Source of the DNA: Ceratodon purpureus
Taxonomy: Eukaryota; Streptophyta; Bryopsida; Pseudoditrichales; Ditrichaceae
Assembly (NCBI GenBank): GCA_014871385.1
Contig: CM026426.1
Coordinates: forward strand, 75,728,934 to 75,792,933
Direction: 5' to 3'
DNA: 64,000 nt
In this document: positions 1 to 64,000 of the stretch, in pieces
How positions within the stretch are numbered: the first letter of the stretch is position 1
Layout of the letters: each line of letters opens with the position of its first letter
Position numbers and translations under genes: made by a program
The notes under the pieces: model-generated
Told to the model about the DNA's origin: nothing
Databases searched by the model: none
The model's input: the letters and a program-made list of their open reading frames with translations, nothing else

Positions 1-203
1 GGAGGTTATCAAATCCGATTCACTTGGTATTGTAGCGTTGCAATCAGGTGGTGGCGTTCGTTCGCTGCGCAGGCGCAATGAAGAATTTTTGCGATTGCAT
101 TTGTGTTTTTTAGAATTAGAACTTGGATCCCATTTTACCTGCTGACGTACTTAGAAGCGAGCCTCAGCAAACTTGAGTGATCGTTGTTACTGAGGCAGCA
201 GCT

Positions 204-278
204 ATGGAGGTAGCGCAGCGTGCTCTCTTCGCGGGAGCAGGGTTTGCCGAGTGGGCGCTTGCTCGCCGCAACGCTCAG
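204..278 (+). other. possible short 5' exon
   Basis: An ATG opens 25 GC-rich codons (beginning MEVAQRALFAGAGF) that end at CAG followed by GTGCAA, a usable splice donor. Composition is richer in G+C than the AT-rich flanks, as expected of coding sequence. No downstream exon could be joined with confidence and no family is recognised. This could equally be a chance open stretch. Confidence 0.2.
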
Positions 279-3200
279 GTGCAATTTTCATTTTTTTCTA
301 TCAAGTGATTGCATGTCGTGACTCCCTTGAAGTGTCTTGAATGAAATTTCTTAGCATGTTGAAATATATGTGCGATGTGGAATGTCCGTTTCTCTTGCGG
401 TGTTTGAACCAGTAGTGATCTCTACTGGGTCTCGCCAATCTTGAAATCTATATTAGTCGCTTGGAGTGGAAAGGAAGTAGGAAACCGTTTCATGTTCACT
501 TCGGAAGGTGTAGTGTTTATCGTGGGATATTTTATAAGCTTACCTGTGTTTATTAGATCTGCAGCAGGTTTATCCTAGAAGGTGCTTTAGTCTTTGCAGT
601 TTTTCGAGGAGAAGAGTAGAATTTGTCACAAGACAATTTGCGAGGAACTCTATAGTATGTTTGCTAAGGTCACGACATTGGTAGTTTTGCCTTGGGAGGT
701 GGTTCGTGCCGTATGCTGAGTTTGGGTCACGTTTCCTGGAATGCAGTTGTAGAGATGGCGCTTTTGGCTGGGGAGGTTTAATGAGTAGAAGAGTTTTGCT
801 GTTTTTTGCAACAGCCAAAGGAGGGTAACATCAGACATTTTGCTGTTACCGTTGAAATTTGATTGTTCCTCATTTTTGCGTTGTTCCAAACGATGCTTTT
901 ATCAATTAGAATACAGCTCTTACTTGAGGCTAGGTCGTAGTTAAACACTAAACCCTTGTGCATAGTAGAAAACGTAAATTTTGCACGCTGTGTTGATAGA
1001 CACAAGCTCTCGGAGGTGGAGTACTTTGACATCGTTGCAGCTTCTTGTTGGTCTTCTTTCTGCACTTGTGACTTGTTGATGCTTGTGTTACGTTGATCAG
1101 TTTCGGGCCTCGGCTTTGTGAGAGAATGTAAAGATGCAATCTGGTTGTTAACGAGGTCAGGTTCTTAGCATGTTTGATTTGAAGTGTTGATAGATGCAAG
1201 TAATGAACAGTGTACTGCAGATTGATTTTGGCATGTTTAGTTTGGCAGTTTTTAATGTATGCGTTTTAGTTCATATTCAGCATTTTCGTGGAATTTGGTT
1301 GCAGAATGTGTATTTTAAGGCATTTTTTAGATTTTGTATTAGCTCCTACCTCAAACTGTCCATTCCAACTTAAAATAATTGTAAAAAAAACAATGGTACA
1401 TTCAATTGAGGGAAACAAGGGTATTATGTAATTTAACCTAGCACAAAATTCGTCCCATCAAAAATAATACCCCCCCTGAAAATACCTACTGGTCGCAGCT
1501 AGTTGTAGATTTATGCACTAAGTGAATCCCCCGAGTGCCTTCCCCAAGCACGCCTTAGAGGTACGTTCTCCACCCCCCTTGTCCATCAAGCTTGTCAGGT
1601 AAGTTATGCTCCGCAAGACGACTCTCACTAGCGTCTCCTATTCCTCTTTTCATTCCATTATGTAGGTCAGAAAAAAAGTTCATGCACGGTCCAGGAAGGC
1701 CAACAATAGTGGACATTTGAAGGCGTTGATGCAAGCTATTGTTTACCTCTGTCCTTGTGATGATGAGTCAGTTGTGTGTCCAAGACAAAGTTGGGGGTTC
1801 GGCAAAATTGACCGAACCAAAAGAGCAGCCCATTAAGAGCACCAAGAAAGGAATTAAAATCATCAGCCCACCTACTGAAATCCTACTTGGTCTGTCACCA
1901 GCTATGTGTTCGTATAAACTCACAGGTGGTCACATGTGTGTTGTGAAGGTTAAGAAGAATCCGGCATCAGAAGACGCCGTGCCGTGTCGCAGCATCTCCG
2001 TGCATCCCCAACGTACGTACGCAGCAGTAGTAATCACTTGATTTTCAGTTGGGTGTACAGTTTTCAATAGCTACAGGTAGCAGAAACTGTTCAATGACTA
2101 CTCATGTATGTACGAGGTTCTATTTCAATGCAGAAGGCTTCTTTTCTATGCAACAGTGCACAAACTCTTCTATACAGCTATGTTATCAAAATTGCACGTT
2201 TTACCGCTGATTTCCGCCACGTTCATTGCCATTGTTATGTCCTCTGTTATGCTGCGTCAGTGTTGACATGATGGTCAATGTTTAGGAGTGTCCACCTCTG
2301 TCAGGAGTGACACTGCCCCCACGTAGTCCTAAACGGAATGCTGTGTTTCTTTTTACGTATTACTACGATATTCGATGTGTCAATGACGTGTTATTTTGGA
2401 TGCCATTGTATGTTTGGAGACGTTTACTGAAACGTCCAAAATATGTGTCGAACATTTTATGCACATCAACTTGAACATTGCAGTGTGTTACTTTTGACAT
2501 GAAATTCGTATTGGATGCGTCAGTCCGTACGCGTTGCAAACATGCACCTACGTCAAAACGCCTGAAATTTGCGTTACTGATCTGTCAAACAACCTCAAAA
2601 CGCATCAAAAATGACGTCCATGACATACTTCCAAAAGACCCCACTACGTCAAAAGGAACAGAAAATAACGGTCTCTCGTTATCAAGAGCAGAGCGAATTT
2701 CCGAGTCCTTAGATGTATAACCAAGTAGTGAAAAATTGAATCAAGAGAAACATCTTATAGTGACTGCGGGCCATACAGCAGGCCCAGCCCTATCGTCCGA
2801 CGTGTCAGCTCTTTATAATTCAGGTTCTGGTATGTTGACGTGGAAATTCCGTGGTATCTTTGTACCATGTTGTCCGTGTTAACCACAAATACGTACTCAG
2901 AATAAACATATGTACTCATGTGATAACATTGCTGTTTTTTTGGTATATACTCCGTTTATTCTATTTATAGGTACACCCGACAATGCAGCGGAGCACTTGT
3001 AATTAATGGAATTGAAATTCAGAAACATAGAAAGAATCCTCCTTTGTTCACACAGTAATCCGAGAGGAATATATTTTTCAACCTTTACAAAACAAGTTGT
3101 AAGCTAGCCAGTTCTATTCTTCTGTAATCATGCTTGTTATATTCTACTCTATCACTACAAGGAGAACAGGGTCTAATGAAGAGATTTTTAAGCGGTTTCT

Positions 3201-4743
3201 CTTGTAGGGGTCTCTTGGATTGGTCGTCTTGATTCGGCCAGGTATAGACACTGTTATCTTGGTTTTTGACGTCAAATGCGGGAGCTTCGACGGACTGTAC
3301 ACGTCGGACAGAAGGTGCTGACAAGGACTCCAGCGTGTCGTGTCACTGATACGTCGAGACTTCGTAGAATGATCCGACGTGTCCGTAATTGTACAGTACT
3401 ACAGTATGCCACGAGGTTAGTTCTGTATACGCTGAGTCATTGTTTCTGTAATTGCGCTATTCAAATGTCGCCGAGCACGTGTTTGATTTTCATTGGAGCT
3501 ATTTCTCACACGGAATCGACTCTGTAACTGACAAATGGAGTGACCGGATTGATTTTTTAAATTTTTTTTTCAAATTTCTCAGAAATTGAATTACGAGTTT
3601 GTGATTGGGTGGTACGTTGGAGATTTCTGTACGCATAGAACAGTGACACGTGTTCGTATAGCACTGAACGGCGATTCGGTTTTGTAAGCAATATGCAAAT
3701 ATGAAATTCAAACGTTCCAAGAACATGAAATCATAACGAACAAATACATAATATTTAAAAACAAAACTGTTTCACTGTGTTCGTGACACACCAAATAGAC
3801 TTAGTTCCAAATTGAGGAAAAAACATCTTGGAGCTGCTATTTCTACATACACTAAACGGGAGATCCATATCTGCATTGTCAACATCAAAATACGCTGGCT
3901 TCTTAAGAACTTGTACGTAGAGATGGATAAATCTATAACCCCATCCGCAAACTCTCGATGGTTCCTGAACCTGCAAAAAAAAATGAATTGGCCAAATAAC
4001 ATAAGCCTCTACAGAAATGAAAGAAATCGATGGCTTCTTGTACAGCGCTCTAGGCTAAAAAATGCCAGTGATATCTGAGAAGCGCCGGGACACACCTACC
4101 TATAACGTGTTCTGTTGTAAGATACTGATGTTGAAATGTTCCAATTCACCATCTACCTTAATATTACCACTTTGGTTTTATATTCCGTGGATCTACAACT
4201 TGCATATTCACTCATAACAGTATGGCTTACAATTGATCTATAGTTCTAACATTCACAATGAAGGCAAAAACAAAGAAAATAATAAACCTCGAATGAGGAG
4301 ATCGATTACCAGTACGGAAGACTGTAACATACCACTTCCTTTTTAGACTTTGATGTTTTTCAATCTGCGAAGTCAGACAGAACACAATGTATTCGAATGA
4401 AACTAGGTCTTAAAACCATAAACCAACAACATAAATACAGTGTTAAGGTAAAATGGCTTATCGAGTTGTTTCTTTTTGGAAACCCTGCCACTCTTTCGTG
4501 TGATAGTAGATCAAATTTCAAAACCCGGTGCTCCCACTGAATGACCATTCTCAATGTTTACTCCTTCGGGTGTTGGTAAAACCTGTATCAGATGTGACAG
4601 AGAATTGATAAGAAGAAAAAAGAAAACGTTAATTACAGTTTTTATATAAACAAGTAGATCCAGACCAATAAAAAAAACAAACTCTGTGGAAACATATATG
4701 ACAAAGTAACGAAAAGACATCGTTTTACTGTGCAGGAAATGTC
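279..4743. other. stretch with no supportable gene
   Basis: Only short unconserved ORFs (under about 100 codons) occur on either strand, without recognisable motifs or a consistent set of splice sites. The longest, at 1739-2041 (+), has no recognisable domain. A short inverted repeat at about 1417-1475 is listed separately. I see no RNA gene. Confidence 0.5.
1417..1475. repeat. short inverted repeat resembling the 43-59 kb element ends
   Basis: Starts AAGGGTATTATGTAATT and ends with ATAATACCCCCC, giving a 9-bp inverted repeat (GGGTATTAT / ATAATACCC). The left part resembles the terminal repeat at 43307 (AAGGGATATTTAGGTAATT), also followed by ACAAAA. The right part resembles the mirror end at 59105 (TTTGTCC...AATACCCC). 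It may be a tiny deletion relic of a related element; the match is short. Confidence 0.3.
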
Positions 4744-7281
4744 TTAAACCTCGTTTGCAAGGTCTGTTGGTGATTTAAGACGATCAACATCGATGTTAAA
4801 CAAACAGTTGGGGAAAAACTCTTCAATGAACGCTGCGTCACGTTGCTGCCTTGCCTGGTTATCTGCGACGTTCAGCCTGAACTCTCGTTGCTCCATCTCG
4901 TAGTTCTCTCGTAGTGTCCAAATTTGAGCTGAGAGCCCTTCGAGGAGCATCTCCAATTCTTCCTGAGAGCAACCTGGATTGCTTCGAAGCTCGGACATCT
5001 GCTTCAATATGATGAGACCCAGAGGATGCTTACGAGCAAAGGCCATATTAAGATCGACTTTATCAAAAAAATTGGCTGATGCTGAATCAAAAGATTGGGA
5101 GGTGGATGTGGTCGGAGATATGAACTGTCCACTCACTGGTCCTGCACTCTTCACTACAGCATTTCCTCTTTCCTCTAGATTAGTATCCGGTGACTGCGAA
5201 GGAGCTAGACTCAGCTGATCATTACCAAGTGCATTTGCATCTGCAATCACCGGGGACTTGGACCGTTCGTGGCTACAATGAGCAGCTTCTTCAGGGGCGT
5301 CCTCCACACCTACCTCCGTTGATTGGTTTTTGGCCTTGGATTTTCCGTGGTATCCTTTGTCCCACGTGACCTCGTCCTGTAATCCATCTGGGTCTGGGGT
5401 ACGGCCGAGCTTCTGCCGGAGTCTTTCTTCAACACCCGATATTCCAATCGGACATGTTCTGCCCTTAGTCCTGCGACATGCATTAGCGTGTCACATCTGG
5501 TCAAATTTTTCTTTGAATTTCTCTGATTCTGACATTTTTACTAACCTTTCCCATACCGGTTCACTGACTCACTGTGTCTGTGGTCCTGAACACTCAATTG
5601 TCTTCATCAGACTATGTCTGTAAGATGATAGAGCTCCCCGTACACGTGATCTCAGCCATGACGGATTTACACTATGACTGAACTCGAATTCATCATTCAG
5701 TCGTTTAATGAGGGTGTCCATTAGGTAGTGCGGCTGATGTCTAATATCAATATACGATGGGTCAAGCCCACACACTACCTTCCCGAGAGCATTGTTCCAG
5801 GCACCTATGTCGTATCCGTATGGACGCCCTTCCTCGTTGATATGCAATAAAAATTTCTTCTTCCCTTCCTCCTCCCTTCGAGTAGCACTGTCTATTCGCT
5901 GGTTCAGTCGGGCCCTCCTATCGTTTCTAGCTTCCCGTTCACGAGTTAGTGAGAATGGAGAAAGGGTACACAACGTTGATAATGGTCGTCCCGAGTCTGA
6001 AACATCCAAGCTTTCCTCTCTGTTCCATTGCATGGATGGGATGCTGAGCTGTTGCGTCACCCTCAAATTTGTTAAACCGGTGTTACCAGAATGAGACTGC
6101 GGGGAAGGCGATCCGTGCCTATATGTCATACACTCGTCATGTCGTGACCTTGAATAATGGTTTGGACTCGTCTTGTTTGGGGATTGGCGTCAGTGATCAC
6201 GACCGCGCGTGTAAGAGGCCCGTCCAAAACGCTCCGTCCTCTTGTAATGACTGCGGTGATCGGGGCTACTTGAAAAACTTGATCTTGAGCTTGACCGTCT
6301 CGGTTGGTGCTTACGTTTGTGGTGACTCCTCCGTCTTCTACTATCACTCTACACCAGTATATCATCAGTTAATGCCATTTTGTAATAAACGAGGTTTACT
6401 GTTTTCGTCGAGCATGTAGTACGACAGCACATGTAGTCGCATTGTTTATTTAATTACTGATTCAATAAATAATTTTCTAACCATCCAAAAGGTTTGTAGA
6501 CACACTTTTGAAGACTTAATGCATACACGATTACGTACCTCGCTTGAACCAGAAGAAGAGTACTTCTTCGATTTACTTTGAGGGCAACGCAGAGATTGTT
6601 TGTAGTTACGGGTGTCTCACTGGCGATGTGGTTCATCATCCTCTAAGTACAGTTCGGCCGTCATTGAATCACAAAACGATTTCTTCAATATTGGCTCAGA
6701 AAGATTGTCTGACAAATGACGCAAAGAATCCAGATTCGGCGACCTCGGTTCACGATGGAGTTGCGAATCTTTATGCTTCTCAATTTCATGCTCTTGGGTC
6801 GTTCCACTTCTTTGCTTCGGGCTTGTGATCTTTGAGGACGTCGCATTCTGCAACGGCTTGTCTCCGGCATCTATAATGTTGCAAATTATGCAATTGTTAT
6901 TTTCAAAATAAATTAAACATTCTAATTGGTATATGGATTATATTTTTATCATGAACCACATGATGAACAGTACTTGAAAGGTTACAAACTTATCGGTGTA
7001 AGAGATTCACCTATGTTTACGCTTGCAGGACTTTGAGAGGACCGCCCTTCCGAAACCGACGTTGAACGGGATGCGGACCCATTCTTTGCTTGAGGTATGT
7101 TGAAGAACTCGTCAATTTTAGAGGTCAGTGGGTCTGGTCCTAGGGGAAATTTCTGGCGAGGTTTGGCAAATGCTCCAGACACAGGTAAGTCCCTCTCTTG
7201 CGATATCTCATTGGTGTTTTTCAAATCCACGCGTTTCAGAGCTCTGGACCCTTCTTAGATTTTGCGTTTACTTTAGGTGCC
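4744..7281 (-). pseudogene. decayed SR-rich gene with Transposase_24-like (Ptta/En-Spm) segment
   Basis: A multi-exon minus-strand gene can be followed. Exon 1 starts at ATG 7281 (MAPKVNAKSKKGP), has a one-base frame break near 7243, and leaves at about 7014. Exon 2 is about 6870-6625. Exon 3 is 6348 to about 5590 and begins Arg/Ser-rich (SDSRRRRSHHKRK). The last exon is about 5394-4744, ending FNIDVDRLKSPTDLANEV. Exon 3 carries the stretch NEEGRPYGYDIGAW, then LDPSYIDIRHQPHYLMD and a Leu-rich FEF region. This resembles the plant Ptta/En-Spm accessory transposase domain, which matches N-x-x-G-x-P-x-G and a following helix. An in-frame TGA lies at 6192-6190 in the SR region, where CAC-TGA-CGC looks like a CGA decayed at CpG. 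The frame break and the stop argue for a pseudogene. Family assignment is by pattern only. Confidence 0.5.
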
Positions 7282-9183
7282 ATCTGAGATCTACAAAAAA
7301 CAAACTGACATTTGGATTTTAAATTGGGTAGAAAATTGAATTCCATATAGTGGTACGAATATGCTCACCATTTTATTACAAATTACAACAATGGTAACAA
7401 ATAACGACAACCACATATGCACATATGTCTATTTTAAATTTCTACTTACACGGTGTAGGGTTTCAAAGGCCAGAATAAGGTAAACAGCTATTACAGACGA
7501 GTCGTGAAAAGAACTTAATATATTTCAGAAGCAATGAGGGTTTTATGACTGATGTCAAAGCACCGGGGAAAACAAAACTCCTTATTGACAATACTTCGAA
7601 CTCCAACCTAAATTTATCATGGCATCCTTCTCCGATTATCATGAACTTGTAGCACAAGTATTTCATTAGAGAATTCAACTAACACAGATACATCAACCGA
7701 TTATGTAATTCAACATGGGTTGCAAATTAGAAACTAACAGTAATATTTCACATAAACGACCGGAGCGAGAACTAATTGTTCTTCACCATTCCCTGCTCAA
7801 TTACAATATGAGGGAGTATACTCACCCGGTCTCCGACTGTTCAAGATTGCTCCTCTGTGTATGCTGCGGTCCGTGTTCTCTCTTGCCAGAGGAACCCAAA
7901 ACTCAGACAACAGAGACCAACCAAACCAGGTGAAAAGGAATAGCAACGATGCATATGATGGTGGACTGTCGTATCCTCCGCCGCCTTGACAGACTCCGAG
8001 TTCTCCGAAAAAAAGTAAGAAACCATATCCATGCATAGCCAGCGAACTGCAGTTAAGTGATACTTCATTGATTTTAGGCCCAAGCATCGCTCTAAACGTA
8101 AAACCTAATTAATTATTAGTCAGTCATACTGCTAAGAACATCAAAATTCGTCTTACCTCATTGTTTCCGATTTTCAGTATTGCGTGTTTTTGAAGTAATT
8201 ACTGCATCTTCAACCTCTCTGGTCCAACGGTTACCACATGTCTATCATTGTGTACTGCCCTCTCATGTATGATAGTGCTATAAAAAGGGTAGCTGGGTCT
8301 AATTCACCTATATATCTAAAATAAGAAATCCGTGAAAGCTCAAACTCTCCTGTATTATTTTGTTGGGCAATGATGTTTTCCCATTACTTCCCATTGTGTA
8401 CAGTTTGTTATAGTAATGTTGGAAATGTAATGAAACTAATCCCATGTCATGCCATACAATGATTGCTCTGTCACTCGTTGGCAATGGAATCGAAAATGAG
8501 TTCAACCTCAGTATAAGACGTTACTTCAAGAATCGAAAGCTAGAGTTCTTTAATTGGAGGTCATGGGGGAATGGGTCTCCGTAGAAGTTCATCCGCTCAT
8601 GTTTCATGGGAAACTAATACAAACAGACCAAAACATCCAAATTGGCTACACCATGCATAAGTCACCTAAGTCGAATACTGTACCACCCAATTTAGCATTT
8701 TACCGTCCGGTTCACTTATGACGTATTGCATACCCACCCTGGTTTTTTATGCCAAGCTGCAGTTTCCATTCGTTTTTCTTAATCTCTAGAACGGAAACAT
8801 TATTCTGCTTTACATTGTCGTCTCTGAGCAACCCGTTTCCACATGACGATGTGGAATGCATGGGTTCAGTTTGTGTTTCAAATTGGAGTGACTGTCTATT
8901 AGAAAGACAACATAAATCGATTATGGACATGGACACCGAAAGTAGGGGCCTAGAACAGCAGTTCGTGACTGGAACTGACACTCTTTACAAGGCTGTGTCG
9001 ATCTCTGAAACAGGAGCAACTGCCTCAACTTTTTGTCGCCAACAATTCCTGGGTTGGAACAGAATGTCGCTCTACTTCATCAGGTACGCTTTCAGAAGAC
9101 CTAATTTTTTAGAAGTTGCATTAGAATACGCCGTAGATAGTGATCTCGAATTCCGGCAATGCCAAACAAGCTTAAGTATTTCA
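7282..9183. other. intergenic stretch, nothing identified
   Basis: AT-rich sequence with short shadow ORFs only. A 154-codon open frame at 8749-9213 has no recognisable motif and runs across the splice acceptor at 9183, so I do not call it as a gene. It may contain an upstream exon of the 9.2-9.9 kb gene. Confidence 0.35.
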
Positions 9184-9884
9184 GATTCTTGTCGACAGGA
9201 ATGTGGGACGTAGTTTACAGGCCAGAGAAAACAGTCCAGAAGATGATCGGGAAGACGATAGGGTGGGGGCTAGGAAGAGCAACAAGAGCAACAAGGATGT
9301 TCGAAAAGTAGAACGACATTCTGGAGTTTCAATTGATGAATTTAGTGAGGACTCGGAAGATAGTGATAGTGACAGCGGAAGTAAAAAGAGATTGAGAGCC
9401 ACAAGTCACAAGCATCGCAGTGAGAGGAAGCCCAAGAGTAAGCACCGGGCTGTTCGTTCAGAGTCGGAGCAGGATGAGAGTCAGATTGAAGGCACAGCTA
9501 GAGAGAGCTCAGAGGACAGGGAAGATGAGTACATAAGAGCAAAGAGACAAAAACGACATAGGCAAAAGGAGAGGGATGAGCGTGAGAGAAAGGAAGAACG
9601 AAGACGGAAGAAGGAGACGGTACACTTTTCATGTGTCTCCTTCCTTGTTGTAATTTTTTCGGCTTTCTGTTTTCCATTTTTCCTTCTTGAATTGTAAGCG
9701 TTTGACAATATTTTGTTCGTTGATCATCTGTTGACCCTGGCATGGAATTGTGCACTGAAAAAATGGAAGTTGAAGGAGAAGCAACGTCAACAGGAAAAGA
9801 AACATAAGAAGAAAGAGAAGGTGGAAAAGCTAGCTAAGGGTCCAATTACGGAATCATGGGGCAAATATGGATTCCTTCCAAAAA
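9184..9884 (+). CDS. Lys/Arg/Ser-rich nuclear-type protein, partial gene
   Basis: An exon begins after TATTTCAG at 9183 and reads ILVDRNVGRSLQARENSPEDD, then a long acidic/Ser and Arg/Lys-rich stretch (SDSDSGSKKRLRATSHKHR; RQKRHRQKERDERERKEER) to about 9617. A second exon at about 9765-9884 adds KLKEKQRQQEKKHKKKEKVE and GPITESWGKYGFLPK, followed by a GTGAGA donor. Low-complexity RS/RE/K-rich tails followed by a motif like 'T-x-S-W-G-K-Y-G' recall plant splicing-associated or nuclear regulatory proteins. The match is from memory and the C-terminal part of such proteins was not found downstream. It may be a captured host-gene fragment beside the CACTA element. It ends abruptly; the first exon is unknown. 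Confidence 0.4.
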
Positions 9885-10491
9885 GTGAGACTATTCACTT
9901 GAAATTCTTTTATTCCCAGTGTGTTTTTTGGTATTGAGGATTTCACTTTTATGGAATAAGGGAAGTTCCGTGCAGGGTTTTCTGGACGAGTGCATTGGAA
10001 ATCAAATTGGTTTTGATATGGAGAAATGTAAGTATTTAAGACTTATTCAACTCATGAAAACTGTCTATTTCTCAAGACCAGATGCTCGTGTTATGTGGTG
10101 CAGATATTACAATATTGACATATATCACTGTTAAATTATCTGTAAGATTTTAGATTGCAGTCCGTTTCCGTATACACTAGTTGAGACTTCAAGGGAGGTC
10201 GTCTAAATCGCCGGGAGACATAGCTTCGTGCGGAAATTAGAATTCGGTATCCAGTGTCTGTGCAGTTGAATTCGGAAGGGAAGAAACCTGGATTTAGTTC
10301 GTTGTAGAACAAAATTCTTTGTCAGATATTACGCACGGCGCATAGTAGGAGTGCCTTCACCAGTTTCCTTCACGACCACGGTGCTCAGCGGTAAGACTAT
10401 CACATTTAACCATGGATTCTGTTGCATTATATTTCTTACAAATGAGTTCATAAAATTCTGCGATTCACAACTGTGCTGATAAGACCCTCCG
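9885..10491. other. intergenic stretch, nothing identified
   Basis: No open frame with coding character; possibly contains remaining exons of the preceding gene or the 5' end of the CACTA element, but no motif could be read. Confidence 0.3.
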
Positions 10492-10740
10492 GTGACGGAT
10501 TCGCAGACAGGTTGTTACGGACATAAGAATTCTTACTGCGTGGGTGAGGCATCTACAATGAGGAGGCGGCGGCTTACTCCAGCGTTCCACATTGAGCGCT
10601 CTATTGCCCGGAGGTTAGGATTGGACCAATACCCTTGCGCATGCTCGCAGATTCGTGGAGGACGTATTCAGAGGTCGAATACCATTGCCAACCATCACCG
10701 ACGATATGGTCAAGATTTCTATCTACCTCATCCTGTACTG
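10492..10740 (+). pseudogene. transposase-associated domain exon of CACTA TNP2
   Basis: The frame reads RRRRLTPAFHIERSIARRLG, then YPCACSQIRGGRIQRS, then IANHHRRYGQDFYLPH, and ends at a GTATTA donor after 10740. The Cys pattern C-x-C followed by basic residues and I-x-x-H-x-x-x-x-G is that of the small Cys/His domain that precedes TNP2 in plant CACTA elements. The start codon is uncertain. Function in the family: probable DNA or protein contact in the transposase. Confidence 0.5.
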
Positions 10741-11019
10741 GTATTACTAAAAGTCACTTCCAACTCTTTTTGTTTTTTCCTACCATGCATACTCTGTCGT
10801 ATCTTTGGATGGAGCTGCATCTATATAACCAATGACTAAATAGTTCATTTTGTCCACTTACGTTAAGCTATCAGGTATACTCTGTATTCAGTAATGTGCA
10901 TGGCACGGACTTATGAACACTATTGAAATGTAAGGTCCTCTTAGTTTGTGAGAAGTGTCATCACGTAAATTTGCAAATTGCGAATGATGGTCTTCGGCAT
11001 ATTTATGCCTTGAAATGGC

Positions 11020-12522
11020 ATGGATTATCCTTCTCATGCTGCCAATGTCCACGTGATTGTTCAGACCGTTGACGGGCAAAACCTAAGAGGACGAGTCCTC
11101 GAACCAGAAGATGGAGAAGAGTCATATGACCGAGACAGAGCAAGAGAGGGAAGTCCTCAATTCACATGGCCAGATGTGGAGACTGCCGACTTCAATGGGA
11201 TGATGTACGATGCATATGGCTGTGCGAACGCCCTTCACAGAGGCGCGAGTGAAGAACCAAGAGACGCCGACCAAGATGAGGAGTTTCAAGTTGATGAGGG
11301 AGATGAAATTGATTACGCGAATCTAATGCGAAAGAGCGCAGTGCCAGTGTACCAGGGTTGCGGAGAGCATTGAGTTCAGAGTGGGATTTTTTTGATGACA
11401 CTTGCATCTGTCTACGGGGTCACTGATGCTTTTCTGTCAGCTCTGCTCACGTACCTATCAGGGACTTTGCTACCTCGCTCGAACTCGCTACCAAGAACTG
11501 CCTATGAATTGAAAATAATGATAAGAAAACTCGGATTGAAGCATAAAAGAATCCATTGCTGTCCGGAGGGTCATGTACTGTTTGAGGGACCTGAGATTTC
11601 AAACCTTGATCGTTGTCCGATTTGTCACCACCCAAGGTACGTCGGAGGATCTTCCACTGTCCTTGTGGCAGTCATAAGACATTTTTCCATCATACCAAAG
11701 GTGAAGAGGATTTACAGGTGTCCGAGGCTATCGGGCCTGCTGGAGCATCATGATGACGTCGAATTTGATGGTTCCTCAATGACGTTGGTTGCGCACAGTT
11801 TTCAATGGAGGGAGATAATAAGAATGTACCCTGAATTTTTGAACCTATCCACGCATCTGCAATAAGCCCTGGTAGTTGATGGGGTTTTCCCACACGGCAA
11901 TCATAGTTCAAGGCATTTGACGTGGATCGTATTAATCGCTATTTACAATTTCTGAGGCTGGTTGTCAACTAAAAAATTCTTTCTGAATCTGTCACTTTTA
12001 ATACCGGGTCCCAAGGCTTCCACTTTGGAGAGTTTTGATGTATATCTTAGACCTGTAGTGACAGATCTTCTACAGCTGTGGTATGGTGTTCCTTGCGTAA
12101 ATATGTCCAAGCCTATTGAAGAACGTGAGTTTACATTGAAAGCAATTCTTATGTGGACTGTATCTGATTATCCAGCACTAGGTTTTCTCTCAGGCCATAC
12201 AGTTAAAGGTTACATGGCATGTCAGGCATGCGGTGCAGAGACATGTGCTGAATACTCCAGGCAGCTCAGTAAAATGGTTTACCTCAGTGCTCGTCGCTTC
12301 TTACCTCCAACGCACAGGTTTTGCAGAGCTAGAGCAGCCTTTAATGGACATTCCGAACATAGGCCGAAGCCGCGGAGGAGAACAGGTTCTCAGATTCTTG
12401 AGGAGGGCCGTGAGAGGTCTGAATGGCTGCGGAATGGAGGAGTTGAAGACTCGGATGGTGATCCAGTTAAGCGTCATGGTGTGAAAAGGCCTAGCATCCT
12501 CTTCGCACTTCCTTACTGGAAG
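11020..12522 (+). pseudogene. TNP2 transposase core with three in-frame stops
   Basis: One reading frame runs from 11020 to the donor AAG|GTGCGT at 12522. Family hallmarks in order: acidic leader, AYELKIMIRKLGLKHKRIHC, LFEGPEISNLDRCPICHHPR, VIRHFSIIPKVKRIYRC, then VVDGVFPHGN, STKKFFLNLSLLIPGPK, FDVYLRPVVTDLLQLWYGVP, ILMWTVSDYPALGFLSGHT with YMACQACGAETC, and ILFALPYWK. These match plant TNP2, which cuts and joins CACTA ends in the nucleus. The frame is broken by TGA (11371-11373), TAA (11863-11865) and TGA (11953-11955). Since the same frame continues across all three, these are point nonsense changes rather than indels. The two TGAs are consistent with CGA decay at methylated CpG. Confidence 0.9.
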
Positions 12523-13612
12523 GTGCGTTTTGTTTATTCATGGGTTGGGTGTTTTTTGATTTTTTATGATGTTGCTCTGTTCTATGTATCATTTGGTTAT
12601 CCGAATATCCAGTTTTGTTGGAGTCGCTCCCTCAACTTGCCAATAGAGATTCAGTTTCCCGACATTTTTATTTCTTACTACAAAGCTCAGGTTTCAGGTG
12701 AAGTAAGGGTCATGTTCACTCAACCTTGCGACTTTAGGTTCATTTTATCGGTTTTTTTTTTTTAGTTAGTACTGATTGAGGTTCGGATAGTATTGATGAA
12801 GCCATACTTGACTTCTTTTAGCTTAGACTTGTACAACAATGACGTGTAGGTCCAATTTTTAATCCGTTGTATTTTTCTTGAAAATAATTTTTTTTCTTTC
12901 GGTTCTTCACCTTGCATAACGGATATATTTTAGTTTTGTATGTGGTTCAATACATTAGTAACAAACACGGAATAGATGTGTTGTGAAGGTAGTTTGTTGT
13001 GACAGAGTGGATTGGATGTGGTTTTTGCATGCGATCGGTTTGTCACTTAGTTTTCAAATATGACAGTTGACTGGCACATAACATTAGTCCACTTTGTTAG
13101 GACTTGGACAGTTCTTTGTTAGGATGCGAATTTTGCTTAAGCCCTGTACAGCGTAGACTCTAATTCATGCAATAGTAGAAAATGGTATTCCGGGTATAGA
13201 TCCTCAGTGTTTAGCATAAATTAACATAGCATTATCAGGACTGAATTCATGAAATCGACTGGACATCGTCAGTTTAGTGGAAGGCCAATTTCGTCTGCCT
13301 ATGTCCTCCAATCTATTCTGATAAATCCTTCTCTTCTTGTGCTGTTTCATCTATACCTGTGGAGAATTCTGCATTTCAATTGTGAGTCCTTGGTCTTATA
13401 ACGTATTTCAACCGTGTCTATTTTCAAGTTTGTAATTATGTATCTGAGAATACCCGGGTACTGTAGAGAAGTCTGTTTTCTTTTGCATTCGTTTATTAAA
13501 AATGAACACATGTCCATGTGTTTATAGATTCAAAGCTTAGTAGTCTCCGATAGTCTCCTGTAATCATACAGAGTTTTATGTGTCACTAAAAACACTGTGA
13601 CAATGTGTGTAG

Positions 13613-14514
13613 GATTTACCGATTCGGCATACTGTGGACGTGATGCACACGGAGAAGAACATTGCTGAGAACTTAATTAAGACTTTGCTTGGAGAAAAAG
13701 ATTCGGCAAAAGTAAGGTTGGACATGCAGCATCGTGATATAAGGAGGCACTTATGGCTTCGGCAAGTTGAGGACGATGCTAACAAAGCATTCATGCCAGA
13801 TGCAAAGTATGTGCTCTCTAAACCGGATCGTCAAATTTTTTTGAAGTCTTTGAAGTCTTTAAAAATGCCAACCCATTATTCCAATTCTCTCTATCAAAAA
13901 ATTTCAAAGGGTAAATTAGTCGGAATAAAATCGCACGACTACCATGTTCTTTTACAGGATGTTTTACCCCTCTGTCTTAGGAATGTAGGTGATCCTACTA
14001 CAACGGCATCTATTATACGCCTTAGTAGGATATATAAGAAATTATGTTCTAAAACTGTCAATGTTGAGGAGCGTGAAGTAATGTTTGAGGAATATGCTGA
14101 GACATTATGTCTTTTAGAAAAGGAATTCCCCCCCTTGTTTTTTGATATAATGGTCCATCTGACATTTCATTTAGTTGAGGAACTATTCTTATGTGGGCCA
14201 GTTCATGTACGCTGGATGTACCCCTATGAGCGTTATTTTAAGACTTTAAAAGGATTTGTTAGAAATAATGCGAAACCGGAAGGATGTATTGCAAAAGGGT
14301 ACGAGGTAGAAGAAGCCTGTGGGTTCGTTTCAGAGTATTTGCCAGCAGGTGTGGGGTCATTCAGACGAGTATGGGATTCGGAGGAAGATCCCATAATGAG
14401 CGACTTTACGACGTTGTATTGGAAGGGAAACCGAAAAGACGCAATCTCGACGCTGCGCTACACCGGGATATGCACAGCTTCATCATTGAAGATGCTGATG
14501 TAACAGAACCTTAG
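13613..14514 (+). pseudogene. TNP2 C-terminal exon (DUF4218-like)
   Basis: After the acceptor TGTGTAG at 13612 the frame reads DLPIRHTVDVMHTEKNIAEN, then LVGIKSHDYHVLLQDVLPLC, FPPLFFDIMVHLTFHLVEEL, VRWMYPYERYFKTLKGFVRN and PEGCIAKGYEVEEACGFVSE, all typical of the C-terminal half of plant TNP2. The phase fits the upstream exon exactly (phase 0 at both sites). Near 14395 the family-like reading moves to another frame (HNERLYDVVLEGKPKRRNLD, then LHRDMHSFIIEDADV, stop 14514), so a single-base indel is likely. Confidence 0.85.
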
Positions 14515-15558
14515 AGATTGTAAGTTAACGATCTATGCTCTGACTGTCTTGGTTTTGTATTTATTTCATTTCCAAATTCACAATTAGATCTGCGGTGCAT
14601 GTATGTGCCCACAGTTTTTATTTCCATTTTCTGTACAATTCCGCTACTTAGGTGTTAATATGTCAAGGGTGGGTTGATTAGTGTTTATAATTGTTTTTAA
14701 TGACTGTTATACAAGAAGTATGTGCCAGTACATATTTTATAGAAATGAATTTGTCATTTCCCATTTTAATAAGTACTCCTGGAAATTGTAGTAACTACTA
14801 TTCAGTTCACTTATGGAACTCCGATGTTATTGTTTTGAAATTTTTGTAAAATAGGCCGTCAACGTAGAGAAGGCAGTGTTGTATTTCGATGTTATTTTAT
14901 CAATCATCAGTACACAGGATTATGTCCGACTTGTGTCGATGCATAGTCAAGTTTGTTTCCTTTCGCTAAGTTTATATCTTACCGTAAGGTTTACGTATTT
15001 CCTCTTTTTTTTTCTTTTTTTTTTTTAATTATTGGAATTTGTAAAACTTTGTTTGGAGCACCTGCTTAGCTGCAGTTCGATACATAAATGTGATGAGAAA
15101 TTGATTCTTGTTTTATGTAGCAATCTGTCGTATGTTCATCTCAGAGTCTACGCTTCGATACTCTGAAGTTGACTACCTCATGGTTTTAGCTTCTTTATAA
15201 TTGATGACATTTTGAACATTTATTTTAGTCCATTTTGTATTTATTAAACAATCCATAGGTCTTGTTTGAATTGCGTAGTAACGTCCTGTTTTGCCAGAAG
15301 TCAACCTTGAGCTGTATAGATAACCTTAACAGTAATACGATGATTTTATTATTACGGTTGTGAAGTTTGTCTTTTAAAAAAAAAAATTAGTTGATATAAT
15401 CATTGGTAAGCATTCACGGATGATTCTAGGGAGATCAGTACATGGATCAACGTAAGGTTAGCACATCGTCTCGATACATCCTTTTGAATCTCATGTCCAT
15501 GCACGTTCAATGCATATAATTCATCATTCCAGTTGTAATATGCAGACGTTATTCTACT

Positions 15559-16325
15559 GTGGTGGAGGATCGTAGTTTGGAGCTGCAGCGATGGAGATCA
15601 CGGCATGGTGGAAGAAGGGGGTTGAATTTCCCCCCCAATCTTCAAGAGCATCCTCCATTCTCGGATTGGCTCAAACCAACAATTCAACAAGAATTGGACT
15701 CAGGGATGGAGGTCGATGAAGTGTTAGAAGCCCTGTCGAAGTTCCCATCGATGATCGCTCAAAAATACCGAAGTATGTACTGCTACGGCTATTACCTTCG
15801 AGTCAAAAGTGTGGAGACGCCTTCCCAGAAAACTTGCGACTCTGGAATTGCTGATACTTTTATCCGAGCTTGCAGGTCCGGCGTGGGAGACAGGAATGTA
15901 GTTATGGCGCCAGTGGAATATGTTGGAACTTTGGACGAAATTGTGGAAGTAGACTACGGTACTTTCAAGCAGACGGTTTTGATAGCCTCGTGGGTGAAGG
16001 CGAATTATAGAGGTTCGTCAGCAACTGTTAAGAAGGACAGATGGGGATTCACAGTTGCAAATTTCAACAGGATGATTGATTTTGGTGCAGATTCTTTTGC
16101 GCTTCCATCTCATGTTGAACGAGTATTTTATTCTGATTGCCCTGAATTGCCGGGATGGAAAGTGGTAATACGTACTGAGCCAATAGGCAAAAGAGTTATT
16201 GCAAGGGAGTTGGACCGACAGGAAGGACACCTCTTTGAGACGGGTCGAGACGAGGAATTTGAAGGGCTGAGAACACCGGAAAGTATATTGGAAGATCCGG
16301 CACTGTTTGTAATTGATATAAGACA
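15559..16325 (+). pseudogene. DUF4216-like C-terminal exon of CACTA transposase
   Basis: The frame contains FSDWLKPTIQQELDSGMEV, MYCYGYYLRVKSVETPSQK followed by TCDSGIADTF, then VEYVGTLDEIVEVDYGTFKQ, KKDRWGFTVANFNRMIDFG and LPSHVERVFYSDCPELPGWK. This order (Y-G-Y-x-x, N/D-S-G-I/V, Y-G-x-L-x-E-I-x-E, K-D-x-x-G-F-T, Q/H-V-x-x-V-F-Y, W-x-V-V) is the DUF4216 tail of plant CACTA transposases. A GTCGTG donor follows AGACAG at 16325. It is intact in itself, but belongs to a gene broken upstream. Confidence 0.85.
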
Positions 16326-17673
16326 GGTCGTGTACTGCATGCTGAAAATCTGTTTGTAGGAATTGAACCTGAAAATGATTCATTATTTGATAGATATCTC
16401 GGGGACTCGTTGGAATCAAATTGATGACTCCCAATAAAAAAATGTATGTAAGTACCTACCAATGTCATTGTACTCTGTTTTTTATGTGCATATGTTGTGA
16501 GAACATAAGTAGGGCATGTTATGTACTTAACCAGTGTTTGGATCATACATTGATTTCGATTGAAGTTAAGTTCCGAGTGCCTCTTTCCACAATCCAGAAT
16601 ATAACATACTGTTAAATCATTAATTTTCATGTATGCAAATCATCGGAGCTAATATATCATATAATATATAGTCGGAGTGGTTATTCACTTAATCTTTGAA
16701 CATCGTAACTTCAGGAACAGTCATCTATGTGAAGAAGAAGTGATGTTCAGTTGAATGCAGTTGGTGAGGTTTAATTGTCATATCTCTTATCAATATTGTA
16801 TTTGAGAATTCGTTGTAATTGGAGGAATCATTATGAATATCCATTTATACCGATTTCATAATATTCAGTTGATTAAAAAGTTACGTGTGCACATGTATAT
16901 AGAATTTGCAGGTGTTTTGTTGTAACCACCATCGGGGTGTGTGTTGTTGATCTAATTCTGGATCAGAACAAGACTTAGATATCCGAGTGAACTGATAAAC
17001 TATGAAGAAGGTTCTTTTTGTACCCGTATATGTATGTACATACAATTTTCAATTAGTAGATTGTAAATAGACTAACACTATAGATGTGAACTTTGGAAGG
17101 CTGCACCTACCTCCAATTACTAATCAAACTGTCGACATGTCATGGTAGATTACGATATCTTTTGTTAAAAAAACATTCTCCTTTGTTTTTTATTCCAGAT
17201 TTAAAATGAACATAATCTTTTGGTTAGAGCATGTAGTCATTTTTCCTCAAATTCTGCACTAATTTCTTGATCTCCCCGTTCCACAGGAGTTGTCCACTGC
17301 TTTTTGATGTCGTGGACGTGGATGTAATCTGGAAGTGGACGTATCGACTACAAAGGAGAGGTCCGTGATTGATTTGTTTTAGCAGTGTCATGACTTTATG
17401 GATTACACTTGCAGTTTTCATTGTGTGACCGGCTGTAAGTAAACAGTTGTTGCACTTAGGTCTGCATGTGGGTTCTAGTTCTTGCTGTCGATAGTGTCAA
17501 GGTTATATGCAGTTAATTGAAAGTCAGTATCATTGAATGCTATTAAATTTGTTTTGTACATTTCGTAGATGTAGGAGGTAACCTTATTCATTGATCCGAG
17601 GACTCTGTTTTTGGGGACATGTTATTCATGTGAAGACTGTTACGGTGTAAACTTCTGTGTAGGATTAGGGAAG
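16326..17673. other. non-coding stretch downstream of the CACTA exons
   Basis: AT-rich sequence with only short shadow ORFs; it could hold the 3' part of the CACTA gene, but no motif is readable. Confidence 0.4.
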
Positions 17674-18273
17674 ATGGACCGCAGTATTAAAGAGGAGGGG
17701 AAGTCTATAACGACGAGAGCGGACAAAGGTACAGTTGAATGTGATCGAGTAGATCCTTTTAACCAGACAGTGATGAGGACACTAGATGAGAGATTCTCAT
17801 CGCTGTAAGAGAGCATTAAGGAGAATAGGGGTAAGAAGAGGGAGAGAGGGCGTTCGGAAAATGAAGTGGTACAGAACTCCATTCAGACATCTAAGTTGAA
17901 GATAGGATACACACACGTCGAAGAGGGTGATTTGTTTTTAGAGGACACAGGTTACCTTACAGATCGGCAGCGGGAGTATATTGAGCATTGTCAAGATGTG
18001 GACCCAGACTCAGAGTTAGCGGACATGAAACTCACTTGGGCAGAGTTCTGCTGCCAGAAACCAATATCGGAGGAAGAGTTTGGACCTGAAGACAACCTTG
18101 ACAGTATCTTCAACGACAAGCTTCATACGCAATGGCAGAGCAAGGAGGAAGAGAGCGAATGGAGACTTCAAGTCCACCGTTTCCACGAGGTCACGATAAT
18201 AAAGCTCCGCCGGCAAATCATGGAGGCAGAAGAGAATTCCTTCATCAAACCGCATGAAAGTGAAGAATGCTAA
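17674..18273 (+). pseudogene. charged protein of unknown function, one in-frame TAA
   Basis: ATG 17674 follows the acceptor-like TCTGTGTAG. The frame reads MDRSIKEEGKSITTRADKGT, meets TAA at 17806-17808, and continues in the same frame with ESIKENRGKKRERGRSENEV, YTHVEEGDLFLEDTGYLTD, KLTWAEFCCQKPISEEEFG and a helical, Glu/Arg-rich C-terminus ending KPHESEEC (TAA 18271). About 200 codons in all. I do not recognise the family. Position just downstream of the CACTA transposase suggests an accessory product of the same element. The single stop inside an otherwise open frame suggests recent decay. Confidence 0.45.
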
Positions 18274-19902
18274 TGCGCGACCAGAGTATTCTATGTGTCA
18301 ATTTTTTGTGTGCATTTGTTATTTATTTTTAAAGAGTTGTTGTGTCAATTGAATCATTTGCTTAGAACATATGAAACAGAGTTTACAATGTTCTGTTACT
18401 TTGTCATGTGAATAGACGAGCAATGTGTTTTACATATTTTCACATCGACTCATACTGTTGAACCCATTAATGATTGTTTACTCACTGTTTTTTTTTTTTT
18501 TTTTTTTCACTACTGTCTCTAGGAACTCGTCGTTGAATTTGTTGCTTAAATGTTCTTTCATATGGCTTTGTTATTTGAAACTCGCATTCTTATGTGATTT
18601 CCACTCAATTTTAACCTTGGCGGCCTATTTTCTTTGACATATATTTTCAGCCCACTCTGGGGAAGAGGTCCAGTTTTATTTTTCTGTTATCATATAAATG
18701 TATGATTGATAGGCGTCAGTAGGTGCAGGATTAGTCGAGGAGTTCGTCTACAAGGCCTACCAGCACAGGCAGGTATTGTGTTCAATTTCTCTTGTTCTCC
18801 AGTGCTCATAATAATGGTACAACATTTAAAATCTAGAAGTGGCTTCTCCGAATCCAACATTCGAGTGGAAGAGACTGAGTTGTAATTGATCCTGATCAGC
18901 CCACAAAATAAACAGGATCTCTTACACAGATAGTCATAATTTACAAATCATTTCTTTGAGTCGAATCATTACATTCAAGTAATACATCAAACTTATTTGA
19001 TTGCGTTTTCAGAACGGAGTAGTTTATTTTGCCTTTTCTGCAATTTTGTATTTTTCAGTAGTAGAAGTAGGCACATGCATTTGTTTTCATTTTAATCCTG
19101 CTACACTAATTTTACTTTTGCAATTTAATTATATGGTGTGTACTGTCAGTACTAATTGTACCTTGAGGTTTTGTTTCCAAAGAAATAAATTAAAAATTTG
19201 AATCCACTAATTCGTTCATGACCTTGTCCCGTAGGAGGGTGTGAAAATTTACAAACGATGCGTCATGACTATGGTTTATCACGGTATTTCATTTCTCAGG
19301 TGGGATGGGAGTTATTGTATCAGTAGTCTGATAGGTTGCATGTTTGGCGTTTACGAAAGTCTTGGAGTGTGGATCGGTGACAACCGTAGCACCGTCCGTT
19401 TGTAGACTTATCACCATTTTTTCGCCACTCCACTCTGTTATTTTTGTAAATAGACTCCTAGAATATTAATTTGCTGATTGAGGAAAATAATCATCATGAT
19501 TTGATGCTTGAGGAACTTGATCTTTGTACGTATTAGGATGATCATTGCCGCAGCCTCAGAAGCTGGTACTTCAGTAATCAATCCTATGTTTAATCACAGA
19601 TCATTGAGTACAACTAGAGTAGAGTTCAGTCAGTAGAGTTTGATGCCTAGAGGTCCCTGCCTGCGCTTGTTTGGTATAAGACCAACTCATAAACCTCCAT
19701 GTGATGCACTTCTCTTTTCTATTTTGTGTTTTACCATCTCAGATCGTAGGCAAAGTTTGTCTGTGACTAAGTATTCTCATTCCAGCGTCCTTCTAGTGAC
19801 ATTTTTCTTCTATCGAGTCCCTGCACGAGACTGTTCAAGATGGACTGTTCATCATTTGAAGAATACGCATGCCATGGTGTCCTTTAGAATTTGTTGTCGC
19901 AG
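18274..19902. other. non-coding stretch
   Basis: AT-rich, with a T-run at about 18488-18508. No coding motif is readable on either strand. Confidence 0.4.
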
Positions 19903-20358
19903 ATGGCGCGCGGTGCGGATCCCTGGGACCAAGTTAATGTTGGAGGGGAGTTTTTTGCGGATTAACAGGCAGTGGTGACTTTCAATGATGTGGAGAACGC
20001 TCGAGCAGTGTCAAAGCTATGGAAGAATCATATTGATGCCAGTCCGGAATATGCAACAATGAAGTTAGCTCAGTGGGACTTTCAACGTTTGACAGAAGGC
20101 AATTGGGTGACGAAGAAGGAATACCTAGCTCTTCAATTCAATTACTCGTAGCGACTTTTCTCAACATGCTGGAAGATGGCTACTCCAATGACTGACGTGA
20201 GACTGATGAGGATGCCTGTGTCCGACCTATCATACGCCAAGTTGGACCTTCTGCGAACTCTGCTCAGCGACCCCGGGAACTCGGAGATCTGGATAAGCGA
20301 TGGTGATAAGTATAGTCCACGCAATAATGTATGGGTTTCGCAGCATCATCGTGCTTGA
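19903..20358 (+). pseudogene. unknown protein fragment with two in-frame stops
   Basis: ATG 19903 (after GTCGCAG) reads MARGADPWDQVNVGGEFFAD, then TAA (19963-19965). It continues in frame with AVVTFNDVENARAVSKLWKN, QWDFQRLTEGNWVTKKEYL and LQFNYS, then TAG (20149-20151). It goes on with MPVSDLSYAKLDLLRTLLSD and WISDGDKYSPRNNVWVSQ, ending at TGA. The amino-acid mix looks like real protein across both stops. In another frame, 20385-20524 (WPRDKYFASEWISRRVIGVY) also looks coding, implying a further frameshift or intron. Family unknown. Confidence 0.4.
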
Positions 20359-20789
20359 ATTACAATGTTCTCATCTCGATGACGGCGGTGAATGGCCACG
20401 AGACAAGTACTTTGCGTCCGAGTGGATTTCAAGGAGAGTAATCGGCGTTTATAGAACCCTGTCTCGGAGTTACGAGCAGGGATGGCAGTTTGCAGCTTTG
20501 TTTTATCTACATTGCCGATGTTGATATATTTTTATTTTGACATTAATAGTAGCATCTCTGAAAGCATACGTGAACCCGGAAATATAAGCCGAGTTTCAAT
20601 TTTTTTTTTTTTTTTCTTTACTGTTCTGGACATGTAGTGTGTCGTCAAGAGGGATCACTTGTACATTGCAGTCCTTTCAGTTTGCGGTTTATCATATGAG
20701 TTTATTGCGTATCGGTTTTTGTAATACTATATTTGTAATAAGCTAGTATATTGGGATACTTTTTTCGCATTTGGCACAGAAATGGTCGG

Positions 20790-21887
20790 TCATCCCATAT
20801 TTGTTAGTGTGTTTGGACCATCATGGAGATCAATATGAGGGCAATCAATGTTTTTACACTCAAAAGCTCCAGCACACAAGCTCTTTTGAACACGCAACCC
20901 TGCATCCTTAAGGCGGGCTGAATTGTAGCTGTTTGATTTTATCCAAGGATGCCCATCGAAAGATATATCAGCCGTTGTGTAATCATCATCTGAAACTGGA
21001 GGAACTTCGTAAAGCTGATTTCCGTCATATTCCCTTGGCAAATATCTGCACTTGGTGTGCGGGAAATCTATAAGCGGTAGACTAGCGAGCTTACCCGTGC
21101 AACCTTTGCTAGGCAGATCCATTAAGTTTGGCATTATGGAGAACGCCCCGGGGAACGGGGAGTCGTCGTCCTGAGCTACGGTTGCCCTTGGCCTTGGCGG
21201 AGAGCACGGTGTCATATAAGTTTCAGCGAGGGGATCATCCTCCGAGTCCGCTCTCACCGATTCCAGTGGACTCTGACCGCACGGGGGACTTTGTAATCGA
21301 GTGGCTGCTGCTAGACTTTGCCTTGGAGTTGTGTCATCAGGTGTACCGGGAGCATGGTCGACCTCTGTGTTCTGAATATCCAAGGTACCAATTGGCTCCA
21401 CTCGATAATCTTTGAGGCACAGGTTCCGTCTACCTGGCGCATTTGACCTGGGCGATCCAGAGCCTCCTTCGAATTCAGGACTTCCACACGATAACCCACC
21501 CTCGCTGTATGGACTGTCACACGACGTGTCCTCCAAAAGAATGCAGTCCACGGGCTGGTCATTCCCATTTCTTCCGGGTTGCAATTGCGCTTCTTCAGGT
21601 ATAATCCCCATCTGTGGATCCCCTTGTACAATGTAAATCCCGTCTTCAGTGAAAGGCAACGTGAAAATCTTTTGGCCATTCTTTTCTTCCGGCCAGTAAC
21701 GACCACAGAGAGCTCCAGAAACATCCAGTTGTTTAATATGTATTGTTCCAATCCTTAGGCAGAATGACTGTACTAGACTGATTTCTAAGATTTCTAATGA
21801 ATCACCAAAACCAGAGCAAACAAATCTTGCAGTTCCGCCAGCTAAAGCTAAATTCAACACACGCGGAATGGCTGATGAGGGCTCCAT
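20790..21887 (-). pseudogene. N-terminal part of a Mutator-like transposase
   Basis: ATG 21887 opens 365 codons: MEPSSAIPRVLNLALAGGTA, a beta-rich N-terminus, a Pro/Ser/Asp-rich linker, then FDGHPWIKSNSYNSARLKDA and VQKSLCAGAFECKNIDCPHI. The last part matches in spacing the zinc-binding segment of the transposase at 36.5-40.2 kb (YDGHLWTKTITTNIKNDFG, then STCVGWLRCTNKECDF): D-G-x-x-W-x-K, about 15 residues, S-x-C-x-G-x-x-x-C-x-N-x-x-C. The acidic VPPVSDDDY linker also parallels VISLSSDDE there. No catalytic core follows to the left, so this is a truncated copy or a stand-alone DNA-binding remnant. It is divergent from the ParB-methyltransferase gene starting at 22361. Confidence 0.55.
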
Positions 21888-22360
21888 TGTAAGTTGGATC
21901 GTATTATGATTTGTTCAGTGGAATGAGATTTCCAGACACCGTGTTGTTGCTATTATATATGGGATGATTCAGTCGTTATGAATTCACAACGGACTCATGT
22001 ATCCAATTCTAATCGTTGAGTAAGAAGAGTCAATGGAAACGGTCAAAAATACAAGTTTACGAGTGCCGCCATGAAGCGGTTTAATGTAACTTTTGAGTTA
22101 GGTGCTCATCCTCAAAAAACTTGATAATGGGCCACTGACTACTATGCAGAAGGAGCGCATTCAAATTTGTAACGTTGTTAATACGCGTAGTAGCTGCCGT
22201 TGCAAATTACGTAGGATTATTACCGTAGCGCCAACGGCTGTCGCTAATGTCCCATATATAGGACAAAGGTCAATCATGCTTATCCACGACTACTCTAGCG
22301 CCCGAAATAGTCGCGGTGGTACTCCTTCTACAGATCCAGTTTCCAAGGTGGAGGTTCACA
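21888..22360. promoter_or_regulatory. divergent intergenic region between MULE-like gene and ParB-methyltransferase gene
   Basis: A 473-bp gap separates the start codons of two divergent genes (21887 minus, 22361 plus), so both promoters must lie here or overlap the genes. No clear TATA box could be assigned and no palindrome copy is present. Confidence 0.4.
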
Positions 22361-25300
22361 ATGCCGAGCAGTACCAGCATGTCGAGGTCGAGGAAGGCAA
22401 GGGTTGCAGGACTTCTGGATCACATGCTCGCTGGAGAGGCGCCTGAAGGCTTGAACATGACACAAGACACAGGGACGCGAGGGCGTACGAGGTCTCGGGA
22501 GGACCAGGATGGAGGGGTTCGTGGGCGGAAGAAACGAAAGACTGAAATCCAGGTACTTAGAGTCGGGTTTTCTTGCATCGGCTTGTTGGGTAGGTTCGGA
22601 TTTAGGTCAGATTGCTTTGTATCTTGTTTGGGTTTCACGGCATTCATCAGCGCGATCAGATTGGTAAGGTAGCCTTCAAGATGTGGCGCCAGCGCCAAGA
22701 GCCTTGGGATTTTACGGTCTATTGTTTCTTGGGATTCAGAGTATATTGAGTTGCGTGATTTTGAGTGTATTGAGTCGCGGGATTTTGAGCCCGGGGGTTG
22801 TGAGTGTAATGAGCCGCTTGAGTTTCAGTCCAAGTTAGCATCGGAATTTAGAGTTCCAGGGGTTTGCGATATTCGCTCGTACATATGGTTTGACTCGAGA
22901 ATGCGCTGCTTGATCAAACATGCTCGTGCTAGTATTTTAGCCACATAGTAGATGGATCGCTGTTTCATGGTAGTTGCTAATGATGATGCCGATGCAAATG
23001 AGAACATGAACCTTCGAATTGAACCTTGAAGTCCTTGATTCGGGAAGTCCTTGATTCGGGTCCTTGAGGCACCAGATTTTGATTGACTGTCAACTTACAT
23101 CAATTCCTCATGTGAGCTGACGCTGGCGCCATCACATATTGGAATTTGGTGACATCGAACTGAACCCTAACTCTTTTACTTGTAAAATTAGTTTCTATTC
23201 TTGCGGATCCTGTGTATGGATGTGTTAGTCCCTGGATTTTTATGTTCGGTGAATATTAGATTTCCGCCCGCCTCTAGATTTAGATTCCATCTTTCAGACC
23301 CACCTGGAGCCGGCGCCATGTCCCGTGAACAATTTTCACGATTTCATTTTAGACATGAAACTTGTACTTTCGCTCTCTGAGTGTAGCAGCTGAAGCATGT
23401 GGTTCCCGCCGAGAATTATTTAGTTCACTGCAAAATTGCGTCGCACCTGGCGCCGCCGCCATTTCTATCCATTCTCAGTACTTTCTTAGTGTTGCTTTCA
23501 ATTCTCCCAGTTTTGCTATCTTTTTCAGATGCTTACCTTGTGATTCTGAATCAAAATTTTACGAACTTGTCCTCTGATCTGCTAAACTTGGTGCTTGTAA
23601 GGCCCTAAAAGTTCCGAATTCTCCATTTCACTGCACATGTCTGGCTTGCTTAAGTCGGATTACTCGGTGTCGATAATCCCACTGCTAATAAGATAGTATT
23701 TTATGTGTTTGGGTTTTATGTGTCTAAACACCGATATATTGATAGCGTGCCCTAGTCTTCCCTGATATACTCAAATGTAAACAAATGCTTACAACCGACC
23801 TCTATCCATTGCTATTGGTAACATACTAGGTCTTTTGCATAACCGCCTCCCACCTGGCGCCGGCGCCATATCCATCTCATGAAATTTTCTAGTCATTGGA
23901 TAGGCAAAACGAGAACAGGTCTGCTTGAGAATGCTTCAGATTTTTTGCTTCCGAGATCGCGTGGCCTTAGCTTGGAAGCTTTCCATTATCGTTGCTGTTT
24001 TGCATTTTCGGACAGTGCTCTTGGCTGGATTTGTTTTCGCAAAATGGCATCTGCAGACTTTGTCTCGCAGCCAGCTTGTGAGGTGTTTGCTTGAACTTTC
24101 TTGTCTTGCTCCTCACGTGATTTGACGTCTTAACTCTCGGAGTTTGGCAATCATTTAAAAGTTTGGTCACATTCTGAGTCTTTTGTTTAACCGCCTCCCA
24201 CCTGGCGCCGGCGCCATATCCATCTCATTGCAAAATTTCTTACTGTAGGGGACTGGTCTGGTTGAGAATGCTTGAGTTTTTTGCTGCCGACAACGCTTGT
24301 CCTCTGTAGCTTTCCATTATACGTTGAGATTTGAACTCTCGGATAGTTTTCTTGGGTGCACTTCTTTTTCTTGACTTGCATTTGCTATTACAGAATAGGA
24401 TGGGCAGCCTAGGCTTGTGAGGTATTCTTGCTGTAAGAATTGATTTATTAATCATGAAGTATCTTCTTTAATTTGGGTGATTTGACCAGTATACACAAAG
24501 ATATGCAATGACGTAGAGTGTAGAAATGAGTGGATCCACTAATACTATTCTCAGAGCCCATTCAATAATTCAGCTTCGATGCGTGCCTTAGAAATTATGA
24601 ACCTGAATATAAAAATTGTTTGGCTGTGATCCATTTATAGGCAAGGTATGTCTGAGTTAATCAATTAATAACCCAACCATATAACATATGATAATGCAAG
24701 AGGGTTAGGGTCTACTTGGGACACAGGACGCATGATATTTATTAGTATGTCGTCACGCCTCGTCCTTGAGTCTGAGTCACATGAGTGTGAGGGTTCCTAT
24801 GATAACTTGCAATTTGTAGTGATCGATCTCGATGAGCAGATTTGGATGATCTGGTCCACCTAAAGGATAGTTGTACAAGTTGCAGGATATAGTTGACATT
24901 TGACATTTAGCGATAGTGTTTCTGCAATTCATGAACATGTAGTTGAATTGCAGGTTAGCCTTGGGCGCAGGCACGTCGTCCATCGCTGCTTTGAGAGGCC
25001 ATCATGCATTATACTCTTTGCTTCTTTGTTGTGATTTTGACCAGAACTACATGTCCAACAGTCCGTTCCTTTTCTAGAGCAATTCCTTAGTGCGGTTTAG
25101 TGTCTGAGACTTTCGAAGTTGTCGGAATAGCACTAGCATTCTTGTTTTGTAATATAATCCGGGTATCCTACTGCTAATTAAACATCATCTCATATGTTTA
25201 GATTCATGAGTCTAAGCATTGGGTTCAAGAGTAAAGTACCATTTTGCGTTGCATTTTCCTTCGGTCAACTTTGGACGGCATCGATATGCTAGCAATGTTT

Positions 25301-28300
25301 AAGTTTGTTTATTTTACGCTGTTTTGATGTATTTGCAATTCGAATTTCTTCTCCTTAAAACAGAGATCATGTTTCTCACACTGTTTGGCAGCAGTGTTTC
25401 AGTTGCCAATGATTTGTGGGCTTCGTAATTCAAGGTAGTCACTTTTGCCACAGATATCATATCTAACATACTGTTTGCTTTTGAGGAGAGTGATACTGGC
25501 ATCAGCGATGATGCAGATTATGGGGAATCAGAACCAGAAAACGATGACGACGGTCGAGTCCAGACCATCTCAAGAAAACCCAATGTCAAGCCCACCGTGT
25601 CCACATTTGAGCAGTTTCAAGAGGCTTTATGTAGCCATCTGAACATTCACAAGCGGCTTGCGGTGAAAAAGGTAAAGCCTCTTCGTTTACAAATTCCTCT
25701 ATGCAGATTGAAGCCGACTACTTGGGTTCGACAAGCACTGGAGGCAGATGTGCAAATCGTTTATGAAGGTTTTCATATTGGGGATTGGGGTGCCAATTTC
25801 TAAGTGACGAGCTGCGGTGATCCCGTCCCTTCATATTAAAGGAGCTTGAGGACGATGAGAGGTGGGGAGCAGTGTCTGCAAAATTCGACAAAGAACTCAG
25901 GGATCGATGCGAGACTGACCCTGAAAATAGACCAATTTTGGAGAAGATAATAGGCCACTATGTAAATGTATGGGATGGGAACCATAGGGCCTTGGCATGG
26001 ATGCGGCACATCAGAGAGTGCAATAGAGAGCCAATAATGGTCAACTGCTTTGTTCTTAATGATTCTGAAGAGGACCGTGGCTGGATCTCGAATTTCATGC
26101 GTGATATTAACGAGTATGTCTCTGACCCATGCTACTCCAAATTGGTACGGGTTCATCCTATGCATTGTGCTTTTTTATGCATTGTGAGGTTCAAAATTGC
26201 GACATGGGAGCTGTAACTTGAAAGTAGTACTCTCATGGCAACATGGTGCTTCACTTTAATCGGATACTGGGGTTCTGGTTTCGGAATGGCTTTTCACTGG
26301 TTTTGATTGATGGGAGTGAGTGGGTCATTACTAGTTTCAAACTCGTCCTTTAGCTGAGACGCTTATTGATTAGAGTCTAGTTTAGAGTGTGGACTGATTT
26401 TCTGTGGAGTTCTTTGAGTTTTTTTGTGAGAGCTTGAGCTTTGGAATGGCTTGCGCTCGAGCTCTTTTTGGCTGGGCGTCATACTTGGCTGATTCGGAGG
26501 GCATTGCGTCGATGAGAGTTTCGATGGGTACTGTTTTTCAGGACATGGTGAGTGTTGTCGAGCATATAGGTTTTTTGCACATGGCATTGGAGAGTCGCAA
26601 GGCCGGTACTGATGCTCTTTATTAGCTTTCTTTTTGAGTGTGGTGGCTATACCTTGCCCATGTTGACGTTCATTCGTGATAAGAATACATGTCAGACTGC
26701 AAGTTCTGCGATTGGAAGTAATGCTAGATTTTAAAATTAGTTCAAGTTCTGAAATACTCTGATGTGCATGCCCCCCTTGCACCTGGTTATTCATGCCTGC
26801 GGTGTATGGCTGAGCCCTCTCAGTCACGATTACCTTGATTTCAGTTGGAAAAGGGCAGAATTCTTTGAGTTTTTTGTGGCCCGCATCGGCATGCATACTT
26901 GTGGCATGAGGGTTATATAAAAATGACATAGTATCAGGAAAAGTTTTAGATGTCTGGCCATTGCGATATTAACACTGGGTTATTCGAATTCACAGTGGGA
27001 CAGTGAACTCAACGGTGAAGAAATAGTTGGCCCACACAATTTTTGAAATAATGCAAATTGCTAGTCGTGAACCCACTGAGTACAAGGTCTACTTCACAGA
27101 GAGTGAGATTGAGCGCATCAAGGATGTTTGCAAGGGGCGCTGGTATAAGATGACGTGTGATGCTGTATGCAAAGTATACTTCAAGGTAAGACATGTATTG
27201 TTTCTTTTGGTTTTTAGATTCCTGGTCAAATTGACCAAGGATTGCCGATGCTCGTTAGTGCCTCCCTCGGATTTATGACTTTGATATGATAATAAGTGCG
27301 AGGTCTTTAGTTCACTGATGAATATGCAGCTTGTGTTTTATTCTATTTTCAGGCCAGCTATTTAGGCCTCTTCGGGGGATCTACTGTGAATTCGGCTTTG
27401 CTTGAATCGGTAGTAGGGAGAATTGGGGATCTAGTTCTGTCGGATTTAGTCCCTCTTAAGATGATTGATATTGTTGGTGCACTCTAAAGTAACCAATGTT
27501 GTCCGCCATAGTCATAATCCCTGCCCCCTTCTGCCAACTTGTTATAGGTGAGGGGGATTGTTTAATAAACTTACTTTGAGACTAATTTGAGTGGCGGTTT
27601 CATTTCAATGCAGCGTGAAATAAGCATGGCGAAACAAGACTCCGTGAAGAGGCTGCAGAACAAAGTGAACAACCCAACGGCTTTGGCGATTGAGGACGCG
27701 AAGCACGCAGGCGCTCAGAAGATACGGAAGGAAAAAATGGATTACATGAAAAAATCTTTCGACTTTGCAACCCCAAGTATCACCCGCATCTCATCGAGGA
27801 GCTGGTCTGTAAAAATCGCAGTCGCGTAAGGGCCAATGACAAGAAGGTTGGCGCAATGACCGATGATAACCTTAATATTCTCGTGGAAGCCCAGGGTGTT
27901 GACATAAAAAGAGTATTGGAGTTATGGAATTCTAGCAGTGCCGAGAAGAAGAAGTTCAGATTTCCGGACCAGGACTTCACGAGGGCCACATTCCAGAAGT
28001 GGCTCAATCGGAGAGCCTGGTGGGAGCAGGCTCCGCCCCCCATTGGATCCGCCGACGGTTGCTTCACCCAGTACCAAGTAGATCGTTTCGATTCACCACA
28101 CTTGAATAGTCTGGGATGGTATATTGAGGACATTGAAGGTGTAACCGAGTGCTACATCGACAAAGAGGACAAAAACCTCCGCGATCATGTGCTTCTACAG
28201 ATCCAGGCTACAATGGATGCGACTCTGAAAGAGAAGGCTGCGGTGCTCTCGGAGACACTACAATTGGTCAAGGCACAGGTCGAGAGCTCCGTTCGAGATG

Positions 28301-31300
28301 GGAATGGCGCCCATGACATGGTATCTCCCACCCCATCATCTGACCTACTAGGTGCGCTTGAGGGTAGAGTCAGTTATGTTTACGTCCAGGTCACTAACAA
28401 TGGGTTGCTGATGGATTATGGCCCCATTCTATTCACTGAGCTGTAGGACATTATTGAATCTTCAGATTGCGGAGATGTCTCGCAAAACGATGACGCGACG
28501 GATGCGATTAGAGGTGTTGTCGGCGATGTGTTGAAAATGGTGACTTCCAACAAAGACGATGATCTCCAGTTTCTACCGGAGACTCAAGGAGAGCCAAAAA
28601 ACAGGGAGATTGAGGGTGAGCCAAGACAGGTTCGTGGAGGACCTACATTGCGGCCTCGCGTTGTCAATGACACACAAGAGGAGGAGGGCGGTTTAAACAG
28701 TCAAGTGGCACCCCAAAAACGACACCATTCGAAGCCTGCGAGGAAATATTCCAAAGGTGGCGAGGATGCAATACCGCTCATGAGATATATGGCACTCCCA
28801 GTCGATGGACTGGCAGACACAATTAAATTATCCCTACATCTCGCCTTCGAGTCTCTCCTTGAGGGCATTGATCGATCCATGTTCAAGACTTTTATGAATT
28901 GCATAAAGCAGGTGAGTATTTATTGATCTCTGTTTGCATCAAGTTGGTTGACAGTATATGTATCTCGTTCTCCCGGGTATGCATGCATGCAGTAGCATGA
29001 TAAGCCATTCCTTCTTTGCTCTCTACATCATTACCAAACCTCTTCGGGATTAGTATGAAGGTGGAGTTGTACTTCACAAGTCCCTGGGCGTCTAGTCTGT
29101 GTATTGCTATGTGGCTCCTGACTTTGAATTTTCTTAGTGTCGGATAAGCTGAAAATGGACTGGTTTGCTTGTGATTGCTTGAGTTCCTTGCTTTGGAGAA
29201 TGCTTGTCCACTGCTTGGTAGCTTTGCATTCCAGTTTTTGTTTAGGACTTTCGGATAGTGTTCTTCGGTCGCATTATTTATCGTGACTTGCATCAGAGAT
29301 GGCCTTAGCAAACTTTCTTAGTATTCGATTAGCTAAAAGTGGACTTGTCTGCATGAGAATTCTTGAGTTCCTTGCTGCCGAGTATGCTTGTCCTGTATCA
29401 TGTAGCTTTCCATTATAGTTACTGTTTTGAACTTTCGGATCGTGTGATTCAGTGGACTTGTTTTTCGTGTGATGGCTATTGCAAACTGGGTCCTACAGCG
29501 GAGGCTCGTGAGGTATTTGCTTGGATTTTGTGACTTGCTCTAGACCTCTCTTAGTTTTGTCTTATTTTTCAGATGCTTACCCTGTGATTCTGAGTGGAGC
29601 AATTCCTGAATCGAAGGTCTAATTCCGAACTAATTCTGTGATTGTTAGACTTGGTGCTTTCCCAAGGCTCTTGTAATTTTCGAATTGTTCACGAGTCTCA
29701 TTGCTTCAGATTCTGCTTAGGAAGTAGTCATCGAAGATACTTTTGTTCCAGTTGGCGCCGGCGCCATCAGCAAGTCCTTTACTCTTTTTTCCGACTGGTC
29801 GACTACTATTTCTACATGATGGCAATGGCATAACACTTTTAGTGTCATGCTTTCCGAGTATCTGAAACTTGGTGTTACTCATATATTTGGGTTGCAGTGA
29901 ATTGACTTTCTATTTTCCCAAATCACAGATTCTGTATTTGCTTGCCTGTGCTTTTGATTTGATTCAAGGTCTATTTTTCGAGGTGTTATGTTGGGGTTTC
30001 TCTGGAGCTTCTCGTGCCTAGTGTGTGAATTCACAGAGAAATGATTCATTTCTTTCTGGAACTCATCCATTATATTATGATGGCGCCGGCGCCATTTGAA
30101 CCATGCTTATCATGATCGCTTGATACCTACTCCTCACCTCTCTGCCATATCGTCATGTTACTTTCTAACATGGCTTTTGTATACCTTTCAGATCAACGGT
30201 GGCAAGCTCCGGCAACATGATGGGGTAGCTAGCCCCAACTGCGTCGATTTGATTATTTGCAATACACCGGATAATAACAAGGTGATTGGTGTCTTGGGAG
30301 GAGTTCCAATGTGGAACATGGTGAAGAAGTCCACTTTTGCAGCCATATTTCACATTGCCGAGGCGGTCCTGTCAGACTCCGGATTCCTCCTACTCTTTGT
30401 GCCAGCAGAGGAGCTCGATGACCTAAATGCGCTCCACGATTGGGACTATGTGCGAACGTTCTACGTTGTGAACCACAGGTCATTCACTTGAGCTTGGATA
30501 AGATAGTTGTACAAAGTCGCAGAATTTAAAGTTTGTTGAGCCGGGGGGGTTTTGAGTCTAATGAGCCGCTTCAGTTTGAGTCCAACGAACATCCTTATTT
30601 TGAATCTGAAGGCTCTGCGATATTCGCTCGTACATATGGTTGGATACTAGAATGCGCTGCTGGATCAAGGATGCTCATGCTAATAATCTGTCCTACTTCA
30701 TGTGAGTAGATGGAACCCTATTTCATGGTAGTTGTTAATGATGATGCCGCTGCGAGCATGAAACTTTGAGTTGGATGTGTTGGTCCTTGATTCGGATATT
30801 ATGTGGCGCCACATCTTGATTGACTGTCGACTCACATCCCTTCCTCATGTGAGGTGACGCCGGCGCCAACACATACTGTAAAACAAATATCCATGTGGAT
30901 TTATCTCAAAGTGTAGGAATTTACGTAGCTGATTATGTGCTGTGATGTTTTTCATAAACGGTTGTTCAAGGCAAAGGTTCTACGGAAAAAGAGCATGAAA
31001 AACGAAGTGTTCCATTTCAACGAAATTGCGAGTAAAGTCATGGACTGGAACCCGGACCAATCTGATGTCCTTCAAAACCTTGTAACCGACGACAACCTTC
31101 TGCGAGTGGACGGGGTTGACTCATTCCGGGGATCAAAACAGAAGTCGCCCACGTTTATGGAGTCTATGATTGAAATTTGCACCAAAAGGGGAAGCGCAGT
31201 GCTTGACTTGACCGCCGGTGTAGGTACGATTATTCAGACCGGCCTTGCCAAACTCATTGAACGAAAAATAATTTGCAAAGTATTTCGTTACATTCTAATC

Positions 31301-31503
31301 ACTACCCTATGATTCCAGGCTCCTCTGTGTCCGCATGTGAACTCAGTGGACGTCACATCCTTGCGATGGAGGAGGATGCATCACCCTTTCACGTGTTCTT
31401 AAAAGAGATTTCTGTCGAGCCTGACGTGAATATTGCACAAGAGGACAACCAGCTTCTCAGTCTTCAAGAGCACCTTGGCAATGTCGGCAGTTTAGCCTCT
31501 TGA
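22361..31503 (+). CDS. ParB-like / DNA methyltransferase fusion gene 1 (intron-rich)
   Basis: Exons I can support: 22361-22552 (basic, RGRTRSREDQDGGVRGRKKR); about 25454-25803 (acidic, then LRLQIPLCRLKPTTWVRQAL); about 25842-26160; about 27025-27185; 27353-27480; 27614-28320; 28447-28911; 30192-30478; 30971-31223; 31319-31503. The block VNVWDGNHRALAWMRHIREC looks like the ParB/sulfiredoxin nucleotide-binding signature (D-G-x-H-R-x-x-A). The C-terminal half has a beta-class N4/N6 methyltransferase order: CVDLIICNTPDNN (motif IV region; the usual S/D/N-P-P-Y/F/W is degenerate), then TFMESMIEICTKRGSAVLDL joined through intron 31224-31318 to give AGVGS (SAM-binding motif I), then ELSGRHILAMEEDASPF (motif II). 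A missing base in an A-run at 27749-27754 breaks the frame between MDYMKK and YHPHLIEELVCKNRS. Family knowledge: ParB-methyltransferase fusions are typical of phages and mobile DNA. The exon joins between 25.8 and 27.5 kb are uncertain. Catalytic activity is doubtful. Confidence 0.6.
22785..23150 (+). repeat. intron repeat, copy 1 of a pair
   Basis: Lies in the first intron of the ParB-methyltransferase gene 1 and is clearly similar, over about 350 bp, to 30536-30875 in a later intron. Shared landmarks in order: CCGGGGG, AATGAGCCGCTT, GCGATATTCGCTCGTACATA, GAATGCGCTGCT, TTTCATGGTAGTTG, AATGATGATGCCG, TTGATTGACTGTC, and a palindrome-A half site at the end. Confidence 0.7.
23919..24400 (+). repeat. 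diverged intron repeats (two of four copies)
   Basis: Units starting near 23919 and 24247, and again near 29157 and 29340, share the order CTGGTCTGCTTGAGAATGCT, TTTTTTGCTGCCGA, GTAGCTTTCCATTAT, TTTCGGATAGT and CTTGACTTGCATTTGCTATT. Two are in the first intron and two in the 28912-30191 intron of the same gene, with palindrome A copies nearby. They look like an old small repeat family spread between introns. Confidence 0.55.
29157..29560 (+). repeat. diverged intron repeats (copies three and four)
   Basis: Tandem pair starting near 29157 and 29340 in the long intron 28912-30191, related to those at 23919 and 24247 by the landmark strings given there. Divergence is high, but the order of landmarks is kept. 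Confidence 0.55.
30536..30875 (+). repeat. intron repeat, copy 2 of a pair
   Basis: Second copy of the 350-bp intron repeat described at 22785-23150. It ends with two short palindrome-A derivatives (30804-30811, 30857-30868) where copy 1 has one. It lies between exons 30192-30478 and 30971-31223. Confidence 0.7.
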
Positions 31504-31879
31504 TCGCAAGCCTCCATAAGCGGGACCTCTTATGGAATCGCAAGCACTGCTACTTAGCAAAGTGGTGAGTTTTTTTATAGGAAGAAAGAAGGTGATTGAG
31601 AATTGTAGACTGAATAGTCCATTTCTACTTAGCAAGTGTGTAAGAAATCAAACTATTTGTAACCTAGATATGATTGCAATAAAATGACTGCCGACAGCAT
31701 CAACTGATTTCTTCACGGCTTCTCAATCTCCATACACGGCTTTTCCAATGAGTGCAAATAGTCTCAAAATTCATGTTCAAAACAATGGGCTGCTCTACTA
31801 GAAATCACCTTCGCATCGAGCTTCGGTTCTACATAGTTTGCAATGCTTTACATGAGACTCCCTAGACTCGTGTCGATAG

Positions 31880-32436
31880 TCACTCACCTATTTCGTCCTC
31901 GCTCACAATATCTGCCCAGAACCTTGTGATACCTTGTAAGACGTCCTCTACTGCATCTGATCCGACGTCTTCTCGCTGATGACCACCTGCTGAGACAACA
32001 AATGCGGGAACTTCCCAAAGGAGTATCGAAGGAACCAAAGGTAACGTCATAGCATCGGCGGTCTCCAGCCCGATTATCCCAGGGGCAAAGTCGAATGGAT
32101 TGTTACTCTTCGCATGGCAAAGACAGGCACATTCTGCGCAGCACAGTTTTACTGCCAACATTAACCAAGGTGCTTGCGATCAAGCACGATCATTGAAACA
32201 ATCTAATTGAATACATCGCTACTTCACAACAAGAATGAACGACAGAGGAGCGATTCAATCTAAGCCTCAATACATGTAAGCAGCAACCACATAGGTGACC
32301 TTGATCGCAAGCACGTACCAGCACAACCCTTTCCTATGTCGGTTTTAGTCCTTTTGATGTCTGCAGCTCCCATACGCCATGTTCTTCGAGCCCTCTTCAA
32401 AGGTGCCTTCTTCGCTCTCCGCCGGGTGGCCGCCAT
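31880..32436 (-). CDS. unknown small two-exon gene
   Basis: Exon 1 starts at ATG 32436 and is strongly basic (MAATRRRAKKAPLKRARRTW). It is followed by a GTACGT donor near 32310. Exon 2 follows an acceptor near 32160 and reads AECACLCHAKSNNPFDFAPG, LPLVPSILLWEVPAFVVSAG, VLQGITRFWADIVSEDE, then a strong AG|GTGAGT donor near 31888. No further exon is clear to the left before the convergent ParB-methyltransferase gene. Family not recognised. Confidence 0.3.
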
Positions 32437-33013
32437 CGCGAATCGGTGACTGAGAAAATGCAAAGTGGTATTCACTACACAGTACATGGCATAGTGTAGA
32501 GGACTCAGCTCTAAGTGTTGGGAGCGATGACTTCCGTTATTGCAGTGTACAATTACCGAGGTGACAAGCGCCAAATCTATACTACTGTAGTTAATGAGTC
32601 CGGATATGGCAGAAGCGCCGTATATGAAGTTAATGTCTTTCCGTTTAGATCCCCTTTGATATTCAGTAATGGCAGTTTCCGTGATCAGAGCAGTTCAAAA
32701 AGAACCGACTTGGAATCAAAATCGAAATTTAATTAAGTGCCGCAAATTATCATGTTCTGACGTAAGTTCCCTTCGTCACGTCTCAGTTGATGAACTCCGT
32801 ATAAGTTGGCGACTACTTTGAATGATTATAATATTCTTGGAATCCACTACCCTTTGTATTACCAACAAAAAGTTGATGACTTAGCGATTATCGTTCGCAT
32901 GTCCACCCCATCCGTGGATTAGTATGTTCCGCCTAAGAGCTCTACAGTTTAAATCCCTGTGAAAGCATGGCTTGCCTCATTTTTTGCGTCTGGTTTGAAA
33001 TTGTGTACCGCGA

Positions 33014-33641
33014 TGGTTAAGAGGAAGCAGCCTGGTATGGTCATTGCCGTTGGTAGTACATGCAACCCTCCTCCAAGGAGCCAAGAAGTAGATGCGATGC
33101 TTGAGGGTAATGCGTTGGTGTGGAATGATTTTGGAGGGTCCGCACAAATTCTCCGTGACGATAGTGACAATAGCGACTCCGACTTTGAACCAAATGTAGA
33201 TTCCATATTTTCAAGACTTGTCTTGACAATCGGTTGGTTTCGAGCCTTGTCTTCGAGTCGACTATTCAGATTGCTACAATTGATTTTGCCTCAATTGGAT
33301 CCTTGTTCAGAGCAAGCTTCTCATGGTCTTGTATCAAAGACAGGATCAGTATCAACTCCTTTCCTTATAAACCCCACTTTATTCTAATTCTGGGATCTAG
33401 CATTGGTCCAGTTTTAGACCGGGCTGTTCTATACCTGAACCACGACGTGGGGAGCCTTCTTCCACGACAAGTACTGATTACAAGGCACATCACAGGACGC
33501 CTGACATTGCAAGTCTTGCATTTCTGGCAGCTAGACGAGAGCGCTCGGACTTGGATTCATCGTGGTACTGCGCGTTACCTAGTTATTGAGGGTCAGTTGT
33601 GGGAGGAAGTTGAAGTTCAGCCCACGCATTGTGAACTATAG
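33014..33641 (+). CDS. unknown ORF fragments, acidic first exon
   Basis: ATG 33014 reads MVKRKQPGMVIAVGSTCNPP, then VDAMLEGNALVWNDFGG and an acidic run RDDSDNSDSDFEPNVDS. Another frame at about 33400-33641 reads PVLDRAVLYLNHDVGSLLPR and EGQLWEEVEVQPTHCEL before a stop. A basic start followed by an acidic Ser/Asp patch recalls the first exons of the ParB-methyltransferase gene 1, but no domain follows. Palindrome A copies at 33916 and 34409 lie downstream. Confidence 0.25.
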
Positions 33642-34885
33642 ATATATTGTTATCAATGTCATGCTTAGTCATTGAGTTTGCGCTTGTCATAGTGGTTCAC
33701 CCCTTACAACATAGTTGGATTGCTTTGGTGATTAGTTGATCTTGTCTCCTTAGTGATACTATCTGATTTTTGTTTATGTCCGGCTTATACACTGGCGAAA
33801 GCATTCCTTTTTGGAGATTGACATGTTCTTGAAGAGGCCACCATAGCCTATAGAATAAACATTTGTTCCAGATGGACGAGGTCTAGTAAACTGGCCAGGT
33901 CAATGAGCCTTTGAATGGCGCTGGCGCCACCCACAGGCCACTGAGGTCTACAGATCCAAGTCACCTCCGAGGATGCAAAGTTGCAGCAAATTTCATGCCA
34001 GTTTCCGTTGCCTGGTCACTGCACTCGAACATATTGTTATTAGAGTTTGATATGTATAACGATGTTAGTTTGTAACACTGAGTGAATTGATTTGTAACGA
34101 TGCAGGCTACTAATCTGACAGCAAGCTTTTGTCAGTAGCTTATCTCAGAACACTACTGTGTCCTCCACTGACGATGCTCTAGAGAGCCAGGATTATGCCA
34201 AGTCTTTCCATGGTGTATTGCATACTCTTTGGTTTTTGTAGGAAGCATATCTGGGTTACTTTAGTTCTATAGAGCCCGTTTCATGGTAATTCAATTTTTG
34301 GATGAATTCGTTTGCGGTTCATAATAAGCGTTCGACCGTGAGTGTCTCAAAGCCTAAAGACCTTTTGCCTCTTGATTTCGGAAAAGTTTGTGATATGACC
34401 TTCCCACCTGGCGCCGGCGCCATCTCCCTCTTGTTTCAATCCATACACTGTATTGTATACGTATTGTATTGTTTATTTGTATCGTATGTATGTCAATTGG
34501 ATGAATACTGGATGATATTTGGGGTGATACATTTTGGACGATGTTTATCTATACGGTCTGTATTTCTGGCCTTTTATTTTTCCGGGCAGTATTTTCACGC
34601 GGATGATATCGTCAGCGGACAATGAATGTGTCGTTTGCGCTCCTTACGAGGTACTGCTCGTGGCTGACAGCCTGTCACGCTGCAGGCTAACGCGCACTTC
34701 CAACGACGCACTCTTGAACCATTGCCTCCATGGTCGCATAGACATGGCTACCCAAGTCCCCTCCCCTCCACTCTGTTTGCAGCAGCCACTGGGCCGGATG
34801 CCTCCCCACCTGTAACAATTTTTTTTGCTGGAGGGAACAAATCCTCATTTGACTGCTCACAATTTCAGAGACGTAGCTTGTACGT

Positions 34886-34942
34886 GAGCGGAGAGCACAA
34901 AGCGGAGAGCGGTGAGCGCAGATTTGGAGAGCGGAGAGCACA
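34886..34942 (+). repeat. short GAGCGGAGAGC direct repeats
   Basis: Several imperfect repeats of GAGCGGAGAGCACA and AGCGGAGAGCG in a purine-rich stretch. No coding sense; simple local duplication. Confidence 0.5.
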
Positions 34943-34969
34943 GAATGGGGGACAGAACCTAAAAATAGC

Positions 34970-35620
34970 ACCTTTTTTACTAAAAATAAATTATATAAGT
35001 AGAAGATTCGAATATTCTCAGTATATTTTTGGAAAGTTACTAATTTTAGTAATTTTATTGATCCTATAACCGTGGACTAATTACAGTATCTTCATTGAGT
35101 TTGTAGTTCGTTTTCTCTTTTCTTGGTGATTAATTTTTTAACGTGTACCAATTACTATGCTCCACCTCCTTCTAACTAGTTCAGGCATACATTAATTCCC
35201 CTTATCTCCTCAAATTTATATGCAAATTACCGCTTAAAATGTATTGGTATTAAAGCTCTTAAGAGGGATCAAGTAACATTTAATTTCGTAACATTTTCTT
35301 AACATTGTTAGAAATCATCCGCCATGGTCTACATGGTTTATTTCTTTTATTTTTTATATTAACTTCCATTATTCTATCTATCTTGTTAAAGGGGTCAAAA
35401 GAGTCCTTTCTTTTAATTCTCTTTCATTTTATTTTCTCTTTCATTTTCTTAATCGCCTTCATATTATTTTCAACCTTAATATTTATTTTTGCTTTTGTTT
35501 ACTTTTATTTTTTTATTTTCATTTTTTATAAATGTTTTTTTTTTTTTTTTTTTTTTTTTGGCTTTTATGATTTCATTTTTTTTTTATTTTTTTAAAATTT
35601 TAAATGCTAAATGACTTCTG
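34970..35620. repeat. AT-rich, pyrimidine-rich low-complexity tract
   Basis: Long T and TTTTA/TTTTC runs, strongest at 35335-35600 with a T-run near 35537-35560. An open frame here encodes mainly Phe, Leu and Ile, which is a composition artefact. Confidence 0.75.
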
Positions 35621-35802
35621 CTCAACCCTCATCCTTTTCCATTCAGTTTAGGACGATGACAACTTTCAAATGAATGAAAAGCCGATTTTCAAGGGCACCA
35701 AGCATCTTCTTCAACGATATTTAAGATAGGGTTATGGAATGTCTCTTTCTCTTTTGTGTTGGTGTTTTGTGAAGCTCTTTTCCGTAGTGCGGGACAGCAG
35801 TT

Positions 35803-36255
35803 ATGGAAGACGTCAGATATTTTGTTGTATCAGTTGCTGACGATATTTGTCCATTTCAACCATATGTTGAGGTGGAGGACAAAGAAGAGGTGATGGCCAA
35901 CAGCCAAGGGCGTCCCTTGACAACGAATGTTGACGTGCAACCGGATGTAAGAGGTGACCCTCCACGTTCAGAGAATTCGGATGATAATAGAGTGCTGGAG
36001 GAGGACGCAAATGTGCCTTTGCAACCTCATGCATACTCCAAGGTTGGAAAGATCCCAAGGGGAACCTATTCCAGGGAATCAGTGAATCGGAGGCGGGAAG
36101 GTGGGCCATTGCTGAAACGTTCATACCAAGGACACTTGCCAAGTGTGGGAACGAAGGTGAACGCGAATGTAGTTTGTCCTGCAGTACAGTCAGAGGTTCG
36201 CAGCCCTGCTGATAGTGTAGTGGGCAACCCTAAATGTGTTAGGTTCGAAGATTAG
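35803..36255 (+). CDS. hypothetical 150-residue protein
   Basis: ATG 35803 opens MEDVRYFVVSVADDICPFQP, a Glu/Asp-rich middle, then GKIPRGTYSRESVNRRREGG and an Arg/Lys-rich C-terminus ending NPKCVRFED, stop TAG 36253. It is complete and balanced in composition, unlike its AT-rich flanks, but no family is recognised. It may be a first exon, or an accessory gene convergent with the Mutator-like transposase downstream. Confidence 0.35.
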   Translation: MEDVRYFVVSVADDICPFQPYVEVEDKEEVMANSQGRPLTTNVDVQPDVRGDPPRSENSDDNRVLEEDANVPLQPHAYSKVGKIPRGTYSRESVNRRREGGPLLKRSYQGHLPSVGTKVNANVVCPAVQSEVRSPADSVVGNPKCVRFED

Positions 36256-36506
36256 GACATCTAATAACAAGTATATGTTTGCTGTAATAAAGGGTACATG
36301 TCAGGGGATACGAGGTATATAGTGCACTTGTTCAAGATAGAATGTATTGAAATAGAATGCAATCAATGTGAACGACAAAGCCTTTATAATGAAAAAGTCA
36401 ATACAGCTTCTGTATTGCTGACTTAGTACATGCGATAGTACTAAAATCATTCACTACATGATGAATGGCCAATGTGGAAATGGCAGTTTTAAAGAAGGAG
36501 TGCTTC

Positions 36507-39500
36507 CTACTTCTTCGCCAAGGGCTGACGCAAGATTCCACTCTCTAGGAGTAGCTTGACCTCGTTAAAGCTGAAGGTAGGCGCATGGATGAAAAGCTCG
36601 GCTTTGGGATCACGGTTGCAGACCTTCAAGAGTATGTAGTAGAGGTGCTTACAATACGTGAACTGAGTCCTGCCTCGGAACGTAGTCATCGTCTTCTTGA
36701 ATGCTGGGCAAGTGCAACCAGGGTATGAACTGATGGTAATCTGGTACCGTGTGATGTGTGGAGCGACGCTCGAATCTAGCCCAATGATGCAACCGTGGCC
36801 CGGCTCAGGTATCATGGTGACGGAACGGAGGCGCGCTTTGAGTGACTCGGAGGAGCCCATGGAGAGTCGCTGCGCCGGATTGGGACGAGTGACAGTTCGC
36901 TTCACCATCTTGCCGTCTCTCTTGCCTTGGTAGTGGTCAGCGTCTGCAGGGACTGGCACCGAGCTGAGATTTGCAAGGGGCGGGGCAGAGGAGAAGAGGC
37001 GTCTTGGGGAGACCGGCTTCTTCGGCGGAAGTTGAAAGCCTGCTGCTTCGAGGGCAAGAATCTCAGTGAGTTTTAGGTTAGTACCAAGTTTCACTGGCCA
37101 CACCTCTAGAATGGAGGGGAATTCCTGGTCCTTTGAGTAGTGTGCTACCCACTTGCGCTTAGAGCCTTTCACGCAGCGCTCAATATCGTCGGAGCAGACG
37201 AAGAACTCTGTCTTCTCAACTGTGTTCCTGCGATAGTTACTCCAAAGCCCAGTGTAGGTCGGTGCAGCTGTGCAATGGGGCCCCCTGACAATTCTCTCAG
37301 TGCACTTCTTCTTCGTTTCAGCTCTTTGGGCCCAGCAGCACTTTGCAGAAAGTTTGTGAAGTCTCGAAATGTGCCACTCCTTCACGTCGGCCTTGGTTTC
37401 TTCAACCGCGTTGACATGGCGAATGCCGCCCTTGTTCACAGGTGAAGGTAAACGGGAATGAACTTCCTGGGCAGGAGATTGGGTACCCTCTACCTCGGTG
37501 TCGTGTTCGGAGTCGTCTTCCACAATGACGGGCATCTGCATAGGGCGAGCCCTGACGGCACGTCTTGGGCCTCTTGGGCGTGAGAAGTTTGCCTTGTCCG
37601 GGCGATGAGACTCCTCGTCAGCTCCGATGGGGACGTCAGCTTTTTGCTTTTGTGAACCGAAGACTTCCGCTCCAGGCATGATAGGCTGACGGGTGCAGAA
37701 CTCATCCGCTCTTGGCATATCGAGCATGGGGTCTTCGAGCAGTGTAGGATTTCCCCATCTCTTCGCGTTGCATTCCGCCATCCGGAGCCTCAGTATTTTC
37801 TTCGATGGTCCAGTTCCGCCGACATCACCTTTGAGGAACTGGTAGTAGTTGACAACCTGTAGAAAAGCCCGAACGAAATCGTCCACGGTAGCAACGTAGA
37901 GGTCGTTTCCGTTGTTTCCTGAAGCTTGGAGCCACTTGTTGTGAATTGTTTCGGCGAGGTTACAGGTGGGTATCTCTGTAAGTTCTTCTTCCGTGAATTT
38001 CTGCAGTTTAAAGAGTAGGTGACGTTAGATTCACCGATTAGAGTTTTGTAGGTTAGAACTAGGAAAGCAGTATCAAAAACATCAAATCAGAGTGCAGAAA
38101 TCATACCGTGGTCATGAATCCCCCCCACTGGCGGAAGGGGTGGTGCCAGAATGACAGCCACTGATCAAGTTTGATGAGCCCGCTCTCGCCAACGACCCCG
38201 GTGGATGCCCACCATGCTCGCAACGCGTGGTACAGAGTTTCCGCCTCAGCCATGCTGGTCGCATTCTTGTACTGAGTACACATCTTCTTGTGTTGTTCCC
38301 AGAGTTCTTTGGGGAAGTGCTTCTGCGTATACGCCACCATGTTCTGTGTCCAGTGGAACAAGCACGACCTCTCCCGGTCCTCCATTGGGTCCTCTTTTTT
38401 GCCGTTGCCGTAAAGGATTTGCACTGCATTCCAATTCGCCTGTGCGTTATCCGCCATGAACCCCTTGAAGTTTGGCGCTGCAACGCCATTGATCTCCGTA
38501 ACCAGGTTTAGGTTTTTCCAGAAGACGAGCTAAGCCTCCGTGTCCTCGGACTGCATGTCGCAAGTGGCGATTGTCATCACGCGGCAGTAGGTGGCATCGT
38601 ACACATGGCACGCCATCGTCGACCAGTCTTTGACGCGTTTTACATGGTCGAACATGATCCATGCGTTCTCCAAGTCTCCACCAGCTTGCATTCGGCTGAC
38701 CAAGTCGACCCCACTTCCCGGCCCGACCTCCGACATCTTGAAGACGAAGACTTTGTCACGTATAGATCCCTGACCAGGAAACCTATTCTCCTGGACATAC
38801 GCCCACAGACTATTTCCACGGAGCTTGGTGATACCGTCCATGACTCCGTACCTTCTGTATTTTTTGAAGGTCGCGACTTTGTTGCGGATGTTTGGTGACG
38901 CCATGTCTTTGCATCGATCCTGAACAGGAACCAGCTCCTCCATCGTCAGCTTCCTCGGTGGTGCATCCTCGGGCTGTAGCAGGTAGCTCCCGACGAGGAG
39001 TTTGCTCGCCTCCAAGACAACGGCGCTCTTTGTTGCTTTGTTGTTCATCTCTACCTGCTCTTCTATTAAGCTACTAATCTCTGCTTTAGAGTCTCTGTAG
39101 TCTCCAACTTTCACTGGATGATCATGTGTTCCTATGTGAATACAAGCTCTAGTCTGATTTGCTTTGCCCACTACGTAATAAATCTTAGCCTCGCATGTAG
39201 CTACACATGATGGAGATTCTTTACATACCTTGCACACTAGCGAAGAGTCAGATGGAGGAGGCTGGTCCATGAAAAAAGCTTGCAGGGTACACCCTTCGAA
39301 CTCATTCTCGTTAACCTCGAAGATCTTGGGAACACGCTTCAGGAAGTCACACTCCTTGTTGGTGCAGCGCAGCCATCCGACGCAGGTGGAACTTCGAAAA
39401 GACAGTCCGAAGTCGTTTTTGATGTTTGTTGTGATGGTCTTGGTCCACAAGTGTCCGTCGTATTGTTTGTCCATTCCCTACATTGACTTGGCGGCGAGCT

Positions 39501-40188
39501 TAGAGGATCCTGCAACAGCTGGGGGCAACTCAAAAAGAACCGGACCGTCAAACTTCGCAGGCAAGTGCTCTACTTTCTCGTGTCTTATCGTGGAATAGTC
39601 TATCTTCTTCAGAATGTTTTTGGACTTACGCGCCTTTGCAAGCTGTTGAAGGTGGGGGACAATGCTAACTGTGACTTGGGACAATGGAGGAGAGACATTG
39701 GAAGGAGCAGCATCAACGTGGACCTTAGGCACCAACTTGACGGGACTGACTTCGTCATCAGAGGAGAGAGAAATGACTGTCGGAGGAGGAGGTTTCTCTA
39801 CATTTGAAGTCTCAGTACCAGGCTCGACTTTGACCTTGACATCACGAGGTAAGGGAGTCTGAATTGTGCAAGTAGAAGAGCGACGGGGGGTGAGGATCTC
39901 AGTGGATGCAGCCATCAGAGAATCAGTAAGACCATAGACTCTATAGGATCCAGGGAGGAGTCTCCACTGCAACATATTGTTCTCATCTCTCGTGGAAAGT
40001 TGCCCGAGGGTGTGGGTAACCTCTGCAGTAACGTCATCAAAGATTTCCTCTTCTATACTGATGGTATCCTCACGGAAATGGAATCTGAGACTCAGGCAAA
40101 GAGAGGAAACTGTAGCTAGACCATCGTCATCTACGCGAAACCTAAGAGGGATGCCCATGCCTTGGGCATACAGACAGACCATCCCCAT
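36507..40188 (-). pseudogene. Mutator-like (MULE) transposase with SWIM finger, two in-frame TAGs
   Basis: Exon 1 runs 40188-38107 (donor ACG|GTATGA), exon 2 38000-36507; both are phase 0. Order: beta-rich N-terminus (MGMVCLYAQGMGIPLRFRV), a linker with the acidic SUMO-interaction-like VISLSSDDE, TAG at 39480-39478, a zinc-binding segment (STCVGWLRCTNKECDF), the DDE-type core with HVYDATYCRVMTIATCDMQ (first Asp), TAG at 38532-38530, FMADNAQANWNAV (second Asp), CLFHWTQNMVAY (C-x-x-H-x-x-x-N), and in exon 2 a SWIM finger CTCPAF...CKHLYYILLK. MULE transposases cut elements out of DNA in the nucleus; SWIM fingers bind DNA or partners. The frame is open and family-like across both TAGs, so they are point changes or readthrough stops. 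About 1,190 residues in all. The start is placed at the first in-frame ATG. Confidence 0.8.
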
Positions 40189-40828
40189 GATCGCAGGCAA
40201 ATCACAAGTACTAGTGGAAGAAGGGAGAAGAGTGAGTGTACTAGCCAAGCTGTATCGCGAGAGCAAAGTGAGAGGAATGATGCATCGCTGTTGATCATTT
40301 TATTCAGGTTGGAATGTCCATGCGGACGACTAGGTAATGATTCATTCTGTTACGTAACGAATGTATGATTTTAGAGAGACGGCGCGAACTAATTAGAATG
40401 CCAATTCCTGCTTGTCTAAGAATATCAATGCAGATTTTTATAACTCTACTTTAATAATTTGAATCGTGGAGCAGATTCTATTTGTTATGATGTATTATAA
40501 GATTAGGGTGAGCCGTCTTTTGAATTCTACATTTAAAGCAATGAATATAAAGAGGAGCATGCATGATAGTGCTTGATTCACATCTCTTTATTTCATAGTG
40601 TGCTTGGATTTATTCTTTATATTTAAAGGTTGAACTTTTCTAATTTTACTTCACAATAGAATTGTTATTCATACTCTTAAAATAAAGTAGGTACAGTATA
40701 TGTCACTAGTTAAGATGCTATATCTACTGAGGGTTGTATCAAAATAGTTGCAGCTGAAATGTATTTAAGCTGGGAGGAAGTTCTGCAGAGAGCCTTTTTG
40801 TGAGAGAGTTCTTCCTGAGGTTAGACAC

Positions 40829-41269
40829 ATGAAGCAGAGTGGAGGGCCATCTCCCTCCACTTATGTCACTCCTAAACCTAGAAGAAAACTCGGTCGTACA
40901 GATTTTACGGATAGAAGAGCGAGGAAGAGGAGAGAGTCACGTAAGAAGGTAGTATTTAAGACTGACCATTTGAGTGCACTTGTGAAAAGGAGAGGAGCTG
41001 GTCTGCCTGTAGCTTTGAAGTTCTGTAGCATTCGTAAACTCATCCTAGACAGTATAGCTGAGGTGAAGGAAGAGATCTTGGAAGACAATGGAGCTGCAAA
41101 TCAGGAGCACGAGATACCATACAGTGGGGTACGACTTGAGGAGCAGATGGAAGACTTAGAATTTAATTGTAGTCAAAGAGTAGAATCCCCGCAGCCGTCG
41201 TTTGGGAAGAAGGATTCACGCTCAAGGGATATGCATTCACAATCAGACAAAGATTGTCTCTCTGAACTA
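40829..41269 (+). CDS. unknown gene, first exon
   Basis: ATG 40829 reads MKQSGGPSPSTYVTPKPRRK, a basic region (TDRRARKRRESRKKVVFKTD), LVKRRGAGLPVALKF and a Glu-rich helix (LEEQMEDLEF), ending at CTA|GTAAGT, a near-ideal donor at 41269 (147 codons, phase 0). A TATTTAA box lies about 65 bp before the ATG (near 40760). The gene is divergent from the MULE transposase. The basic region could bind DNA. Later exons were not found; the family is unknown. Confidence 0.45.
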
Positions 41270-41839
41270 GTAAGTGTACGTCACTGTCTTAGCAAATGTT
41301 TTTTATGGTTGGGCAACAACTCCATGTTATCTTAAGCAAGTTATTTTAGAAAAAATTTGAACTATATTAAACAGTGATATAAGTTCAACACTTGAACGAG
41401 CTAATGAACGTAGATGGATATTATAGTGTACAATAGTGTACGTTGAGTGAAAGTAGTCGAGTGCTTCTAAATGTCTGTACGAGAACCGTGTCATATCCAG
41501 TTGAAAGCATGTACATAATGGTGCTTTGAAATATGGTTTCAAGTAATCGAGGAAAGCGAGCGAATTAAAGGCATCAAAAATTTAAGTGAAGCCTGTACAG
41601 GGTGTGGGCCGTGACCACCTACTTGGCAGCCGGTAATTACGATGGGATGTTTAACTGAATCTCTAGCTTCGAAAGTAAAAGTCAATGGAGGTCACTGGAT
41701 TCAGTTCGGCCCGGCCCGGCCTAGATAGATCTGATGTGATTTTTGAATAGAATGCTTGGCCATTATCGACTTCACTCTTTTTGCTATCAGAGGTTTCGAG
41801 TAGAGGGAGAGGAGGGTGAGGAAGGTTCGAGCAGCGATC

Positions 41840-42046
41840 ATGGAGGCTCCAAGCGACTCAGCTGGCGAAGCGAGGCGAGACGACGGGCGGGTGCAGGATC
41901 TTGGTGTTGCAGAAGGAGCAGGAGGATTGAATGGGTTTGAAGAAGCCACCGACCGCGAGGAAGTTGGAGGAGGTGGGCAGGATGTGGGAGAGGAGATTCA
42001 GGTCGGTCGTGGAGACGAGGATGGAGATTCCGACGACGACGACGAG
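41840..42046 (+). CDS. unknown gene, acidic first exon ending near satellite
   Basis: ATG 41840 gives 69 codons, MEAPSDSAGEARRDDGRVQD to GRGDEDGDSDDDDE, ending at GAG|GTACTT (phase 0). The strong Gly/Glu/Asp bias and the donor suggest a true first exon. About 235 bp on, the satellite array begins, so any remaining exons would have to lie beyond it. Either the gene was cut off by the array or the exon is a relic. Confidence 0.35.
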
Positions 42047-42281
42047 GTACTTGAAATGTGGGGGTGCGGGGTGTTTGTGTGTTGGGTTTGTTGCAGATTG
42101 CATGAGGGGTTCTCGGATTTGTCAAGTTTGTGGGGTTATAGATTCTTCTTGAGTATCGAGTTCTTTGCTGGTTACGGAATGTATGTTGGGTTCGTAGTCT
42201 TTGCGAGTTTGCGTGTTGTTTGCGGATTGTGGGATTCTGTCACTGCCGCAGCTTAGTGAAGGTCGCCTGCTTGCTTAACAA

Positions 42282-43306
42282 CTTGGTAATTTTTGTATTT
42301 TTTGAAAATTAAAAACCCCGCAAGCCTACTGTCGTCAACGACAGTAGGTCCAGGCCGGGGTGTTGGATTTAGGAATTTTGATTTAGTTTTAATTTTTAAT
42401 TTTTCAAGTTCCATGTTGTGTAAAGTCAATGCATGGTTGATAAAAGAATTTTAATTAAATTGTGAAAACTTTGTGGATTTTAGAGGATTTTCTTGGTAAT
42501 TTTTTTTTTTGAAAATTAAAAAACCCGCAAGCCTACTGTCGTCAACGACAGTAGGTCCAGGCCGGGGTGTTGGATTTAGGAATTTTGATTTAGTTTTAAT
42601 TTTCAATTTTTCAGGTTCCATGTTGTGTAAAGTCAATGCATGGTTGATAAAAGAATTTTAATTAAATTGTGAAAACTTTGTGGATTTTAGAGGATTTTCT
42701 TGGTAATTTTTTTTTTTGAAAATTAAAAAACCCGCAAGCCTACTGTCGTTAACGACAGTAGGTCCGGGGCACAGTGTTAAATTTGGGGATTTTGATTCAG
42801 TTATTTTTTTAAATTTTTTTGCTTCCATTTTGTGTAAAGTCAATGCATGGTTGATAAAATAATTTTAAATAATTGTGAATACTTTGTGGATTTTAGAGGA
42901 TTTTCTTGGTAATTTTTGTTTTTTTTGAAAATTAAAAACCCCGCAAGCCTACTGTCGTCAACGACAGTAGGTCCGCGGCGGGGTGTTGGATTTGGGGACT
43001 TTGACTTTGTTTTTTATTTTTTATTTTTTTTGGTTCCATTTTGTGTAAAGTCAATGCATGGTTGATAAAATAATTTTAATTAAATTGTGAAAACTTTGTG
43101 GATTTTAGGGGATTTTCTTGGTAATTTTTGTTTTTTTTGAAAATTAAAAAACCCGCAAGCCTACTGTCATCAACGACAGTAGGTCCGGGGCGGGTTGTTG
43201 GATTTGGAGATTTTGATTTTGTTTTTTTTTTTTTTTTTTTTTTTGGTTCTAGTTTGTGTAAAGTCAATGCATGGTTGCTAAAATAATTTTAATTAAATTG
43301 TGAAAA
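42282..43306 (+). repeat. about 210-bp satellite, block 1 (five monomers)
   Basis: Five monomers with core palindromes at about 42325, 42532, 42739, 42948 and 43160 (spacing 207-212 bp). Each has CTTGGTAATTTTTG, GAAAATTAAAAA, the hairpin CCTACTGTCG-4 nt-CGACAGTAGG, a GGGTGTTGGATTTGG segment, a T-rich part, GTAAAGTCAATGCATGG and TTTTAATTAAATTGTGAAAA. The block stops at ...TTGTGAAAA, exactly where block 2 resumes after the 15.8-kb element. Confidence 0.95.
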
Positions 43307-43335
43307 AAGGGATATTTAGGTAATTCTGAACAAAA
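43307..43335 (+). repeat. left terminal inverted repeat
   Basis: Begins AAGGGATATTTAGGTAATT and continues CTGAACAAAA. Against the reverse complement of 59077-59105 it matches at 25 of 29 positions. A 10-bp subterminal motif AATTCTGAAC (43322-43331) recurs inverted as GTCCAGAATT (43340-43349), a plausible pair of transposase-binding half sites. Confidence 0.85.
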
Positions 43336-43897
43336 AAAAGTCCAGAATTCAAAAATGACCAATGCGAACTCAGCGGACCGCCGATGGATGGAGACCACAG
43401 ATGAACAGTGTCATTGTACATGAATACCACAGAATATGGAATGCAAAACTGGACATCGAGATGTGCATGGGCGGAATTTGCGAGTGATGGATATATGAAC
43501 CCGAAGATTGCGACATATAATGCAGAATAAGAGTTACAATGAATACTTTAAAGAATATCATGTTGATTCAAGTAATGAAATGTACAATACAGAGTTGGCA
43601 ACCCGCCGATAATAGAACACGCTAAACTAACTAGTCCCGTAGCACTTTGAGTCATGAAGTCCTACAACATTAAGTCTACACCCACCACTATGTACCAAGT
43701 TGACGTAAATCCTATCACATTATAACCTACTCTGGGAACTATTTCCCTGAAAGCATAGCTGTAAGGTCAATGAGTAAATCATATATTTGAAGGCCGCACA
43801 AACGGGTCGACCAAATCGGCGGGCAGCCGATGGAAGGTGTTCTGTTGGTCAGGAAGAGGGAAGAAGTGCAAGTTGTAGGCGAAAAAGTCCGCTTAAC
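43336..43897. other. left subterminal non-coding region
   Basis: No gene. It holds two palindrome-B copies, one degenerate (43594-43610) and one nearly intact (43815-43831), the latter 67 bp downstream of the stop codon of the adjacent minus-strand gene. Confidence 0.6.
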
Positions 43898-44575
43898 TCA
43901 GTCCCAGCAAACTTCAGTCCAGTCCACTCGTGCACGTCCAAACTTTCTCGCAGCTTTAATTGCCCAGTGCACTTGCCCCGGCCTACACGCCTGCGCCATA
44001 TACTCCGGTACAGATCCGAACTTGTGCAAGGGATATATCAATGGCAGGATATCTGTAGCAACGTTAGGTATAACGCCGTCATCTTTCAAAAATTTCAGAT
44101 GACTTTGAAAAGGCCAAGGAATGTAGTACATACAGTTTGGTGTCCTCCTCAATGACCTCGGGTCAACATCCACAAATAGCACCTGATCTAGTTTGCAGAC
44201 GTTTCTAGACTGTACCTTGGAGCAAACTTGACCTAACGTCTTATAACTCCAGGGGAAATTCTCCCGGTCGATAAGGTCACTTCTGCTATACACGAAGGAC
44301 AGCCTCTCCATTACACCGGCCGGCAGAATATGTGTGAGTAAAGGCTTCAGTTCTCCCAAGGGCATCTTCGACCACAGACCAACATGGAAATGCAAGAAAA
44401 GCATGTCGAAAAGCTTCTTCAAACCTGGGCGCTTCACTACATTCCGATGCGTATCCCATAGCAAAGCCTCTATCCTGGGATCCACATAGCAGAGAAGGCC
44501 ATTGACGCATAGGACAATACATTTCTTGACATGATGAGGTGGACCGTGAAGGCATTTGAAATAAAACGAGGAACC
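43898..44575 (-). CDS. FCP1-like (NIF/HAD) protein C, catalytic residues lost
   Basis: After an acceptor (TTCTTCAG, exon start 44575) the frame reads KKCIVLCVNGLLCYVDPRIE, then RPGLKKLFDMLFLHFHVGLW, SFVYSRSDLIDRENFPWSYK and LDQVLFVDVDPRSLRRTPNC, ending VDWTEVCWD (TGA 43898). The layout is that of the FCP1/NIF phosphatase domain of the HAD superfamily, whose members dephosphorylate proteins such as the RNA polymerase II tail. Here the D-x-D-x-T motif has become CVNGLL (both Asp lost), and the acidic motif usually read as V-D-D-x-P is VDVDP. Catalysis is therefore unlikely; binding may remain. About 225 residues; the first exon is not found. It is the most decayed of three tandem paralogues. 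Confidence 0.7.
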   Translation of the reverse strand, partial: GSSFYFKCLHGPPHHVKKCIVLCVNGLLCYVDPRIEALLWDTHRNVVKRPGLKKLFDMLFLHFHVGLWSKMPLGELKPLLTHILPAGVMERLSFVYSRSDLIDRENFPWSYKTLGQVCSKVQSRNVCKLDQVLFVDVDPRSLRRTPNCMYYIPWPFQSHLKFLKDDGVIPNVATDILPLIYPLHKFGSVPEYMAQACRPGQVHWAIKAARKFGRARVDWTEVCWD

Positions 44576-44915
44576 CTGAAGAATATGAAATGCAATCAGT
44601 GAAGGAAATCAAGGAACAGGACGAAGTATATGAAAGAAATGGACTACATTCAAAGTCGTCGGCGACCCGCCGACAAAACGATGCATTGAAGAAACCTCAA
44701 AGGTAAATGTGCAGCAAGTGAAATGTCATGCATGCATCTACAAAAAGAAGTACCGAATTGCAGCACTGGAAACAAATGTGTGGTGCAGGGAAGTTCAGAA
44801 AGGGAACAGTCTTAGCGTATTAAACTAAAGAGTGCAGAGTATCATATGTGATTTTTAAAACTAGTGGCGCCGCTGATATAGGCTCTAATCAGTCGGCTGC
44901 CCGCCGATGATGGAA

Positions 44916-45983
44916 CTACCAGGGGCCTCCGGAGGACAAGGTAGAATTCACAAACCAAGATCCAGGATCACCCGGGATGTCAAACCCGCATGCATGAGAA
45001 GGAATAACCTCCCTATACTTCTGGTATTTGCGAGATCCTGGAAAAAGACGTGGCTTCCCCACGCTAGAATTCTTCCTACAATACTCCTGGACATCCAATC
45101 CAGACTGCTTAAGTCCTGCAAGGAATGGTGTAACTACCCTAGTTAAATAGGGATTGGGGGTGGGTTGAGGTTCTTTGCACTCTGCAGAGTCCCAGAAAAA
45201 AGAATTCGGATGAACAGCGCTAAATGGATGATTAAGTACATTCCTATAAGGGCGGTCGTCTACCAGTAGGGTATTCTGGACAGTGGCACCTGATCGAGCC
45301 AGTAGCCTAGTGTCGCAGAAAAGTCTATCCACACGCTTCAACAAGTACTCCCGTTTCCCATTCGGATTAGTCCTTGTTGAGATATCACACCAGAATCCTG
45401 GAAGGCGTCTGTAATTGCTCCTGAGCAAAGGATGAATGGCTAACAGCTTCTGGAAGTGACGATCGAGATTCTTTTCAGAAACAGTGGACCAAAAGACTAC
45501 CTCGAAATTCGCCGTGCAGAACTCTAAAAATGAAAGAAGTCCTGGTCTAGCCCGGATATGAATTTTTGTCTTCTGGTCATCACCGATATACCCGTGGTGC
45601 TCCGCGATGAGCAATCCCTTAATGTCAAGGACAAGGTAGTATCGTTGGAGAGGTACCTCAATATTACGCGCAATAATATCAGTGCTGACACTGACGGAAT
45701 CATCGCGCGGGGAACCGGTGCGCGGGATCGCGACGTTGGTCTCGACGAACGAGGTGGAAGCCATCGCACACCGGCCAGAGCTATGTGCAGCAGACAGCGT
45801 CGGCGGCCCGCCGACTGGATAGTCATACTCGTCCTCCCCATCACTTTCATTCTCGGCTTCCGCTCCCGGAGACTCTTCTCTGAGAGCATCACCACCAGGA
45901 GATGTTGGGTACTCCTCCAAGAGCATACTAAGAAGGGAAGGTCCCTGGTGCACTTCAATTTCAGCGTCATCCTCCAGTGACTC
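44916..45983 (-). CDS. FCP1-like (NIF/HAD) protein B with palindrome-encoded insert
   Basis: The exon starts at 45983 after a TTTTTCAG acceptor (ESLEDDAEIEVHQGPSL) and ends with TAG 44916. An acidic N-terminus contains VGGPPT, encoded by palindrome B at 45799-45815. The domain follows: YYLVLDIKGLLIAEHHG, RARPGLLSFLEFCTANFEVV with FWSTVSEKNLD, then YLLKRVDRLFCDTRLLARSG, NTLLVDDRPYRNVLNHPFSA, and a C-terminal AGLKQSGLDVQEYCRKN. D-x-D-x-T appears as DIKGLL: the nucleophile Asp is kept and the second Asp is Lys, close to the plant FCP1-like subgroup with D-L-N-G-L-L. VDD is intact. Activity is doubtful. Palindrome copies lie 8 bp beyond its stop and upstream. Confidence 0.75.
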   Translation of the reverse strand, partial: ESLEDDAEIEVHQGPSLLSMLLEEYPTSPGGDALREESPGAEAENESDGEDEYDYPVGGPPTLSAAHSSGRCAMASTSFVETNVAIPRTGSPRDDSVSVSTDIIARNIEVPLQRYYLVLDIKGLLIAEHHGYIGDDQKTKIHIRARPGLLSFLEFCTANFEVVFWSTVSEKNLDRHFQKLLAIHPLLRSNYRRLPGFWCDISTRTNPNGKREYLLKRVDRLFCDTRLLARSGATVQNTLLVDDRPYRNVLNHPFSAVHPNSFFWDSAECKEPQPTPNPYLTRVVTPFLAGLKQSGLDVQEYCRKNSSVGKPRLFPGSRKYQKYREVIPSHACGFDIPGDPGSWFVNSTLSSGGPW

Positions 45984-46240
45984 CTGAAAAATGAAGGACA
46001 AATTCCAAGAAAACATGGGTGATCAATCGCATGCTCACAATTCATACTTGCTCTAGTGTACAAATGGAGACACAATAAGACACCCACGACAGAATACACA
46101 GTCTCGACACTGAGTTCCATTCTCATATATTTAAAAGGAGGAAAACTTTATTTACTGAAAAAGTCTAAATACATGAAGATCCCATCGGCGGGCAGCCGAC
46201 TGAATCATGTGCATGCTCTCTAAAACAGTTTCTACATCTA

Positions 46241-47010
46241 CTATGTTCTCTTTCGTTTAGGGCAATCAATGTGTGGAGAGAAGAGACTATAAGCTTCATC
46301 CCCCGGAAACAGACGACACTGACCGAATTCGGAGTGTTTCTGGCAGTACTCGGGCACGGGGAGTTTGGATTCTTTCAAACTGGTAAGCCAAGGAATCAAT
46401 TCTCCAAGCAGATAATTCCTCTTATTTTCCGACTCCTTCGACTCGAACGTATATGGTGTAGGGTGCACAGCGTTCCAAGGAGTGTTTGCGACATTCTTAT
46501 AAGGGGAATCATCAACCAAGAGAGTGTTAATTGAAGACGCCCCCGTCCCCTTCAGCCCGTCATCGAGGTCAAAGAGGGTCTGGAGTCTCTTCAAATAAAA
46601 CTCCCTACTAGCCTTATGTACGCAAGTCTCGCAGAAACTCTGGTCGAACTTGTAGCGCACTTTGGCATCTAGACGAGGACAGCGCTGCTGCAACGCTGTC
46701 CACAGAATCTGGAACCTCTTTTTCTGAACGCAGCTCCAGAAGACCACCTCGAAATTGTCCAGGCAGAACTCTAGGAACCTCTCTAAACCCGGTCTAAGTT
46801 TAGTATTCCACCTAGTACCCTGCTTCGTCTCGACTAATAGCAGGCCGTTAATATCCAGAACCAGAAAGTACTTCAGCACTGGATCGTGTACCTGAGTACC
46901 AGCCTGTTCCGGGGCTATGTGAAGTGGATTCAGAGGTGGAGGTCCCTGCTCCAGAACTGCACTGGGTCTATCTTCGTGAAGTTTTCCATGGACTTCCTTG
47001 TCCGCGGACT
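46241..47010 (-). CDS. FCP1-like (NIF/HAD) protein A
   Basis: The exon begins near 47010 after TCTCTCCAG and ends CPKRKRT (TAG 46241). Domain: LKYFLVLDINGLLLVETKQG, KLRPGLERFLEFCLDNFEVV with FWSCVQKKRFQ, REFYLKRLQTLFDLDDGLKG, NTLLVDDSPYKNVANTPWNA, and SLKESKLPVPEYCQKHSEFG. D-x-D-x-T appears as DINGLL (second Asp replaced by Asn), as in the plant D-L-N-G-L-L subgroup, and VDD is intact, so it is the best preserved of the three. It is clearly paralogous to protein B along its whole length. A palindrome lies 41-57 bp beyond the stop (46184-46200). The upstream exon is unknown; A, B and C could also be exons of one transcript. Confidence 0.75.
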
Positions 47011-47242
47011 CTGGAGAGACAGAAAACGAAGCAGAGGACAAACGTGACGGTTAGGATGACGGTCGGCGGACAACCGACTTGCAAGCAACATTATTTGAAA
47101 AAAGGGAAAGCGTACAACTTGGCATTTACCGAAAATTTATTCATATTTGGCAGTACAAATATCTAACACAATCCTAGCGCCCGATCACTACACTAAATTA
47201 TCAATGTAGGCATTTAAAAGATGGACTGGGCCACCGCCTGAT

Positions 47243-50200
47243 TCACTGACCTCCACCTTTGTGCTTCTTCGGCCTAGGCTCCCGTTTGGATGCCCGCACA
47301 GGTGACAGAACGTCCTCTGGAGCGTCCACATTCCTGGGACTCATGAGCAGATCCCCAGATGTGCCCTGCTTGGAGGAAGTCTTCTTTGAAGCAGCCTTCC
47401 GTTTGCCCTTCCCAGAGGACTCCTCCCCTTCCTGAACCCCTGAGGAATCACGGGATAAGTTACCCACAAGAGAGGAATCCTGCGCAGTACCATCGGTCTT
47501 ACTTCTCTTCATTGATCGTGTCTTAACCAGAGGGTTCTCATCCGGGCCAATCATCCGAGTTGCGCCCTTCACACCTTGAGTGACGAATGCGATTGACTTC
47601 CCTGTCAACTTGGTCTTGGCAGAGGGGTTAGATGAGGTTTGCTCGTCTGCCGTCGGCTGCCCGCCGACGGCAGCAGGAGGATCATGCCCTTCAATGCTCA
47701 CTGCAGGCTCCTGGGTTGGCTTCTAGACACGGAGAACCACTTCATCGTCAGGCCTCGATGCTAGAGGAACCTGCATCTTCTTTGGACGCCCCGCCTGGTC
47801 TAAATCACGTTCTGGCTCGGCGGGAGGAGTCTCCTGCTCTTGAAATGTAGGAGAAATAATACCGAAGCTGAGGGAGTCAGTTCCGGTCTCCCGTAGAACT
47901 TGCGACAGCGGTGGGTTCACGTAACGAGGATTCGATTCTTCCAGTGGTAATACGTCGGGTTCTGGTTCATAGTCTAAGTCCTCCGTGTCTCGCTCCTCTA
48001 CCTCTGCATCTCCAGTTGGAATGAAAGCCTCAGCTTGGTCGTCCTCGTTTCTTGGCTGTTCCTCAGCATCTCTAGCTTCATCTTCAACGTCTGGGTCGGG
48101 TACATCTGGTGGCTCCTCGTCGACATCGTCGTCGGAGTCCAGATAACTCTGTGAGCGAACCCCCGCAGTCTTCCCCGAACCCATACATCCACCCTTCCCG
48201 ACCAAATGGGCCTCCTCCGCATTCACACCTTAGTCGGCAGCCGTGAGAGTGCCAGTCCTGCCTCTAGCAGAGGCGGGGACAGACGGCCAGGCCCCAGACT
48301 GCGTGGTCTGAACTGGAGCTTGGACGGGCACGTTATAAACGCCCGGAATGAACGTCATATTCCGAACCCGATAGTGCGCTTCGTATCTCTCTTCCTCGGT
48401 ACGCACGATCTCAATTACAGTCAAATGGTTTTTCTGCAGCAGAACAAGACGAAACGGATAAGGAAATCTTCTACCCAAGAAACACGAAGGATTCAATCAG
48501 CGTCGGCTGCCCGCCCACGATCGGTGAGCAAACAGCGAAGGCACCAGAAGAGACTGCAGTAACTTACCAGAGCGAGGGCCGTGACGTTCCCCCCTCCCCA
48601 GCAATTGATCACCCGAACGTCCTCAATCTGCATCGCTTTCTCCAGAAGAGATTGGAGGAAAGAGTAACTAGCGTGGCAGTGTCCATTTGACCAATCCTCC
48701 CCAAGATGATCTTCTCCTTCGTCCACATAGGGAGGAAGCGGACATTTCAAACCAGTGAAGTCCGAGAAGGTATTCCATGCATCCCCGGGCGTTGTTCTTG
48801 GATACATAACGGACACATGAACCTTGGGTCTAGAGTCAATGAGAGAACTCCTTTGAAACCCGGCGGAACTATCAGGGAAGTACTGCATAGTATGAACCGT
48901 CCACGAATTACTCGTCAGCCTTGACACGCCTTGAAGAGTGTGATTACACTCAGCATCGAGTAGCCACAAGGATGGGGTGACAAGCTTATTCACCTTAATT
49001 GTATCTACCTCCCCATCCAGAATGACCTCCTCCTCCACCTCACGGTGAATCCTCTCAGCGACAGTTATAACGTGTTGTTGTCGCATGTTAGGCATCTCCT
49101 TTCCCGCTGGATCGTAGCCAAAGACCACGAACATCTCATACTGCGCCTTGTTGAAGGAGAATGCTCCGCGAACGTCAAGAGCTGTGCACACTTCACCCAG
49201 GTCCTGTGCAATCCGGGCATCGAACTGAACAGACGACTGCGAAGACTGGTCCACATCCGACTTCCAGTACTTTTGCACAATGTCTTTGAAGAATTCTGGT
49301 GTTGGCCCGTGCGACGGCGTGAGCGGATGATTCCGTCCCTTAAGCCACTCCTTCCCCTCAGGACTATCTTCCAAGTCAGCCCGAATATTACTAATCATTG
49401 TATCATTGAACCCCTTCTCGACTTCAAGGGAATTCCAGTCATCCATGCTCCACTCAATATGCTTCCCAGTCCCTGGTTTCTTCAGTGCAAAGCCCCTGTA
49501 AATACACATGAGCTCGTTTCGGACAACATACTCGTATTTCACATGCTTACACCAATTCTCCAATGATGATCCATCCCGTTGAACCACCTCTTTCCCAGTG
49601 ACCTTGACGTACACTTTAAGGTCCAGAATTTCCTTGGCCAGCCTCTTGCATTCGTGGTCCCGAAGACCGATCACGTACTGCATGTCGTTGAGTGTTATGT
49701 CCCGGCGGGCTGGCTTTGGGGGAAATCCTGGTTTCAAACCGTCCTCCCCGATGATCCTCCCCTCCTCCCAGGCGTCGAACACCAGTTGCCACTCGTTGTA
49801 TGTTTCGTCAGACACGAAGACTAAGGGCAGCTTGAAGGTTTGGGACGTAGGGGACTTTCCGAGAATCGGACTGAGGTACTCCTTGCAGAACTCCTGCAAG
49901 GAAGAAGAAAATGACATTGATAAATAAATCCCACTTCTACAATACGGAGAACCACTTGAGCGTCGGCGGTCCGCCGACGACTTTCAACTACATGTAAACA
50001 ACAGGAAAAGAGGAAGATGTGAATTACCTTCCATGCGCTGAAGTCATCTTTCTTGTCGATCCTCCCCCGCTCGATCCATTTGGCGCGCATCTTCGCCAGC
50101 TGGGACCTGAAACTTACTTCGGCGACTTTATCCTTCACCTCGATGTTTAATGCGTAAGAGACCTTAATGAGGGTATCCTTGTTATCAGCATATACAGGAA

Positions 50201-51413
50201 TGATATCGTGGTTAAGGTAATACTGCCGCATAGGAGAGTCCAGTGGTTCCTTCTCTCCCAGTTCTCGACAAGCCTCAAACGTGTGCTGGCCCCCAATTAT
50301 GTACCAATGGATGAGCTCATCTTCATACCAAGGTACCAGCTTAGATGTGCCGTCATCCAGTGTAAGTGAATACTTGACATTTAGGGCTGGCAGAGGTCGA
50401 AGAAGTCCTTCCAAGCCTTTAAGCTTAATCTCGCCCGTCACTGGATCCTTTACTCCGGGGTCACCACTCATAGGAAGGCAGTACAGCTCGGGCTTCTTCC
50501 GGATTGCTCCAAGTCCTTTGTAGAAAAGACTTATCTGATCCTGCCTCTTCCTGAATATCGCTCTGTACTTAAATTCGTCGGGAGCTATGTGTATCCTGTT
50601 ATATGGAATCTGACAAGGAAGGGCACGTTGCCCATTGGGGAAGCAGTGCCCAAGTCCCTCCTCCAACGTCTGGTACATGGCAAGGACGTCGGTGTCCTTT
50701 GTTTTGGAAGTGAGATTGTTTGCGAGCATGAGAGCTTCCGCCACGGTCTGCTTTTTCTCTTCCTTCTTCCCACCTTTCTTCTTCCCACCCTCGCCCTCAG
50801 CAGCCGCTGCCTTTCCCTTCTTCCTTCTCGATGACTCCCCTGTCGTCTGTGTCTCTCCGGTCTCGGGGGTGACTGTACCAGTGCCCGCTTCTACAGCAGA
50901 CTTGCGGCCGCCTCTTTTCTTTGCTGAAGGCTTAACTGAGTTCTTCGTCTTCTCTTCCATCACTTTGTCCCCGAGCGTATCAATCACGTCGAGTATCTGT
51001 TCAACAGCTATGTTCTCGCCCCTGCCCCAAGTAGCCGCATCCTGTACTTCTTTAGAGCACAAGCCATCCATGCACTTCTCAACCGGAATTACAACCGCAA
51101 AGCAGTCCACTGGTATGCCCTCCGCGACAAGAACCGATGCAAATACCAAGCACACGTTGTCGTTATCCTCGCATTCCCTGGCTCCAATAATCTCAAATCT
51201 TGGTCCACCTGCCATTTGCTTCTGACCTATTTTGGTCACGAAGCCCAGTGACGTGGGAGTGTCACGCCAGGTGATGCCCCACTCCGTTATCTTCGAATCA
51301 GCGAGGAATGTCACCCTCGGTTTCAAGCCGCGTGCTTGTATTCTTCCTTCAGGATCAACAACCTTGTCACAGAGCCATCGTAACCCATTTGGTTTTGCGG
51401 TGGGGTCGACCAT
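47243..51413 (-). CDS. ParB-like / DNA methyltransferase fusion gene 2
   Basis: Exons: 51413-50028, 49893-48568, 48433-47243; both introns are 134 bp, GT-AG, phase 0. N-terminus MVDPTAKPNGLRWLCDKVVD; a Lys/Gly-rich linker near residues 190-220; then a ParB-like block, LIHWYIIGGQHTFEACREL with IIPVYADNKDTLIKVSYALN, at about residues 365-410 (G-G-Q-H in place of G-x-x-R). The C-terminal part has VHVSVMYPRTTPGDAWNTFS, then SFLQSLLEKAMQIEDVRVIN and CWGGGNVTALAL joined by splicing to KNHLTVIEIVRTEEERYEAH. This parallels motifs I and II of gene 1 (LDLTAGVGS...GRHILAMEED) and fits a beta-class methyltransferase order. The last exon stays open through TAA (48232-48230) and TAG (47725-47723) for about 330 further codons of acidic then Lys/Ser-rich tail, including palindrome-encoded VGGQPT, to TGA 47243. 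Catalytic motif IV is not canonical. Confidence 0.6.
48434..48567 (-). other. intron with palindrome B, 134 bp
   Basis: Donor CTG|GTAAGTT and acceptor TGCTGCAG|AAA on the minus strand; phase 0. Palindrome copy 48502-48518 (one arm altered, GCCCAC) starts 49 bases after the donor, the same offset as in the other intron of this gene. Confidence 0.75.
49894..50027 (-). other. intron with palindrome B, 134 bp
   Basis: Donor AAG|GTAATTC and acceptor TTCCTTGCAG|GAG on the minus strand; phase 0. Palindrome copy 49962-49978 begins 49 bases from the donor. Length and palindrome offset equal those of intron 48434-48567. Confidence 0.8.
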
Positions 51414-51462
51414 CGCCCTGCAAAATTAGAATCACAAGATTGGACCATCAGATTCTCACTCC

Positions 51463-51924
51463 ATCGGCGGACAGCCGACGGGGGGAATAACCCATGTGAG
51501 AAAATAGAAAAATGAAGGACTTAGAAAGGGGTGGCGTCGGCGGTCAGCCGACGGGAGGAACAACCCCATGCGAGAGAACACAAAACATGAAGGGCAAAAG
51601 AAGGGGTGGCGTCGGCGGTCAGCCGACGGGAGGATCAACCCCATGCGAGAGAACACAAAACATGAAGGGCAAAAGAAGGGGTGGCGTCGGCGGACAGCCG
51701 ACGCCACGGGACAAACCCATGCGAGAAAACAGAAACATGAAGGACAAAAGAAGGAGTGGCGTCGGCGGACAGCCGACGGGAGGGACAAACCCATGCGAGA
51801 AAACAGAAACATGAAGGACAAAAGGAGGAGTGGCGTCGGCGGACAGCCGACGGGAGGGACAAACCCATGCGAGAGAACAGGATCATGAAGGACTCAAGAA
51901 GGGGAGCGTCGGCGGACAGCCGAC
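51463..51924 (+). repeat. 75-bp tandem array with palindrome B in every unit
   Basis: Seven palindrome copies at 51463, 51536, 51611, 51686, 51761, 51835 and 51908, spaced 73-75 bp. The unit reads palindrome, GGGAGGGACAAACCCATGCG, AGAGAACA, CATGAAGGACAAAAGAAGG, GGTGGC. It starts 50 bp upstream of the ATG of the ParB-methyltransferase gene, in the promoter region shared with the divergent DUF7869 gene. In layout it resembles an iteron or parS cluster beside a ParB gene. Confidence 0.95.
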
Positions 51925-52965
51925 TTGACAACTTACCCACTCTCGGAGGCTGCCATAACGTCGGCGGATGGCCTTTCACCGTCGGCGGATGACCTTTGAA
52001 CAGCAGCCGACGCGCGCAGGTGAAGGAGCCGACGCCCTCAACCCTAGCAGCCGACGCAGAAAAACCTAGCAGCCGACGCGACATTTGCGGAGCGCTGAGA
52101 AGAGGACAAAAGAGAGCTGAAAAAGAGAAGGCTGGAAATGAGGAGGAAATGTCGGGGGTGGCGGGTGTATACCCTGCAGACCCACACCTCCCGAGACTGA
52201 ATCGTCACGCCCGATGGATCATGACGTATGGCTATGTACATACCATCCATGCATGGATGGTCATCCCTAACATCCGTCCCATCACGCCACGTAGAATGAT
52301 GATGGGACGTCTTTTGACCTTTTTTCAATCCGTCACCAAGTCATGATGGCGTGGGCATGTGATGTGACAGCTGCTCCAATCGCCACGTTCAAATTCGTAA
52401 TAATGAACTAACATTGTTGTGTGACGGCGGGGGTATCTCGCCGCCATGATGGGATCTTGATCTGTCCAAGGCGCGCAAAATTGAATTCGATTCTGGCGCC
52501 AATTTGTACTCCTGGGAATTCATAACTAACCCCCCGTCAGATGCGCATACTTCATTCTATTTCTGTCATTGCACTTTCGATTCCCTCTGAGAGTGCTCCT
52601 GACGCACACGTTTCTTGAGAGGACCGTTATTATTCCCGCATGTGCTTAACTGTCCCGCACCTTCTGTTGCCGTTTCTGTTGTCTTCGTCTATCGTTTCTG
52701 ATTGGACGGTTGAGAGGAGTCTCTGATTGGACAGGTTAGGGACAGCATACTGCTTCTCAACTAAGGTCCCCTACAATTTCTGTCGGCGGACGTGGCCGTC
52801 ATCGTCGGCGGATGCTATTTCTGTGCACACTCCGAGTCGTACGATCCGCGTCGGCTGCCCGCCGAGTCGTCTTCGTTGTCGGCGGATACATTTTACTCCG
52901 TCGGCAAGGACACATCCCGTCGACCCTGTCGGCTGTCCGCCGACGAGGTCTTCATCTTTTATCCA
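51925..52965. promoter_or_regulatory. divergent promoter region of ParB-methyltransferase and DUF7869 genes
   Basis: About 1 kb lies between the iterated array and the DUF7869 ATG at 52966. It has palindrome half sites (51961, 51981, 52783, 52803) and full copies at 52850 and 52928 in the 5' leader of the plus-strand gene. The frame is open from 52792 upstream of ATG 52966, but this stretch is mostly palindromes, so I place the start at 52966. No clear TATA box was assigned. Confidence 0.5.
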
Positions 52966-55900
52966 ATGGAAGTAGAGCCGATCCAGACGTTTCTAAGGAA
53001 TGGCCGATCAGGGCGGTGGAAGGTTAAAAAGGGCGTTGTCGTGGCCCTTACTCATTCTGGGCTCTATTATGCAGGCAGGGCAGTGATCCAACGTGTTGTA
53101 GAATTTGATCCTATAGTGGTGGTGGTAAAAGTGATTGAGGTTTCAGACAGCATGGAAATGAATATACCATTTCCGGATGAGGGTGTGAAGTCCTTGAGCA
53201 ACTGCTTAGGACAAATGATATTGTGGGAGGCGGCCGACCTCAGGCCTTTCGGAGAGGTGGAAGACGATGACATCAACGCCGTCGGCTGCCCGCCGACGGA
53301 TGTTGAAGAAGATGTCAAGCCCGTTCAAGAATTCCTGGACCTCGCAGAGCAGATGGAAGTTGCGCTCCTCGAGGAATCCGGAGGCTCAAAGCGTTGTGTA
53401 GCCGCTGGAGTCATTTTGGAGTGCTCTCCTAAGGGAACGTGGGAGGGGTTCTTGATTCCTCACAGCTTCTTTTCAATAGTGAGAGTGTCGTCCGTCAATC
53501 CAGAATTCTCTGAAACACCTGCTTTCTACGAGTTACCGGATGTGTTAACGATCGGGTGTGCTGTGGGGCGATTGGTACTTTGGAGTGGATACAAGGTATG
53601 TCCACTTGTGAACGGCGCGTTGGCTGGCACATGTCCCGTCGGCTGCCCGCCGACGGAACCTCACTTGGGGAACGACAATGAAGAAATTGATGAAAGCAAC
53701 TCCGCTCCGTCTGAGCAGGATCTGGGGACTAGGTCTCCAATGAATATCAGCAGTGACGACGATGTGTCTAAACAAGGGGAATCCGACGTAGAAACAGATG
53801 ATCATTGTTGGGGTCCGGATTCCGGGACCTCGGGTACTCCTTCTACTCCAGATGCTCCTTATCCTGACCGCCACCTCTGGAGAAATCGGTATGTCGAACT
53901 TCTTAATGATGACCTATCAGTCCGTGGTAGAGCAATGATTCAAGTATGTTTACCGGACAAGGCATGTGATGATGAAGTCCTAGGAGATACAGAGGTTGGG
54001 GTTCTCTTCGTCTCTGAAGACGATCATCTGCAGATGACAACTCTCAGATGGCGTCTGACTCACACTCGGTTAGAAGGGGGTCACCTTCTCTCTGATATAA
54101 TTACTTACTGCTCCGAGAATTTAGCAGACGCCGACGCGGACGATGGTCTGGATGGTGTCCCGAAGAATGCCTATCGATCGGTGCGGAGGAAAGTTCGCGA
54201 AAAAGATGACGTCTCTTCCACTAAGCTTCGTCGAATGGTTGTCCCTGCTGAATGCCGCTTAGTGAGCTCAAAGCGCTGTTGCAAGGACCGATGTTGCCAG
54301 ACTTTTAGATGGGAAGATACTGTGAGTATTCGGCGTAAATTTTACGCAACAACATTCCAGGCGAGGCGAGAGATGTCCTTCGCTGTGCAAGGGCACTTAC
54401 ATACTGTACCCGGCAAGCGGAAGCTCTATGTTACTCTTGCGAACGTTGACGTATGTGAAGTGGCGTGGTATATCATTCACGGAGTATCGAAATCCGCGTA
54501 CTACAGCTACAAGGCTTCGGCCCGAAGTGGTCGTGTCAATGGGAGTCACGGAAATTCCGGTGTACATCGTCCCCAGATTCACACAATCCAGGCCCGCGCG
54601 ACGTTGACCACTATCGTTAATGAGAATGCCGACCAAATGCCCAATGAGTTTCGGATGATTGGCAAGAAGAGAGTGGCCGCGCTCAAAGTACTCCCGTCTG
54701 CGATGAACTGGAATCACATGCGCGAAATGGCCAACGCCGTAAGTTCCTCCTCATCTTCTTTCACTTTGGATAGTTTACTGAATTGTAGTGATTACTATCG
54801 TCGGCTGCCCGCCGACTGGATGACGAACTTCCCAACTGATCGACCTCACTCTGTGCTATTCAGGTCAATGAGCAGTGCAACGCGAAGCTGATTTCGCAGT
54901 CCTCCGTTAGTCGCATGAGGAAGGAGTACTTCCGCAACGTTGAGGTCAAGGCAGTAGGAAGTAATTTCTCCAAGTGCACTGAGTGTGACTTCCTCGTTGA
55001 ACTCATTGCCAAGTATCCAAGAGGGTCGGACGAGTGGCAGAGCTTGACAGAGGATAGGACCAGGCATTTGAACTATCAGCGAGCTTGTCGCAACATTTAT
55101 TACGGATGGACAACCCAATCTATACAGAGTCCTACTAAGTTCCTATGCATCATACATGATAAGATGGACACATCGAAAACAGCGATCCCCCGCATGCAAC
55201 GTATCACGAAGGCTACGGCAGGGCTTGGTCAAATTCCGATTTCCTGTACTGGAATGCTGACTCACGGTCACGGAGATGGCGCCTACGCACACTATGCAAC
55301 TGCCCTGTGGCCAGGAGACCCAAATTTCACAATCTCCTCGTTGTGCAGGGTATTCCGTGCCTTGGAGAGACTACCTGTCCGGGAGTCAAAAGCACTCTTC
55401 GAGGCACCGCCACAGAATGAATTCTTTGCAGCGCTAATGCATGGATCGTCACGTTGCATCCCCTCAATTCCACCTTCTAGAGATGAGCCACTCACTCCAC
55501 CTCTGCCTGGTAGGCCTGCTGTTCCTTTGCCGAAGAAGTTGTATCTCCAGCTTGACAATTCTGCGAAGGACAACAAGAACCGGTTTCTTCTAGCATTCTG
55601 CTCGTTGCTGACGGCGAGGCGAATATTCAAGGAAGTTACAGTTGGTTTCCTGATTGTGGGACACACACATGAGGACATCGACGCCCACTTCAGTCACCTG
55701 TCGAAACTCATTAAGCGAAAGAACACATACTGCCTTGCCGACCTTATGAAGGCATTCATGGATTCTCACAAGACAGTTGCCTTTATTCCAGAGGTTGTTC
55801 AGGAAGTGGCAGACTTCAAAAGTTATGTTGCTGATTTTCATCACGACGGAGGTAATGCGATAGAAGGTCACAGTGAAATGCATCTTTTTAAGTTCTATGT

Positions 55901-56877
55901 AGTGGAGGATGGGGAGGATGCGGGGTGGCCCGTGATGAGGTACAAGAAGCGTGCAACTGATCCGTCATGGCTTCCACCTGGCAAACCCGTGAAAATGTGG
56001 AGGGCAGACAAAGAGGGTAAACCACGTTTGCCCGTCGGTGATCCCAAACCGGTTCCTCATAAGCACTTATGGGGTAGTGTTGAAGTCGATGAGGGCAAGA
56101 AGAACGCGGATAAAGAGGTGGCAAGGGCAGCGGAGTGTTCAGAGAAGAGAAATTTCATTAAAAGTGGATTATCTAAGTACATTGAGTATTGGAGAACTGG
56201 CATGGCTCGGGATAAGAAATACGCACAAGACATGTTACCATATGTACTGTATTGGGAGCGAATTTTAAAGGAGGTCAACGAGCCACTGCCCCCCAATTCC
56301 GCCACCTTACAGGAAGGATTCTGGCCTATCTCAGACTGGAAGCGGGACCACGTCACCACATTCGATGCAGAGGACGAATATATACCGGATCCGGATATTC
56401 GTCCCGGTGACGAGGATGAGGTGGAGCCCTATCCTTTCTGTGGTCCGAAAAACTCTAGGCCGAAGTCTGTGTTTAACTCATATCGTGACGTTTTACGTGG
56501 CGATTGGGTTTTCTGTCGTCCGTGTAAGGAAGACCACCTACCCATTTGGATGGGTAGGGCGATAGAGCCTGTTATAATAGAGCCTGGTCCTAATTACGGT
56601 AAGTTCAAGGTTGAATGGTGGACTCCGATGAAGGGCAAGAAGGAAGGTAAGAAGAAGGTTGCGAGAGAGTGCTGGACAAGACGGTAGGAAAGGGAGTTGA
56701 CTCTTGCGGAGTGGGTGGAGTGTAAATCCGTTGTATACACTCATAGGACCAAGAAAACTACGCATGAGGGGCCCCCAAAGTCCCATCTAATACCCGAAGA
56801 TGTTGTGATTGCTGCCATGGCAAACTTTGAATCGCATGGAATCTCTATGAACTGGAATGACGAGGAGGAAGACTAGT
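52966..56877 (+). CDS. DUF7869-family putative transposase
   Basis: Exons 52966-54738 and 54864 onward; the intron 54739-54863 (125 bp, GTAAGT...TTCAG, phase 0) holds a palindrome at 54800. N-terminus MEVEPIQTFLRNGRSGRWKV; two in-frame palindromes give VGCPPT at 53281 and 53638; then a Cys-rich segment (CRLVSSKRCCKDRCCQTFRW). The C-terminal half has the DUF7869 signature: KLYLQLDNSAKDNKNRFLLA, LLTARRIFKEVTVGFLIVGH and THEDIDAHFSHLSKLIKR. The L-D-N-x-x-x-x-N-K-N and V-G-H-T-H-E-D-I-D blocks hold the conserved acidic residues of an RNase H-like, DDE-type fold (family knowledge; the role as transposase is inferred). A TAG at 56685-56687 interrupts; the same frame stays open 62 codons (ELTLAEWVECKSVVYTHRT to NWNDEEED) to TAG 56875-56877, directly before palindrome 56876. 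About 1,198 residues to the first stop. It is divergent from the ParB-methyltransferase gene and the only transposase candidate inside the TIRs. Confidence 0.75.
54739..54863 (+). other. intron with palindrome B, 125 bp
   Basis: GCC|GTAAGTTCC donor, CTATTCAG|GTC acceptor; phase 0, joining the two DUF7869 reading frames exactly. The palindrome copy 54800-54816 is near its middle. Confidence 0.85.
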
Positions 56878-57526
56878 CGGCTGCCCGCCGACGATTGTGA
56901 TCTTAGCTGTAGAAGATGTAGCTAGTGATGGTTTCCTCTGTAAACGTTATAGTTGAATATTGTAAACACTGTGATTCCTTCGAATAAGAATTGTATTCTA
57001 CCGTAGACCCAATACTAGTCATGTATTACGCTTTGTCTTCTATTTGTTGTTCTGATGCCTTAGTTTTCCTTCTTCGGTGGTCGTCGGCTGTCCGCCGATG
57101 CCTCTAACCATGTTAGATAAGCATCATGAACGGTGACTTTGTGAGGCTGGTCTATATTGTATGGCCTGTGATTTTTACGGTGGACACTGTTACTCTAGTC
57201 GGCTGCCCGCCGACGCTTTCCACAACATTTGTAGAACCACTATGCGCTTTGAGAAACTGGGAAAAAATATTTATCCATTTCATTATATTCTTATCGGAGT
57301 ACAACGGTAGTGTTCCGCCCTTTACATGTTACTTTGTATTGTGTATACATCAGAGATGCCACTACTCCTAAAGCCTCAGTAACAAATGCTAACCATGAAT
57401 TCTACAACTATCCGAGTGTGTGAAGCAGCTCTATTGAAAACGAGCTGGACAATTCTAACACACACTAATTCACCCTAAAGCCAAAAAACCAAAAAGCTGC
57501 ATATGGTCGCCAACGCCATGAAGCGA
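56878..57526. other. non-coding interval with palindromes
   Basis: No gene; palindrome copies at 56876, 57083 and 57198. It lies between the 3' ends of two convergent genes, so it probably holds both 3' ends. Confidence 0.6.
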
Positions 57527-58048
57527 TCAGTCCTTCGCAGTAGACTTGGCTCGGACAACACTACACCCAGTATCGACGGATGGATGCACGGATCCAAACG
57601 ACGAATACGTGGACTGCGGGCTTGCGTTCCCTCCGCACCACTGATCTTGGCCAGAGCACCGACTTCCAGCACCCTCCAAGATGTCGTATGCTTCGTCAAC
57701 AAGGCGGAGCCACCCTGCAGTTGACATGGTTTGCGTTGACACTTCCCCTGTGTGGCTGAAGTGAACACTGCCAACACTCCCGGACTCCTCGGACTCCTCG
57801 GACTCCTCGAACGTCAGTGGGAAGGCGATGCCGGAAGCGTCAGAGATCTCCAACAACTCAATGCTGTGAGCAATACTCCAAAACCACTGCGCACCTGGCT
57901 GCAGAAGGCGTGGGATGTATTTGAAAGCTGGAATGGCGGTATTGCGAGAACGGGCGACCACCGCCCTATACCATGGCCGGAGCTCCTCGAGGTTAGCCGG
58001 TGTCTCCCGACCAAATGGTCGCTCCACATTGCTACCCCGCCTCCCCAT
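57527..58048 (-). CDS. hypothetical 173-residue protein
   Basis: Starts MGRRGSNVERPFGRETPANL, has WYRAVVARSRNTAIPAFKYI and LQPGAQWFWSIAHSIELLEI, a short EESEESEES repeat encoded by CTCGGACTC units (57780-57808), then AGWLRLVDEAYDILEGAG, ending AKSTAKD (stop 57527). Composition is protein-like over its length. No family is recognised. It lies inside the TIR element at its right end, convergent with DUF7869. Confidence 0.4.
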   Translation of the reverse strand: MGRRGSNVERPFGRETPANLEELRPWYRAVVARSRNTAIPAFKYIPRLLQPGAQWFWSIAHSIELLEISDASGIAFPLTFEESEESEESGSVGSVHFSHTGEVSTQTMSTAGWLRLVDEAYDILEGAGSRCSGQDQWCGGNASPQSTYSSFGSVHPSVDTGCSVVRAKSTAKD

Positions 58049-58074
58049 AACGACAAAATATTGGACAATATGCG

Positions 58075-58134
58075 ACTAACTTCTACAGTATGCGACATGC
58101 TTCTACAGTATGCGACCTTCTTCTACAGTAGACA
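58075..58134 (+). repeat. short tandem repeat, about 24 bp x 3
   Basis: Three units of CTTCTACAGTATGCGAC type, the last running into a palindrome-B half site (CAGCCGAC near 58132). Confidence 0.6.
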
Positions 58135-58220
58135 GCCGACGAGTTCGTCTAGTAAACTGGTAAACGTTCTAGTAATCCACTTCTCTAGGGTTTTCTGGAC
58201 GACTAATTGCCAACGTTGAC

Positions 58221-58520
58221 CTAGTCTAGTAGCCCCTACTCCCCTACTCGGCTGGTAGCCGACTAGGACTAGCCTACTCATCATTTGCATCATTAGGACT
58301 AGGACTTATTTACTCATCATTAGGACTAGTAGCCCCTACTCTCCTACTCGGCTGGTAGCCGACTAGGACTAGCTTACTCATCATTTGCATCATTAGGACT
58401 AGGACTTATTTACTCATCATTAGGACTAGTAGCCCCTACTCTCCTACTCGGTTGGTAGCCGACTAGGACTAGCTTACTTATCATTTTTATCACTAGGACT
58501 AGGACTTATTTCCTCATCAT
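58221..58520 (+). repeat. 100-bp tandem repeat, three copies
   Basis: Exactly 100-bp spacing of CTACTCGGCTGGTAGCCGAC (58245, 58345, 58445; the third has GGTTGG), with GACTAGGACTAGC and CTCATCATT between. Each unit holds an imperfect hairpin, CGGCTGGTAGCCG, that looks like a shortened form of palindrome B. Confidence 0.9.
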
Positions 58521-58809
58521 TTTTATATGTATTTCAAATTCCAGAGGTCGGTTCAGTGAGGAAGAGGTTGGCTCTCCTAGTCGGCGGCCAGCTGACTACA
58601 AAGGACTTCCATTCGTTGTGACCGTGAATACTGTTCATTCTAAACGACGACTCCGGAGTCCTCACAGACGGACACCCCAATGTGAGATGCCTGGCAGTCG
58701 TGTCCACTCAGCGGGTCGCCGACGATCTTCTCTTCACCCGCTTCACTTCACAGATCCACATTTTGCAGAGCAAGTATTTCCTTTTATTAAAACAGATAGA
58801 TTTCTAAGG

Positions 58810-58867
58810 ATAGGGTTTCTAGGGTTTAGGGTTTCCTAGGGATTAGGGTTTCCAGGGTTTAGGGTTC
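58810..58867 (+). repeat. degenerate TTTAGGG telomere-type repeats
   Basis: Mixed TAGGGTTT, CTAGGGTTTAGGGTTT and ATTAGGGTTT units over about 58 bp, on the strand shown as AGGGTTT. This is the plant-type telomere repeat, here interstitial and degenerate. It lies about 240 bp inside the right end of the TIR element. Confidence 0.8.
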
Positions 58868-59076
58868 TCAGTCAGCCACTCGCCGAGAGATTCGACCATG
58901 ACAGTGGGACTGGGATGTCCTCTATTCAACATTATAATAAATTCACTCAAATGATTTTATCCCTTGTAAATGAATTGCATTTTTTCATAAATATTTGACA
59001 TCTTTGTCTTTAAATTTGAGGGATAACACATGAATTGGACGTCTACTGATGATGCAAAGTAGTCCATAATTGAGCG

Positions 59077-59105
59077 TTTTGTCCATAATTACTTAAATAC
59101 CCCTT
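59077..59105 (-). repeat. right terminal inverted repeat
   Basis: Reverse complement begins AAGGGGTATTTAAGTAATT, then ATGGACAAAA, matching the left end at 25 of 29 positions. The subterminal motif GTCCATAATT occurs twice in direct orientation (59062-59071 and 59081-59090), matching the pair at the left end, which is inverted. Confidence 0.85.
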
Positions 59106-62100
59106 AAAACTTTGTGGATTTTAGAGGATTTTCTTGGTAATTTTTGTTTTTTTCGAAAATTAAAAAAACCCGGAAGCCTTTTGTCGTCAACGACAGTAGG
59201 TCCGGGGCGGGGTGTTGGATTTGGGGACTTTGACTTTGTTTTTTATTTTTAATCTTTTGGTTCCATTTTGTATAAAGTCAATGCATGGTTGACAAAATAA
59301 TTTTAATTAAATTGTGAAAATTTTGTAGATTTTAGGGGATTTTCTTGGTAATTTTTGTTTTTTTTGAAAATTAAAAAACCCGCAAGCCTACTGTCGTCAA
59401 TGACAGTAGGTTTGGGGCACGGTGTTGGATTTGGAGATTTTGATTTTGTTTTATATTTTTTAATACTTTTTTGGTTCCATTTTGTATAAAGTCAATGCAT
59501 GGTTGATAAAATAATTTTAATTAAATTGTGAAAACTTTGTGGATTTTAGAGTATTTTCTTGGTAATTTTTGTTTTTCTTGAAGATTTAATAACCGGCAAG
59601 CCTACTTTCGTCAACGACAGTAGGTCCGGGGCAGGGTGGAGGGTTGGGGGATTTTGATTTTGTTTTTTTTTTTTCAATCTTTTTGCTTCCATTTTGTGTA
59701 AAGTCAATGCATGGTAGATAAAATAATTTTAATTAAATTGTGAAAACTTTGTGAATTTTAGAGGATTTTCTTGGTAATTTTTGTTTTTTTCAAAAATTGA
59801 AAAAACCCGCAAGCCTTTTGTCGTCAACGACAGTAGGTCCGGGGCGGGGTGTTGGATTTGGGGACTTTGACTTTGTTTTTTATTTTTTATCTTTTGGTTC
59901 CATTTTGTGTAAAGTCAATGCATGGTTGATAAAATAATTTTAATTAAATTGTGAAAATTTTGTGGATTTTGGGGGATTTTCTTGGTAATTTTTGTTTTTT
60001 TTGAAAATTAAAAAACCCGCGAGCCTACTGTCGTCAATGACAGTGGGTATGGGGCACGGTGTTGGATTTGGAGATTTTGATTTTGTTTAATATTTTTTAA
60101 TACTTTTTTGGTTCCATTTTGTGTAAAGTCAATGCATGGTTGATAAAATAATTTTAATTAAATTGTGAAAACTTTGTGGATTTTAGAGTATTTTCTTCGT
60201 AATTTTTGTTTTTCTTGAAAATTAAAAAACCCCCAAGCCTATTAACGTCAAGGACTGTAGGTCCGGGGCGGGGTGTTGGATTTGAGAACTTTGATTTTGT
60301 GTATTTTCATTTTTATTTTTTTGGTTCCATTTTGTGTACCGTCAATGCATGGTTGATAAAATAATTTTAATTAAATTGTGAAAACTTTGTGGATTTTAGA
60401 GGTATTTCTTGGTAATTTTTCTTTTTTTTGAAAATTAAAAAAATCCACAAGCCTACTGTCGTCAAGGACAGTAGGTACGAGGCGGAGTGTTGGATTTGGG
60501 GATTTTTATTTTGTTTTTTTTTTTAAATTTTTTGGTTCCATTTTGTGTAAAGTCAATGCATGGTTGATAAAAGAATTTTAATTAAATTGTGAAAACTTTT
60601 TAGATTTTAGACGATTCTCTTGGTAATTTTTGTTTTTTTTTAAAATTAAAAAACCCGCAAGCCTACTGTCATCAACGACAGTAGGTCCGGGGCGGGTTGT
60701 TGGATTTGGGGACTTTGACTTTGTTTTTTATTTTTAATCTTTTGGTTCCATTTTGTGTAAAGTCAATGCATGGTTGATAAAATAATTTTAATTAAATTGT
60801 GAAAACTTTGTCTATTTTAGACGATTCTCTTAATAATTTTTGGTTTTTTTAAAAATTAAAAAACCCCGCAAGCCTACTGTCCTCAACGACAGTAGGTTCG
60901 GGGCGGGTTGTTGAATTTGGGGACTTTGACTTTGTTTTTTACTTTTTTATTTTTTTGGTTTCATTTTGTCTAAAGTCAGTGCATGGTTGATAAAATAATT
61001 TTAATAAAATTGTGAAAACTTTGGGGATTTTAGAGGATTTTCTTGGTAATTTTTGTTTTTCTTGAAAATTAAAAAACCCGCAAGCCTACTATCGTTAGCG
61101 ACAGTAGGTCCGGGGCGGGGTGTTGGATATGGGGATTTTGATTTTGTTTTTTATTTTAAAATTTCTTGGTTCCATTTTGTGTAAAGTCAATGCATGGTTG
61201 ATGAAATATTTTTAAGTAAATTGTGAAACTTTGTGAATTTTAGAGGATTTTCTTGGTAATTTTTGTTTTTCTTGAAAATTAAAAAACCCCCAAGCCTACT
61301 GTCGTCTACGACACTAGGTCCGGGGCGGGGTGTTGGATTTTGGGACTTTGACTTTGTTTTTTTTGTTTTTCAATATTTTTGGTTCCATTGTGTGTAAAGT
61401 CAATGCATGGTTGATAAAATAATTTTAATTAAATTGTGAAAACTTTGTGGATTTTAGACGATTCTCTTGGTAATTTTTGTTTTTCTTGAAAATTAAAAAA
61501 CTCGCAAGCCTATTAACGTCAAGGACAGTAGGTCCGGGGCACGGTGTTGGATTATTTAGATTTTGATTTTGTTTTTTATTTTTTAAAACTTTTTTGGTTC
61601 CATTTTGTGTAAAGTCAATGCACGGTTGATAAAATAATTTTAATTAAATTGTGAAAACTTTGTCGATTTTAGACGATTCTCTTGGTAATTTTTGGTTTTT
61701 TTTGAAAATTAGAAAACCCGCACGCCTACTGTTGTCAACGACAATAGGTCTGGGGCAGGGTGTTGGATTTGGGGATTTTGATTTTGTTTTTTTCTTTCAA
61801 TCTTTTTGGTTCCAATTTGTGTAAAGTCAATGCATGGTAAATAAAATAATTTTAATTAAATTGTGAATACTTTGTGAATTTTAGACGATTCTCTTGGTAA
61901 TTTTTGGTTTTTTTTGAAAATTAGAAAACCCGCACGCCTACTGTTGTCAACGACAATAGGTCTGGGGCAGGGTGTTGGATTTGGGGATTTTGATTTTGTT
62001 TTTTTCTTTCAATCTTTTTGGTTCCAATTTGTGTAAAGTCAATGCATGGTAAATAAAATAATTTTAATTAAATTGTGAATACTTTGTGAATTTTAGAGGA

Positions 62101-64000
62101 TTTTCTTGGTAATTTTTGTTTTTTTTGAAAATTAAAAAACCCGCAAGCCTACTGTCATCAACGACAGTAGGTTCGGGGCGGGTTGTTGGATTTGGAGATT
62201 TTGATTTTGTTTTTTTTTTTTTTTTTTTTGGTTTCATTTTGTCTAAAGTCAGTGCATGGTTGATAAAATAATTTTAATAAAATTGTGAAAACTTTGGGGA
62301 TTTTAGAGGATTTTCTTGGTAATTTTTGTTTTTCTTGAAAATTAAAAAACCCCGCAAGCCTACTGTCCTCAACGACAGTAGGTTCGGGGCGGGCTGTTGG
62401 ATTTGGGGACTTTGACTTTGTTTTTTACTTTTTTATTTTTTTGGTTTCATTTTGTCTAAAGTCAGTGCATGGTTGATAAAATAATTTTAATAAAATTGTG
62501 AAAACTTTGGGGATTTTAGAGGATTTTCTTGGTAATTTTTGTTTTTCTTGAAAATTAAAAAACCCGCAAGCCTACTATCGTTAGCGACAGTAGGTCCGGG
62601 GCGGGGTGTTGGATATGGGGATTTTGATTTTGTTTTTTATTTTAAAATTTCTTGGTTCCATTTTGTGTAAAGTCAATGCATGGTTGATGAAATATTTTTA
62701 AGTAAATTGTGAAACTTTGTGAATTTTAGAGGATTTTCTTGGTAATTTTTGTTTTTCTTGAAAATTAAAAAACCCCCAAGCCTACTGTCGTCTACGACAG
62801 TAGGTCCGGGGCGGGGTGTTGGATTTTGGGACTTTGACTTTGTTTTTTTTGTTTTTCAATATTTTTGGTTCCATTGTGTGTAAAGTCAATGCATGGTTGA
62901 TAAAATAATTTTAATTAAATTGTGAAAACTTTGTGGATTTTAGACGATTCTCTTGGTAATTTTTGTTTTTCTTGAAAATTAAAAAACTCGCAAGCCTATT
63001 AACGTCAAGGACAGTAGGTCCGGGGCACGGTGTTGGATTATTTAGATTTTGATTTTGTTTTTTATTTTTTAAAACTTTTTTGGTTCCATTTTGTGTAAAG
63101 TCAATGCACGGTTGATAAAATAATTTTAATTAAATTGTGAAAACTTTGTCGATTTTAGACGATTCTCTTGGTAATTTTTGGTTTTTTTTGAAAATTAGAA
63201 AACCCGCACGCCTACTGTTGTCAACGACAATAGGTCTGGGGCAGGGTGTTGGATTTGGGGATTTTGATTTTGTTTTTTTCTTCAATCTTTTTGGTTCCAA
63301 TTTGTGTAAAGTCAATGCATGGTAAATAAAATAATTTTAATTAAATTGTGAATACTTTGTGAATTTTAGACGATTCTCTTGGTAATTTTTGGTTTTTTTT
63401 GAAAATTAGAAAACCCGCACGCCTACTGTTGTCAACGACAATAGGTCTGGGGCAGGGTGTTGGATTTGGGGATTTTGATTTTGTTTTTTTCTTTCAATCT
63501 TTTTGGTTCCAATTTGTGTAAAGTCAATGCATGGTAAATAAAATAATTTTAATTAAATTGTGAATACTTTGTGAATTTTAGAGGATTTTCTTGGTAATTT
63601 TTGTTTTTTTTGAAAATTAAAAAACCCGCAAGCCTACTGTCATCAACGACAGTAGGTTCGGGGCGGGTTGTTGGATTTGGAGATTTTGATTTTGTTTTTT
63701 TTTTTTTTTTTTTGGTTTCATTTTGTCTAAAGTCAGTGCATGGTTGATAAAATAATTTTAATAAAATTGTGAAAACTTTGGGGATTTTAGAGGATTTTCT
63801 TGGTAATTTTTGTTTTTCTTGAAAATTAAAAAACCCCGCAAGCCTACTGTCCTCAACGACAGTAGGTTCGGGGCGGGCTGTTGGATTTGGGGACTTTGAC
63901 TTTGTTTTTTACTTTTTTATTTTTTTGGTTTCATTTTGTCTAAAGTCAGTGCATGGTTGATAAAATAATTTTAATAAAATTGTGAAAACTTTTGGGGATT
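59106..64000 (+). repeat. about 210-bp satellite, block 2 with higher-order structure
   Basis: About 23 monomers run to the window edge, in the same orientation and register as block 1. Palindrome cores vary (for example CTATCGTTAGCGACAG, CTGTCGTCTACGAC, ATTAACGTCAAGGAC, CTGTTGTCAACGACAA, CTGTCATCAACGAC, CTGTCCTCAACGAC). From about 60.65 kb these variants recur in a fixed order of seven with a period near 1,486 bp (61091 to 62577; 60875 to 62361 to about 63845). Before that, a three-monomer unit of 637 bp repeats (59181 to 59818; 59391 to 60028). ORFs here are shadows. Confidence 0.95.

Follow-up and report, generated by a model that had tools for sequence, protein, structure and literature searches.

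Transposons of the Sola superfamily, reportedly introduced by Bao et al. in 2009, encode a DDD transposase, and Sola1 elements make a 4-bp target duplication. CACTA/EnSpm elements have subterminal repeats, in which a short motif recurs many times within the element, and bacterial parS is a palindromic site present in several copies. Sola2 is described as duplicating 4 bp of AT-rich target (PMC3627910), and a Physcomitrella Sola1 appears in a review table. The 21.5-kb Sola1-1_Ec32 of Ectocarpus carries a ParB plus DNA-methyltransferase gene opposite its transposase, and the same source suggests that proteins of this kind attach to the element encoding them and modify it (PMC12477816). Kyakuja-Dileera-Zisupton (KDZ) elements, given as making 7- or 8-bp duplications, include members with TET/JBP genes (PMC12730594).

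The window analysed here, the whole stretch of 64,000 nucleotides from the moss Ceratodon purpureus, contains a 15,799-bp insert (43307-59105) that splits one satellite monomer, has AAAA on either side and is a DNA transposon of the terminal inverted repeat class. Its borders are as follows:

43303..43306, no strand, left target-site duplication AAAA (also compatible with the satellite's own A-run; 4-bp duplications occur at other copies)
43307..43335, + strand, left terminal inverted repeat AAGGGATATTTAGGTAATT... (25/29 against the right end; 10 other copies have one mismatch each)
59077..59105, - strand, right terminal inverted repeat (0-1 mismatch in 9/10 other copies)
59106..59109, no strand, right target-site duplication AAAA (read at the right junction)

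The sequence-only reading had placed both ends at these positions and had the satellite resume at the same monomer position, and it was right on both counts. No other reverse-complement position in the window does better than 19/29, and the flanks joined with a single AAAA rebuild a normal monomer (206-211 columns, 87-93% identity to 26 other places), whose junction reads TTGTGAAAACTTTG in 16 of the 26 listed junctions.

Left ends at the 40 places scored (the window's own included, drawn from 244 candidates) were all at least 97% identical, and in nine of ten other copies examined, at unrelated sites, a right end lay 15.52-15.82 kb away. The worry that no other locus might share these ends is thereby removed, and inverted ends, dispersed copies and 4-bp duplications together support the complete DNA transposon that had been proposed. 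Target duplications of fixed length, which had also been anticipated, were found in part: exact 4-bp duplications flank five of nine copies and a sixth after a one-base shift, but the other three have none. The element is one of many near-identical copies in the moss, which probably multiplied recently by cut-and-paste. Its coding features are listed below, with pN/pS computed among 10 copies of the element:

43898..44485, - strand, NIF/FCP1-like domain gene 3 (PF03031 24.0 bits, cut-off 21.8; CVNG at the motif I place just upstream; pN/pS 0.25)
44916..46016, - strand, NIF/FCP1-like domain gene 2 (PF03031 36.7 bits; DIKG at the motif I place; one in-frame palindrome; pN/pS 0.76)
46241..47041, - strand, NIF/FCP1-like domain gene 1 (PF03031 50.6 bits; DING at the motif I place; pN/pS 0.45)
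48229..48433, - strand, ParB-methyltransferase-like exon 3 (gene model; ends at a stop, with acidic and basic tail frames then to 47243)
48568..49893, - strand, ParB-methyltransferase-like exon 2 (gene model; motif-I-like VINCWGGGNVTALAL at the exon end; pN/pS 0.53)
50028..51413, - strand, ParB-methyltransferase-like exon 1 (gene model; ParB-like motif YIIGGQHTFEA; motif only, no Pfam match; pN/pS 0.57)
53215..54738, + strand, DUF7869 gene, N-terminal coding part (tblastn with P0003/P0004; pN/pS 0.39; two in-frame palindromes read VGCPPT)
54864..56873, + strand, DUF7869 main exon, likely DDD transposase (PF25273, E 3.7e-44; tblastn; pN/pS 0.27)
57527..58048, - strand, 173-aa reading frame (no Pfam match; pN/pS 0.73)

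Most of these genes are under constraint, pN/pS staying under 0.6 in both long ParB-like exons, in the transposase and in every NIF gene but gene 2; the 173-aa frame is doubtful as a gene because of its value of 0.73. DUF7869 is probably the element's transposase, as had been proposed: beside the PF25273 match and the low pN/pS, the three acidic places looked at for the DDD trait are conserved in the family alignment (ungapped rows: D214, 57/57; D254, 59/59; D82, 47/47; D85, 49/50). The expectation that every copy carries DUF7869 held for the main exon at full length, which aligns in all nine other copies read through, but only four of ten copies are without in-frame stops, the window copy having one at 56685-56687. 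PF25273 was the sole domain that Pfam found in this protein, comparison with solved structures gave no match, and a scan of viral contigs with the transposase of a distant DUF7869 locus (L001) yielded no pattern match.

The element most likely represents a giant Sola1, a best fit judged from published descriptions of Sola and not from Sola1 sequences. It has a 4-bp target duplication, like Sola, and it shares with Sola1-1_Ec32 a length above 15 kb and a ParB-methyltransferase(-like) gene whose strand is opposite to that of the transposase; its 15.8 kb compare with an average of 5,445 bp for curated bivalve Sola1 elements (PMC10294476). The statement in the earlier note that no described superfamily has such a gene set does not stand, and the gene set cannot be called new, since in the Ectocarpus Sola1 a ParB-methyltransferase gene already lies opposite the transposase gene. 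The moss element also has a palindrome family and NIF-domain genes, neither of which is mentioned in what PMC12477816 says of Sola1-1_Ec32, the two elements being compared by description. CACTA/EnSpm elements resemble it in their short motif in many copies, although in the moss element the motif spans the whole length, and they are rejected because the ends are AAGGG..CCCTT with 4 bp duplicated, not CAC..GTG with 3 bp. KDZ elements are similar as transposons with a gene that edits DNA methylation (PMC12730594), but are rejected on the 4-bp duplication and the absence of a KDZ transposase domain in Pfam scans. A Polinton-like reading was discarded because it disagrees with the element in ends, duplications or domains.

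The cargo named by the sequence-only reading was confirmed unevenly, all three FCP1-like genes carrying a NIF domain above the Pfam cut-off, but the ParB-methyltransferase being recognizable by motif only. FCP1/NIF phosphatases have the catalytic motif DxDx(T/V), which, by eye, the three moss genes do not match at that place. The ParB-methyltransferase reading of the insert's gene is plausible because of the published Ectocarpus parallel. Pfam at up to E 1 gave no match for this gene, ParB_N included, and no N6/N4 methylase domain was seen in Pfam scans. A phage protein is known in which ParB and methyltransferase domains are combined, but for the moss protein no significant sequence similarity was found. 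A profile built from phage ParB pieces fell on the expected motif with a score no better than shuffles, a weak test because one of its six pieces (the second Microcystis frame) is unlike ParB. Protein searches with the joined 971-aa query returned no homologue, which is no proof of absence because a length filter shut out single-exon frames, and one such search was probably swamped by lysine-rich words. A phage tblastn match at E 3 was taken as chance, and a viral-contig scan with exon 2 gave one pattern match, unconfirmed, and no relative. Among solved structures exon 1 had no match, and the methylase-like C-terminal piece met only designed ankyrin repeats (E 0.054 or worse), likewise taken as chance.

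The new part of the finding is a family of 17-bp palindromes:

43594..58723, no strand, 17-bp palindrome GTCGGCNGNCNGCCGAC and variants (at most 4/17 mismatches), 30 copies, starting at 43594, 43815, 44658, 44892, 45799, 46184, 47062, 47652, 48502, 49962, 51463, 51536, 51611, 51686, 51761, 51835, 51908, 52850, 52928, 53281, 53638, 54800, 56876, 57083, 57198, 58247, 58347, 58447, 58580 and 58707
51464..51924, no strand, 75-bp tandem array whose units each hold one palindrome, in the spacer that separates the ParB-like gene from the divergent DUF7869 gene

In the stretches checked the palindromes are nearly confined to the element. All 30 window sites lie in the insert, as had been claimed, against 0-1 per Markov shuffle of the insert (n = 20); each of nine copies holds 27-31, against a single one in flanks amounting to about 36 kb, and the exact palindrome occurs 2,531 times genome-wide (reversed control, 0). 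CpG diversity among copies is low at noncoding sites, 0.010-0.011 in the palindrome arms against 0.042-0.048 at other noncoding CpGs of the element and 0.048 for the same CCGA/TCGG contexts outside palindromes, that is, about fourfold less variation than at the same CpGs elsewhere in the element. This low value was reached in none of 5,000 and none of 10,000 permutations, which treat CpG positions as independent though they come from only 21 sites. Non-CpG bases of the noncoding arms show no conservation above background (0.0245 vs 0.0219). When coding sites are counted too, the arm CpGs have a diversity of 0.0162 (121 positions). As the 100 noncoding positions have 0.010, this leaves an average of about 0.046 for the 21 coding ones, a value on a par with background. 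That mutation-prone palindrome bases are so well kept suggests self-marking by a DNA-binding protein that the element makes.

Outside the element, the window contains a second palindrome family that the sequence-only reading had missed:

22684..34422, no strand, second, unrelated palindrome family TGGCGCCGGCGCCA, 11 sites
25429..31312, + strand, second ParB-methyltransferase-like gene (ParB-like and methylase motifs)

This second gene sits amid the second family, with the ParB-like motif VWDGNHRALAW within 25821-26216 and methylase motifs within 30081-30491 and 30935-31312. Its last frame alone matched PF01555 at E 6.2e-4, and two frames joined at E 1.1e-5 (26.0 bits vs a cut-off of 26.7); in the profile test the methylase part exceeded its 20 shuffles (13.2% vs at most 0.8%). 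The ParB part did not exceed its shuffles with the profile from six phage pieces, one of them un-ParB-like, and the ParB-like parts of the two genes do not match each other. Boundaries of a second element were sought and not found.

We consider the most probable explanation, at roughly 0.6, to be a recently multiplied giant Sola1-like transposon with a DUF7869 transposase, in which an element-encoded protein acts on the palindromes to mark, shield or gather element DNA. The DUF7869 protein would cut and join the AAGGG...CCCTT ends and would duplicate 4 bp of mostly AT-rich target DNA. With its gene the element carries the divergent ParB-methyltransferase-like gene and three NIF-fold genes with an altered first catalytic motif. 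An element-encoded DNA-binding protein, the first candidate being the ParB-methyltransferase-like product, would bind the palindromes as a dimer, and binding may mark or shield element DNA from host CpG methylation, or gather it for transposition. The Sola1 name, the palindrome-reading protein and the purpose of the mark are the inferred parts of this explanation.

A rather unlikely but serious alternative is that the palindromes are bound by the transposase, through its Cys-rich N-terminal part, or by a host factor, like CACTA subterminal repeats, the ParB-like gene being unrelated cargo. The outermost sites, 287 and 382 bp from the element's two ends, agree with this, as does L001, which has 12 sites of a different, 21-bp palindrome family (shuffles gave a mean of 0.41 and at most 3) and no ParB-like gene within its 4.3 kb. 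Against it, sites span the whole element and not the ends alone, and the second palindrome family surrounds a ParB-methyltransferase-like gene, with DUF7869 in none of the ten frames scanned around it, the nearest transposase found being of the tnp2 type.

Improbable, in our view, is a role in RNA, where hairpins with a 6-bp stem and a 5-nt loop would act, for instance, when transcripts of the element are spliced or exported. In favour are the sequence complementarity of the arms and the presence of sites within introns and within stretches that are probably untranslated. Against it, seven are in the spacer between divergent genes, the would-be loop is conserved as expected of a DNA palindrome (G8, 19/23; C10, 23/23), and a CpG-specific effect is unexpected of hairpins. 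Selfish palindromic elements are known from Rickettsia and Volvox organelles, and we give an equally low chance to mini-repeats of this kind spreading within the element. The palindromes occupy introns, spacers and less conserved exons. In these exons they are in frame, the four conserved exons (31% of the length) hold none of the 30, and the coding-site CpGs are not specially conserved, three points that would suit such repeats. Speaking against them are sharp boundaries, with no shared flanking sequence past 17-19 bp, the little-varying noncoding CpGs, and the retention of all 21 non-tandem sites in 9/9 copies. The large size and prokaryote-like motifs might suggest an integrated virus or, in the satellite, a chimaeric join made in assembly. 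We dismiss these readings as extremely improbable, since many copies at unrelated sites and 4-bp duplications rule out both, the terminal repeats also speak against them, none of 59 stretches from a viral-contig pattern scan was confirmed as a relative, and the Pfam scans made found no viral hallmark domain.

Returning to the element-encoded palindrome-binding protein, a bolder form of the idea, which we hold tentatively and think somewhat less probable than not, is that giant plant transposons have a private address code, a palindrome peculiar to each family, spread over the full length of the element and read only by the ParB-methyltransferase encoded there, which would sit on it and keep the element's DNA marked or unmethylated against host silencing. 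If true, transposons would possess a counterpart of bacterial ParB-parS, to which the palindromic site in several copies is already similar, or of self-modification, and the two unrelated palindrome families of the window, each with a ParB-methyltransferase-like gene, would be two codes. The DUF7869 family gains a likely role as transposase, with ends and target duplications attached. Transposon proteins that bind or modify their own element have been proposed before, with no target site named in that account (PMC12477816), and the moss palindrome is a candidate for such a site, whose CpG footprint is directly testable by methylation maps of a culturable moss.

The window spans 75.73-75.79 Mb of contig C6 (110.5 Mb of a 362-Mb assembly). 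From 42282 on it consists of a satellite with a monomer of ~211 bp, which an insert of 15,799 bp interrupts between 43306 and 59106. The ends of this insert match as near-inverses at 25 of 29 bases, the runner-up position in the window reaching only 19, and the flanks rejoined with a single AAAA give a normal satellite monomer, which bears out the interrupted satellite described in the sequence-only reading. The target consists of consecutive A's, so the duplication length cannot be read from this one site. The monomer itself (42282-43306 and 59106-64000) contains a separate palindrome, CTACTGTCGTCAACGACAGTAG, and at a spacing of ~1,486 bp satellite stretches resemble each other more closely (0.66, ungapped) than at the other offsets tried (~0.5), pointing to a possible higher-order unit of seven. 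Near the right end of the element lie a 100-bp tandem array (three copies, 58226-58521) with weaker palindromes and, ~240-300 bp inside that end, degenerate telomere-like repeats of the plant TTTAGGG type (58804-58866).

A genome search with the first 594 bases of the element returned 244 candidates, and all 40 that were scored, the window copy among them, had a left-end identity of at least 97%. Contig C6, which by its size may be a sex chromosome of Ceratodon, carries 14 of these 40; as it makes up 30% of the assembly, copies are not strongly enriched on it. Both ends were fetched for 10 other copies, all from plus-strand rows; the left end differed from that of the window copy by one mismatch in every case and the right end was located in nine (total lengths 15,523-15,818 bp), so the expected further loci with the element's ends do exist. 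The right end of the tenth was not found within the 4 kb taken, and this copy was excluded from later comparisons. Over aligned bases, identity to the window copy ranges from 96.0 to 98.3% among the nine. Target duplications of fixed length, also anticipated, were recovered in part: 4-bp flanks were identical as printed in five of the nine (TACA, AATA, AGTT, TTAC and TTGT), a sixth showed an AACA duplication once its right end was shifted by one base, and three had no matching 4-bp flanks. Including the AAAA of the window, the duplication is 4 bp and mostly AT-rich.

The plus-strand DUF7869 gene matches PF25273 (E 3.7e-44). Its N-terminal part aligns to annotated Ceratodon and Physcomitrium proteins, and its main exon is 98.9% identical to a 653-aa protein, the closest named records being two Ceratodon purpureus proteins, which identifies the host as this moss or one very closely related to it. 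Acidic residues are conserved in the ungapped rows among 59 relatives (D82 in 47/47, D85 in 49/50, D214 in 57/57 and D254 in 59/59), with spacings that resemble those of DDE/D enzymes. We take DUF7869 as a candidate Sola1-type transposase on the strength of published descriptions of relatives: the 21.5-kb Sola1-1_Ec32 of Ectocarpus has a ParB-methyltransferase gene on the strand opposite its transposase (PMC12477816), a 'Physcomitrella Sola1' is entered in the table of a plant review (PMC9033089), and Sola2 elements have 4-bp AT-rich duplications (PMC3627910). The term DUF7869 was absent from the open-licence literature searched.

Divergent from the transposase gene lies the ParB-like gene, whose joined protein contains a ParB-looking motif (YIIGGQHTFEA) and a sequence resembling methylase motif I (VINCWGGGNVTALAL); it had no Pfam match and no score exceeding those of shuffles. 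All three NIF genes exceeded the Pfam cut-off and read DING, DIKG and CVNG at the place of the catalytic motif. Each of the seven coding stretches examined was open in some of the ten copies and interrupted in others: the DUF7869 main exon lacked in-frame stops in four (the window copy has one near the exon's end), the NIF3 frame was open in nine, and the NIF2 stretch was one base shorter in the nine other copies than in the window copy.

Pairwise pN/pS over all ten copies
DUF7869 main exon: 0.27
DUF7869 N-terminal part: 0.39
ParB-like gene, two long exons: 0.57 and 0.53
NIF genes 1, 2 and 3: 0.45, 0.76 and 0.25
173-aa frame: 0.73

With a pN/pS of 0.73, the 173-aa frame is doubtful as a gene. 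The few per cent by which the copies differ, and the constraint on several genes, indicate that the family moved recently and that its added genes probably benefit it.

The 17-bp palindrome was, as proposed, limited to the insert within the window, with 30 sites at up to four mismatches of GTCGGCTGCCCGCCGAC inside and none in the other 48 kb; each of 20 Markov shuffles of the insert held 0 or 1. The motif obtained by aligning 23 sites (tandem repeats thinned) has sharp limits at 17 bp; one further base on either side shows a weak, symmetric preference, and the flanks have no sequence in common. None of the 30 fell in the four exons, 31% of the length, that we ourselves had selected as conserved; the chance of this under random placement is 1.4e-5, or 1.8e-4 counting 23 sites. 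Seven occur within or next to a 75-bp tandem array separating the divergent genes. The nine other copies contain 27-31 palindromes each, with one site in all their flanks (~2 kb scanned on each side, 36 kb in total). Genome-wide there are 2,531 occurrences of the exact, self-complementary pattern GTCGGCNGNCNGCCGAC (reversed control, 0); among the first 50 listed, 49 group into three clusters spanning 12.6-13.7 kb each, of which two fall within copies from the left-end search, and the remaining site is isolated. In the titles and opening abstract lines of the open-licence papers listed by searches on palindromes, ParB and giant or Sola transposons, we saw no report of such a motif in these elements.

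Diversity across the ten copies averaged 0.010 at CpG bases within noncoding palindrome arms (100 positions), compared with 0.042 at other noncoding CpG bases (486 positions); 0 of 5,000 permutations, which treat positions as independent, reached the arm value. Noncoding CpG bases 4-25 bp from palindromes reached 0.069 (58 positions). Since the sites had been defined on the window copy, we repeated the comparison without it, obtaining 0.011 versus 0.048, and likewise 0.048 for CpGs of CCGA/TCGG outside palindromes (88 positions); 0 of 10,000 permutations reached the arm value (21 sites, positions again taken as independent), and all 21 sites were kept in the nine copies. Non-CpG bases of noncoding arms were not more conserved than background (0.0245 vs 0.0219). 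When coding sites were counted as well, diversity at arm CpGs was 0.0162 over 121 positions, from which it follows that the 21 coding positions average ~0.046. We read the noncoding effect as CpGs spared their usual decay, which may come about via occupancy that keeps methylation away or via selection.

Searching the window in 4-kb blocks gave one further palindrome family (three or more members) outside the element and satellite, TGGCGCCGGCGCCA, besides a two-copy match near 32.2 kb. At up to three mismatches all 11 of its sites lie at 22684-34422 (0-1 in 30 shuffles), and a less strict 16-bp search also picked up weak matches at 15904, 28304 and 52023. Frames around these sites form a second ParB-methyltransferase-like gene: besides a ParB-like motif they contain a methylase portion, which matches PF01555 at E 6.2e-4 in one frame and, in our own join of two frames, at E 1.1e-5 (26.0 bits vs a cut-off of 26.7). 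No element ends were found around this family; at 11.9-16.4 kb there is a transposase of tnp2 type:

11962-16359, plus strand: CACTA-type transposase pieces (Transposase_21, DUF4218, and DUF4216 below the cut-off)

Among the 120 listed of 208 DUF7869 proteins, a scan for peptides fitting a translated palindrome, with patterns drawn up when some of the proteins were already known, gave 15 matches (shuffle mean 1.35, maximum 5); judged by context four of these look like chance, and four belong to the two Ceratodon proteins. In translations, Physcomitrium-like copies show YRRSAD in the intron that holds site 54800 in the window, and variants such as YQQSAD and YWRSAD fit CpG decay. The distant DUF7869 locus L001 (L001:34-4296; 34% protein identity) is a contig of 4.3 kb that is assigned to a cyanobacterium and is probably eukaryotic DNA contaminating a metagenome bin. 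It carries a different, 21-bp palindrome, TTTAGCTCGASTCGAGCTAAA, with 12 sites at up to seven mismatches (100 shuffles: mean 0.41, maximum 3), all of them outside the 947-aa frame; a search of L001 with no motif set beforehand gave a largest palindrome family of five members vs 0-1 in 10 shuffles. No palindrome family was seen in L002, and in L003 palindromes occur only in a short tandem array at the contig's end.

The DUF7869 protein would move the element by cut and paste, and the repeated palindrome would most simply be a dimer-binding site. The main rival to a ParB-like reader is that the transposase itself reads the palindromes, as L001 would favour. The best candidate reader is the ParB-like product, because ParB proteins bind palindromes and because the second ParB-methyltransferase-like gene in the window has its own palindrome family. 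Self-binding is also what has been proposed for such proteins in the paper on Sola1-1_Ec32 of Ectocarpus (PMC12477816). The role of the mark could then be to shield the element from silencing, to gather its great length or to control its expression.
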